Origin: Patiria pectinifera
Lineage: Eukaryota > Echinodermata > Asteroidea > Valvatida > Asterinidae
Length of the DNA stretch: 64,000 bases
Assembly (NCBI GenBank): GCA_029964075.1
Contig: CM057149.1
Location: forward strand, 32,322,900 to 32,386,899
Direction of reading: 5' to 3'
The translations under genes were made by a program, and so were the position numbers. Under the pieces are notes generated by a model. It saw only the letters and a list, made by a program, of their open reading frames with translations. It had not been told where the DNA came from and ran no database searches. Positions 1-64,000 of this stretch are shown here, one piece after another (position 1 is the first letter of the stretch; each line of letters opens with the position of its first letter).

Positions 1-52
1 CATGAGTTCGGTGCGGTGCTAGCTGTAGGGAGCTAGGCCATGACACTCCACT
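1..52 (-). repeat. SINE, cut by window edge
   Basis: Same sequence as the tRNA-like head of the SINE at 40193-40334, including the A box, in the same orientation. The rest lies outside the window. Confidence 0.55.
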
Positions 53-99
53 GTTGTCTCCCCTTTTTGTAATGTGTTGTAAGCATGGAAAACTTGCAT

Positions 100-1870
100 G
101 CTAGACCTTGCGATTATTGGCTTGTCATCCAACTGTTCGACAACTCTTTTTGAAACGATGGAGATAGTCGCACCTTTGTCAATAAGCTTTTCTACTGGAG
201 TTCAATTGATGTGACCAGCTACATGGATGCCCGTCCAACCAGGGCTATGTTTTGCAATAAAACAGTTTCTTTAAATTTTGCTAGCCATATGGTTGCGAAG
301 GCAAAGCGCCAGTCGTTATCAAGGAAAGCTATCCGATTACGTACCAAGACGCTGTAACAGAGCATTGAAATTCGTGAGCACCCAAACACATGGCCTTTTG
401 AACGTTGTGTTTCTCAGAAAATATGCTCGGTATGATTGAAATGTCACATTCTAACGGAAGAAGAAATTCTAAACTTCATGTAAGGGAACAAAAAAAAATC
501 GCATTTTGTCGGTGAACTATAGTGGAACTCCATCGGCGCGGCTGGTATAAGACTAGTACGTAATCGGCCGGGTTGCGACATATCTAACGACTTGAAGGTT
601 ATGTTCTCGCACCGTTATTCATAATTACATGCAAGCAGCGCAATGCATATGCAGTGCAGTTTTGCGGTGAGGTCCAATCGCGCACCGCTATGCAAAAGAG
701 GACTCATCCATTCCGTTACATGGAGAGTTCTTCTCAATACGTCAGGGACATGTTTGCAGGTACAATTCACTCAGCTTGGTCAATTGTGTATAGAAATAAA
801 ATGTATCATTGTGATATGAAAAACTCCCATATGTTGTCTACAAAATTCAAAACGTATTCACCAAGTCGGTATTTGAACATCAATAGTCAGTCAGTCAGTC
901 AGTCAGCATAATTTGGGTCTGGGAACCCATCTACGCGCATTGCAGCGATACTTTGCGTGCGTGGAGCCAGTACCGGTACCGTACGCAAAGCAATTACCTA
1001 CTTGGCACCAAGTAGGTAATTGCTCGTTAGTTCTCGAAGTCATCTTCCCGACAGATCGAAAACTGTAGCGGTTTGCCCATCTCTATCTTCCATACGCTGC
1101 TCAAGCTTCGACTTTTTGGTGTTCATGCTTACTGAAGACATACTCGTGTTTACATGTTGCGGATGGGCACTCGACGAACCAATCGGCGTGCACGGAACCA
1201 ACGCAACACTATCGGAGGCGACAACTGTTGCCAGCCGGCCACTTACTGACATTTACCACCAAGTCCTTTCCGCTCCCGATGGAGGGTATATTCTTTTTGT
1301 ATTGTTGTCCTGTTCGGCACCTTTCATCGCTTCAATGTCGATCGCAGCCGTGAGTGTCTCTTCTAAAAAATACTATTTGAGGCGTCCGTGTTCGTGTGTC
1401 TCGATCTGATGTCCATCAAGGAAATAATCTTTGGCCATGTTGCCCAACGTCTGGAAGCTCGAAAAGAATTTCGTGAACAAGAAAATGGATATTCTGTGCA
1501 ATCTGGCGCCTGTTCTAAAGTTGCACTCTATATAATTATTTCCGTCCATCCGACTCAAACCTTGTTTTCAGAGCATTCAATAGACCGCGGTATTTTAATG
1601 TTGTCCCATTGTTTGACTTACCCACCAACACCTGTTGGGCTGCACCTGCTAAGGATAGAGCAAGATACTCCGCCACGGTTTTCTCTATCTTCCATCCGTT
1701 AATATTGATGCAGATTACAGCGCGGCTTTCATTCCGAGAGTGTTTTCGTGCCTCGCGTGAAAAAAATTAAAGCCACGTAGCTGTAAGTTGTCCAGAGAAT
1801 TAAAGCGCCCTCAGTCGACGGCAAATGATGAGAGACAGCCGAGTGCGAAACTCCTGTGATCCTAGTGAAC
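100..1870 (-). mobile_element. Ty3/gypsy-type LTR retrotransposon fossil (copy A)
   Basis: Decayed element on the minus strand, shared with duplicon B and therefore older than the duplication. Two parts can be named: a gag-like part near 1690-1000 and an aspartic-protease-like part near 240-130, in the usual gag-then-protease order. No LTRs were recognised, and the element is broken many times. Confidence 0.5.
930..1025. repeat. Dispersed ~100-base repeat, copy 1
   Basis: The segment with CGCGCATTGCAGCGATA, GGTACCG and TTGGCACCAAGT recurs at 40845-40940 (duplicon B) and, independently, at 36375-36480. Function unknown. Confidence 0.55.
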
Positions 1871-2409
1871 GAAAATCTGGTAAATTGCACATTTTTGTTT
1901 GACACTTGAGAGATTTCAACCCACCCTAGAGGTACCTATCCACATCAAGATAATACTTGTGAAATATTGAGGCCAAACATTTCGTGACAGGAGAGTTTGG
2001 AGGTTTGAACAAATTGAGAATTTTTTGCTACAGCAATTTCAATTGGTCTTTCTGTAAGGTTTGTAATAACTTTACAGTTCTGGAAGTACCCTCTGCCATT
2101 CTGCAGACACGGGAGTTGGCACGAAAAGCCAGACAGTAGGATTTGGTTAGGAGAGGCTATAAATAGTGGTAATGGTAGGACGCCGTGCTATACAACAGGA
2201 TACTTCAGTGGGAAAGGAGCAGCTCAATTCTCGATTCCACCCCAGCACATCCTAACCCCATTGAACACCAACAATGAAAGTACATTTCGACTATACCATT
2301 GGCCCCGTTCTTTAATCTTCTGCTTAGTAGGGGACAGGTTTCCGCTCCGGCCTTGGCCTCAAGTCGGTGCTCCCCAATACAGGTCTGTATTATTCACATG
2401 TTTTCTCTT

Positions 2410-4373
2410 ACAGGTGTATTCTACTACGAAAGCCCATTAGCGCCACTGAAAGTAGATATAAGTAACTCGTCATTACGGATTAGTAATTCGTTATTACGGA
2501 TTGTTTCATTCGTTATAACGGATTATTTAATTTGTTATAATGGATTATTTAATTCGTTATTACAGAGTAATAATTCGTTATTACGGATTAATGTATTCGT
2601 TATTACGGATTATTTAATTCGTTACTACGAACTATATTATTTTATTCGTTATTACGAATTAATACTCACAGGCGGAGAGCACGTGATCAGTATGCACTGA
2701 GAGCTGGATGGGGTTTAAAACCCCAGATTGTTATAAAGCATAGTATCATCTACCCTGATCACCGGTGTCCTGATCACAGAATGGCCAGTCTTAAGTTTCG
2801 CTAGATGAGACTATAAGGCGCTTTGGCGCCATGTTAAATGGGGCCAATTTTACATTTAATCAAACTTTTGGAAACAAGAACAAAACAAGTATCACTAGCT
2901 TGGAACTTAAAGATTATGGAAATACTAGATTGGACTCATCAACTTTTTTTAATAGCGGCGCGAAAAGCACAAAGGGGGCGGGGCAACAACACCCTCTGTG
3001 CACATTTTTGCCCCTATCGTCGCAAAGCAATTTTTAAATCATGTCAAGTTTCTCTGACCCCAAAACCACGTATACACCAACCTTAACCCTGTATGCCCTA
3101 TTTATTGATGTTGATAAGATTTGTTATTCAAACCCCACTTTTCCACGACCCAACTCTAAAGTTTTAATTTGAATTTTGTTCATGATCTGAATTTAAAAAT
3201 ATTTTCAGACCCCAAAGACGATTTTGTCAGAGCATTATTCTGATCTCCATTTCCCTATGTTTTAATGATGAAGCAGGCGCAACATAATAAGAGACACGTC
3301 GGACAAACATCACAACAGCTGGTGCACAAGATTAAGAGTGCATTACTGCTAGAAATTTGAACATATTCCACTAAAACAAATCAGGTCCACAGCCTTCTAT
3401 GCAGTCGTGTCATTGTTGCGGCTAGCAATAAAAAAAAACCCGAAAAGGGTGTCAGAGGTAACGCCATGGTCTTTGGGTGTGAATGTTTACATGATTGTAG
3501 AATAATAGTTGCAATATCCTTCATTTGCACTACTGTGACTTTGTTCACGAAAACCTGGCGTTTTGAAAAATAAATGATAAATAGTTATACGTTTTTATAC
3601 AAAGTAAACTGATCCATCCCAATGGTGCCGAAGGTCTGATATGCTCTTCCCAGCACATCTGAATCTATTTTTATGGAAACCCAAAGATCTGTAGTACATG
3701 TGTGAAGTTTCAATTCGACCAAAATAATTTGTTGCCATGGTCATTTAAAGTCGGCACTCTCGATCTCATGTGCACTCTCATGTACATTATACATGGGAAA
3801 AGTTAACATTTAAGTCTATTTTGTCAAAATAACCGCAGGACATCCGAACAACTGTCGGAGAAACTTGGCAGGATTCAAAAAGTGCATTGCGACGATATAA
3901 GGAAAAATGTAAATGGAGGGGCGCTCCCGCCCCTCCGTACTCTTCGCGCGCCGCTTTTCAGTTAATTATTTTGACCTACGATCCTATTTCCACGTTCCAC
4001 AAGTTCCAAGGTACCAATACAAGCTGGTTTATTTCCTCCTCTACCGTTGTGTTGCAACGGTATGAGCGAATAGGAAAAGGAGGAGGTGACGGCCACGCCC
4101 CCTCCGCCTTTTTCGCGCGGCTCTTAAGTTAATTAGTCTGATCTAAAATCACTTCTTAATAACTTTCATAATCTTTAAGTTCCAAGTTATCAAATGACGG
4201 TATGATACTTGTTTTGATCCTGATCTCAAAATTTGATTAGGCCTAAATGTAAGGCATGGCGTCAAAGAGCCTCGGTCTGATCAACCGAAACTTAAGACTT
4301 ACCATTCTGTGATCAGATCAGGGTCGATGAAACTATGCTTTAAGACAATCTGAGGATTCGATTAAACCCTATG
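2410..4373. mobile_element. TU-like fold-back element, copy A (right outer arm missing)
   Basis: The left arm has an outer part (2456-2665) of about 22-base tandem repeats containing TTCGTTATTACGGATTA, and an inner part (2700-3000). The inner part recurs inverted at about 4090-4370, including GCGGCGCGAAAAG against CTTTTTCGCGCGGC and a shared TTAAGTTTCG stretch. The middle, 3000-4080, has no recognisable coding. The right outer arm is replaced by a MITE and a palindrome. Confidence 0.6.
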
Positions 4374-4600
4374 GGCCTTATTCACGAGTCGGCCATATTT
4401 AATTGAAAGTGAGGTAAAATCTTAATTTTTGGAACTAGCGGAGAGAAATGAAAGCAAGTTCATTTATAATAAATTCCAATCTGCCTTAATGAATAATTAA
4501 AAATTTGTAGTTAAACATTCCCTAAAGTTTAAAGCCAATTAAACAATTGTTTAATTGGCTTTAAACATTAGGGAATGTTTAATTACAAATTTTAAATTAT
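4374..4600. mobile_element. Rearranged MITE of the same family, ending in a palindrome
   Basis: It begins TGGGCCTTATTCACGAGTCGGCC, then runs like the duplicon B copy until 4500, where it turns back on itself. The right end and the fold-back right arm are absent, so a deletion or hairpin-mediated rearrangement has happened in A. Confidence 0.55.
4501..4592. repeat. 92-base near-perfect palindrome
   Basis: The arms 4501-4546 and 4547-4592 are reverse complements with two mismatches and no loop. Duplicon B has only the left arm, followed by normal MITE sequence. Confidence 0.9.
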
Positions 4601-4604
4601 TCTT

Positions 4605-6668
4605 TCTTTTTCAAGATGGCGATTTTTCCAGTCTTTTTTGTAACTCTTTTTGTAGCTTTTTTGTGTGTAACGCCTTAAATCAGATTCTAAACATGCAGAC
4701 ATAGCTATAACTTTGCTGGAAGGACATACACATTAAATATATTGCAAAAGATTGATTTTTTTAAAAAGGAGGCGGTTGGGAAAACAATGAAACGCACAAA
4801 TAATCAGTTAACTGACTATTTATTGACCTCAGTAATCCGGACAAAACTCGAATCTAGAGTCTGGTGTCTCATAGTCTTTGATCAAGATGTCAGTGATCGA
4901 TTGCGAAGGTTGAATTGTTGTAGAGCGCCCACTGCACGTAAAAAGTTACGTGGTACAAAAGTTACTACGAGGTAAAAAAAAAGTTCCTTGGTACAAAAGG
5001 TATAAAAGTTGCGTGGTACAAAAGTTACGAGGTAAACTAAGTTGCTGGGTACAAAAGGTATGGAAGTTACGTGGTGCGAAAGTTACGAGGTAAGACAAAG
5101 TGCAAAAGGTATGTTACAAAAGTTAGGAATTACAACATTTTGTTACCAGGTAATAAAAAGTGTAACAGTTACGTGGTACAAGAGTTACATGCAATTCTCC
5201 CCTGAATGTTTTAGGTTCACGATCCAAAGTAATTAAGGCTTTTTGGGTGCCTCTTGGAAGCATGAAAAGACAAACGGTATGCAGAAATATCTCAACACAT
5301 GTCTTCGGGGGGGGGGGGTTCACATGCCCCTCTCCCCCCCCCCCCATTTTCCCCAGGCCAACAATAGTGCCCCTATGGCGGTTATAAATGATCCCCCTCA
5401 AGATGAAAACCAAAGTGCCAGTTGAACGCACACATGAAAGCATATGGATTCTAAGTAATTCTTTTGTATCAATCAATGTTCTGCATTTTCGAACCAAAAT
5501 TTTGTTACGGTTTAAACCTACAGCTAAATTAATCCTTCCGTCCGTGGTGGCTTTTTGAAATTGAAATTGAGAACTGAGCTCGATGATGTTTGGGGACAAA
5601 ATGAAAGTGTCATTATAGGGAGTTTGGGTGATAAAATAGCTGGGGAAACCTTTGTCTCACATGATTTTTAGAACAATTGAGAACTGACGAGGACAATCAG
5701 TGTATGTCCCACAAAGAGGGATTTTCGTAATTCCGTTACTTAGACTGAATTGTCATACGTATAGTTGGTTTGTTAATAATGAAGTCAACAAGCTACACAG
5801 CACTGTCCGTCAACTCCGTTAGACGTCAATCACACATCCTAGACCAAATACCAAGACCCGCCAAGACAATGAGATTTAAGAATTACAGTGCTATAAACTT
5901 GAATTATACGTGCACCTTCCATTGGTGGCTTTTGAAAGTTATAAGTGTTTAAGTAACTGGGAAAACCTAGTTTGGATTTTAAGTAATTCTTTTGTATATA
6001 GCCTCAATAAATACACCGAGTTTTCGAACCAGATTTTTGTTATGGTTTAAACCTAAAGCTAAATTGGACCTTCCTCTTGGTGACTTTTGAAATTGAAATT
6101 GAAAACTGAGCTCAACGATGTTCGGGTACGAAATTAAAGTTTCGTTAAAGGGAGTTTGGCTGAAAAAATAGCTCGGGAAACCCATATTTCACGTTTTGAA
6201 AACAATGAGAAACTAACGAGGAAAATCAGTATTTTTCACAAAGAGGGATTTCCCTCAATCCGTTTTTAAGACTGCAATTGTCATACGTACAAGTTGCTTG
6301 TTAATTATGAAGTAAATCAAGCTACACACTGTCCGTTGACTCCGTTAAGTGGGATGACGACTTCGCAATCCAAACACGTCTCCTGGGGTTTGCCCTGAGA
6401 TCCTGCAATATAAAGGTTCACTTTATTTTAAAGCGTTTTGTATTGTGTCATTAACTTCAATGTTTTCAATGCCCTGAAATTTCTGACAGTTGGAAGAAAA
6501 GTCCATTCCAGCCAGAGCGCAATGTTAGTTGAAATTAAATCTGTGTTTCAGAGGGGCTAAGATGGTCTCATGGGATCCGCATCCTCTTTTACCATATTGG
6601 TGTATAACTTGAATCGTTCTTTAAAAAAGTGATAGTTTTCTAGAGGTATTTTAGCATGTTTTTATACC
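4605..6668. other. Duplicated spacer without a recognised gene
   Basis: Matches 44850-46420 and 48945-49310 in duplicon B. It holds about ten short GTTACGTGGTACAAAA-type direct repeats at 4940-5190 and a G/C-run insert at 5300-5425 absent from B. It also has fragments of the CCCCTGTCAC element family near 5830. No convincing exon was seen. Confidence 0.6.
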
Positions 6669-6674
6669 TTTATT
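6669..6674 (-). terminator. Poly(A) signal, gene 1
   Basis: AATAAA on the minus strand, about 230 bases past the stop, at the same place as in gene 2. Confidence 0.45.
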
Positions 6675-6905
6675 TTCTCGGTACCTCTTCTGGTTATTGT
6701 TCTCCTGCAAAGGGAGAGAGAATTGCAAAATTCATTCAATTCGTCCAAGCTCCTTCAGTACAGTCAATATAATGTTATTCCCATCAAGGTTACAATGCTA
6801 ACTTTGAAAGAAAGAATAATATGTCATGTATCTCCAAAAAAACTTGTTAACGTAGTCCTGCACCACAGCTACTGCCGTATTCTTAAACACATTTGTTTAC
6901 AGGCC

Positions 6906-7040
6906 TCATTTTGGTGTGTGGACCTTTTTCATCATGCTAGTTCCGACAAAACCACTGTAATATATTGCAGAGTCTTCGTTTCTGAATAAAGGGTGATGGT
7001 TAAATGATTCGTAATCAATTGTTATCATTATTTTATTTCT
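6906..7040 (-). CDS. Gene 1 exon 7: cytoplasmic tail
   Basis: 44 residues plus stop. Both I-x-Y-x-x-F motifs are kept (TIDYESF, AIYYSGF). It differs from gene 2 at only a few residues (N-E-D-S against N-E-N-S, SMMKK against SRIKK). The tail is more conserved than the V domain, which suggests selection on signalling. Confidence 0.65.
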   Translation of the reverse strand, partial: RNKIMITIDYESFNHHPLFRNEDSAIYYSGFVGTSMMKKVHTPK

Positions 7041-10000
7041 CTCCACAATAAAATGATTTAACAATATAACATGTATAAAAACCGTTATAACAGGAGGTGA
7101 TGTGGAATGTGGAGAAGGCAATACTGAGAAGGACAATAATTTTCCTATACTAGAAGGTTCAGTCTGCCAATTAATACAGCGATAACACACGAATAAAGCA
7201 ATGGAGGAGGAATAAAAACCATCAAACAAATTGATTTAAAAGGATGAATGGTAAAAAACAACCAATAATATTGTAACTAAACCGCAAATATCTCATACAG
7301 AATGATTTTTTGACGTGTATAACACCATCGCTAACTTTACAACGAAACAAAATTGTTACCACGTAAGTGTGCTGGGATATAAGACTGTCTAGAGATTCTA
7401 AAAAATACTAGAAAATATTTGCGTACCTCGATGTCATTCTTTTGTTCAGGCATCCTCTGAAATGACAATAAAAATGTATACGACAATACTACATGTTAGT
7501 GCATAAACAATATAACACAAAACAAATTAGCTCCTTTAATGATTTTGAGTTCCTTAGTCTGCCTTTTTTTCATGTTATCTTTATTAGATTTTTTTTAACA
7601 CATGTAATCGGGGGCCATAATCAACAAGATAGAGACAGAAGATCTGGAGCATCATTCCTGTATCATAAATGCCTTGTTTAAACTCAAAATATGACGTCAT
7701 TGCCAACTTTTGTGGATCAAGGTTAAACCTAAGTTGTACTGAAAGCACTCAGCCAATCGATCAACGTTTAGTGCACATATCAGGCGCATGTGCATGTTAA
7801 AACACCATTTGTTTGTATTTGCTACAAAATATTTACTTTTTTATTGATTAACTGAGAGATGTCCATGAATTTAAAAGAAACGTATTTTGTGTGATCAGGC
7901 GCCTGCCCCAATTTACCTTGCAGGCAGCAATAACCAAACCAACGATGACAGCAAATAACAGGCACAAAACAACTGCAAGCCCAATCACGGCATTTCGAAA
8001 GCTACCTGGAGCGTCCTTAACAGCAGATTCAGAGCCCAACTCAGATATCAATGTTGCAGCTGTGGGAGGTTTAACCGATGTCATATCTGTAAATTTTATT
8101 TGAAATTCGTTAAAAAAGCACCAAAGTAAATATATTCATTAATTTGAATGACTTTATATTTGATGCTCTGTCGTAAAAAAAATCTTGCCCTAAAGGGTAT
8201 TTTGATAGTTCTTATGAAGACATGTATTTAAAGTTAAGCAAGGCGAACGATACTTGCTTGCTCGTTGCTCTTGAAGTTCAAGAAAGGTCCAATGGAAACT
8301 TATTAATCTTGCATGGCATCAATTATGCAGCATTTGCAAGGGTAACACAATACTGGTTTTTTTTTTTAACCAACAAAGCATTCACAGTGCATACCATCGC
8401 ACATCGCACACAAAAGCGTTTTAACCAAAAATATTGTGGCGAAAATTACTATAGCGGCAGAGTCTAAAGAGGGCGCGCTAGCGGCTGCGGGCCCCTATAT
8501 AAGAGGCCGCGGGGCAGTTGCTAGAAGAGACGTACTTGTAGACGCAGACGGAGACACAGCCCTCATAAGAGCTCACGCTATTACGCGCGTTGACGGCGTG
8601 CTGGGTGGTGCGGTGGAGTCAGGCTGGCATAAGGAGGCACGGAGTCCGCGGAGGCTACAGGAGGCAGAGCGACATACAGCGATCTGCCGATTGTAACGTG
8701 ATGGAGCCGGAAGGGCGCGCTCATCTACCCGCTGCCTCGAGGAAGGATCGCGACTGGAAACGGTGGAGGGCGGGAGAGTGGAGGCGCACAGGAACGCTAG
8801 AGGCGTACGGTTCTTACCCGGGATTCAGAGGCTATCCCCAGCCAGGCATCGCCGTGCTGCCCAGCACTGCCTTACCGTAGCGGCTAATGCGAGGCTACCC
8901 ATAGAGATAATTGAGAGGCTCAGAGACCAATCACTTATTAGAGGCTAATTTAACGAGAGGTCCATCATATGACATGATTTGGTGTAAATAAATCAATCAG
9001 TAATTGAGGTCATTGACTGTTGTGTACTTAATTGTTTGTCCTTGTCCATCTTGGAGGTTGAGGGGCGTGGGTGAGTGCTGCTACGCGTATAGGGCGGTAT
9101 ATTTCCATCCAAACGGGCCTGCATTCCCGGCTGCTGGGGTATTGATCCTAAGCTAGGTTTTTTTGGGTAAAGGGACTACGGATCGGGTCACAGATATTCC
9201 CGCCACAATATTGATAAACAGAACAATGAATCGAAATCTCAAACAAAGGCAACAGCTACAATGCTACATGTATTTCCATGAATATTATTTCAAATTGCAT
9301 CGTACATTATAACCACTTTACATACACTGTATGTAATATATTACAAGACAAAAGGTAAAAGGGAATGAAAATTTTGAACGGATTGATTTTACTTGTCAGG
9401 AAGAAAAATAGGGGTAATTGAGGTAGGGAATTATTTGGGAAAAAATGTATTAATTTGTTTTAAGAAAAACAAATTACGTCATTTGCAGCAGTGCTTTTTT
9501 GGCAAATAATGTTGGAGGATGGAGTCGAGGCGTGCAAAGCAGGGCCAGCAGAAATTCTGCCAAACAAATTTGAAGAATTAGACGAGAATAATAAATGTCC
9601 ATGCTCACGTGGTTTCTGAGAGGTACCATGAGCTGTGGTGACAGTCACCGTCACGTGGCTACCATTCCTGGCGCCCAGAGCCTCCCCGTATGCTTGACAT
9701 CTGTACATCGTGTCCTTATTACTCGCTATAACTGGGATTGATGCTAAAGTGATGGAGGTGTTCACAGAATACTCACCTACAATTAACACATACCAAAAAG
9801 CAGATCTGTTATTATTTTGCTTGCTGAAATAAAAGCCAATTGCAATGAGCTTGCCAGCATGATGTCATATTATGTTCGTCTGGGCTGGATTTATCTTTGG
9901 AAATCATTAAATGAGAATCCTTCCCTTAAAAGCAGCTCCGTGAAGTAGGACCTATAATCTGGAAATCATGCTTCCCTGTAGACAAATGAAAAGACATCTT

Positions 10001-12413
10001 TAAGCCTGTGACCTAATTAAAATTCACCTCGTAGGCCTACATAATGATTCAATTCAAACAAATGTTACTTTCCAATATTACGGTGAGCTGGGGCAGCCTC
10101 AACTTCGTCCCCAGTGTGTCGGGCAGAACACGCCCACCACTACCTGCTCTCTCACCCTGGTATTGGATAATGTGCATGTGCAAGATTTTTGAACACTTTT
10201 GCAAATGAGGAATAGTAGTCTGAACAGCATCAATTCGTCGCGCCGTGTGTTATGAAAACAAGATTTTGTTTAAAGTAAAAATGAATGTTACAATCTGGCC
10301 CTCCAACATGCAGTATCACATATTAATAATGAGCAAACTTGAAAGGAGAGGAGTATTTTTGAGAAGGCGTTCACGTTAAAATAACAATGATCGTGAAAAC
10401 ACGTAATGCACGTTAGAAATATCAACACCAACTACGCGATATAAATCTATTATTAGCAAATTGCGGTATACAGGATACAGGAAGAACATTTCATATCCAG
10501 GGTTTACTATTGGAAACAAGGTTGGAAATAAAGTAAGCACTGGGGACGAGGTTGGGGCACCCTGAGATTGAGAAACTCTATACGTACTCGGATGTACGTT
10601 GAACCTGTCGCTGATGAGTTGTGTGTCGCCGTCACAATACTCAAGCAGCCATCGGAGAGCCACGGCAGGCTTGGCATCCCGTACGATGCATGTCAGCATT
10701 GGTTCCTTGATGTCGTTCGGTAACTCTGCCTCGCACGCAGTCTCAGAGATACGTTCAGTGCATTGAGTTACGTCGGGAAACGGATCACCGGGGGATACTA
10801 CAAAACAATTAAAATGTTCGACAAAATTAGGATACGAGGCTTCAAAGTGTCATCATGTCATCATAATCTTTCACAACATGGTGACCTTCCTTCATATACC
10901 AACATAGATCCATCAACCACCACTGAGATATAATATTAAAATGTTATTAACTCAAAACTTTGTATAAATTGATGTACCGTAAAAAATGTTGAACAATTTT
11001 CATTGACAGGAAGTTGCTAAGTCCTTGACAATAAGTTCTAGTCATTTACCATTCAATTTCAAAGTTTGGTCGCCACATTTGAACACAGTGTCAAGAATAT
11101 TTGTCATTACAGATCAAATTCGTCTAAGCTGTTGCCGAATGCCAGTATTCAGAGATTAAATTCGTCTTATGCCCACCAATTTAAAACTGTTATGTTAAGT
11201 AAATTAGTCTGGTGTCGTTATTTACCATGTTCCTTGTGTCCGAGGGCAGAAACCAGGACAAGATACAAATTATCGAATCCTTTAAACATTATGCCATGGA
11301 CTACATCCAAGTGGCTGTAAATTTGGGCAATAAACGAGTAAAAAAAATATACGACCATGCTTGTAAAAACAAATGTCGATGATCCGTATTTTCCTTTGTT
11401 ACATTGTACCTATAATAAGTCTATAACATTTTTTTTAAAGAAAATCGATTGAAAAGAAACTTACAATACGCCTATATAATAACAGGGAAATAACAGGAAT
11501 AAAAAACAGCGGGGAAAATGTCCTCATCTGCGACCTTTATGTGTCCTACAGAGGACGTCATAGTGAACTGTTACGAAATTGAACAAATATATCAAAATTG
11601 TGTGGCAAAAGACGAATTTGATTTCTGAATAAGACTGTTCAGCGTAGACGAGACGAAATCGAATATTTCGTGCCGAAAATGGGTGTTAATGGATTGAATT
11701 CGATTGAACAACAATTGAAATTGTATGAGCAAAGACGAAATTATACATTGGAAGTGCACTAAATCAATGTTGACGGAAAAATAGAATATTAAAAACGGTC
11801 AATTCGAATCCTAAATGTTTTTAAATAGCCGAAAAACCTCTATTAAAAGGAAAATCTTGAGCCAAGCACAGGCACAACTTTTGGGTGTCGTAATTTTCCC
11901 CGCCTTTTTCAGAGAATGTCTCAAACTTTGGACTTCTAAACTCCAACTGGGCTGCAGGCGTAACAAAACAAACTGATCATTTCCATACATGTTTCCGCCC
12001 GACCTATTACCAAGTCTAACTGCAACATCGTTTTGTCCAGCTCATGAATAATGTAATTTACTCATCACCTTACTCACCTTTGACACTCATAGTCACGTGT
12101 CCATCAACTAACCCTCTTAACCTAGGTTTGACCCTACAGTAGTAGGTCCCTTCATCTGAGTCGGTGACGTTCTCAATAACCAGAGAGAAATGTCTGTTGA
12201 TGTCATACACGCCCTCCGGGATGCCGTTTTGTGGAGCGACGTTCCCTAGAAAGTAGGAGATCAAGATGTTTTCATCTTGTACTCGGGGGAAGAACCAGTA
12301 CATGACTTCGATCTGATCCAGCGGGATTCGTCCGGATGCGACGAGAGGGCAGGACAGGATGCCAGGGTTGCCTCGCTCCAGGAAGGTGGTTGCTTGGATG
12401 AAGCTAACAAAAA
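6906..12413 (-). CDS. Ig-superfamily V+C membrane receptor, gene 1 (leader exon not found)
   Basis: Paralogue of the gene at 49.6-54.5 kb. Exons on the minus strand: 12413-12078 V domain, 10797-10588 and 9776-9627 C-type domain, 8086-7917 transmembrane, 7456-7427 micro-exon, 7040-6906 tail. Every exon except V has the same length as in gene 2, and all phases match, so the gene looks intact from exon 2 onward. I could not find the leader exon. The sequence just upstream, from 12485, is a repeat array and MITEs, so the leader may lie further up or be lost. A solo LTR sits in the intron between the second C exon and the transmembrane exon. Likely a single-pass surface receptor; ligand unknown. 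Confidence 0.78.
7427..7456 (-). CDS. Gene 1 exon 6: 30-base micro-exon
   Basis: RMPEQKNDIE, phase 0-0, acceptor TTTCAG and donor GAG|GTACGC. The peptide is identical to the gene 2 exon. Confidence 0.75.
7917..8086 (-). CDS. Gene 1 exon 5: stalk and transmembrane segment
   Basis: 170 bases, phase 1 to 0, with acceptor TTTACAG and donor AAG|GTAAAT. A Thr/Ser-containing stalk is followed by a hydrophobic helix from AVIGLAVVLC to GLVIAAC, ending in Lys. Confidence 0.82.
8435..9207. mobile_element. Solo LTR, probably gypsy-type, in an intron of gene 1
   Basis: A 773-base insert absent from gene 2, with ends TGTGGCG and CGCCACA and a 4-base target duplication ATAT (8431-8434 and 9208-9211). A TATA-like box (CTATATAAGAG) and AATAAA are where an LTR would have them, read on the plus strand. 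It inserted after the duplication, so it is young relative to the duplicons. Confidence 0.65.
9627..9776 (-). CDS. Gene 1 exon 4: second half of C-type Ig domain
   Basis: 150 bases, phase 1 to 1, with acceptor TTGTAG and donor G|GTACC. It includes NTS and NGS glycosylation sites and D-T-M-Y-R-C-Q-A with the closing Cys. Confidence 0.82.
10087..10560. mobile_element. Inverted-repeat insert (MITE-like) between C exons of gene 1
   Basis: The left end 10087-10116 (TGGGGCAGCCTC... TCCCCAGTG) is inverted at 10538-10560 (CACTGGGGACGAGGTTGGGG). It is absent from gene 2 and there is no coding potential. Target duplication not resolved. Confidence 0.5.
10588..10797 (-). CDS. Gene 1 exon 3: first half of C-type Ig domain
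   Basis: 210 bases, phase 1 to 1, with acceptor TTTTGTAG and donor A|GTACGT. It contains MLTCIVRD and ALRWLLEYC. It has one Cys more than gene 2 (LEYC against LEYS), which may leave an unpaired thiol or allow another disulphide. Confidence 0.82.
12078..12413 (-). CDS. Gene 1 exon 2: end of leader plus Ig V-type domain
   Basis: 336 bases, phase 1 to 1. The acceptor TTCCTGAAG follows a long pyrimidine tract; the donor is G|GTGAGT. It encodes FVSFIQATTFLERG, then ILSC, MYWFF and TDSDEGTYYC. It differs from gene 2 by many amino-acid changes in the middle of the domain (for example QDENILI against RDEKLLI), while the framework around the Cys residues is unchanged. Confidence 0.82.
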
Positions 12414-12484
12414 CTTCAGGAACAAGAAAAGAGACAGCAGAGGAAGTGAATGCAATCATCACCTCCATCTGCATAAGTGTGCCG

Positions 12485-12800
12485 AACACTGACGTCATCA
12501 TGACGTCATCACCTGTCACGTGACGTTACGAAAACGGTGCATATTTTGAAGGTTTATATCTACAGAACTTAAAGACAGATTGGGTTGAAAGTGGTGTGAA
12601 CCTAGACTGGGATGTGTTCTAGATGAAAATTGAAGCGACGTCATAATATGACGTCATCACGTGTCACGTGACCTTACATTTCAAGTGCATTATTCCATGA
12701 CCTATATCTGCAGAACTATAGGTCCCATTTGGTTGTATCTTGGTATGTACCCTAGCAGGGATGTTTTATGACGTTGTGACGTCACATTAAAGGTGCATTG
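12485..12800. repeat. TGACGTCA-rich repeat array, inverted copy
   Basis: Two to three units with TGACGTCATCA and TCACGTGAC, separated by text such as ATATCTGCAGAACTATAGG. It is the reverse complement of the array at 15070-15930. It lies just upstream of the V exon of gene 1, probably in its first intron. Confidence 0.65.
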
Positions 12801-12938
12801 TGTAATCATATATCTACGGAACTATTTGCACTCATCAACAATCTACTGATCTATGTCCTATTAAACTATAATTTGTCATAAAAATACAACAAAAAAATTG
12901 CCGAAACAACCATGTGTTTGTCCGCGAACATAAATCTA

Positions 12939-13230
12939 CAGGGTGAGTAAAAAACAAAAAAACAAACGAAACCCAAATGTCGGGACCATTGTTTTAGAGA
13001 AGTTCTGCACTTTCAAAATCTAGGATATGAAAGCTTTATTCATAAGCTTCTTTTTAGTACAATAATCATTCAAATCACTTATGCAATTTTCAAGTTTCAA
13101 GGAATTTTAAACACAACCACCGTTTTAAAGTTCTGTTCATGGGTCACAAAAAAGGTAAGTGTTTTTTCAGCAAAACGAAAACAAATCACAAAGCCGACAT
13201 TTGGGTTTCGTTTTTTCTTTACTCACCCTG
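12939..13230. mobile_element. Tc1/mariner-type MITE, CAGGGTGAGT ends, copy 1
   Basis: 292 bases. The ends CAGGGTGAGTAAA and TTTACTCACCCTG extend to about 40 inverted bases containing CGAAACCCAAATGTCGG. It is flanked by TA on both sides. No transposase. Confidence 0.75.
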
Positions 13231-13234
13231 TAGT

Positions 13235-14520
13235 TAGGAATTGAACTGAAATACAAAAAGAATGTTTTGTCAAGGAAGTTCAATGTATGATTTAAAGATG
13301 TAGTCATATACATAGGCATACACCGTCGCGAGTTTGTGCATGAGTTTTGCAGAAAAAAAGTAATACTTTTATTCTCATATTCTGGACTCACTAATGCATG
13401 TGCTTGTCTGAATGGCAAAACGCTAATTTATATTTACTTGCAGATATATTCCATCAAGCCCATCAGAAGCCATTTTCTAGCCTTATAAAGATTGTTAATC
13501 CATTAATGACACTTTACTGGAATGTTTAGTGTTTACGTCACGAGCGCTTATCAGGTATTTTTAGGAAGCTCAAAGGTAAACTTTCAAGTAGGCCTTTATC
13601 TTTAGCCGGTCGGCACCCTTTTGACAACCCCGTACTTCCCTGCAGCCTTTTTTGCACGAAAATACTGGATCGAGTTCATGAGGGATTATATTGGATTAAA
13701 TATCGTATTGGTACTAAACATTCCATGAAATCAGTTCGTCTGGTTTGCAGTCGTTTAGAAGAAATCGGGAAAGGTGGGTGATTACCAACGATCATTTCAT
13801 TGACTAATTTTTGGATATGAAGTTTTCTATGTAGACGAAATCGTGTTTCGGGATGAAAAGGTCGTTCATGCTATTTAACTGATATCTCGAAAGGTTTAAT
13901 ATTACTGAGCTGAAAATACAAAAAAAGGTTATGTTATGAACAGGTTTTTTTTTATTTTGAGTGAGGTTATTATTTAAAACGGAATAGAATGCATGAAAAA
14001 CAAATGATCATGTGTGCCTTTACTAAAAGGACACTGGTCCTGCGTATACGTAACGCTGTCCTATAATGGGTCATTTGGGTAGGCCTAGGTGTTAAATTTA
14101 GTCTTGCATGTGAGTTTACCCCACAAAATATTTTGTGGCGAACAAACGGCATAACCTAAAGTTAACCAAAGTTTGAAAATCTCAGGGGGAAAAACTGGAA
14201 GAGTTTGTCACTTGTTCAATTGTTGAAATTATTATGGGCGCACATGTCACGCGCTGAGGTTTTAAAGACAGAGTGCAAAACGAACAAGCACATGCACACA
14301 TTTATTCATTTTATGAGTAGCAATACCGAGTGTTATCCACAGTGCCAGTAGGTTTAGAAAGTTGCTTTTAGAAAGAACTTCACCTGGAAGAAAATATAGA
14401 AAAATGATGTATTAAGTCGTGTAGGTGAAAAAGATAATATTTCTGTTAAGAATAATGTTTGAACATAATGGAACTTCCAAGCTATTTTTATACGATTAAG
14501 GAAATTATTATATAAGTTAT
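13235..14520. other. Stretch without recognised features
   Basis: AT-rich, scattered short open frames only. I looked here for the missing leader exon of gene 1 and found no ATG exon with a phase-1 donor and a hydrophobic product. Confidence 0.5.
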
Positions 14521-14727
14521 AGGCCTTAGACCCCTGTCACACATCCAAGACCGAAGACTTAGACCCCGCCAAGACCATGAGATTTAAACATTTCTTAAAA
14601 TTTGTACCGAAAACGTAGGAAAGTGGCTCCATTTCCATATTTCTGCAATGTCGTCTCGAATACTACTACCTCAGAACGACCTCGAACCTAATATTACGAC
14701 TTCGCTACGACTTTTCGATCCGTTCAA

Positions 14728-16234
14728 TGGGCCTTCATATTCACGAGTTGGCCATTTTTGTCGAGTTCCCTGAACGTATGTCGAGTTCCCTGAACGTGGC
14801 GCCAGACTATTTATGCAGGCACAGTGCAGCCTTATTTTACTGTCTGTTTTTTTTTTTAAATCTGGCTTTACTCATTGACGCAGACTGGAATCAATTAGGG
14901 ACTAGATGTATGTTTGTTGACAAACATATGGCTGTTTCACTATTGTGTTTTTATGTCATGTTATAGACTAACGGGAGAAAATAGACGTGAAGTCGAAAGT
15001 TGCAAAATCATGAGGACAAATGGTTCAAAGACATATGCGTAAAAATGCAGATTGGATTGAATGTCTATTCTTATCTGATGTCATCATCATGACACGCCTG
15101 ATATTGTGATCGATATCATATTGAGGTTTAGTTAGAAACTATATTTGTCAACCGAGTGGAACAGTTCGCTTGTAGTCATATCAACAGAAATTGTGCACAA
15201 TTTTGCGAAACCATTTTCCAATCATATGTATTTAGCTTCCGAAATATGCAACTTTACTTTGACATCATATGTCACGTGATGGCGTCATCATGATGCCACT
15301 ACAATGTTCATCTATAACGCATCCCAGTTTAGGCACATACCAACTTTTAGCCCAATCAGTCATGTAGTTCAGGAGACGTATGCCTTCAAAATATGTATAT
15401 TGACTATGATGTCATATGTCACGTGATGACGTCATCATGCCATCAGTTTTTATGTTATTTATAAGATATCCCACTCTAGGCATAGTCCAACCTTGAACCC
15501 AATCGGACATGTAGTTCTTGTAATACGGGCCTATAAAATATGTATATTTACGATGACGTCATTTGTCGTGTGATGACGTCATCATGACGTCACTTTAATT
15601 TTCATCTATGACACATCTCGGTCTAGGTAAATACCAACTTTCAACCCCATCGGCCCTGTAGTTCAGGAGATATAGGCCTTCAAAATATGTTTATTTTATA
15701 TGACGTCAAATGTCACGTGATGACGTAATCATGACGTCAAGTTATTGTCATCTATTAGACATCCCGGTCTAGGTACATACCCACTTTCAACCCAATTGGA
15801 CTTGTTGTGCTGGAGATATAGCCCAATCTGTCAGATCTAGCTGAATTCTGCTAGAAAATGGTCTCAACAGAAAAATTGCATATAATGTCACGTCACGTGA
15901 CTCATGATGACGTTACGATGACGTTACGATAACGTTAATGTACGGCACACAACTTCAGGTGCTGGACTAAGTGTGTGCCGAGTATAAAGGCAATCGGATT
16001 GATTTTAGTGCTCAAATTAAGTGCCGGGGACAAAAAAAACGTGCCCAGATGCAGAGGGCAAAATGACTGAAAAAGAAGAAAAAAATAAAATACAAAAAAC
16101 AACAAAATCTTAACGAGAACAAAGGCTGTTTCGGCAAAAGTGCCGAACTTGCTTTGATTTCTCTTCGCAAGTTCCAAAAATTAAGATTTTACCTCACTAT
16201 CAATTCAATATTGCCGACTCGTGAATAAGGCCCA
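14728..16234. mobile_element. 1.5-kb element with TGGGCCTTATTCACGAG ends, nested
   Basis: The left end TGGGCCTTCATATTCACGAG and right end CTCGTGAATAAGGCCCA are inverted. The flanks rejoin into the sequence of the host element. The interior next to both ends matches the short MITEs at 4374 and 44059, and the centre is the TGACGTCA array. Probably the longer relative of those MITEs. Confidence 0.65.
15070..15930. repeat. Tandem array of ~148-base units with TGACGTCA palindromes
   Basis: CACGTGATGACGTCATCATG-type cores occur near 15271, 15420, 15569, 15716 and 15895, about 148 bases apart. The text between them is shared (GTAGTTCAGGAGATATAGGCC). Each core combines an E-box CACGTG and a CRE-like TGACGTCA. 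Confidence 0.75.
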
Positions 16235-16989
16235 TTGAATTTTTTCACGACTCAGTTCCGATCTTGTACGACATAAATTGCAGAGTACCGACAGAGTACC
16301 GACAGGGTACCGACATAATCGATTGAGCACCGACACAAAAGACAGAGAACCGATGCCGAAACGACTCCAAAACGACAGAGTGACGTCATCTTCGTAATTT
16401 CACATCGTAATGGTCGTATCAAAGTCGGCTAAAGACTTTGGCCGACCATGCTGCCGATCTCGTACAGACTATTGCGATGTGTTAGGACTTCGTTACGACT
16501 TTGTTACGACACAACAGCGTAAGTACAGACAGAGAAGAGTCTTTGGTCCGTTTTTGGATTTGTTGCCGACCATCAAGATAAGTTTCAACAGTTGAATCTA
16601 ATCGTTGCTCCACTGACGACCATGCACGTCCTGTAGGATGCCGAAACGGCGCTCAAGAAGTCGTTTCACGATGTCGTCGAGTCAAGCGTCTCAACATTGT
16701 CTTATCGTTATCGTGAGGCTACATCGTGACAGTGTGGCAGGGGCTTTAGGTCATCGTATGCCACTGACTTCGACAAAACATCAGATGATACGGGAAAGAA
16801 TTTGTTCTAAGAAATATTCTGGCAACATCATTGACAATTTGAACATGCTACAAGGCAAAATTAATGTATTAATCCATCATCCACTTACCCATTCTGAAGA
16901 CTCTTTAAATCAAAATCCGTCTCTTATTCGGAAGTAGGAATCCGGAAATCCTAAATGGGTGAAAAGACAATGTTGTAGTGTAACAGAAT

Positions 16990-19620
16990 AAGTCGTGTAT
17001 TCCCTTATTCAAATATAAATTTGCTTTTGCTGTAATTTTCAGAAAAGAACGGGCTTGAGGTTAGTGTTTTAAAGAAAATATTGCTTCACTGACCTGTTTA
17101 AAGTTTTGTGCTCATGGATGCTCGAACAAGAACAAGTCTGGTACCCTGACCCCACGCTTCAGACGAAACGGAACACTTATATAATAATTTGGTAGTTTTG
17201 TTTCTAACGTTTGCAAAGGTTGTGCATTATCTCTAAATAACAGGAAAACAGTTTTTATCAAAACGACGTCATGGCCAGAAGCGTAATTTTAACTGAGGTT
17301 TAACTTCTCGGGGAACCTGTGGGTGCATAGATTTTTCAACTGGGGCACTTTAAGGCAAATGATATAAATATTTTTCAATTCCAGATTTTTAAAGGGGGAG
17401 GGGGGAGGGGGGGGGAGCGGGAGCAGGGGATTCCGCTGGAGGCCGTGCCCCTTGCCCCGCCGTAGTTTCGCCCGTGGTTACACCGCTGGTCATGACACCG
17501 AAGTAATTTCTTAAAAAAAACACATGAAGTATTATTTTGTATTCAGTTAATACGAGCGATTGTCGGAGAACTTTCCTCTGGTTTCATTTTGACGTTACAC
17601 ATATAGCTAGGCCCAAGGATTCAGAACTCCAACACTTCAAAAGTAAAAGGATGGTCGCCGCGCTCAAAGCAACACTATAAAGCACGTCCATGGCGGCCAG
17701 CTTGCTCGATCAGTTGCTCACTACGCTCAATAGAGATCCGCGCTCACTAATGCTAGAAGAAAGAGTTTGGTTTGTAGACAGTAACATGGTAAATACGCAA
17801 GTGCAGTTGTTATACATCGCCAAAAATAAAATGATTTTGAAGTGTTTGTTCGCAGTTGGATGATACTGTATATCAATGTGGTCAACATCGATGAAACAAT
17901 GACAACACAATGCTCTATACCTTTAATATTACAATTTGTGAAATTTCCCCCCCCCCAAAATCACATTTCACAAAGGATATATTGCCAATTAAAATTTCGC
18001 TCGTACTCCTGCCCTGCAAACAGTGCGCTAGGATACGCTGATGAGATTCACAGAATCTTGTGAAGGAAGTGGGGATGAAATTCTGGATAACTTATTATGA
18101 CCAATGTATAAAGCATCTGGCTGCAGCTACGTTTGCCAATGCGCGCAAATGCTATCCGAAAACTTTCCCATATAGAAATGCAACACATTCCATACCAGAT
18201 GTGATTTCTTTTTCGTTGCGGACCATGTGGACAAATTTGGAGCGTCTTGAATTCAAAACTCCATGTTGTTATTAAAAACCTATTTTGTCTTAAGATATAT
18301 TTTTCAAAAAAGAGCAGCGACGTGAGATAATTATGCAGCATGTAGGTAGTTGTTGGTTACCAACTAAAAAGGCGGCAACTATCATCGTGTTCAACGGCCG
18401 CTTGCGCTCACGCAATGAATGGTCCAGGCTTGCAGTCACAGTGCTCTAGCAATGGACTTTCCCGAGGGATTGGAATGGTTAATGGTGATGATAAGGGACA
18501 ACGTGCGCCGGCAGCCTGTGTTCCCAAAATCCCTCAACCGCTCCATATCTCCTTCCTTTTCATCATAACGTCCATAAAATTTCATGAACCTCTTACAGTT
18601 GCCAACACAAATAGACGACACCAACCTAAATAACTCAATACTTGATCTGCTGTACATATAATTATATTTCCGTAGACTACGTTGAATCCAAATTAACTTT
18701 TGACCCTGTTGTTTTATCGCGCGACTGTGTTTTACGTATCAGTAGCACACCTTCAAAAAGTAAACAACGGAGGCCAAAGAATGAACCTTGGTACACGCAC
18801 CGCACTACGGTTCGTAGTTTTTTAACGCGCGTGTAAATTATTGGCAAGAATCCAACGGATGCGTAGATTTATTTACGTCCTCACACGTCATTTCTTGCCT
18901 ATTAAACGCTTTTATCTTCCAGACAAATCTTCCATCGTGAATTCCCCTCATTGCACCATGGTGAAGAAAAGACCCTGAATTTATTAAGTTTCTCCGCTTC
19001 TGACCCCACTTTTTGATTGGTTGATAATGCAGGAGACCTGAAAGGTCCTAACGCTGCCGGCAGACTGTCACAAAGTTTATTGATCCAGTTTGGAAAACCC
19101 AGGCCCTAGTTTGTAAAATCCGGGCCCTGCAGATAAATATGAGGTCTGGACCTGTTATCTCTGTACTTGCACAGCATTATATGTACAGCATTCCAGCTCC
19201 TTGGTTTTCGTGGTTGCAACAATGTCCATATTTTTCTGTCAATAACTTTTAGAATATGGTACATTGGTCGCTGGTTGAACATGCTCTTCCCAACGCCACA
19301 CTGATTTCTTGTGACGTTGCATTTCTGCCTACTGATCGATGAAAGCTTAATTTATAGCTAGTAATGAAGGTCTCCGGCCGACCCAAGAGGTTACACTCAC
19401 CATAGCTTTCTCGGGGATGTAATTTGGGACAACTCAATATCCTTTAGTTTAACTATATATACCACATTTACTTCTGTAGGCCCTACAATGATCTTCTGTC
19501 ATTCCTAATCCTATCATTCAACCGTTTTAACAGTATAGGCAACGGGATTCATCATTCTGTGTTTTTATGATGCCAACTTCAGCAAACGATTCTCTTCTCG
19601 GCACTGTAGAATGGTTTGGA
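16990..19620. other. Low-feature stretch
   Basis: There is a G run at 17397-17420. A MITE-like end (TTACACCGCTGG) near 17480 has no partner. No exon, RNA gene or complete element was recognised; open frames are short and not protein-like. Confidence 0.45.
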
Positions 19621-19625
19621 GGTAT

Positions 19626-19997
19626 TTATAGGATATGAAAGCCCATTACATGAGCTTTCTTTTAGTACAAGAATTATTCAAGTCATTCATTTTTGAAGAT
19701 ACGGAATTTTAAACATAATAAAGATCTTTCCGCGGATCACAAAAAGGTGCAAAAAGTGCACGAAAACAAATCACATAGGGATGTGCGCGAATTGTTTTCG
19801 TTTTGCTGAAAGAACGCACACAACGGTGGTTGTGTTCAACATTCCGTAACTTGAAAAGTACATAAGTGAATGATTCTTGTACTTGACAAAAGCTTATGAA
19901 TTGCGCTCTCATATCCTATATTTTGAAAGTGCTACATCTAGGACTTCACTAAAATAGTGGTCAAGACATTTTGGTTTCGTTTTCTATACTCACCCTG
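19626..19997. mobile_element. CAGGGTGAGT-type MITE, copy 2 (left end lost)
   Basis: The right end ACTCACCCTG is followed by TA. Internal AGGATATGAAAGCCC and ATCCGCGG-type segments match the copies at 12939 and 38950. The interior folds back on itself around 19790. Confidence 0.6.
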
Positions 19998-20942
19998 TAT
20001 ATTAAGATTTTTTAGTTTACGTATAACAGCCGATAATGACGATCTAATGCACCATTCCCTCTGGAGACGTGCACACAATAGGGAACAACAGATTGTAAAC
20101 GTCTCCACATGGCAATTTCTATTGGTGAATACGTCTCCACAAGGTTCCCACGAAAATAGATATAGGCCTATAGATTTTACTAAAAATCTAGGAATTTCCA
20201 AGGTGGGATGCTGTGTAGCAAATGTAAGATTTTAGAAAGGGGATATTAGGTCCGAATTCCATCCAAGGATATATTAATTCTGGTTAAAATAAGAACATTT
20301 TGAAACTGCACTTTCAATCTCGAAAACTTTACTACATGAGAACAAAGAAATGTCTCCACAAGGATACTAATTTCAGTACTATCGGAGTGTGAGTTTAACA
20401 TGCGTGCCGCGCGAGCTCGTCTTTGCCATTGATTCTCAACAGAATTCCAGAAACATTATATTGAAACCCTGATTTATTTCCATATTATTAACTGACTGAA
20501 CATATACATCTATTCATCTACTTTCTCGACGATTCTAATCAAAGCCTCTTCAGGCGCACCCATCCAGATGAAGGGCTGATGTGTAGCGCTTCCAACAGCG
20601 GAAAAAATGTGCTGTGGTTGTGCTTTCTTTACAAGAGTGCAATTTGGATTGGTGCGAATAAAAACGAAAGGGTCCCCTTGAACTGCTCCACAGTGGGCAG
20701 CTCAATGGTTTTCTAAGGGAGTGCATCCCAGTCTCTGGTCATATAGTTAACAACATGATATCAACATTAATTAACATGATATCTTCGATCTCAAAAAAAT
20801 GGAATTTTGGGGATTTCATTTTCTGATATGGGGTCCATATATATCTACCAAATCGCCGCTTTTTGCAAGGTGTTTCAATGACCAAACGGTCTCGATTTCT
20901 ATCATCTGCGGCAGCGCAGCACCTGGGGGGGAGGGGGGGGGG

Positions 20943-22648
20943 TGTTATAACTGATAATGTAGTACCCAACGGATAACGTATCACCAACCGATAATGTATC
21001 ACAAATTGACCGATATTGTATCACTAACCGATAATGTAGCAAAAATTGACTGATAGTGTAGTAAAATTTGTATCCGATAATGTATCACGTGTCGACAGAT
21101 AATGTAACTACAAAATAACTGTATCCGATAATGTATCACCACGAAACGGATACTGTATCAACCGATAATGTATCAAAAATCAACCGATAATGTATCAGTA
21201 TATTTGGAAAAGGTGGAAATATTGCAAATTAATTAAAGTCTAATAAGTGTCTTTGTTATGATAAGTCCCCACTCGGGAAAGTTTATCATTAAGAATATTT
21301 TTAGTGAATTTAGGAGGGAGTTGCTCTGGTTTGGAGACGCTCTACTTCCAAGTGGGCCTAAGCTAGTGGCGTATCCAGCTTTCGATGTCGGGGGGGGGTA
21401 CCTCCATTCGCACATCCGCGCCGAAATGTGGACAAGTTCTTTTCTCTGGACACTTGGCCTCCGTATGGGCTCCGTGCTCCAACCCAAGAGGGCTCGCTTT
21501 ACCACTTTTGAGAGCACCATGCATGGACGCACGGGACCATTGATCTCCGTATGGAGATCAATGGACGGGACATAGCATGCGCGAACTGTACTATACTGGT
21601 TCGCGCGCAAAGTTCAACGCCACTTCCAGAATGTGCCAAGGCTATTAGCCGCAGCGTCTTTGCATGATTGTAAGGCAACGTCGGCGCGCACTCGTGTATG
21701 CTACTGTGCATCGGGAGTCCTGTTTATTACATCACGATTTACTGTGTTTTGTTTGCTGCTCGCAACGACGACTTTTACACAGTTGCACGTTCGGGTCGAA
21801 ACTGGACCTGAAAAACAGCTCTTAAAAGTACTTTTTGTACTCATTTCATGACAGAAACAGTAGTCGTTTTTATTTCATCACACCTTAGGCTACATATACC
21901 CGAAAAATGACGGAAATGTCTTCGAGCATTCCACAACCTCTTTAACTTGCGATGGTCTCACAGACTATTCCCTCCCCTAATAACTTTGCATCATTTAAAA
22001 TACGCAGTGGATGGACCGGGACCAGTCTAGGTCCTCCCCCAACTCTCCGTTTCTGGCCGTTGAAGGGGCACTTGTGCACGGAGCCCATAGCTCCATGGTA
22101 AAATCAAAAACTGAGGGGGGGGGGGGGGGCTGGAGACCACATGACACCGGGGGCGCTGTTCATGATACAGATGTATCAGCGCAGTAGTATTTAATACATC
22201 TCGGCGGTTGGAAAGTTTGAAAAACACCTCAAAATCTGCCCTTTTTTCTCTAAATACAAAATAATGGGGGTGGGGTCATCCAATAGCCCAGACCCCCTTC
22301 CCCGGTCAAAAAGTGGGGCGGGATATAATTGGACATAAAACAAACATTTGTGTACACCTTTTCCCCGTACTGATACATTATCGGTTGATTTTTGATACAT
22401 TATCGGTTGATTTTTGGTACTTTATCGGTTGATACAGTATCCGTTTCGTGGTGATACATTATCGGATACAGTTATTTTGTAGTTACATTATCCGTCGACA
22501 CGTGATACATTATCGGATACAAATTCTACTACACTATCAGTCAATTTTTGCTACATTATCGGTTAGTGATACAGTATCAGTCAATTTGTGATACATTATC
22601 GGTTGGTGATACATTATCCGTTGGTTACTACATTATCAGTTGTAACAG
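20943..22648. mobile_element. TU-like fold-back element, GATAATGTATC repeats
   Basis: The arms 20943-21200 and 22375-22648 are inverted copies made of tandem GATAATGTATCAC/ACCGATAATGTATC units, outermost TGTTATAACTGAT and ATCAGTTGTAACA. G runs flank both ends, so the target duplication cannot be fixed. The 1.17-kb centre has no recognised gene, but at 21708-21943 it holds an end of the element family found at 46421-48940. Confidence 0.75.
21708..21943. mobile_element. End fragment of the 2.5-kb AAAGAGGTTGTGG element
   Basis: Matches 48712-48940 closely, ending AGCATTCCACAACCTCTTT. Only one end is present, inside the fold-back element. Confidence 0.65.
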
Positions 22649-22649
22649 G

Positions 22650-23165
22650 GGGTACCAGTACATTTTAATGGGGAGGAGGAATCACGAATCACGAAAACCT
22701 ACTTCCGCCTACGGAATTTTGTGGCTTACTTTAATCTAGAAAATGAACATGCTACATATATTTGATTTGTTAACTTTCGAAAACACATGTATGCATGTTC
22801 TACACATGTACATGTGGCACGGTCAAGTTTTACTTGTAAATTTTCATCTATTAATAGTGTATCAAATAGGAGTAGTTCCCCCTAGTAAAAAGAAAATCAT
22901 TTTAGTGTTAGTTCAGATGCCCCCCCCCCCTTCTTGGTAGTGTGTCCCCCTGTCTGTTTTGAGCGCACATGTCCCCCTATATAAACCACCACATGGTCCT
23001 GCCACACTTCCGTAAGCCAGCAGACCAGCAGAGACAAGTCGACAGTAGTCATACGTGTATTTCCTCCAACTGTCTTGCTTTGGTTCAAGTCTGTTGTCGA
23101 GTAATTGATTCTGTGCAAGAGTGTTTTTTTAATAGGTCCACTTCATTCACACTGTGTTGCTTTTA
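22650..23165. other. Spacer before the 4.1-kb repeats
   Basis: C run at 22920-22930. No recognised feature. Confidence 0.4.
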
Positions 23166-26100
23166 GGCCAAAAAAAGTCTCCGGTTCCTGGTATGGAGCT
23201 TGCCCGAAAAGTGGTGCGGCGACGCGGCTTTTTTGTTTTACCTGATTTTTTTTTGCTTCAAATGTCGGCTGATGACTGCAAATAGTGCCCGACTAAACTT
23301 AGTGCAAATATATGGGAGTCCAGAGAGGCCACATGAAGCTTGTTATAACTATGATGAAACAGAATAGTGACTAAAAACACAGATTTTTAATGTATAATAG
23401 TTTATTTCGTTGGCATTTTCGAGATATTGATCTATCTCATACGAGAAACAAAAGGGCGGAAAAGTGCAAAAAAAAACCCAGCTATCCCATATAGAGCCTC
23501 CCTATCGAATGTTTCCGTTCGATTCGATATTTTAAGTAAAACAAATAAAAATGCGTTGGCCAAGATAAAGGTTGCCATAAATTAAGCCACCGTGATACAA
23601 ACTTACCCCCGAAATTTAGACTTGCCTTCTCCCGCCCGAACAAATCCTGATTCAAGGATGTTTTGCATACAAGCATGAATGCATAGCTATAGCTAGCTGT
23701 GCAGAGACAGAACTTGGACTGAAGAGCGTGAGTTGTGTGGTGGATGATGCGAGCGTCTGCAGCCTTTCTGCCTCGTGTTCCGTTTGTAGGGCAGGCCAAC
23801 CAAACATGAACAATTATCCTTAGTTAATAATTTGCCGAAATGTCAACAGTTGGCGTGGGCCAGTGAAGATTCTATGATAATACAGCTCACGCAACTAACT
23901 CGACAGCCACAGACTGATTATATGGGAAAATATTGTAGCGAAAACCACTTTAGTTTGTTGTCTAGTACTATTGATAACTGTGCCAGCTGAAAAGTCATTC
24001 ACTAGACATGCCAGAGCGCATATGTAAATTAGGCTTCAACTAGCTGGCCAAGCCAATTGTTCCTTTTTAACCTGGCTCTCTATTCAATTGACATATTTAA
24101 CAATTCATGGATTAGCTTGGGCTAACCAAAACCAGGTCACTGTATTAAGGCAGGAGCGTTGTAATTATTTGCATAGATTACCTACATGTACCTTGCATTC
24201 CAGTTCAGTGGAAAAGTACTGGGCTAGCAGTGCCAGTATAAAAAGCCTGAGCACATGTTTGCCCACTGAGGATTTAGGACTGGGTGTGGTAGGAGAGACA
24301 TGTCTCTCTGATTTTATTTTACTTTTGGACCTGCCAAGACGGCTCAAATTGTAAGCGAAGATCAGTTGCCAACCTATTGGTGTCGTACGTAAGTTTTCAT
24401 GCCCCGCTGGCGAAGCCAAAGGGGCATACTGTTTTCGCCTTGTCCTTCCGTGGGTGGGGGGTGGGTGTGTGTGTGGGGGGAGGGTGTGTGGGTGGGTGTG
24501 TGTGTGTGTGTGTCCGGACAAACCTTGTCAGCGCGATAACTTGAGAAATACTTAACATATGAACTTCAAATTTGGTTTGCGTATTGTTCTTGGTAATCCT
24601 AAGAAGCCTATTGCATTTTGGGCCGAAAGGTCAAGGGTCAAGGTCACAGTGGCTAAAACAAAAGAAATTTTGTCAGCGCGATAACTTGAGAAATACTTTA
24701 CATATGAACTTCAATTTTGGTTTGTGAATTGTTCTTGGTAATCCTAAGAAGCCTTTTGAATTTGGGGCCGAAAGGTCAAGGGTCAAGGTCCAGTGGCTGA
24801 AACAATAGACATTTTGTCAGCGCGATAACTTGAGATTTACTTTACATATGAACTTCAAATTTGGTTTTTAGATTTTCCTTGGCAATCATAAGAAGCCTAT
24901 TGCATTTGGGGCCAAATGGTCAAGGGTCAAGGTCACAGTGGCTAAAACAAAAGAAATTTTGTCAGCGTAATAACTTGAGAAATACTTTACATGTGAACTT
25001 CAAATTTGGTTTGTGGATCGTTCTTGGTAATCCAAATAGGCCTATCGCATTGGGGTCGAAAGGTCAAGGGTCAAGGTCACAGTGGCTAAAACAATAGAAA
25101 TCTTGTATTTATTCTGAGGTCATAGTGATTAGGGATTAATTCATATCAAACCTAAAGAAGACACTAATGCTGTCAATGAACGTTCCATGTGACCAAGGTA
25201 CATGTAAGTTGATGTTAAAAGAGTGGTGTTATGTCATGGGAACAGTCACGGTTGCGGGGCATTTGTATTTGTAAACACACCTGACTTGTTCTTTTACATG
25301 CAGTAATGTGCCCCGTGCCCCATTTCAGCCGTGCTCGTTCATTTTATTATATTTTAGGATTGTATTAAATTGTGATAGTCAAATTTGCTAGACTGTAATT
25401 ATAATTGTTTGCCTGATTTGCTTTCTGTGCATGTGGCTTTCCTGTTTTGGTGGGTGCTTTTTGGCAGGGTTGGTTGCTTATCGGCGAGGGGTTGATTCGT
25501 CCCCCTTGGATAGCAGCCTGGTTGCTTATCGGCAAGGGGTTGATTCGTCCCCCTTGGATAGCAATCTAGGAAATATTTATTAAAGGGCGATTTTCCATTT
25601 TAGAGGCCAATATGTACAGGAAGTACAAGTAAACTTGTTTGTTATTCTTTTTCCTTGTTTTGGCCTTGTGTGTAACTACCAATTTGAAATGGAACTAGAA
25701 CACATTTTTGGTGGGCGTGGTTGAGCTGTTCGCCCAACATTCAAACTATATGTCCTTACAATTGTCCGTCATGTACTTCACGTTATTCAATTATTCTTAA
25801 TTTATTTCTAATCTCTGAATCCATACTGCCAAATTTGATGTAAATAATAATAATAATTTAAGTATTTTTTAATTAAAGGCCACAAGAAAATTATCAGTGG
25901 CTAACAGAATTGAAACGTCTTGTTCCTTCTAAAATTCTTTTGTATTGCTTTCACTTAACTGGCGGATCCCTGAGTAGGTTTCGTTACAATATCAGCAATT
26001 TGGAGAAGACCAGGTTTGTCCAGACCCAAAGTCTTAGTTTAGGCCAATAGGACACAACACTCTGTTACTCAGTCAGTCAGTCAATCAGTGACTCAGTATT

Positions 26101-27251
26101 TTCTTCACTCGCACATCGCAAACAATTCTAGACAATATCGATAATGGAAACGGTAATTTCTAAATTCAGTTTAGTTTCTTTTTATTTCGTCTGACATGTG
26201 AAACCACATGTACATTGTTGCCAATTTACAAACAGCCATTGTGAACAACTTGCTCTTTATTGTATATGTTTCGACTTTTCGATCGGGGCACTATAGAAAA
26301 TTTCCTTAAACTTGCTGTTTAGCATCACAAAAGAACTGGGTTTTTTAACAAGACATTGAACAAACATTCCACCGAAGTGTACTTTATGGAAATTTTTAGT
26401 TTACAACTGTCGAACTGCGATCCGACAGTAAATTGCTGTGTGGTGTTTTTTTCTGTTGCGATATGGGCGCAAAAGCAAGACAAAATAAAAGCGATATACT
26501 TAACTTGTACATTAAATGTTATTTTCGTTTGACTAAGTTTCTTGGCCTAAACTAAATAATAACTCTAAGAATAGTATGCAGTAAAAATCAGAAATCACCA
26601 GGCCAACTTTTTTAATTAGTGGTATTTACGTTTTCGATACACTACATTGGCAGCGATTAAAAAGTTTTCTCCCTTTTCAGGTATTTTGTAAGTTAAATTT
26701 TTTTTGCGCAACGAATTTTCAACTTAAATGTTTTTATATAAAATAATAATATAAAAAAACACTAATTCGTTGTTTTTTTTTGAGCGTCTGCGATCCTCTG
26801 AAAGAGGCATAAGACTAACGAAATTTAATGTACAAGTTAAGTAATTTGTTCTTATTGCATGAACGAGGAAACCCTAAATATTTGTATCTTTCGTTTAAAT
26901 TGGAACGGGCATAAGCATGAAAGCCCTGTCACTATTTTACACGAATTCCAATTGAAGATTTCCACAACTGCAACAACAAAATGTGACATTTGATAGGAGA
27001 ACCTGTACTATTAAAATATTAAGTAAGTAACTAATTACAGAAGCTATAAAACGCAGTTGAACAACCTGGAGTTTTAAATGTAATATTTTACTAGACCTTA
27101 AACCTGTCCCTATAACCTCCATTCAGTTCCTTTTGCAGTCTGATTTCTTTGTTCCGCGTTCCACTACCGTACGGATAACTACCAGACGAGTGATCGATGC
27201 TGTACTTTGAACCTTTACACGCTGAACTTGTATATCCGAGTTTCTCTGTGA
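23166..27251. repeat. 4.1-kb tandem repeat, unit 1
   Basis: Starts GGCCAAAAAAAGTCTCCGGTT. Nearly identical to the units at 27252 and 31345. Each has a T run after GCGACGCGGC, an 0.86-kb inner element, a 48-base direct repeat around TTGCTTATCGGC, and an AT-rich second half. A minus-strand frame of 105 codons (23799-23482) and a plus-strand frame near 24088-24354 are repeated with the units, but neither resembles a known protein. Confidence 0.92.
24399..25262. mobile_element. Subrepeat-bearing element in unit 1 (ATGCCCCGC ends)
   Basis: Ends ATGCCCCGC and GCGGGGCAT are inverted. After GT-rich sequence come four units of about 135 bases, each starting TTGTCAGCGCGATAACTTGAG and ending AAGGTCAAGGGTCAAGGTCAC. 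Similar non-coding elements with tandem cores are common in marine invertebrates; some of these have been linked to Helitrons (pearl-like). That link is inference here. Confidence 0.6.
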
Positions 27252-30200
27252 GGCCAAAACAAAAAGTCTCCGGTCTGTGGTATAAAGCTTGCCCAAAAAG
27301 TGGTGCGGCGACGCGGCTTTTTTTTTTTTTTACCTGATTTTTTTTGCTTCAAATGTTGGCTGATGACTGCAAATAGTGCCCGACTAAACTTAGTGCAAAT
27401 ATATGGGAGTCCAGAGAGGCCACATGAAGCTTGTTATAACTATGATGAAACAGAATAGTGACTAAAAACACAGATTTTTAATGTATAATAGTTTATTTCG
27501 TTGGCATTTTCGAGATATTGATCTATCTCATACGAGAAACAAAAGGGCGGAAAAGTGCAAAAAAAAACCCAGCTATCCCATATAGAGCCTCCCTATCGAA
27601 TGTTTCCGTTCGATTCGATATTTTAAGTAAAACAAATAAAAATGCGTTGGCCAAGATAAAGGTTGCCATAAATTAAGCCACCGTGATACAAACTTACCCC
27701 CGAAATTTAGACTTGCCTTCTCCCGCCCGAACAAATCCTGATTCAAGGATGTTTTGCATACAAGCATGAATGCATAGCTATAGCTAGCTGTGCAGAGACA
27801 GAACTTGGACTGAAGAGCGTGAGTTGTGTGGTGGATGATGCGAGCGTCTGCAGCCTTTCTGCCTCGTGTTCCGTTTGTAGGGCAGGCCAACCAAACATGA
27901 ACAATTATCCTTAGTTAATAATTTGCCGAAATGTCAACAGTTGGCGTGGGCCAGTGAAGATTCTATGATAATACAGCTCACGCAAACTAACTCGACAGCC
28001 ACAGACTGATTATATGGGAAAATATTGTAGCGAAAACCACTTTAGTTTGTTGTCTAGTACTATTGATAACTGTGCCAGCTGAAAAGTCATTCACTAGACA
28101 TGCCAGAGCGCATATGTAAATTAGAGCTTCAACTAGCTGGCCAAGCCAATTGTTCCTTTTTAACCTGGCTCTCTATTCAATTGACATATTTAACAATTCA
28201 TGGATTAGCTTGGGCTAACCAAAACCAGGTCACTGTATTAAGGCAGGAGCGTTGTAATTATTTGCATAGATTACCTACATGTACCTTGCATTCCAGTTCA
28301 GTGGAAAAGTACTGGGCTAGCAGTGCCAGTATAAAAAGCCTGAGCACATGTTTGCCCACTGAGGATTTAGGACTGGGTGTGGTAGGAGAGACATGTCTCT
28401 CTGATTTTATTTTACTTTTGGACCTGTCAAGACGGCTCAAATTGTAAGCGAAGATCAGTTGCCAACCTATTGGTGTCGTACGTAAGTTTTCATGCCCCGC
28501 GGCGAAGCCAAAGGGGCATACTGTTTTCGCCTTGTCCTTCCGTGGGTGGGGGGGGGGGGTGTGTGTGTGGGGGGAGGGTGGGTGTGTGGGTGGGTGTGTG
28601 TGTGTGTGTGTCCGGACAAACCTTGTCAGCGCGATAACTTGAGAAATACTTAACATATGAACTTCAAATTTGGTTTGCGTATTGTTCTTGGTAATCCTAA
28701 GAAGCCTATTGCATTTTGGGCCGAAAGGTCAAGGGTCAAGGTCACAGTGGCTAAAACAAAAGAAATTTTGTCAGCGCGATAACTTGAGAAATACTTTACA
28801 TATGAACTTCAATTTTGGTTTGTGAATTGTTCTTGGTAATCCTAAGAAGCCTTTTGAATTTGGGGCCGAAAGGTCAAGGGTCAAGGTGCAGTGGCTGAAA
28901 CAATAGACATTTTGTCAGCGCGATAACTTGAGATTTACTTTACATATGAACTTCAAATTTGGTTTTTAGATTTTCCTTGGCAATCATAAGAAGCCTATTG
29001 CATTTGGGGCCAAATGGTCAAGGGTCAAGGTCACAGTGGCTAAAACAAAAGAAATTTGTCAGCGTAATAACTTGAGAAATACTTTACATGTGAACTTCAA
29101 ATTTGGTTTGTGGATCGTTCTTGGTAATCCAAATAGGCCTATCGCATTGGGGTCGAAAGGTCAAGGGTCAAGGTCACAGTGGCTAAAACAATAGAAATCT
29201 TGTATTTATTCTGAGGTCATAGTGATTAGGGATTAATTCATATCAAACCTAAAGAAGACACTAATGCTGTCAATGAACGTTCCATGTGACCAAGGTACAT
29301 GTAAGTTGATGTTAAAAGAGTGGTGTTATGTCATGGGAACAGTCACGGTTGCGGGGCATTTGTATTTGTAAACACACCTGACTTGTTCTTTTACATGCAG
29401 TAATGTGCCCCGTGCCCCATTTCAGCCGTGCTCGTTCATTTTATTATATTTTAGGAATGTATTAAATTGTGATAGTCAAATTTGCTAGACTGTAATTATA
29501 ATTGTTTGCCTGATTTGCTTTCTGTGCATGTGGCTTTCCTGTTTTGGTGGGTGCTTTTTGGCAGGGTTGGTTGCTTATCGGCGAGGGGTTGATTCGTCCC
29601 CCTTGGATAGCAGCCTGGTTGCTTATCGGCAAGGGGTTGATTCGTCCCCCTTGGATAGCAATCTAGGAAATATTTATTAAAGGGCGATTTTCCATTTTAG
29701 AGGCCAATATGTACAGGAAGTACAAGTAAACTTGTTTGTTATTCTTTTTCCTTGTTTTGGCCTTGTGTGTAACTACCAATTTGAAATGGAACTAGAACAC
29801 ATTTTTGGTGGGCGTGGTTGAGCTGTTCGCCCAACATTCAAACTATATGTCCTTACAATTGTCCGTCATGTACTTCACGTTATTCAATTATTCTTAATTT
29901 ATTTCTAATCTCTGAATCCATACTGCCAAATTTGATGTAAATAATAATAATAATTTAAGTATTTTTTAATTAAAGGCCACAAGAAAATTATCAGTGGCTA
30001 ACAGAATTGAAACGTCTTGTTCCTTCTAAAATTCTTTTGTATTGCTTTCACTTAACTGGCGGATCCCTGAGTAGGTTTCGTTACAATATCAGCAATTTGG
30101 AGAAGACCAGGTTTGTCCAGACCCAAAGTCTTAGTTTAGGCCAATAGGACACAACACTCTGTTACTCAGTCAGTCAGTCAATCAGTGACTCAGTATTTTC

Positions 30201-31344
30201 TTCACTCGCACATCGCAAACAATTCTAGACAATATCGATAATGGAAACGGTAATTTCTAAATTCAGTTTAGTTTCTTTTTATTTCGTCTGACATGTGAAA
30301 CCACATGTACATTGTTGCCAATTTACAAACAGCCATTGTGAACAACTTGCTCTTTATTGTATATGTTTCGACTTTTCGATCGGGGCACTATAGAAAATTT
30401 CCTTAAACTTGCTGTTTAGCATCACAAAAGAACTGGGTTTTTTAACAAGACATTGAACAAACATTCCACCGAAGTGTACTTTATGGAAATTTTTAGTTTA
30501 CAACTGTCGAACTGCGATCCGACAGTAAATTGCTGTGTGGTGTTTTTTTCTGTTGCGATATGGGCGCAAAAGCAAGACAAAATAAAAGCGATATACTTAA
30601 CTTGTACATTAAATGTTATTTTCGTTTGACTAAGTTTCTTGGCCTAAACTAAATAATAACTCTAAGAATAGTATGCAGTAAAAATCAGAAATCACCAGGC
30701 CAACTTTTTTAATTAGTGGTATTTACGTTTTCGATACACTACATTGGCAGCGATTAAAAAGTTTTCTCCCTTTTCAGGTATTTTGTAAGTTAAATTTTTT
30801 TGCGCAACGAATTTTCAACTTAAATGTTTTTATATAAAATAATAATATAAAAAACACTAATTCGTTGTTTTTTTGAGCGTCTGCGATCCTCTGAAAGAGG
30901 CATAAGACTAACGAAATTTAATGTACAAGTTAAGTAATTTGTTCTTATTGCATGAACGAGGAAACCCTAAATATTTGTATCTTTCGTTTAAATTGGAACG
31001 GGCATAAGCATGAAAGCCCTGTCACTATTTTACACGAATTCCAATTGAAGATTTCCACAACTGCAACAACAAAATGTGACATTTGATAGGAGAACCTGTA
31101 CTATTAAAATATTAAGTAAGTAACTAATTACAGAAGCTATAAAACGCAGTTGAACAACCTGGAGTTTTAAATGTAATATTTTACTAGACCTTAAACCTGT
31201 CCCTATAACCTCCATTCAGTTCCTTTTGCAGTCTGATTTCTTTGTTCCGCGTTCCACTACCGTACGGATAACTACCAGACGAGTGATCGATGCTGTACTT
31301 TGAACCTTTACACGCTGAACTTGTATATCCGAGTTTCTCTGTGA
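27252..31344. repeat. 4.1-kb tandem repeat, unit 2
   Basis: Head-to-tail copy, 4093 bases. It differs from unit 1 by rare substitutions and by length changes in homopolymers. It keeps both copies of the 48-base direct repeat. Confidence 0.92.
28492..29359. mobile_element. Subrepeat-bearing element in unit 2
   Basis: Same element as at 24399-25262, copied with the larger unit. Confidence 0.6.
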
Positions 31345-32577
31345 GGCCAAAACAAAAAGTCTCCGGTCTGTGGTATAAAGCTTGCCCAAAAAGTGGTGCG
31401 GCGACGCGGCTTTTTTTTTTTTTTACCTGATTTTTTTTGCTTCAAATGTTGGCTGATGACTGCAAATAGTGCCCGACTAAACTTAGTGCAAATATATGGG
31501 AGTCCAGAGAGGCCACATGAAGCTTGTTATAACTATGATGAAACAGAATAGTGACTAAAAACACAGATTTTTAATGTATAATAGTTTATTTCGTTGGCAT
31601 TTTCGAGATATTGATCTATCTCATACGAGAAACAAAAGGGCGGAAAAGTGCAAAAACCCAGCTATCCCATATAGAGCCTCCTATCGAATGTTTCCGTTCG
31701 ATTCGATATTTTAAGTAAAACAAATGAAAATGCGTTGGCCAAGATAAAGGTTGCCATAAATTAAGCCACCGTGATACAAACTTACCCCGAAATTTAGACT
31801 TGCCTTCTCCCGCCCGAACAAATCCTGATTCAAGGATGTTTTGCATACAAGCATGAATGCATAGCTATAGCTAGCTGTGCAGAGACAGAACTTGGACTGA
31901 AGAGCGTGAGTTGTGTGGTGGATGATGCGAGCGTCTGCAGCCTTTCTGCCTCGTGTTCCGTTTGTAGGGCAGGCCAACCAAACATGAACAATTATCCTTA
32001 GTTAATAATTTGCCGAAATGTCAACAGTTGGCGTGGGCCAGTGAAGATTCTATGATAATACAGCTCACGCAAACTAACTCGACAGCCACAGACTGATTAT
32101 ATGGGAAAATATTGTAGCGAAAACCACTTTAGTTTGTTGTCTAGTACTATTGATAACTGTGCCAGCTGAAAAGTCATTCACTAGACATGCCAGAGCGCAT
32201 ATGTAAATTAGAGCTTCAACTAGCTGGCCAAGCCAATTGTTCCTTTTTAACCTGGCTCTCTATTCAATTGACATATTTAACAATTCATGGATTAGCTTGG
32301 GCTAACCAAAACCAGGTCACTGTATTAAGGCAGGAGCGTTGTAATTATTTGCATAGATTACCTACATGTACCTTGCATTCCAGTTCAGTGGAAAAGTACT
32401 GGGCTAGCAGTGCCAGTATAAAAAGCCTGAGCACATGTTTGCCCACTGAGGATTTAGGACTGGTGTGGTAGGAGAGACATGTCTCTCTGATTTTATTTTA
32501 CTTTTGGACCTGTCAAGACGGCTCAAATTGTAAGCGAAGATCAGTTGCCAACCTATTGGTGTCGTACGTAAGTTTTC

Positions 32578-33742
32578 ATGCCCCGCGGCGAAGCCAAAGG
32601 GGCATACTGTTTTCGCCTTGTCCTTCCGTGGGTGGGTGCGTGGGTATGTGGGTGGGTGTGGGTGAGTTTGTGTTACATACCCTATGTGGACTTGTGAACA
32701 AAAGAGGTCCACATAATGCAGGTTGTGTTAACCTTATGTGGACTAAGCCGTGTCCACATAAGGTTTTGCCCTTTCTGGAAAACAGGTTTAGAGGCATTTT
32801 TGGGTTAGGTTTATCTGTAGCAGAATGAAGAGAAACACTATAGGGAATCATAGAAAAAAAATTGGGTTAAAAGAGTTTTCACAGTTTAAGTAAAGTTATT
32901 TTTTGTACCGAGTTTTCTTAACTACACGAAAACAAAGCAATGTCCACACAAGGTATGTAACACACGTCTGGGTGTGGGTGTGTGTGTGTGTGTGTCCGGA
33001 CAAATCTTGTCAGCGCGATAACTTGAGAAATACTTAACATATGAACTTCAAATTTGGTTTGCGTATTGTTCTTGGTAATCCTAAGAAGCCTATTGCATTT
33101 TGGGCCGAAAGGTCAAGGGTCAAGGTCACAGTGGCTAAAACAAAAGAAATTTTGTCAGCGCGATAACTTGAGAAATACTTTACATATGAACTTCAATTTT
33201 GGTTTGTGAATTGTTCTTGGTAATCCTAAGAAGCCTTTTGAATTTGGGGCCGAAAGGTCAAGGGTCAAGGTGCAGTGGCTGAAACAATAGACATTTTGTC
33301 AGCGCGATAACTTGAGATTTACTTTACATATGAACTTCAAATTTGGTTTTTAGATTTTCCTTGGCAATCATAAGAAGCCTATTGCATTTGGGGCCAAATG
33401 GTCAAGGGTCAAGGTCACAGTGGCTAAAACAAAAGAAATTTGTCAGCGTAATAACTTGAGAAATACTTTACATGTGAACTTCAAATTTGGTTTGTGGATC
33501 GTTCTTGGTAATCCAAATAGGCCTATCGCATTGGGGTCGAAAGGTCAAGGGTCAAGGTCACAGTGGCTAAAACAATAGAAATCTTGTATTTATTCTGAGG
33601 TCATAGTGATTAGGATTAATTCATATCAAACCTAAAGAAGACACTAATGCTGTCAATGAACGTTCCATGTGACCAAGGTACATGTAAGTTGATGTTAAAA
33701 GAGTGGTGTTATGTCATGGGAACAGTCACGGTTGCGGGGCAT
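32578..33742. mobile_element. Subrepeat-bearing element in unit 3, with MITE insert
   Basis: Same as in units 1 and 2, but its GT-rich part is interrupted by the MITE at 32669-32964. Confidence 0.6.
32669..32964. mobile_element. 296-base MITE, TGTGTTACATACC ends
   Basis: TGTGTTACATACC at the left and GGTATGTAACACA at the right are perfect inverses. The similarity continues inward as TRTGTGGAC. Several internal GTCCACATAAGG repeats are present. It is absent from units 1 and 2, so it inserted after the unit arose. The target duplication is hidden in the GT-rich site. Confidence 0.75.
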
Positions 33743-35682
33743 TTGTATTTGTAAACACACCTGACTTGTTCTTTTACATGCAGTAATGTGCCCCGTGCCC
33801 CATTTCAGCCGTGCTCGTTCATTTTATTATATTTTAGGATTGTATTAAATTGTGATAGTCAAATTTGCTAGACTGTAATTATAATTGTTTGCCTGATTTG
33901 CTTTCTGTGCATGTGGCTTTCCTGTTTTGGTGGGTGCTTTTTGGCAGGGTTGGTTGCTTATCGGCGAGGGGTTGATTCGTCCCCCTTGGATAGCAATCTA
34001 GGAAATATTTATTAAAGGGCGATTTTCCATTTTAGAGGCCAATATGTACAGGAAGTACAAGTAAACTTGTTTGTTATTCTTTTTCCTTGTTTTGGCCTTG
34101 TGTGTAACTACCAATTTGAAATGGAACTAGAACACATTTTTGGTGGGCGTGGTTGAGCTGTTCGCCCAACATTCAAACTATATGTCCTTACAATTGTCCG
34201 TCATGTACTTCACGTTATTCAATTATTCTTAATTTATTTCTAATCTCTGAATCCATACTGCCAAATTTGATGTAAATAATAATAATAATTTAAGTATTTT
34301 TTAATTAAAGGCCACAAGAAAATTATCAGTGGCTAACAGAATTGAAACGTCTTGTTCCTTCTAAAATTCTTTTGTATTGCTTTCACTTAACTGGCGGATC
34401 CCTGAGTAGGTTTCGTTACAGTATCAGCAATTTGGAGAAGACCAGGTTTGTCCAGACCCAAAGTCTTAGTTTAGGCCAATAGGACACAACACTCTGTTAC
34501 TCAGTCAGTCAGTCAATCAGTGACTCAGTATTTTCTTCACTCGCACATCGCAAACAATTCTAGACAATATCGATAATGGAAACGGTAATTTCTAAATTCA
34601 GTTTAGTTTCTTTTTATTTCGTCTGACATGTGAAACCACATGTACATTGTTGCCAATTTACAAACAGCCATTGTGAACAACTTGCTCTTTATTGTATATG
34701 ATTCGACTTTTCGATCGGGGCACTATAGAAAATTTCCTTAAACTTGCTGTTTAGCATCACAAAAGAACTGGGTTTTTTTAACAAGACATTGAACAAACAT
34801 TCCACCGAAGTGTACTTTATGGAAATTTTTAGTTTACAACTGTCGAACTGCGATCCGACAGTAAATTGCTGTGTGGTGTTTTTTTCTGTTGCGATATGGG
34901 CGCAAAAGCAAGACAAAATAAAAGCGATATACTTAACTTGTACATTAAATGTTATTTTCGTTTGACTAAGTTTCTTGGCCTAAACTAAATAATAACTCTA
35001 AGAATAGTATGCAGTAAAAATCAGAAATCACCAGGCCAACTTTTTTAATTAGTGGTATTTACGTTTTCGATACACTACATTGGCAGCGATTAAAAAGTTT
35101 TCTCCCTTTTCAGGTATTTTGTAAGTTAAATTTTTTTGCGCAATGAATTTTCAACTTAAATGTTTTTATAGAAAATAATAATATAAAAAAACACTAATTC
35201 GTTGTTTTTTTTGAGCGTCTGCGATCCTCTGAAAGAGGCATAAGACTAACGAAATTTAATGTACAAGTTAAGTAATTTGTTCTTATTGCATGAACGAGGA
35301 AACCCTAAATATTTGTATCTTTCGTTTAAATTGGAACGGGCATAAGCATGAAAGCCCTGTCACTATTTTACACGAATTCCAATTGAAGATTTCCACAACT
35401 GCAACAACAAAATGTGACATTTGATAGGAGAACCTGTACTATTAAAATATTAAGTAAGTAACTAATTACAGAAGCTATAAAACGCAGTTGAACAACCTGG
35501 AGTTTTAAATGTAATATTTTACTAGACCTTAAACCTGTCCCTATAACCTCCATTCAGTTCCTTTTGCAGTCTGATTTCTTTGTTCCGCGTTCCACTACCG
35601 TACGGATAACTACCAGACGAGTGATCGATGCTGTACTTTGAACCTTTACACGCTGAACTTGTATATCCGAGTTTCTCTGTGA

Positions 35683-35832
35683 GGCCAAAACAAAAAGTCT
35701 CCGGTCTGTGGTATCAAGCTTGCCCAAAAAGTGGTGCGGCGACGCGGCTTTTTTTTTTTTTTACCTGATTTTTTTTGCTTCAAATGTTGGCTGATGACTG
35801 CAAATGGTGCCCGACTAAACTTAGTGCAAATC
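35683..35832. repeat. 4.1-kb tandem repeat, start of a fourth unit
   Basis: Matches the first 150 bases of the unit, then stops at AGTGCAAAT. Confidence 0.85.
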
Positions 35833-36374
35833 CTGAGAGGCACCATAAAGCTTATTCTCGACCATAGCCCAATCTAAAACACGTTAAAATTGTGCAGCAG
35901 CAGGATTCCCGTCAAACCAGTGAGTTTGGCGGTTTTGAGACATCATCTTTCAATGAAAAAAAAAACCCTTATCATTTTGCCAACGCGCATGGCTACGGCG
36001 ACGCGCGCGCATACCAGAAACCGAAGACTTTTTTGGGGGACTTACATAACCTATTTTCTGTGCACGAAATCCGGCCCGGGACATTCACTCGGGCCGGCTA
36101 GTCAAAACAATATTTCATGAGTCGGAGACAAACAGCTCAGCACAGCTATTTTTGAGTTTGCAGACGGCCACGAGGAGCATTGAATCCACTATTGCCCCTG
36201 TACGACGGATAATAAACGTGCATGGGGCGTAGCCAGACCGCTCCGGGTTACTTGGACAAGCGGAGAAGTGTTTTAGTTTTTATGAAATACAGACTCAAAG
36301 GAGGGAACGCACATGTCATGCATATATAATAAGGTAAAGGACGGATCACGAATCCCATTTTTAAGCTTTGGAAG

Positions 36375-36480
36375 TTCGAACCGGACTACGCGCATTGCAG
36401 CGATATTTTGCGCGTGTGGAGCCAGTAACCGGTACCGTATGAAAAACAATGACCGACTTGGCACCAAGTCTAGTTTAAGT
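36375..36480. repeat. Dispersed ~100-base repeat, copy 2
   Basis: Same orientation as the copy at 930-1025. It lies outside the duplicons, so it is a dispersed element and not part of the duplication. Confidence 0.5.
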
Positions 36481-36970
36481 GTCACTTGTCGCGCTTCAGG
36501 GAATATGTGAAACGTCCACATCTGCCAGCATCAAAAACATTCTGGACTTCTTACGTATCGTATATTTTTATGTGACTCCTTTTAGGTCGGAGGAGGCAAG
36601 GGACGATACAAACATCACGCATGATTATCTTTCAATAATTGTTTGCTTTGCAATAAATACACAGTCTGGTACCCTAGTCTTGCACGGATGTTTAATTCGT
36701 GTAGGAGGAAATTGGAACAAGACCTACATGTGTAGTTATCGATCAAGCCTCGAATTCAACAACAGCAGGAACGGTATATGTATTGGGAATACATATATGA
36801 ATGTCATAGGGCATGTACATAATCAGTATTCTGAGGAAAAAAATAACAAAAATGTTTACTTTGTCCCATTTGAAAACATGCTGTACACTCAGTATACTAT
36901 TTCCGTATTAAATGTCAGTTCATATGTAAATGTTATATGCATGGATGGAGGGGAGGGATATGATCCCTGA
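36479..36970 (+). CDS. Open frame of 163 codons, unrecognised
   Basis: Longest single frame in the unassigned part of the window. It has no signal peptide, no repeated motif and no domain I recognise; there are several N-x-S/T and scattered Cys residues. The start lies in the dispersed repeat at 36375-36480, and there is no clear promoter or poly(A) signal. It may be a chance frame or an exon of an unknown gene. Confidence 0.15.
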   Translation: MSLVALQGICETSTSASIKNILDFLRIVYFYVTPFRSEEARDDTNITHDYLSIIVCFAINTQSGTLVLHGCLIRVGGNWNKTYMCSYRSSLEFNNSRNGICIGNTYMNVIGHVHNQYSEEKNNKNVYFVPFENMLYTQYTISVLNVSSYVNVICMDGGEGYDP

Positions 36971-37000
36971 ATCTAGATACACAAAATGACTGATATCCAC

Positions 37001-37486
37001 TAGCCTTGGTCAAGGCGCTAGTTATTATTCATCCCGGCCGTAGCGCTATGCATGCCGGGCATTAAAAATACAGCGCGAACAGCGTACAGGTACACGTTGT
37101 GTGTCTCTGCACACGGCACCAATGCACAAAAACTGTGGTTCATGTCACGTCTGCAAAAGGCGAATAGCTGCAAATAATTTGATGACGTCCAGATTTACTT
37201 AGGTGTGATTGTACACTCCACATATTAGCCCCGCCTACACTTATCTGTATTCGCATACGAGGTCGTGCGCTAGAAATCCAGCGCAAAATAAAGAAAAACA
37301 TAAGCTTTTGCCTACGATTGAACCAAGGCGCTAGATTGGGTCCAACTGATTTGCATAAAAATAGAGGCCACGTGAGGTCGCTGTTCGCGCTGTATTTATA
37401 ATGCAATGCATGACTGCATGCATAGCGCTAGCGAATATACCGCGCTACAGCCTGATGAATAACAACTTGCGCCTTGACCAAGGCTA
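37001..37486. mobile_element. MITE with 9-base target duplication (MULE/Merlin-like)
   Basis: 486 bases. The ends TAGCCTTGGTCAAGGCGC and GCGCCTTGACCAAGGCTA are perfect inverses; weaker pairing extends about 100 bases inward (GCATAGCGCTA, ACAGCGCG). A perfect direct repeat GATATCCAC flanks it (36992-37000, 37487-37495). A 9-base duplication fits Mutator-like or Merlin transposition. Confidence 0.8.
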
Positions 37487-37495
37487 GATATCCAC

Positions 37496-38940
37496 AAACT
37501 TTAATCCTCTCAAAAGAGACAAATGAAGAGAAAAATCCTGCCAAGACAGACAGATAAATATTCCGAGGTGCATGGTTTGGCAATACTTCCAGTGAAAGTT
37601 ATCGTAGATATTGACTACAGGCCTCAGTACTCTGCACTAATCATATTTTGTAAAAATAATACAAACCTCGCAGTGGCAAAGCAATAAAGGCGATACATGC
37701 ATGTGGTATCAATTCAATACATTGTTGCGTGTTTGGAAGGTTAAATTTTATTAATAAAATCACTGACGAAATAAGAGGCAATGACACAAAAATTCAAATG
37801 TCTTGAAAGGCTTGTATTTATCACTTCTTCGGTGTGACCCTTCCAACTGAGAATTCGAGCTGAACGGCAGATTCTCAGTTGTGCTGGTTTATTTATGTTC
37901 TGTTTAGGAACGAAGACAGTGTGCTACATGGTCTTCGACCGAAAACAGATTGTATATTTTATAAAGAATACAAAAAAATGAATATACAAATTACAAAACA
38001 ATGAACATACAAAATACTTCAGAAATCATCAAAATAATAAATACACAAAGGATGCGTCAATAATTAATAATAAATAGAACTTTGACAAAGTCAAGCTTCT
38101 CAACAAATAATTTGAAAGGAATCAGCAAAGTGGTGCGGCCACAGGCATCCTACTCAAAGTACATGTACTTCTCAGAGGTTATCTTGCCACCGGATAATCC
38201 ACGTCATAGGGGTCGAACACCCTTCGTCTCTTCACCAACCTTCCCAGTGCATCCTCCGGTTTGCCTGTAGTCGAACTGGAAGCCGTAGGTACGACCATTC
38301 ACCTGACGGATCTTTCCTTCTGCAACGAAGCCAACTGCTTGGTTTCTTTCAGAGAGAGGTGTATTTCTAGGTACGGTCCATACAGACCTAACAATCTCGG
38401 GCGTTGTTCCTCCGTCAGGTTCCTCGCAACTACTGACTTGGCTCCAAAATTGCTCGTCGCATTCAAACCACCTGCAACTTCCGACTTGCTCACCTCACCA
38501 TTGGTGGGACCGGTCAGGCGTGAACGAGCGGCGGGAAAAATCCCTGTGTTGACGGCTGTGACTCCTTGGCATTTGAGAAGACAAGTGGGAACAAAGTATT
38601 AGATTTGATTTTGTTATTGGGTCGTTATTGGTCCATGCTCCATAACGATGAGGAGGTCGACGTCAGGCTGTTCCCTTCCTGGCCGTATGTCTCTGAAGCT
38701 TTAGATGTATGCAGCACCTCGTGGATCCCATTATAACTTTCTTGACGCCTTCTATACATTTCTCTCAGGTGTATCACATATTAAGTGATGTGTTGGGGGT
38801 AAATTCTTCTGGGCATCTGTGGACCAAGTCTACCGGGAGATCTACTTCCCTGCCAAAAGTGAGGTAGTTGGGTTACACTGATGCTTGGCATGCCATCATA
38901 ACTAGTGGTAAGTGAAGGTCCAAGTCCAACTGATGTTCAG
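37496..38940. other. Unassigned stretch with a possible coding remnant at 38600-38220
   Basis: On the minus strand, 38600-38300 reads as protein-like text (for example NFGAKSVVARNLTEEQRPRL). A different frame continues similarly to 38200 (GRTYGFQFDYRQTGG). The frame change and lack of splice signals suggest a broken gene or retrocopy; I do not recognise the family. The rest shows nothing. Confidence 0.25.
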
Positions 38941-38949
38941 TAACGTATA

Positions 38950-39524
38950 CAGGTTGAGTCAAAAAGGGAAACCCAAATGGTTCCCTCTATTTTTTAACAA
39001 AGTTCTGCTTTTTGCACTTATCCAAATCTAGGATATGAAAACCCAATTAATAAGCCTATGTAGTGAAAGAATCAATCGAATCACTCATGTACTTTTCCTT
39101 TCATAAAATTTTGAACACAAACGCCGTCTTTTATTCTTGTCCACGGATCAATAAAGGTAGGAGATATTTCAGCAATACGGAAACTATTCACGTACCAAAA
39201 ACGCATCAGAACACTCTCAAAACCATGATAACTGACACTTATCATAACATTTCTTTAACAACCTGCTGCTTCCAATGTTAAAATATCATGTTTTACAATG
39301 TCAAGAGTTTAAGAGGCCTTGCCCTGCCTTCTACTTGGCTACCCCGGAGACTAATGGGATTATTTTGATATCATTTGCAGGACACGACGTGGTTTCAGTT
39401 TTTAATGAAATATCACGTACCTTAAATGTGATCCGTGGACAAGGTTAAAATAAAAACAGTGTTCGTGTTCAAAATTCCATAACTGAAAAGTACATGAGAG
39501 AATAGAATGAATTTACTCAGCCTG
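38950..39524. mobile_element. CAGGGTGAGT-type MITE, copy 3
   Basis: Ends CAGGTTGAGT and ACTCAGCCTG, each flanked by TA. Arms share AGGATATGAAA and GATCCGTGGACAAG with the other copies. The longest of the three, 575 bases. Confidence 0.65.
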
Positions 39525-39534
39525 TATTTATACG

Positions 39535-40190
39535 CTTTCCTTCATTTCAGCGTGTGATTGAAGCGCTCGATTTGGCCATCGATTTTAGAGTGGTGGGGCC
39601 TTATCCATGTCAATGATTTCAAACTTTGCTTAAAACGGGATATTCTCGAATCCTTGACCTTTGGCGAAGTGCAATTGTCGTGGTACGCGAAAGAGAGAAA
39701 CAATCTCCCTGACAAAGACATTGGCGACTATCTGGGTTGTAACATCCAGGGAAAGTCCAGTTCACTTTAAATAGTGAAGTTATATGTGATGAAAATGATG
39801 TATCGGTTTCTTCTGGTCTCTGTAATGAGACATGGTCCAGTGAATCAATATGGACCCTCTTCATTGGAACCACAGAGATATATTGTCTGATTGGCGCTCC
39901 ACCCCTGTTGAGAGGAGGTTTGCGTTTGGCATATTAAAGGCATTGCATGTCTACACCACATAACCACTGAATCTCTGAAGTTCTACCTGACTCCACCTTG
40001 GCATGCATCTTATGCCGAAGTTACTTGCCGTGAAGTCGTCATTGAGTTACTTGGAACCTCCTAACGAATGGACCTGGGGACTACTACAGGCCACAGGGAG
40101 TTTCATGCCGATCATTCTCATTGCTGTGCATATTTTGCGCTTTAGCAGGAGACCAGAAACACCGGTGCAAACCTCGTATCGATAAGTGTT
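39535..40190. other. Unassigned stretch before duplicon B
   Basis: Short frames only; no recognised feature. Confidence 0.4.
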
Positions 40191-40192
40191 AC

Positions 40193-40334
40193 TGGAAGGA
40201 CGAAGCAATAATGGTTAAGTGCCTTTCTTAAGGACACAAGTGTCCAGACCCAGGCTCGAACCCACATTCTGCTGAAACACCAGAGGATGAGTTCGGTGCC
40301 GTGCTAGCTGTAGGGAGCTAGGCCATGACACTCC
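40193..40334 (-). repeat. tRNA-derived SINE, Deu-like body
   Basis: On the minus strand a pol III A box (TGGCCTAGCTCC, near 40324-40306) and B box (GGTTCGAGCC at 40262-40253) are spaced as in a tRNA. They are followed by a body with GGACACTTGTGTCC and GGCACTTAACC, like SINEs with a Deu-type domain. It marks the left edge of the visible duplicon B homology. Confidence 0.65.
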
Positions 40335-40389
40335 ACTGTTGTCTCCCCTTTTTGTAATGTATTGTTCGCCTGGAAAACTTGCATGCTAG

Positions 40390-41770
40390 TCCTTGTGATT
40401 ATTGGCTTGTCATCCAACTGTTCGACAACTCTTTTGGAAACGATGGAGATAGTCGCACCTTTGTCAATAAGCTTTTCTACTGGAGTTCAATTGATGTGAC
40501 CAGCTACATGGATGTCCGTCCCAACCTGGGCTATGTTTCGCAATAAAACAGTTTCTTTAAATTTTGTCAGCCATATGGTTGCGAAGGCAAAGCGCCGGTC
40601 GTTATCAGGGAAATCTAATCCGATTACGTACTAAGACGCTGTAACAGAGCATTGAAATTCGTGAGCACCCAAACACATGGCCTTTTGAACGTTATGTTTC
40701 TCAGAAAATATGTTCGGTTTGATTGAAATACATTCTAACTGAAGAAGAAATTCTAAACTTCATGTCGTATTCACCAAGTCGGTAATTGAACATCAATAGT
40801 CAGTCAGTCAGTCAGTCAGTCAGCATCATTTGGTCTGGGAACCCATCTACGCGCATTGCAGTGATACTTTGCGTGCGTGGAGCCAGTACCGGTACCGTAC
40901 GCAAAGCAGTTACCTACTTGGCACCAAGTAGGTAATTGCTCGTTAGTTCTCGAAGTCATTTTCCCGACAGATCGAAAATTGTAGCGGTTAGCCCATCCCT
41001 ATCTTCCATACGCTGCTCAAGCTTAGACTTTTTGGGGTTCATTCTTGCTGAAGACATACTCGTGTTTACATCTTGCGGATGGGCACTCGACGAACCAATC
41101 GGTGTGCTAGGAACCGACGCAACACTATCGGAGGCGACAACTGTTGCCAGCCCACTTTCTGACATTTGCCACCAATTCCTTTCCGCTCCCGATGGAGGGT
41201 ATATTCTTTTTGTATTGTTGTCCTGTTCCGTACCTTTCATCGCTTCAAGCTCGATCGCAGCCGTGAGTGCCTCTTCTAAAAACATACGGGGACGCATTTG
41301 AAGCGTCCGTGTTCGTGTGACTCGATCTGCTAGGAACTAATCTTTGGCCTTGTGTCTGGGAGGTCAAAAAAATCTTGTGAGCAAGAACATGGATAGTCTG
41401 TGCAATCTGGGCCTGTTCTAAAGTTGCACCCTATATAAAATCGTTCCGTCCATCCGACTCAAACCTTGCTCTCAGAGCATTTAACAGACCCTGGTATGTT
41501 AATTTTGTCCCATTGTTTGTCTTACCCTCCAACACCTGTTGGGCTGCACCTGCTAAGGATAGAGCAAGATACTCCGTCAAGGTTTTCTCTAACTTCTATC
41601 CGTTAATATTGGTGCAGATTACAGAGTGTTATTACGAGAGTGTTTCCGTGCCTCGCGTGATGAAATTAAAGCCACGTAGCTGTAAGTGGTCCAGGGAATT
41701 AAAGCGCACTCAGTCGACGGCAAATGATGAGAGACAGCCGAGTGCGAAACTCCTGTGATCCTGGTGAACG
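40390..41770 (-). mobile_element. Ty3/gypsy-type LTR retrotransposon fossil (copy B)
   Basis: Duplicate of the fossil at 100-1870. The gag-like part near 41600-40940 has the YLALSLAGAAQQVL signature of gypsy capsid regions. The protease-like part is near 40500-40430. Broken and old. Confidence 0.5.
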
Positions 41771-42311
41771 AAATTCTGGTAAATTTCACATTTTTGTTTG
41801 ACACTTGAGGGATTTCAACCCACCCTAGAGGTACCTATCCACATCAAGATAATACTTGTGAAATATTGAGGCCAAACATTTCGTGACAGGAGAGTTTGGA
41901 GGTTTGAACAAATTGAGATTTTTTTTGCTACAGCAAGTTCAATAGGTCTTTCTGTAAGTTTTGTAAAAACTTTACAGTTCTGGAATTACCCTCAGCCATT
42001 CTGCAGACACGGGAGTTGGCACGGAAAGCCAGACAGTAGGATTTGGTTAGGAGAGGCTAATGGTGGTAATGGTGGGACGCCATGCTATACAATGGGATAC
42101 TTCAGTGGGAAAGGAGCAGCTCAATTCTCGATTCTACCCCAGCACATCCTAACCCCATTAAATACCAACAATGAAAACACTTTTCGACTACCATTGGCCC
42201 GTTCTTTAATCTTCTGCTTAGTAGGGGACAGGTGTCCGCTCCGGCCTTGGCCTCAAGTCGTTGCTCCCCAATACAGGTCTGTATTATTAACGTGTTTTCT
42301 TACAGGTGTAT

Positions 42312-44630
42312 TCTACTACGAAAACCCATTAGCGCCACTGGAAGTATATAGAACTAACTCGTCATTACGGATTAGTAATTCGTTATTACGGATTGTTTCA
42401 TTTGCTATGACGGATTATTTAATTCGTTATGACGGATTATTAATTCTTTATTACAAACTATATTATTTTTCTTCGTTATTACGAATTGATGCTCACATGC
42501 GGAGAGCACGTGATCAGTATGCACTGAGGGGCCAATTTTACATTTAATCAAAATTTTGGGAACAAGAACAAAACAAGTATCTTTAGCCTCGAACTTAAAG
42601 ATTATGGAAATACTTAAGAGTGATTTTAGATCGAACTCATCAACTTTTAATAGCGGCGCGCAGAGGGGGGCGGGACCACAACCCCCTCTGTGCACATTTT
42701 TTGCCCCTATCGTCGCAAAGCAATTTTTAAATCTTGTCAAGTTTCTCTGACCCCAAAACCACGTATACACCAACCTTAACCCTGTATGCCCTATTTATGG
42801 ATGTTGATAAGATTTGTTATTCAAACCCCACTTTTCCACGACCCAACTCTAAAGTTTTAATGTGAATTTTTTCATGATATGAATTTAAATATATTCAAAC
42901 CCCAAAGACGATTTTGTCAGAGCATTATTATTCTGATCTCCATTTCCCTATGTTTTAATGCTGAAGCAGGCGCAACATAATAAGAGCTGACACGGCGGAC
43001 AAACATCACAACAGCTGGTGCACAAGATATTAAGAGTGCATTGCTGCTAGAAATTTGAACATATTCCACTAAAACAAATCAGGTCCACAGCCTTCTATGC
43101 AGTCGTATCATTGTTGCGGCTGGCAATAAAAGTGTCAGAGGTACCGCCATGGTCTTTGGGTCTGAATGTTTACATGATTGTAGAATAATAGTTGCAATAT
43201 CCTTCATTTGCACTTCTGTGACTTTGTTCACGAAAAACTGGCGTTTTGAAAAATAACTGATAAATAGTTATACGTTTTTATACAAAGTAAACTGATCCAT
43301 CCCAATGGGGCCGGAGGTCTAATATGCTCTTCCCAGCACATCTGAATCTATTTTTATGGAAACCCAAATATCTGTAGTACATGTGTGAAGTTTCAATTCG
43401 ACCAAAATAATGTGTTGCCATGGTCATTTAAAGTCGGCACTCTCGATCTCGTGTATACTCTCATGTACATTATACATGGGAAAAGTTAACATCTAAGTCT
43501 GCCTTTTTTTGTCAAAATAACCACAGGACATCCGAACAACTGTCAGAGAAACTTGGCAGGATTCAAAAAGTGCATTGCGACGATATAAGGAATAATGTAA
43601 ATGGAGGGGGTTGCGCTCCCGCCCCTCCGTACTCTTCGCGCGCCGCTTTTCAGTTAATTATTCTGACCTACGATCCTATTTTCACGTACCACAAGTGCCA
43701 AGGTACCAATACAAGCTGGTTTATTTCCTCCTCTACCGTTGTGTTGCAACGGTGTGAGCGAATAGGAAAAGGAGGAGGTGACGGCCACGCCCCCTCCGCC
43801 TTTTTCGCGCGGCTCTTAAGTTAATTAGTCTGATCTAAAATCACTTCTTAATAACTTTCATAATCTTTAAGTTCCAAGTTACCAAATGATAGTATGATAC
43901 TTGTTTTGATCCTGATCTCAAAATTTGATTAGGCCTAAATGTAAGGCATGGCGTCAAAGAGCCTCGGTCTGATCAACCGAAACTTAAGACTTAGCATTCT
44001 GTGATCAGATCAGGGTCGATGAAACTATGCTTTAAGACAATCTGAGGATTTGATTAAACCCGAGTCGGCCATATTTAATTGAAAGTTATGTAAAATCTTA
44101 ATTTTTGGAACTTGCGGAGAGAAATGAGCGCAAGTTCATTTATAATAAATTCCAATCTGCTTCAATGAATAATTAAAAAAAATTGTAATTAAACATTCCC
44201 TAATGTTTACAGCCAATTAAACAAAGAAAATGCAGTAAAATACGGCTACATTGTGCCTGCATAAATAGTCTGGCGCCATCCCATTTAACAGTTAACAATT
44301 AATGAAATACATTCAGGGACCTCTACAAAAATGGCCTACTCGTGAAGAAGGCCCATCCAGCGTGTGAGTTTCAGATTTAATTTGTAATAACGAATAGATA
44401 GTTCGTAATAACGAATTAATAATCCGTTATAACGAATTAAATCATTCGTAAAAACAAACCAATAACCTTTAATAACGAATTAAATAATCCGTAAAACAAC
44501 GAATTACACTGGCAATCCGTGATAACGAATCAGTAATCCGTAATAATCCGTAATAACGAATTAATAATCCGTAATAACGAATTACTAACATATACTTGCA
44601 GTGGCGCTAATGAGCTTTCGTAATTCTACA
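42312..44630. mobile_element. TU-like fold-back element, copy B (both arms)
   Basis: Left outer arm 42355-42490 and right outer arm 44375-44600 are inverted relative to each other. Both are built of CGTTATTACGGATTA-type tandem repeats, and both end in a shared TACGAAAGC...TTAGCGCCACTG segment. Inner arms near 42530-42760 and 43780-44050 also pair. A MITE is inserted in the right arm at 44059-44353. This architecture matches sea urchin TU elements (established family); assignment is by structure only. Confidence 0.6.
44059..44353. mobile_element. MITE with GGCC...CGAGT ends, copy in duplicon B
   Basis: Ends pair as CGAGTCGGCCATAT and GGCCTACTCG, followed by AAGGCCCA. The interior matches the ends of the 1.5-kb element at 14728-16234. 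It sits inside the right arm of the fold-back element. Confidence 0.55.
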
Positions 44631-46420
44631 GAAGGGAGGTGCATGAGAAAATATTTTGTTCACAGTCGAGGAACGAGATAGGGAGTAAGTGCACCGGGTC
44701 GGTATATCTGGCATGCTCTTCATCTGGCAGTGCATCGTGGACACACCGCTGCCGACAATGTAGCGTGTTTTGGGGTTCACTGTTTAACAAGGCCCAGTTA
44801 AAAAATATTCTTGTCCCGATTCATTTAAACAAAGGAGGAGGAGAAGGCCCTTTCTTTTTCAAGATGGCGATTTTTCCAGTCTTTTTTGTAACTCTTTTTG
44901 TAGCTATTTTTGTGTAACGCCTTAAAACAGATTCTAAACACGCAGACATAGCTATACCTTTGCTGGAAGGGCATGCAAATTAAATATATTGCAAAAGATT
45001 GATTTTTAAAAACGGAGGCGGTCGGGAAAACAATGAAACGCACAAAAAATCAGTGAACTAACTATTTATTGGCCTAAGTAATCCGGAAAAAAACCTCGAA
45101 TCTAGAGTTTGGTGTCTCATAGTCTTTGACCAAGATGTCAGTGATCGATAGCGAAGGTTGCATTGTTGTAGAGCGCCGTTGCACGCATAAGGTTACGTGG
45201 TTCAAACGTTACTACGAGGCAAAAAAAAGCTACTTGGTACAAAAGGTATCAAAGTTGCGTGGTACAAAAGTTACGAGGTAAAATAAGTTGCTTGGTACAA
45301 AAGGTATGCAAGTTACGTGGTGCGAAAGTTACGAGGTAAAACAAAGTGCAAAAGGTATGGTACAAAAGTTACGAGTTACAACATTTTGTTACCAGGTAAT
45401 AAAACATGTAACAGTTACGTGGTACAAGAGTTACATGCAATTCTCGCCGGAATGTTTTAGGTTCACGATCCAATGTAATGAAGGCTTTTCGGGAGCTCCT
45501 TGGAAGCATGAAAAGACAAACGGTAGCACAGATATATCTCAACACAGTGCCAGTTGAACGCACACATGAAAGCATATGGATTTTAAGTAATTCTATTGTA
45601 TCAATCAATGTACTGCATTTTCGAACCAAATTTTTGTTACGGTTTAAACCTACAGCTAAATTAATCCTTCCGTCCTTGGAGGCTTTTTGAAATTGAAATT
45701 GAGAAATGAGCTCGATGATGTTTGGGGACGAAATGAAAGTGTCATTATAGGGAGTTTGGGTGATAAAATAGCTGGGGAAACCTTTGTCTCACATGATTTT
45801 TAGAACAATTGAGAACTGACGAGGACAATCAGTATATGTCCCACAAAGAGGGATTTCCATTATTCAGTTACTTAGACTGAATTGTCATACGTACTGTTAG
45901 CTTCTTAATTATGAAGTCAAACAAGCTACACAGCACTGTCCGTCAACTCCGTTAGACGTCAATCGCACATCCTAGACCAAATACCAAGACCCGCCAAGAC
46001 AATGAGATTTAAGAACTACAGTGCTATAAACTTCAATTATACGTGCACCTTCCATTGGTGGCTTTTGAAAGTTATGTGTTTAAGTAACTGGGAAAACCTA
46101 GTTTGGATTTTAAGTAATTCTTTTGTATATAGCCTCAATAAATACACTGAGTTTTCGAACCAGATTTTTTGTTATGGTTTAAACCTAAAGCTAAATTAAA
46201 CCTTCCTCTTGGTGGCTTCTTAAAATTGAAATTGAGAACTGAGCTCAACGATGTTCGGGTACGAAATTAAAGTTTCGTTAAAGGGAGTTTGGTTGAAAAA
46301 AATAGCTCGGGAAACCCATATTTCACATGTTTTGAAAACAATGAGAAACTAACGAGGAAAATCAGTATTTTTCTCAAAGAGGGATTTCCCTCAATCCGTT
46401 TTTAAGACTGCAATTTTCAT

Positions 46421-48940
46421 AAAGAGGTTGTGGAATGCTGAAAATCGTTTTGTTTTTTATATTTTTATATTGTAGAGTAGACCCATATATAGCATAATGA
46501 CAAACTCCCATTCTTTTCTGATGTGCGTTTATATGTTTATAAAACTGAAATTCATCGAGTAATTTGTTGGTCGGCGAGCGCATAAATGAAATCAGCAGTC
46601 GTCGGGCTCTTCGTAAAATCAGAAAAAGCGTGACGTAATAAACAGGACTCGTTTATACAACGACTGTTTACTGCTGCCCAACCCGCCCCGTCAGCACGTG
46701 TGACTCGCAGTCAAGCAGTGAAAAATCAACATTTTGTAAAAGACTCACGGAAATTGATATTCCTTCCCATTGCTTAATTTTTGGATGAGTATATTGAACA
46801 AGGACACGGTGACATCTGAGCTGTTCTTCCGTATAAATTTGAGCCCCAACTGCCCGAAAAAGAGACCAGCGAAAACACGGATACTGCAACTGGCCAGCTG
46901 AAAATGCCAGGCAATGCGGCTCTGATGAGTTGTTCGGTCTGCGACGTTCGGCGTGAAAAAAAACCAGCTACGTTTTATCCAAGGACTCAAAGTATTATGT
47001 TCATGATAACATTTTTAGATGAGCATGAACAGTCCTATCGCAACTTTCTTCGTGTTTTACCGACAATCTCAAACGTTATTCTGGTAAATATTCAGTCCAA
47101 AGAGACGACAAATCGTCAGGTTGTTTTCGACTGATTATACGCGTACGGCACGCATAACGTATCACGGCAGTGGATGTGGTCGACCGTGTCCAGAAATAAT
47201 GTTGTACGGTTAGCAGCGTCGCGGGCCCCGGTCAAGTTCCTTGCGTTGCCTGGTGCTTTTTATGTATACGTTCGCCACAAAAAAATTAGTCCTCTTCTCT
47301 TTTCTTTCCTTGTGCATTTTAACCCTTGTTTTAACATCCTGAAACGATTATTACGAATTTACTTGAATTTTGAAAGTTTTAACTTTATTGTTCACCCAAA
47401 AAAAGCCGTAAAACAACGCCAAGAGACCATGTAAACCTCGGCCTGTAAACGTGGCTACAAAAAAGTACAATTCATAAATCATAGTCATGCTCCGTTCATA
47501 AAACAAACATCTCTGGACTTACGACATGTTCGGGATCCCGGTTGAAAACAAAATTCACTGGTCCCGAAATTTAACGAGCACTATCATTATTTTCAGTACC
47601 TAATTAAGACTTTATTCAAGAAATTCCAGTAGCAGAGAATTTGTCATTCGATCAAAAGAAGTTCTTGGGAAAATGGAGGCCCGTCACATAATCAGCACTA
47701 ACGTAAGGAAAACTACGCGGTCCTTTTTCTACGCATTTACCTTCAATTTGCAACGCGTGCGCGTATGCTGCGCAGATAATGGAGGGTCGAGGATACATTT
47801 GAACGGTTCTACGGTTCTTCAAGATTGGCAACGGACAAATGGTCCAAAACAGTCTTCCCTATAAATCATTAACAAATCATATCTCTATTATTTCTTGTCC
47901 ATGCAATTTCAACAAATCTCTTGAGAAAAGAAGACTCTTGCCGTACGAAATGTACAGTGCATGATCAGCGCTCTATCCGTTAATTTGGCTGAAATCCGAT
48001 CTCGTGTTTTCGCACGGTACCCTTCGGACAAACTGCATGGCAACGGGGGATTCTTATTACTCCATGCTGACACCCGGACGGGAAAGCTGGAAATTTATTG
48101 CAAACAAAATGCGGTGTGATTACAGCCAGCGACTGACACAATTATAGGCATGTAGGTTTGCCTTGGCCTAGTGCGTTTGCTACCCGTACACGTATCAACA
48201 ACGAATTATTTTGAAATTCCAACACCGTTTACCGGTGTCAAAATCTACGGTCCCGGGCCCAGCGGCCGGGCCCGGGCCGGCCAGCGGCACAAGTACACCC
48301 GTGAATTTCCAGCCAACTTTACATACATAGCGCGTGTCACGGTGATGCGATATGGCGATGTGCATGTACTTATGTGAACGATCGAACGATGTTGATGTAC
48401 GCAGACATTTCTTACTATGGTTGGCCGTTAGGGCAAACACAAAAGAATGATCCCCGATCTATAAATAAAATGATGTGTAACTATCAAAACACTGAATAAT
48501 CAATAGAAAGTACCAAAAAGTCAATGGAGATATCTTCCTATTAAATTCTAAACTTGCCCATTAGAATTTCAGGGGTAAAAGCTGTTGCCAACTACGGTTG
48601 AATTTATGGAGCATGTGGCTGCCCATACAAAATGTCGCTCAGAGTAATTGTAAACAAAGTCATGTCGTTGCGCGGAGTGATTTGCAAAAAGTTTCGCTGG
48701 AACTACGCTGCATCGGGAGTCCTGTTTATTACGTCACGATTTACTATGTTTTGTTTGCTGCCCCCAACGACGACTTTTACACAAATTGCACGTTCGGGTG
48801 GAATCAGGACCTGAAAAACAGCTCGAAAAAGTGCCTTTTGTATTCATTTCATGACAGAAACAATAGGCGTTTTTATTTCATCACACCCTAGGATACCCGA
48901 AAAATGACGGAAATGTCTTCGAGCATTCCACAACCTCTTT
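46421..48940. mobile_element. 2.5-kb DNA element inserted in duplicon B
   Basis: Ends AAAGAGGTTGTGGAATGCT and AGCATTCCACAACCTCTTT are inverted. A second inverted pair, CGTGACGTAATAAACAGGACTC, lies near 46630 and 48720. Duplicon A has 18 other bases at this point, so the insertion came with a small loss. Interior frames are short and no transposase was recognised; probably non-autonomous. Confidence 0.65.
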
Positions 48941-49308
48941 AATTATAAAGTAAATCAAGCTACACACTGTCCGTTGACTCCATTAAGTGGGATGAAGACT
49001 TCGCAATCCAAACACGTCTCCTTGGTTTTGCCCTGAGATCCTGCAATATAAAGGTTCACTTTATTTTAAAGCGTTTTGTATTGTGTCATTAACTTCAATG
49101 TTTTCAATGCCCTGAAATTTCTGACAGTTGGAAAAAAAGTCCATTCCAGCCAGAGCGTAATATTAGTTGGAATTAAATCTGTGTTTCAGAGGGGCTAAGA
49201 TGGTCTCAGGGGGATCCACATCCTCTTTTACCATATTTGTATATAACTTGAATCGTTCTTTAAAAAAAGTGATAGTTTTCTAGAGGTATTTTAGCATGTT
49301 TTTATATC

Positions 49309-49314
49309 TTTATT
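49309..49314 (-). terminator. Poly(A) signal, gene 2
   Basis: AATAAA on the minus strand, about 240 bases after the stop. It is conserved at the same relative place in gene 1. Confidence 0.45.
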
Positions 49315-49551
49315 TTCTCGGTACCTCTTCTGGTTATTGTTCTCCTGCAAAGGGAGAGAGAATTGCACAAGTCATTCAATTTGTCCTAGCTCCTTCAGTA
49401 CAGTCAATATAATGTTATTCCCATCAAGGTTACAATGCTAACTTTGAAAGAAAGAATAATATGTCATGTATCTCCAAAAAAAAAAAAAACAGTTAACGTA
49501 GTCCTGCACCACAGCTACTGCCGTATTCTCAAACAAATTTGTTTACAGGCC

Positions 49552-49686
49552 TCATTTTGGTGTGTGGACTTTTTTTATCCTGCTAGTTCCGACAAAACCA
49601 CTGTAATATATTGCAGAGTTTTCGTTTCTGAATAACGGGTGATGGTTAAATGATTCGTAATCAATTGTTATCATTATTTTATTTCT
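49552..49686 (-). CDS. Gene 2 exon 7: cytoplasmic tail
   Basis: 135 bases including the stop, phase 0, with acceptor TTGTGGAG. It encodes 44 residues starting RNKIMITIDYESF and ending KKVHTPK. T-I-D-Y-E-S-F and A-I-Y-Y-S-G-F resemble ITIM/ITAM-type docking motifs with Phe at +3. An alternative upstream acceptor in the same frame (after N-W-Q) would add about 45 residues. The short form is preferred because the added part does not look protein-like. Confidence 0.65.
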   Translation of the reverse strand, partial: RNKIMITIDYESFNHHPLFRNENSAIYYSGFVGTSRIKKVHTPK

Positions 49687-52600
49687 CTCCACAATAAAAT
49701 GATTAAAAAATATAACATGCATAAAAACCGTTAAAACAGGAGGTGATGTGAAATGTGGAGAAGGCAATACTGAGAAGGACAATAATTTTCCTATACTAGA
49801 AGGTTCAGTCTGCCAATTAATACAACGATAACACACGAATAAAGCAATGGAGGAGGAATAAAAACCATCAAACAAATTGATTCAAAAGGATGAATGCTAA
49901 AAAACAACCAATAATATTGTAACTAAACCGCAAATATCTCATACAGAATGATTTTTTGACGTGTATAACACCATCACTGACTTTACAACGAAACAAAATT
50001 GTTACCACGTAAGTGTGCTGGTATATAAGACTGTCTAGAGATTCTAAAAAATACTAGAAAATATTTGCGTACCTCGATGTCATTCTTTTGTTCAGGCATC
50101 CTCTGAAATGACAATGAAAATTATACGACAAAACTACATGTTAGTGCATAAACAATATAACACAAAACAAATTAGCTCCTTTAATGATTTTGAGTTCCTT
50201 AGTCTGCCTTTTTTTATGTTATCTTAGGTATTTTAACACATGTAATCGGCGGCCATAATCAACAAGATAGAGACAGAAGATCTGAAGCATCATTCCTGTA
50301 TCATACATGCCTTGTTTAAACTCAAAACATGACGTCATTGCCAACTTTTGTGATTCAAGGTTAAACCTTAGTTGTACTGAAAGCACTTAGACAATCAACC
50401 AACGTTTAGTGCACATATCAGGCGCATGTGCATGTTAAAACACCATTTGTTCGTATTTGCTACAACATATTTACTTTTTTTATTGATTAACTGAGAGTGT
50501 CCATGAATTTAAAAGAAACGTATTTTTTGTGATCAGGCCCCTGCCCTGCCCCAATTTACCTTGCAGGCAGCAATAATCAAACCAACGATAACAGCCAATG
50601 ACAGGCACAAAACAACTGTGAGCCCCATCACAGCATTCTGAGAGCTATCTTGAACGTCCTTAACAGCAGATTTAAAGCCCAACCTAGGTATCAATCTTGC
50701 AGCTGCGGGAGGTTGAACTGATGTCATATCTGCAAATATTATTTGAAATTCGTTTAAAAATCACCATTGCAAATATATTTATTAATTGTAATGACTTACT
50801 TAGTTTTTGATGTTCTGACGTAAAAAAAGTCTTGCTCTAAAGGGTATTTTGATAGTTCTTATGAAGACATGTATTTTAATTAAAGCAAGGCGAACGATAC
50901 TTGCTTGCTCATTGCTCTTGAAGTTCAAGAAACTTATTAATTCAGCATGACATCAATTATGCAGCATTTGCAAGGGTAACAAAATACTGTTTTTTTTTAA
51001 TTTACAAAGCATTTACAGTGCATACCATTCATTTCAATGGGATTTGTTTCAGAAAAGCCATCGCACACAAAAGCATTTTAACCAAAAATATTGATAAACA
51101 GAACAATGAATCGAAATCTCAAACAAAGGCAACAGCTACAATGCTACATGTATTTCCATGAATATTATTTCAAATCGCATCGTACATTATAAGCACTATA
51201 CATACACTGTATGTAATGGATTACAAAACAAAAGTTAATAGGGAAAGACAATTTTGAACGGATTGATTTTGCTTGTCAGGGAGAAAAATAGGGGTAATTT
51301 AGGTAAGGAAATATTAGGGAAAATGTATTAATTTATTTTAAGGTAAACAAAGTATGTCATTTGCAGCAGTAATTTTTTGGCAGATGGAGTCGAGGCGTGC
51401 AAAGCAGGGACAGCAGAAATTCTGCTAGACAAATTTGAGGAATTAGACGAGAACAATGAGTATCCATGCTCACATGGTTTCTGAGAGGTACGATGAGCTG
51501 CGGTGACAGTCACCGTCACGTGACTACCATTCCTGGCGCCCAGAGCCTCCCCGTGTGCTTGACATCTGTACATCGTGTCCACGTCACTCATTATAATTGG
51601 GATTGATGCTAAGGTGGTGAATGTGTTCACCGAATACTCACCTAAAACGCAACACAAAAAGCAGAGCTGTTATTAAGATAAGAAGCCAATTGCACAGCCG
51701 CACCGGAGTGGTTTTTAAACGCGGGAGGGGGCATCACAAAAACATGTTGACACTTTGTTTGACCGGACACTTAGCCTCCGTTAAATCAAATAGTGAAGGG
51801 GGGGGGGGGGGCTGGTACCATCTTCCAAAAAAGGGGCCGCTCTTCAAAATGCCCCCAGCCCCCCCCCCCCCCCGGTTCCGCCGCCCCTACAATTGCATGA
51901 ATTAACTTGCTAAGCATGGAAAGTTTTACCTACAGATACGGGTGTATGTATACACGTAATCCCAAAAGATGTCCCTCTTGAGGGTATATAGAATTCTCAT
52001 TGTCAAACTTGTAACGGAGCAAAATGGACTTGGGTTACATTAATGGCCTTTGTTTCAAAACCACTGAACCCGAATCCAATCATCAATTTTATTTTTGAAC
52101 TTGAATTTTTTTCTTCATAAAAAACGAGCATTCCTTCCCCCCTCCAGACGGACTTTGGTTTTAGGACACTCTGTATAGATGGCGCATGCCACAATGTATT
52201 TGCACACAGCAATAACCAAAAGTTCGCAGCGAATGACAGGCAAACAGCAATCATGGCATTTTGGGAGCTATCTGGAGCATACGTGGAAATGTTTTGCACA
52301 CGGAAAAGCGTGAGAAACTGTTTCTCTTAACTTACACAGCTCTTTGAAAAGCGGACCCTATCCTTGAAATCATACTTTCATAATTATGTAGTAAATGTTC
52401 AACATATATTTTAGCCTGCGACATACTAAAAATTACCTCGTGCAAAGATGTTCCAAATCAGAGACATGATACAAGAATGTAGAGCAGGCTTATGTTATAC
52501 ATTCCCACGTTACGGGGGGGGGGGGGGGGACACCCTGAGATTCAGTTATTAAACCCGATACTTACTCGATTGTACGGTGAACCTGTCGCTGATGAGTTGT

Positions 52601-54524
52601 GTGTCACCGTCACTATACTCCAGCAGCCATCGGAGAGCCACGGCAGGCTTGGTATCCCGTACGATGCAGGTCAACATTGGTTTCTTGATGTCTTTCGGTA
52701 ACTCTGCCTCGCACGCAGTCTCAGAGATACGTTCAGTGCATTGAGTCACGTCAGGAAACGGCTCTTTGGGAGATACTACACAACATTTCAACACAAATAC
52801 CATTGGCACAAATTTGAATCACTATTATCTGAATTGAAATACATTGAAAGGAAATCCCAAGCCAAGCTTTTTCATGAGATATGTCAAACGTGAATTGGCT
52901 TCTAAATCCAGCGGTAAATTTAAATTAATCCTTTAAATAATTCCGCCCTTCAGAAAATTGGTTGAAAACTGAGTTGGACACGCATGAATACAATTAATTA
53001 CTAATCACCAACCACCTCACCTTTGACACGCTTAGTCACGTGATCATCAACTACCATTTTCAATTTTGGTTTGAGCCTACAGTAGTAGGTCCCTTCATCT
53101 GAGTCGGTGACGTTCTCAATAACCAGAGAGAAGTTTCCGTTGATGTCATACACGCCCACCGGGATGCCGTTTTGTGGAGCGACCTTCCCTAGGAAGTAGG
53201 AGATCAAGAGCTTTTCATCTCGTACTCGGGGGAAGTACCAGTACATGGCGTCGATCTGATCCAGCGGGATTCGTCCGGATGCGACGGGAGGGCAGGATAG
53301 GATTCCAGGGTTGCCTCGCTCCAGGAAGATGGTTCCATCCTCGTTCTTACTTGCGTGGATGCCAGTAGCCACCACAAAAACAACTATAATGGGATGATGT
53401 ACCAATGCATCTTATTAGAAACTATACGTTATCAAGATCTAGAGGATAATAATAATAATAATAAAATTGCATTTATTATGCGCATATACCATAAAATGTT
53501 CAAATGCGCATTACAAAATTTGAACAGTAGCTAAAATATAAAAAATATTAAAAATACACATTCGAATTAAACATTAATCTTAAATGTAAAAAACCACTAG
53601 ATATTTTAGAAAACACTGTTATAGCAATGAAACTTAAAATTACAAAAACAAGACCTACAATTAAAATAGATAATAGTAAAACCTTATACGAATGCCTTTG
53701 TAAAAGAAAAGTCTTAAGCTTAGTCTAAAAATCTGTTAGAGACTGAACAGACAGAATTTCAAGCTGGGAGCGGCTTTTGCAAATGCACGATCCCCCATAG
53801 TCTTTTGCATTCTCCCAGATGGATAATCAAAAAGCAAGCGCCCATTGGATCGCAGGGAATACTTGGAATGGACCCTAACTTTCAACATATCTATAATGTA
53901 TCTGGGAGCAAGATCATGAAGAGCATTGAAGGTCAACAGAAGGATTTTAAAGTGTATGCGGGATTGTATAGGCAACCAATGTAACTGATAAAGTAGAGGA
54001 GTAACATGGTTCAATGATGGTTTTGCCACAAACAAGCCTTGCTGCAGCATTCTGAACCCGTTGAAGCATTACTAATTGTGAATTTGGTAAGCCATAATAT
54101 TGACCGTTGCAATAATCAAGGCGACTGGTTATGAAAGCATGCACCAAAGTAATCAATGGATCACGTTGGTGGACAATTAACAGAACAAATGTATAAAGCA
54201 AAAGAGTAATTGTTGCATATTACACTTATGGTTGTTGTCATTTCTAGTACAACTCGTAAGGCATTTTTGGCAATGTAATTTCACCCCAAAAGCCCCCCAT
54301 TTGATAGACCTCTTATAAGTCGCAATAATCTCCTTCTGCGCCTCCATTCGAAACAAAAATTACCTAACTCTTTTCGAAAATTGACAAAAGCTCAAATTTC
54401 GAGTACAAAACAAAATTGGCGCATGTTCACATTCGTTCCTGACTGCAATGCGCAATGAATGCCATTTACCTAGAACTATCCACAGGTCTGCATTGTGTGC
54501 CTGGACTAGCATGTTGAAAAGCAT
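49552..54524 (-). CDS. Ig-superfamily V+C membrane receptor, gene 2 (complete model, 7 exons)
   Basis: Predicted type I cell-surface receptor. Exons on the minus strand: 54524-54470 leader, 53383-53021 V domain, 52775-52566 and 51641-51492 C-type domain, 50729-50560 transmembrane, 50102-50073 micro-exon, 49686-49552 tail with stop. Lengths 55, 363, 210, 150, 170, 30 and 135 sum to 1113 bases, which is 370 codons plus stop. All junctions are GT-AG, and phases run 1-1-1-1-0-0, as usual for Ig modules. The V domain has the Cys, Trp and D-x-x-x-x-Y-Y-C pattern of V-sets. The tail carries two I-x-Y-x-x-F motifs. The ligand is unknown, and the role is inferred from architecture: an innate or allorecognition receptor. 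A LINE sits in intron 1 and a relic transmembrane exon in the intron between the two C exons. The exon plan matches gene 1 at 6.9-12.4 kb. Confidence 0.82.
50073..50102 (-). CDS. Gene 2 exon 6: 30-base juxtamembrane micro-exon
   Basis: Ten codons, RMPEQKNDIE, phase 0 at both ends, with acceptor TTCAG and donor GAG|GTACGC. It matches exactly in length and peptide in gene 1. Being phase 0-0, it could be skipped without a frame change. Confidence 0.75.
50560..50729 (-). CDS. Gene 2 exon 5: stalk and transmembrane segment
   Basis: 170 bases, phase 1 to 0, with acceptor TTTGCAG and donor AAG|GTAAAT. A stalk of about 30 residues is followed by roughly 23 hydrophobic residues, from AVMGLTVVLC to GLIIAAC, and then Lys. 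This is a standard single-pass anchor with a positive stop-transfer residue. Confidence 0.82.
51492..51641 (-). CDS. Gene 2 exon 4: second half of C-type Ig domain
   Basis: 150 bases, phase 1 to 1, with acceptor TTTTAG and donor C|GTACC. It begins E-Y-S-V-N-T and includes D-T-M-Y-R-C-Q-A, the second domain Cys, and an N-G-S glycosylation site. The intron before it is 924 bases, mostly unlike gene 1, and holds the relic transmembrane exon. Confidence 0.82.
52199..52285 (-). pseudogene. Relic of an extra transmembrane exon inside gene 2
   Basis: The minus strand reads D-S-S-Q-N-A-M-I-A-V and then a hydrophobic run, closely matching the gene 2 transmembrane exon (D-S-S-Q-N-A-V-M-G-L). It lies between the two C-domain exons, where a transmembrane exon has no place, and it lacks the clean acceptor and donor of the real exons. 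It is best read as a leftover of another receptor copy after unequal exchange. Gene 1 has nothing similar in this intron. Confidence 0.6.
52566..52775 (-). CDS. Gene 2 exon 3: first half of C-type Ig domain
   Basis: 210 bases, phase 1 to 1, with acceptor TTGTGTAG and donor A|GTAAG. It encodes two Cys (V-T-Q-C and E-T-A-C) followed by MLTCIVRD and the Trp in ALRWLLE. This is the C-strand half of a C1/C2-like Ig domain, completed by the next exon. The same length and phases are kept in gene 1. Confidence 0.82.
53021..53383 (-). CDS. Gene 2 exon 2: end of leader plus Ig V-type domain
   Basis: 363 bases, phase 1 to 1, with acceptor TATAG at 53384-53386 and donor G|GTGAGG. After the leader end the domain shows ILSC (first Cys), MYWYF (Trp), and FSLVIENVTDSDEGTYYC (second Cys, the V-set D-x-G-x-Y-x-C core). 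NVT is a likely N-glycosylation site. The exon is 27 bases longer than its gene 1 counterpart, all by whole codons near the domain start. There is no clear J-like G-x-G after the second Cys, so this is V-like without a rearranging J element. Confidence 0.85.
53446..54205 (-). mobile_element. LINE 3' end (L2/CR1-like) in intron 1 of gene 2
   Basis: The minus strand encodes the end of a reverse-transcriptase ORF: LVHAFITSRLDYCN, VQNAAARLVCGK, LHWLPIQSRIHFKI, then LRSNGRLLFDY and GDRAFAKAAPSL, ending at a stop near 53736. There is a frame change near 54020. It is 5' truncated and ends in an (ATT)n tail at 53464-53446, typical of L2-type LINEs. Absent from gene 1. Confidence 0.85.
54470..54524 (-). 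CDS. Gene 2 exon 1: leader (signal peptide, first half)
   Basis: The 55-base exon starts at an ATG at 54524 and ends G|GTAAAT, phase 1. It encodes MLFNMLVQAHNADLWIVL plus one base. Joined in phase to the next exon it gives a hydrophobic stretch ending in V-A-T-G-I-H-A, which suits signal-peptidase cleavage after Ala. A second in-frame ATG lies at 54512. The phase-1 split inside the leader is common in Ig receptor genes. Seen: ATG, donor and phase match. Inferred: that this is the true leader; no transcript is available. Confidence 0.65.
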
Positions 54525-54695
54525 CACCGCTGGAAAAAAAAATATTAAAAAAAAGTTAATCAGGGGTACACACTACTAGGGAACGGAAGGATATTAACTA
54601 AAAAGGCTTGATCTATAAAGGGGGTTATTCTACTGAAAACACACACACAAAATACATTATAAAATACTATACAATGAAAAATACAATATCAGCAC

Positions 54696-56720
54696 GTGGC
54701 CCATACCACCTGCCGCAAGAACAGGGTCGCTACATTTGTCAAGGATCAAGGTATCACTTGGACCGTCGCGGCGAGATGCTTACCGGAAAGCGATATCGAA
54801 TGGCATGCTGTAGAGGTGCTGAATACTAGGTATGTCAACGTCTACAAACCTCCACCTGTGAGACTCAAGATGACATCATTGCCCACTTTCCCTGCCCCTT
54901 GCCCGTATGTAGGCGATTTCAACTGAAGGCACACAGACTGGGGGTACCACTCTAGCAACCGGCACGGGGAGACTCTTGCCTACTGGGTTTCAGCGAAAAA
55001 CCTGTCACTCCTGTACAACCCAAAGAACCCTGACAGCTTTACATCAGGACGCTGGAATACCGGAAGTTACCTGGATCTAGCCTTCGCAAGAGTAAACACT
55101 GGACAAGTCCTCCCAGAACGACGTGTCGTGACCGGTTTCCAAGGTCACAGCATCCGGTATCAATCGTACTTCCGGCATCACTTTTAAACCCCACCTCAAG
55201 TAACCAGCGAGGAGGCGACCGAACACCTGGCAAAAACACTGCTGGCACGTAAAAAAAAAAAGACTAGCACGAGCGGCGAAGCCGCGAGGGCCTTTACAAT
55301 CTCGTGGAACTAATCAACTTATTCAATTATTCACGTAGTATAAATCAATCATTATAAACCAATCATCTGACGGTGGTTTGCGGTTACCGGCAACAGCACG
55401 CGCGCCATGCTGTTTGGCGCCAGACGACGGCTGATTTACGTTCGGGCTGCATTTTCATTGGTCAATTCACAACGGGTAATGCATTATGCATGTATACCAA
55501 ATCGGTAGACAAATGTAAAGAAATTTATAAGTATTCTCCACGAGATGGTAAAGGCCCTCGCGGCTTCGCCGCTCGTGCTCGTCTGTTTACGTGTCAGCAT
55601 CCGGGATGCGTCACGTATCCGGGTAAGCGCGTGGGACTTGACTAAAGGCTACCAAGATCCTGGCTGTTTGGCGCCAGACGACGGCTGATTTACGTTAGGG
55701 CTGCATTTTCATTGGTCAATTCATAACGGGTAATGCATTATGCATGTCTACCAAATCGGTAGACAAATGTAAAGAAAAACATAAGCATTCTCTACGAGAT
55801 GGTAAAGGCCATCGCGGCTTCGCCGCTCGTGCTCGTCTGTTTACGTGTCAGCATCCGGGATGCGTCACGTGTCCGGATAAGCGCGTGGGACTTGACTAAA
55901 GGCTACCAAGATCCTGGCACTGCTTACCGAGCATTCTCAGCAACGTTATGATGCGCAACAAAAAAAAAGAGATCCCACCAGGATATTGCAAGAATTACAT
56001 TCCATGCTGGGACTAAGAATGCCAGGCCTTGTACGATCAGTTTGAAGATTCGACCGCTGCAGAAGACAGCAAGTCAGCATCTGATGCCCTGATGGACCAT
56101 CTGGACCAAAAGCGTCAAGCTCGTTGTATAGAAACGGTTGAGTCTGTGGACTTTGCCCACTCCAGCAGAAAGGCCTGACGCACAGTAAACCCAATGACTG
56201 GCCGAGGAAAAGCAACCTCATGCAAGTGCCCGGTCTCAGCCAACAACATTGCCTCACAACCAGTGAAGAATGACCAGCATAACCATCGTGATAGGTCATT
56301 CCAGAGGGAACTGACGAAGAGGTGTGGAAATCACCCGGCTTCGACACAAACCTATCATCTGACTTCACACCATCTAAAGTCCGAGACGCTACCGCCAGCG
56401 AGCAAGACAGCGGAAGTGGGAGACCGCAAGGGCAACCATGCAATCACCGCTCCACAGGTTCATGGACTCGCCGTCGGACAACCCTCCTGGACTCCTCCTC
56501 AATTTAGTCAGTTCGCATCAACCACCTGATGAGGGGATTCGACCGATTTGCATCCTGCATGCATCAGTTGCAGTTGGCACCCACCCCTTTGTGAATGCGA
56601 AGAGACACAGACGGCCGACCACATAATTGACGACCGCCCCCTGTACTCTTCTTCAAAAAGCCGAACTGGACTGGAGTCTCTAGATCCATCTTCAAGAAGA
56701 TGGCATAATACAGAGCGCGT
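54696..56720 (+). mobile_element. Broken non-LTR retrotransposon (LINE), interrupted
   Basis: Three collinear parts on the plus strand. The first is an AP-endonuclease domain, 54696-55235: VGDFN, a stop, then HTDWGYHSSN, NPKNPDSFTSGRWNTGS and LDLAFA. The second is the segment before the reverse transcriptase, 55920-56380: NPMTGRGK, CPVSANNIASQ. The third is a C-terminal zinc-knuckle-like part, 56548-56660: CECEETQTADHI. Most of the reverse transcriptase is deleted, and a tandem MITE is inserted at 55264-55917. Confidence 0.8.
55264..55917. mobile_element. MITE with GAGCGGCGAAGCCGCGAGGGCC ends, right half tandemly doubled
   Basis: Left end at 55266-55310 (GCACGAGCGGCGAAGCCGC). The inverted right end is seen twice, at 55539-55584 and 55791-55835, because a 254-base segment (55410-55663) is repeated at 55664-55917. 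It sits inside the LINE. Confidence 0.65.
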
Positions 56721-56906
56721 GACACAACCTTTGTTTCTGTGTCTAGATTTTTTTATCCATGTCTATACGCGACAACGGGTGAATGACCGAAGAGCTGGGT
56801 GTTTTATTTGTAGGTAGTAGGGTGGAACAAAGAGCTTCAGCTGTATATTTCGAGAAAGATTTCAAATCAAAAGTTGCTGAATCATGTTTTGAAATGGGCC
56901 TGAATT

Positions 56907-57019
56907 CAGTGGCGTAGCCAAGGGGGCGTGGGGGGCGACAGCCCTTCCCCCCATGAAACCTTGTCGCCCCCAGTCGCCCCAGCGCCCCCTCCACTGAAAA
57001 ATTCCTGGCTACGCCACTG
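56907..57019. mobile_element. Short hAT-type MITE, left member
   Basis: 113 bases, almost all inverted repeat (GGCGACAGCCC against the GCGCCCC side). Only its left flank matches the composite target duplication. Confidence 0.7.
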
Positions 57020-58150
57020 GCCCCGGTTGACCATGTACACCATGCCTCGAACTGTAGTGTAATCCGGTAAACTCGCTGGCCCCGTCCAGCTGTTGCTTCC
57101 CCGTCACTGTAGCGGTCCGCTCCCGCTTCAGTCCGGCCGTCTCTGCGAAGCGATAGCCCCTACCGTGCCCACTCGGTTCAGCTAGAATCTTTGGCTTACT
57201 TGGTTCCCCCAGTTAGTGTTGTGAGACTCCGACACCGGTGTTGAAACCAAGGAAAAGCCTGATGTTGGAGGAATCCCCACAAAGTTAAATAAACTAGTAA
57301 AGTCACTGTGTGAAAGTTCTGTTTCCCGCCAAATTCGATATCATAGATAACAATGTTTTTTTTAATATAAAGTTAATGAACTAAAAGGGAATGCAACAAT
57401 AATTTCAGGAGTGAATTGCAGGGCTGCTCCGTCGCACAGCTTTGAACGTGTCACCACTTGAAACTTAGAACTGATGACACATGGATTACATGATACGAGA
57501 ACTGTTCGATTGCCTCATTGATGTTCTCCGAAGTCACCGTGTTAAAATTAGAAAAAGTTTTAACTATGGAAGGTTGTGAATCTTTTCTTTCAAAACTGAG
57601 GGAGGAATTATTGCATTCATATTTATTTTATCGTCAATGTAAAATTGTGTCTTATTTCATTTTGTTCCCGGGTATTTTCTTGTTGTTTCTTTAGTGTGTG
57701 TATTAAATGTGAGTGTAGACCTATGTATGTCAACTAGGTTGTTTGTTTTTATGATATGCATTTTTCTTTCTGGGGAATGGGATTGCTTTTGTTTCTCGGT
57801 TTTGTTTTGTTTTGTTTGTAATAATCCTTTTAGCCCGTTTGTCGTTTATTCCCGTTATTGAGTCTGTTTGTTTGTTTTGTTGGGTTGTAAGAGTATTTAT
57901 TTATTACTTCGTTTTTATATTTTTGTATCTGTCTGGCTTGTCCAATGTTTCACTCTATGATTTCTTTGCTGAGTCTTGTCTCATCTCCCCGTCTTGTCAT
58001 GTCTCGTCATGTCTCGTCATGTCTCGTCTCGTGTGGTTTCGTATGATTTGTACAATTTACTTTTCAATAGTACTTAAATTTATGAATGGAATTTTAAATC
58101 TGTTTTATTGGCAGGGGTTTGGATAATCGTCTGATGACATTTTTGTTTTA
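57020..58150. other. Interior of the composite element
   Basis: T-rich in the second half, with a repeated CATGTCTCGT at 57995-58035. A hydrophobic 104-codon frame (57812-58126) follows from base composition and is not supported as a gene. Confidence 0.4.
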
Positions 58151-58154
58151 CTTC

Positions 58155-58340
58155 GAGTCGAGTCTCGTTATAACAAACTCGTTCGGACCTAGCCAAATTG
58201 TTTGTTATATCAGAATGTTGTATTAAGAGAAACATCAGCCCATTTATTGTGCACATAATTGCACAGTCGGGACCAAGGCTTTATGTTTTTTATAACCAGA
58301 ATTTTGTATTAACAGAGTTTGTACTAACGAGAGTCGACTG
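58155..58340. mobile_element. Tigger/pogo-like MITE
   Basis: Ends GAGTCGAGTCTCGTTATAACAA and TTAACAGAG...ACGAGAGTCGACTG pair with few mismatches. TA follows the right end. The ends resemble pogo/Tigger CAGTCGACTCTCG termini. Confidence 0.6.
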
Positions 58341-58364
58341 TATGTTGATTCCCAGCACAACTCC

Positions 58365-58637
58365 TATGGGCGTCGCGAGGGGGGGGGGGGCAAGGGGGGC
58401 ACTTGCCCCCCCCCCCCCCCGGAAAAGCAAAAAAAAAAAAAAAAGGAAGGAAAAAAAAAAGAAAAGAAAAAGAGGCGCGAAGACAAAGTGGTGTAAATTT
58501 AATGAGTTGGGGGGGAAGGGCAAAATGTCCCTGCCCCCCTCTAAAACTGATAAATCGAGAATGTGTTGAGAAATACAAGCATTTTTTGGCAAATTTTTTT
58601 TTGCCCCCCTCTAGAAAAAATCCTGGCGACGCCCATG
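58365..58637. mobile_element. hAT-type MITE, ATGGGCGTCGC ends, with perfect 8-base duplication
   Basis: Ends ATGGGCGTCGCGAGG and CCTGGCGACGCCCAT are inverted. ACAACTCC is repeated at 58357-58364 and 58638-58645. The interior is G, C and A runs. Confidence 0.8.
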
Positions 58638-59638
58638 ACAACTCCTGACAATAAGCCCAGTGTTTACACTATTTCTCGTTGTGGGTCTGAAAATGAAAAT
58701 TGTCGGTTTGTGTATTATGAATATGATCAAGTGAAATTATTCATGCAGCATTTTGCCCATTTCCCTCAAAACTGCATATTGTAATAATGTACATTTTTAT
58801 CATTTTGCTAGAATATGTGATACCTTACCAACAAGTATCTTTGAACGAAATTCAGTCAGAATATTTATAAATTTTTAAAAATTTTTAAAGTTGTTTTGTT
58901 ACTTGTTGGTGTCTTTGCCACACTGTACGATGGTGTAACCGTGTGTTATGCACATGGATTGTTTACTTTCGTTTTGACGGGGACTTTACTGAATAGAGTC
59001 TGATGACTGTACATAGAAATTTCTTTGAATAAAAGTCGAATCGTTCATTCATGTGCACTTGTTATGCAAAGCAGGAGCAGTGGTTCAAGGATATCTACAT
59101 GTATTTCGACTTGCAGAGTGTGTGCAAGAACGCGACATGAATGCTTTTATGTGTTCACAATACAACGACGCTGTTTAGTTATTTCAATGTGTGACACAGT
59201 GAAAAAAAATTGGAATCATAATGGCGTCAGCGATACTTGCTAAGGAGCTCTTGCGTACGACTTTCTGTACTATGATACTGTTGTCTCCAGGACAACTGTG
59301 TGTACAGTAACCCGACGTACCCAGATTTTTAAAGACGAAATTGCCGACCTCAAACTTGTTAGTGCCATATTTGGCAACTATATGTGCGTTATTAGTTTAA
59401 TTAAACAAATGAACAGGTTAATTAAACATAGTGCCATTGAAGGTACCTAAAAGTAAACATAACAGCATAGAAGACCGACAGACGAACATAAAATGTTACA
59501 AAATAAACATATTTGTCTGGATAATTTTTTTAGGGCGTTACCGGCAAGTTAACACAAACTTGGTGTCAAATAGATCATGGGAGTTACTTCTCTTTGACTT
59601 TTCATACAAGTTTACATAAACTTTAACTGTATAAACTG

Positions 59639-59823
59639 CAGTGGCGTAGCCACGGGGCGTGGAGGGGGCGACAGCCCCATGAAACCTTCTCGCCCCCAGT
59701 CGCCCCCACTGAGATTTTGAGTTTCTAAAAATTATCATTGATCTACATGACGCCCCCATGAAATGTTCCCCCCCCCCCCCCAGCGCCCCCACCCCCACTG
59801 AAAAATTCCTGGCTACGCCACTG
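59639..59823. mobile_element. Short hAT-type MITE, right member
   Basis: 185 bases with the same CAGTGGCGTAGCCA ends and CGACAGCCCCATGAAACCTT interior as the left member. Confidence 0.7.
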
Positions 59824-59831
59824 CCTGAATT

Positions 59832-60400
59832 CCACGTCCGAGACACGTTCCCACTGAGCCGATTGCAGCTACGCGATGTCGCGCACTGATCCGACGAATC
59901 ATAGAAACTGCTATCGTGTGCGTCGTGTCAACGCTTGCGCGCGTTTCGCCGAACGAACTACTAATCGTAACGGACCATGGATATAGAATAAAAAGACAAC
60001 AGACATTTCCAACGGTGCGTCATAAGACGTAAAGGTGCGTCTAAACTAAAGACGCATCGTTGGAAAGGCTGTTAAAATCCGCCGATCATTTACACTTATA
60101 TCGCACACTAGTGTATAGATACCCTCCTTACCCCCGCTGGCTACGCCTCTGTGTCCGAGCGTTGCGGACAGGCGGTAATATATATATTTTTTGGTCAAAG
60201 TAGGGCCAAGGTGGGGGGGGGGATGGATCTCCCATGTAATTCCCGTGGGTAATTTTCCAATAGAAATTCTTGATATCTCCCATGACCATGAGGGAAACAT
60301 TTGTAATTGAATTCAAATTTATAATTTAATAAGTAATCAAATTAAACAAAGGTTTGCCTACAACTTGGGAGTGCAAGCGGGTCTGTGAAAATGCATGTTC
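59832..60400. other. Spacer with a lone MITE end
   Basis: GGCTACGCCTCTG near 60140 resembles the hAT-type ends but has no partner. GACGCA-type inverted words lie at 60000-60060. Nothing else. Confidence 0.4.
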
Positions 60401-60419
60401 TCCATTATAACCATCGGTG

Positions 60420-60850
60420 TCACCGTGCTGTCTTTAAATCTCCCTGGTGTTCCCATGGTCTCCATATATCCCCTACAAATGTTCCCACTGGCGTCCAAAT
60501 CCTCATGGTGTACTCATTTGCCATAAATCCCCATGATGTTCTCATGGTGTCTTGTAAATCCCCATGCAGTTCCCATGGTGACAACAAAATTCCCATTGTG
60601 TTCCCATGGTGTGAATAAATTCCCCATGGTGTTCCCATGGAGCTCATAAAATCCCCATGGTGTTCCCATTGAGCTAATAAAGAATCCCAATTGTGATCCC
60701 ATGGTGTCAATGCAATCTCCATGGTGTTCCCGTGGGTTTCCAATGACGTGCATAAACACTTATATGGTGTCTTTGATTGCCCCCATGGGTTTCCCATGCG
60801 TTTCCCATGGAGTCCCATGGGAATCCAATGGGATGTCCATGGGACATTTT
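60420..60850. repeat. Degenerate CCATGG minisatellite
   Basis: About fifteen units of 25-35 bases around TCCCCATGGTGTTCCCATGG. Long frames in it (132 codons, minus) come from the repeat. Confidence 0.8.
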
Positions 60851-60914
60851 TGTAATTATTGAATTTGAACTTAAATCAAGTTCGTACATTTCTATCTGTT
60901 TACCACAGGCCCCT

Positions 60915-62129
60915 CTTAAGCCCCTGTCACTCATCCAACGCCAAAGACCAAGACCCCGTCAAGACCATCACATTTAAACATAACTTGAAAATCGTACCAA
61001 CTACGTATGAAATCTGGCGCCAAATTCAAATTTCGTCTTCCGAGCTCCAGACTGCAGACGATGATTATGATCAGAATGTGCTGCGATGTCGTCCTGAATA
61101 CTACGACTCCGAAACGACCTGGAACCGACTATTACGACTTCGCTACGACTTGGATCCGTTCAATTAATTTTTTTTCACGACTGAGTCCCGATCTCGTTAC
61201 GATATAACCGACACAACCGACAGAGTACCGACACAACCGACTGAGTTCAGACACAAAAACCCGAGAACCGGTGCCGAAACGACTCCGACACGTTCAATAT
61301 GTCGGCTTTCAGTAATTAAATCGTGCCGTGCAGCACACGTAATTTTTATTCCCAGGACGGTTGGGGGCCAAGTCATGAATAATTCGGTAGTTTCCATCGG
61401 GCCAGTATGTTGATTCATGAGAACAGAGCAATGACATCAAGAGCATTGTTGTTATTTAATCAACCAGTTATATTAAAACATTCAGAAGAATGGGCGTCGT
61501 CGAGCTACCACACTAGTGGATAGCGAGATGAGCTATGGACAGAAAGATCCCTGCTTCGAATCCACGTCGTCACTGATCATTTTCATTGACTACTTTTCTT
61601 CTCTAAATTTATCGTTCAGATGATATTTATTAAAGGGGAAAAGGAGATCGAGCACCTAAGTGTATTGCAATGATTCAAAGGAAAATCTGAATTATACAAT
61701 TGGCCCCATCGATCTCTCCTATGAAAAAGAATACGTGTGCAGCACTCACAACGTGACCCATACCTGTGGGCCTCCATGTAATAGACCGATCGAGACAGAC
61801 GCCAACCATTTGTAGTCCTCTAACATCCTCTATCATTATCTGCTCCGACCCGACTAATGTTGTACAAACCCGACCCGAAACCAAAACCGACCCGATCAGA
61901 AACCGACTTCGGTTTTGTTTGAATTGTTGTCGGGTCGGGTCGGTTTTAGGTATACCAGTTCGGTTTCGGTTTATAAAATAAATGTCTCAGGTTGGTTTGG
62001 CCTCATCATCAACCCGACTCGATGCACATCACTAAACCCGACCCAACGCGACCCGAAGTCGGTTTCGGGTCGGGTTTGCACAAAATTAATCGGGAGGCTA
62101 CATCATGACAGTGTGACGGACACCTTAAG
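60915..62129. mobile_element. DNA element, CTTAAGCCCCTGTCAC ends, second copy
   Basis: The left end CTTAAGCCCCTGTCACTC is inverted at the right as GTGTGACGGACACCTTAAG. It shares GACTTCGCTACGACTT and the ACCGACACAACCGAC run with the copy at 14524. It also carries a CCCGACCCGAAAC direct/inverted repeat at 61850-62080 and a tRNA-like insert. No transposase. Confidence 0.65.
61497..61575 (+). repeat. tRNA-like SINE head
   Basis: An A box (TAGTGGATAGCGAG, 61514-61527) and B box (GCTTCGAATCC, 61553-61563) are at tRNA spacing. The stems do not pair well enough for a working tRNA, so it is a SINE head or tRNA relic. Confidence 0.5.
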
Positions 62130-62562
62130 TTCAGAACGTTGTGTAATTTTAAATTTGGTATACGCCCTCAAATCCCAATTCATTCTTCCTCAAAAATATT
62201 TTTTTCTACTAGAGTGTGGAACAACCGACGACTAACAACTGTGGGGAAAGTCAATAATGCACGATATTAAACAAAATCATACCTGAAAATGTAGGCTGAT
62301 TTTCTTGCACTCAGGAAATAGTATGTGACGCTTGGAATAGTTACAACAACATGCACACACGAAAAGCGTCAAAAAGACTATTGGATATGTATAGGCAGAT
62401 CACGGTTGTTTAGCTCGAAGGGTATAAAACTGCTAGCAAGGTAAATCCCGCTACGAATTTCCACAAGTATCGTTTCCGGGCGCAAACTTTGGCTATTGAC
62501 AATACATGTATTCAACTGCAGGGCATATACTAACCTTCATTGGTGTCGATAAAGTAAACACT

Positions 62563-63161
62563 ACGGAAGCGTATTTAGGACATGACCGAAAATATTTGTT
62601 AGGCCCACTACTTCGCCCAGGCGGATTACCATTTCGCCCGGGCGGATTAGCATTTCGCCCGGGCGGATTAGCATTTCGCCCGGGCGGATTACTATTCCGC
62701 CCGGGCGGATTACTAATTCGCCCTGGCAGACTACTAATTCGCCTGGGCTGATGACTAATTCTCCCGGCCGGGAAGACTACTAATTCGCCCGAGCGAATTA
62801 GTAATCTGTCCGGGCGAAATAGTAATTCGCCCCGCGAATTAGTAATCCGCCCGGGTGAAATAGTAATCCGCCCGGGCGAAATAGTAATTCGCCCGGGCGA
62901 ATTAGTAATCCGCCCGGGTGAAATAGTAATCCGCCCGGGCGAAATAGTAATTCGCCCGGGCGAATTAGTAATCCGCCCGGGTGAAGTGGTAATCCGCCCG
63001 GGCGAAATAGTAATTCGCCCGGGCGAATTAGTAATCCGCCCGGGCGAAATAATAATTCGCCCGGGCGAATTAGTAATCCGCCTGGGCGAAATAGTAATCC
63101 GCCCGGGCGAAATAGAGGGCCGGAAATATTTTTTTTGGTCATGTCCTAAATACACTTCCGT
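62563..63161. mobile_element. Fold-back element of a 21-base repeat, with target duplication
   Basis: Ends ACGGAAGCGTATTTAGGACAT and ATGTCCTAAATACACTTCCGT are inverted. Flanks TAAACACT and AAAACACT form an 8-base duplication with one mismatch. The interior is about 24 units of CGCCCGGGCGAATTAGTAATC, which change orientation near 62760. Confidence 0.85.
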
Positions 63162-63169
63162 AAAACACT

Positions 63170-64000
63170 GACTGTATTAGAGAAGCACTACAAAGGCGGT
63201 GTAGAGTACAACAAAGGTTAGGTTGAACTATTTCACCCAGAGGTACTTTTGACACGATGGGAACAGACTAGTTTCCTGGTTCACACGTTAGGGTTTTTCC
63301 CATCTACAGGAAATTACTGGTTAAATTGGCAAGGTTAGATTGTTTTGTTTCACCTGTCATTTTCATGAATTTTACACAAAGTTGTAACAAAAAGTATAGT
63401 ACATTTCTGTCTCTCACACTTATTCAAATGTGCATACATGTAGTTAGATATGACCGCAAAATAGTCCAGCTTGCCTTTAGCAGACTTAAAGGACACTGCG
63501 ACCTGAAATTCCAGAAACAGTCATGTTTTGGATTGTTTACTTATCCTGTTTCAAACATCTAGTTGAAAGGAAACCAAACTAATGTCTTACTGTTTCCGAG
63601 AAAAGACGAAAAACCCGCTTTTTTACATCGGACACGACAGAGTATAAAACGTGTTTCCAGTCGTTTTAATTCAATGTACGATTCACGTTGTGTGTGTCTA
63701 GTATCACACACGTACACAGCACCCGTGCACATGAACAGCGGTGACCAATCCCCAATGCACAATATGTGATTTCTGAAATCACAATTAGCACGAACAGCCC
63801 GACTTTTTAGGGTCGCAAAAGTGGACCCTGAAAGTCGTTCTCGCACGAATAACACAAGAATGCAACAAAAGCGCCCAGTTTTTATAGGATAGTTGTGTGG
63901 ATGTTTACATCTCTCAAGCTCAAGCCCCCAACCCCCCCCCCCCCCCCCCCCCCCGGGTGCGTCACTGAGTTTATGCAAAATAAAAAGTTCCCTGACTCAA
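63170..64000. other. Right end of window, no recognised feature
   Basis: A long C run at 63929-63953. Short frames only. Confidence 0.4.

Follow-up and report, generated by a model that had tools for sequence, protein, structure and literature searches.

The asteroid echinoderm Patiria pectinifera carries, in a 64,000-nucleotide stretch of DNA (the window), a minus-strand locus, gene 1, whose exons appear to encode an immunoglobulin (Ig) receptor ending in a tail with two tyrosine motifs. An earlier note had taken it for a member of an invertebrate immune-type receptor family whose ITIM/ITAM-like tail has Phe in place of the usual +3 residue. We asked what gene 1 encodes, what it is related to, and whether its tail can be read as a signaling tail.

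Exon anatomy of gene 1

The V exon of gene 1 scored above the cutoff for the Pfam V-set family (E = 7.8e-9; 36.1 bits against a gathering score of 26). The next two exons, C1 and C2, jointly hold the Cys-Trp-YxC core of one Ig domain, with the B-strand Cys (LTCIV) and the Trp (RWLL) followed by the F-strand YRC. Their joined translation fell just under the gathering score of C2-set_2 (19.3 versus 21 bits; E = 0.0012).

The junctions linking the V, C1, C2, and transmembrane (TM) exons are all phase 1, and those linking the TM exon, the micro-exon, and the tail are phase 0. The V, C1, C2, and TM frames are intact and have GT/AG splice sites, and the TM stretch contains no charged residues. The C2 exon ends at 9609, at a donor conserved across paralogues (AAACCAC/GTGAGC, the slash marking the junction); the donor CATG/GTACC was rejected because it is not conserved among them. 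The earlier note had described a V exon, two exons sharing one C-type domain, and a TM exon and micro-exon in consistent phase, and all of these were borne out (Table 1). The V, C1, C2, and TM exons are beyond chance, and the micro-exon probably is as well.

The V exon is entered in phase 1 and begins with leader-like residues (FVSFIQA), so a signal-peptide/start exon is expected upstream; no candidate emerged from a crude scan that covered about 4.1 kb ahead of genes 1 and 2. A Pfam scan of the TM and tail piece of gene 1 returned a best E value of 0.043. An AlphaFold model of the V exon, made from a two-sequence input, was uninformative (mean pLDDT, 38.3).

A tandem paralogue, gene 2, has the same plan. 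Between the two genes, from about 23480 to 35900, the same open frames repeat every ~4.1 kb in what is apparently a tandem triplication (for example, LRIIVHVWLACPTNGTRGRK at 23482, 27573, and 31711). The window also contains a long, low-complexity open repeat of SPGRITIS-like units on the minus strand (62493-63176), probably a minisatellite.

Table 1. Features of genes 1 and 2 and of their NACHT-bearing relatives (window positions unless a contig is named)
Feature	Position	Strand	Phase, basis, or remark
Gene 1 V exon (leader-like end and V-set domain)	12078..12413	-	Phase 1 in, phase 1 out; Pfam, splice sites, paralogue donors
Gene 1 C1 exon, carrying the B-strand Cys and core Trp of the C2-like Ig domain (first half)	10588..10797	-	Phase 1/1
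Gene 1 C2 exon, carrying the F-strand YRC and NGS glycosylation sequon of the C2-like Ig domain (second half) and a linker	9609..9776	-	Phase 1/1
Gene 1 stalk and TM exon	7917..8086	-	Phase 1 in, phase 0 out
Gene 1 micro-exon RMPEQKNDIE, 30 nt	7427..7456	-	Phase 0/0
Gene 1 putative, doubtful tail exon, RNKIMITIDYESF...AIYYSGF...stop	6906..7040	-	Open frame in five copies
Inserted dispersed repeat, ~250 bp, ACAAT at flanks	7018..7269	-	Genome matches and insert-free copies
Insertion of ~770 bp in gene 1 C2-TM intron, partly G+C-rich	8437..9206	-	Gene 2 matches contiguous across it
Gene 2, tandem paralogue	49552..53383	-	Boundaries set by hand
Gene 2 V exon	53383-53021	-	Boundaries set by hand
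Gene 2 C1 exon	52775-52566	-	Boundaries set by hand
Gene 2 C2 exon	51641-51474	-	Boundaries set by hand
Gene 2 TM exon	50729-50560	-	Boundaries set by hand
Gene 2 micro-exon	50102-50073	-	Boundaries set by hand
Gene 2 tail open frame	49686-49552	-	Boundaries set by hand
L097, V-C2-TM-NACHT, distant relative of gene 1	C3:22934500-22938700		NACHT by Pfam
L098, V-C2-TM-NACHT, distant relative of gene 1	C14:53690400-53694700		NACHT by six-frame protein match
L100/L101, V-C2-TM-NACHT, distant relatives of gene 1	C5:8091350-8095250		NACHT by six-frame protein match

A tandem family and its NACHT-bearing kin

The exons of gene 1 served as queries against the genome that the window comes from (1020 contigs, 613.5 Mb in all). 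With C1, 115 matches came back at E values up to 10, 30 of them below 1e-30. These 30 close copies are on contig C21 (29, at 14.2, 25.2-25.8, 32.2-32.9, and 34.7 Mb) and on C2 (one); the remaining 85 matches, at 29-61% identity, are mostly on C3. The V exon gave at least 110 matches at E values up to 5.1e-22 among the 150 scored of 259 candidates, distributed as 71 on C3, 28 on C21, and 11 elsewhere. The TM exon gave 29 matches at E values up to 10, on C21 and C2, and its donor is AAG/GT in 26 of 28 loci, with one GC donor and one unclear case. When 10 family ectodomains were scanned at E values up to 0.1, every one matched V-set and every one matched the CD80-like C2-set_2. Judged by these matches, gene 1 belongs to a large family of Ig-type membrane receptor genes that have two domains and have been copied in tandem.

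Of 28 loci searched for the micro-exon, 14 gave a match and 14 gave none. In a nonrandom sample of six copies, more distant and read completely, it keeps its AG and GT flanks at a length of 33 or 39 nt, although in one of them, L044, it holds an in-frame stop. Another copy, L079, has a stop in the TM exon and has lost the AG of the micro-exon. We propose that some of the distant copies could finish with a short V-T-L-x-S-L (VTLWSL-type) stop past the micro-exon. Separately, family members at C21:32222816-32244763 (minus strand) and C21:32803474-32825461 (plus strand) have equal match scores in mirrored arrangement, ~0.56 Mb apart; these blocks could come from the inverted duplication of a large segment or from a haplotype retained in the assembly.

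In two distant relatives, L097 and L098, the C2 exon is followed by three more exons: one for the TM segment, one that is juxtamembrane (VRKRRKKN...), and a long open one encoding NACHT, with splice sites from C2 to NACHT in consistent phase. The NACHT (NLR-type) domain of such relatives would lie inside the cell. The L097 NACHT exon matched Pfam NACHT at E = 3e-28 and is preceded by V, C1, and C2 matches of the family. The member at 8.09 Mb on C5 has V and C exons homologous to those of gene 1 (37% identity in alignment), followed by a TM exon and then an open exon that runs into a NACHT match.

A genome search with the L097 NACHT exon, in which 92 of 449 candidates were scored, showed the five best matches, and one at C5:2738227, to follow a family V match on their own strand, 3.4 to 6.4 kb downstream of it. 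Two of the V partners of these six are among the 110 strong V matches; the other four, all on C5, are weaker. Among the 92 scored, there was no NACHT within 20 kb downstream of the other 108 strong V matches, and none in the window, near gene 1, or in the C21 clusters. The ectodomain of the gene 1 family is homologous to that of the V-C2-TM-NACHT genes in the same genome.

A receptor of similar plan is known from the sea cucumber Apostichopus japonicus. AjNLRC4 is described as a protein of the coelomocyte membrane with an Ig-like domain, an Ig domain, TM (two segments reported), and NACHT; it is reported to bind microbes, including Vibrio, via its Ig part, and its authors knew of no earlier membrane receptor in which Ig and NACHT domains are combined (PMC8699970). 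Compared with that description, gene 1 has the same order of Ig-like domain, Ig domain, and TM, with two Ig domains ahead of the membrane as in an AjNLRC4-type receptor, but AjNLRC4 has a NACHT part and two TM segments, whereas gene 1 has no scored NACHT match nearby. The counterpart of the NACHT part is found in gene 1's distant kin on C3, C14, and C5, a likeness by plan only. Another A. japonicus protein, AjNLR-new, shares the combination of Ig, TM, and NACHT with gene 1's wider kin but differs in that NACHT is reported outside the cell and the Ig domain inside (PMC13133943).

Coding constraint was estimated from the same copies. None of the 28 best-scoring V exons and none of the 30 best-scoring C1 exons has a stop (mean dS, 0.19 and 0.31, respectively); over all scored matches, stops were found in 4 of 150 V and 4 of 115 C1 exons. 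Pooled pN/pS was 0.56 for V, 0.29 for C1, and 0.51 for C2, the last from the 14 of 30 C1 loci that have a complete C2 exon. Within the V domain (26 of 28 copies, two identical copies having been dropped), pN/pS was 0.34-0.36 in the framework, 1.00 in C-C', 0.71 in FG, and 0.93 in the last columns, with no region above 1. The absence of stops from the best V and C1 exons, together with these ratios, marks the family ectodomains as constrained coding sequence, and their diversity peaks where Ig V domains often bind ligands.

Because V-domain pN/pS nowhere exceeds 1, these values leave room for an adhesion role. The family could be a V-C2 cell-adhesion or allorecognition family of CEACAM/nectin-like plan, tandem-diversified for cell-cell or self/non-self recognition and not for microbes. 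The moderate, localized V diversity would fit this, as would the CD80-like C2-set_2 match in all 10 members scanned, and CEA/CEACAM V domains came out best when the family profile was compared with sequences of solved structures. CEACAM- and CD80-type proteins, like gene 1, have a V-set domain followed by a C2-like domain; however, the C domain of gene 1 is split by a phase-1 intron, and the sequence similarity is generic, the solved V-domain matches extending to many other Ig proteins. With the NACHT-bearing kin favoring innate recognition, we regard an adhesion or allorecognition family as the less probable reading, though the strongest of the alternatives.

The tyrosine motifs and the inserted repeat

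Vertebrate Ig receptors with ITIMs or ITAMs combine an Ig ectodomain, a single TM segment, and tail tyrosines. The ITAM consensus is two YxxL/I elements with 6-8 residues between them, and the ITIM consensus is [SIVL]xYxx[ILV] in the tail. The gene 1 tail contains IDYESF and IYYSGF, with tyrosines 18 residues apart and 14 residues between YESF and YSGF. It departs from the ITAM consensus in having Phe at +3 and in its wide spacing, and from the ITIM consensus in having Phe at +3 in both motifs, in all five copies that have a tail. YESF and YSGF in the predicted tail would fit the pattern of YXX-phi, the endocytic motif of AP-2 cargo, and some SHP-1 SH2 specificities tolerate Phe at +3. Like the vertebrate receptors, lamprey NICIP is described with an Ig ectodomain, a single TM segment, and tail tyrosines (PMC5071834). 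Gene 1 shares these three features in its predicted frame and differs from both in its +3 Phe, its 18-residue spacing, and its doubtful tail exon.

Classic [ILVS]xYxx[ILV] motifs lie behind the TM segment in four of eight single-exon V-set receptors examined in the same genome: L001, L002, and L008 on C12 and L007 on C1 have one to three ITIM-consensus motifs each (e.g., LVYADL, INYASI, and LTYQSL). Leu, Ile, and Val at +3 are thus in use in this genome, in another receptor class. Further long-frame V-set matches were seen on C12, C6, C15, and C1.

The open tail frame exists only in gene 1, gene 2, and the copies at C21:32440403, 32222816, and 32825327, which excludes a tail conserved across the family. 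The ~250-bp repeat has 18 matches in the genome, five of them full, all in these tail-bearing copies, and 13 partial. Compared with the insert-bearing copies, L081 and L044 show a near-empty site and an ACAAT-type duplication. The repeat supplies the AG acceptor of the tail and the codons for RNKIMIT, and the Ile codon of the first motif straddles its edge. In gene 1 this acceptor, lying inside the inserted repeat, is weak. The copies at 32222816 and 32825327, whose tail and V protein sequences are identical, have AT in place of the acceptor AG, and no other in-phase AG keeps their frame open; a usable in-phase acceptor is therefore missing from two of the five tail-bearing copies. An acceptor farther upstream that would lengthen the tail exon (TEPSSIGK...) was rejected, since the extended frame is open in genes 1 and 2 only.

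Of 28 loci compared for the tail, five have it, 13 have no alignable motif region, and 10 are insert-free and alignable; none of these 10 has both motifs in one open frame. Older copies retain pieces of a tail-like frame (MDYIPL; LFRNEDSAKFYSGF), and in L083 a single open frame runs through the tail region, though it has lost the second Tyr. It is possible that an ancestral coding tail was lost later in the other copies.

Divergence of the tail was compared with that of two introns in the four distinct copies. Gene 1 and C21:32440403 have identical tails (0/135, versus 23/424 and 4/360 in the introns), and genes 1 and 2 differ at 5/135 tail positions versus 19/426 and 10/360 intron positions. 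Over all six pairs, the tail was more divergent than both introns in three, intermediate in two, and less divergent in one; the three all include the 32222816 copy (e.g., 8/135 versus 5/432 and 5/360). With the pattern so mixed, there is no clear constraint on the tail. All six anchors (I, Y, and F, twice) are retained in the three distinct tail protein sequences, which by a rough estimate is within chance. Two [ILV]xYxxF motifs within 40 amino acids (aa) occur in 4 of the 801 open stretches of at least 40 aa in the window, two being the tails of genes 1 and 2 and two unrelated; shuffles of the gene 1 tail alone gave two IxYxxF motifs in 2 of 100,000. Taken for a single exon, the motif pair is unusual; taken for a scan the size of the window it is not, and it is not clearly beyond chance.

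These results bear directly on the view that the paired I-x-Y-x-x-F motifs recruit SH2 proteins, with Phe in place of the usual +3 residue. Five open copies, six retained anchors, the identical tails of gene 1 and C21:32440403, and the acceptance of Phe by some SHP-1 SH2 specificities speak for it. Against these stand an acceptor derived from an insertion, a tail under no clear constraint, two of five copies lacking a usable acceptor, two unrelated stretches among the four in the window with such a pair, and the classic consensus in half of the other receptors examined, and we consider such a receptor unlikely. The earlier note was correct about the two motifs ~18 residues apart, but the exon holding them is doubtful, the spacing lies outside the ITAM range, and the ITIM/ITAM-like interpretation was not upheld, given a tail confined to the five repeat-insert copies. 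A recent insertion of a repeat is the probable origin of the tyrosine tail, for which a working signaling function is poorly supported.

It is similarly improbable that gene 1 is a decaying copy whose ectodomain is intact but whose 3' end was broken by insertions so that no stable membrane protein is made: it has two insertions (8437-9206 and about 7018-7269), and paralogues have stops in the TM exon (L079) or micro-exon (L044), but its own V, C1, C2, and TM frames are intact with GT/AG splice sites.

V-C2 receptors with and without NACHT

On balance, we favor gene 1 being a single-pass V-C2 receptor of a tandem family whose ectodomain has NACHT-bearing kin; it would be a short-tailed coreceptor, adhesion receptor, or decoy, with the tyrosine tail an exonized extension. 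What stands of the proposed immune-type family is an Ig V-C membrane receptor gene within a tandem multigene family. Its immune use is plausible because its distant kin have the V-C2-TM-NACHT plan of the Vibrio-binding AjNLRC4 and because V variation is highest in C-C' and FG. An immune role for gene 1 is likely, and we infer its surface expression, ligand, cell type, and short tail.

In the receptor system that we favor, the V domain, most variable in C-C' and FG, would act on immune cells, binding surface ligands of microbial or self origin, and the NACHT-bearing kin would signal via their NACHT part. Members without NACHT, including gene 1, would serve as short-tailed coreceptors, adhesion receptors, or decoys of the same recognition system. 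Insertion of the repeat in the ancestor of the five copies, followed by exonization, would have given a lineage-specific tyrosine tail, if it is spliced at all. Such a tail could act as a YxxF endocytic or SH2-docking signal, although a clear sign of selection is absent. A bolder and rather doubtful extension is a paired-receptor system built on membrane NLRs and not on ITAM adaptors, in which the few V-C2-TM-NACHT proteins signal, the NACHT-less V-C2 radiation supplies coreceptors and decoys, and one sub-branch has gained an exonized tyrosine tail.

We found no description of such a V-C2 expansion in the literature searched, a coverage in which subscription journals are mostly not included. 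The locus offers a worked example of how an "immunoreceptor tail" that is convincing in raw sequence can be traced to a repeat insertion. V-C2 ectodomains of this homologous type stand together with NACHT at six sites, whereas 30 close and many distant copies have no scored NACHT nearby (92 scored of 449 candidates). Since homologous ectodomains are present both with and without NACHT, the joining and parting of recognition and signaling modules should be traceable within one genome.
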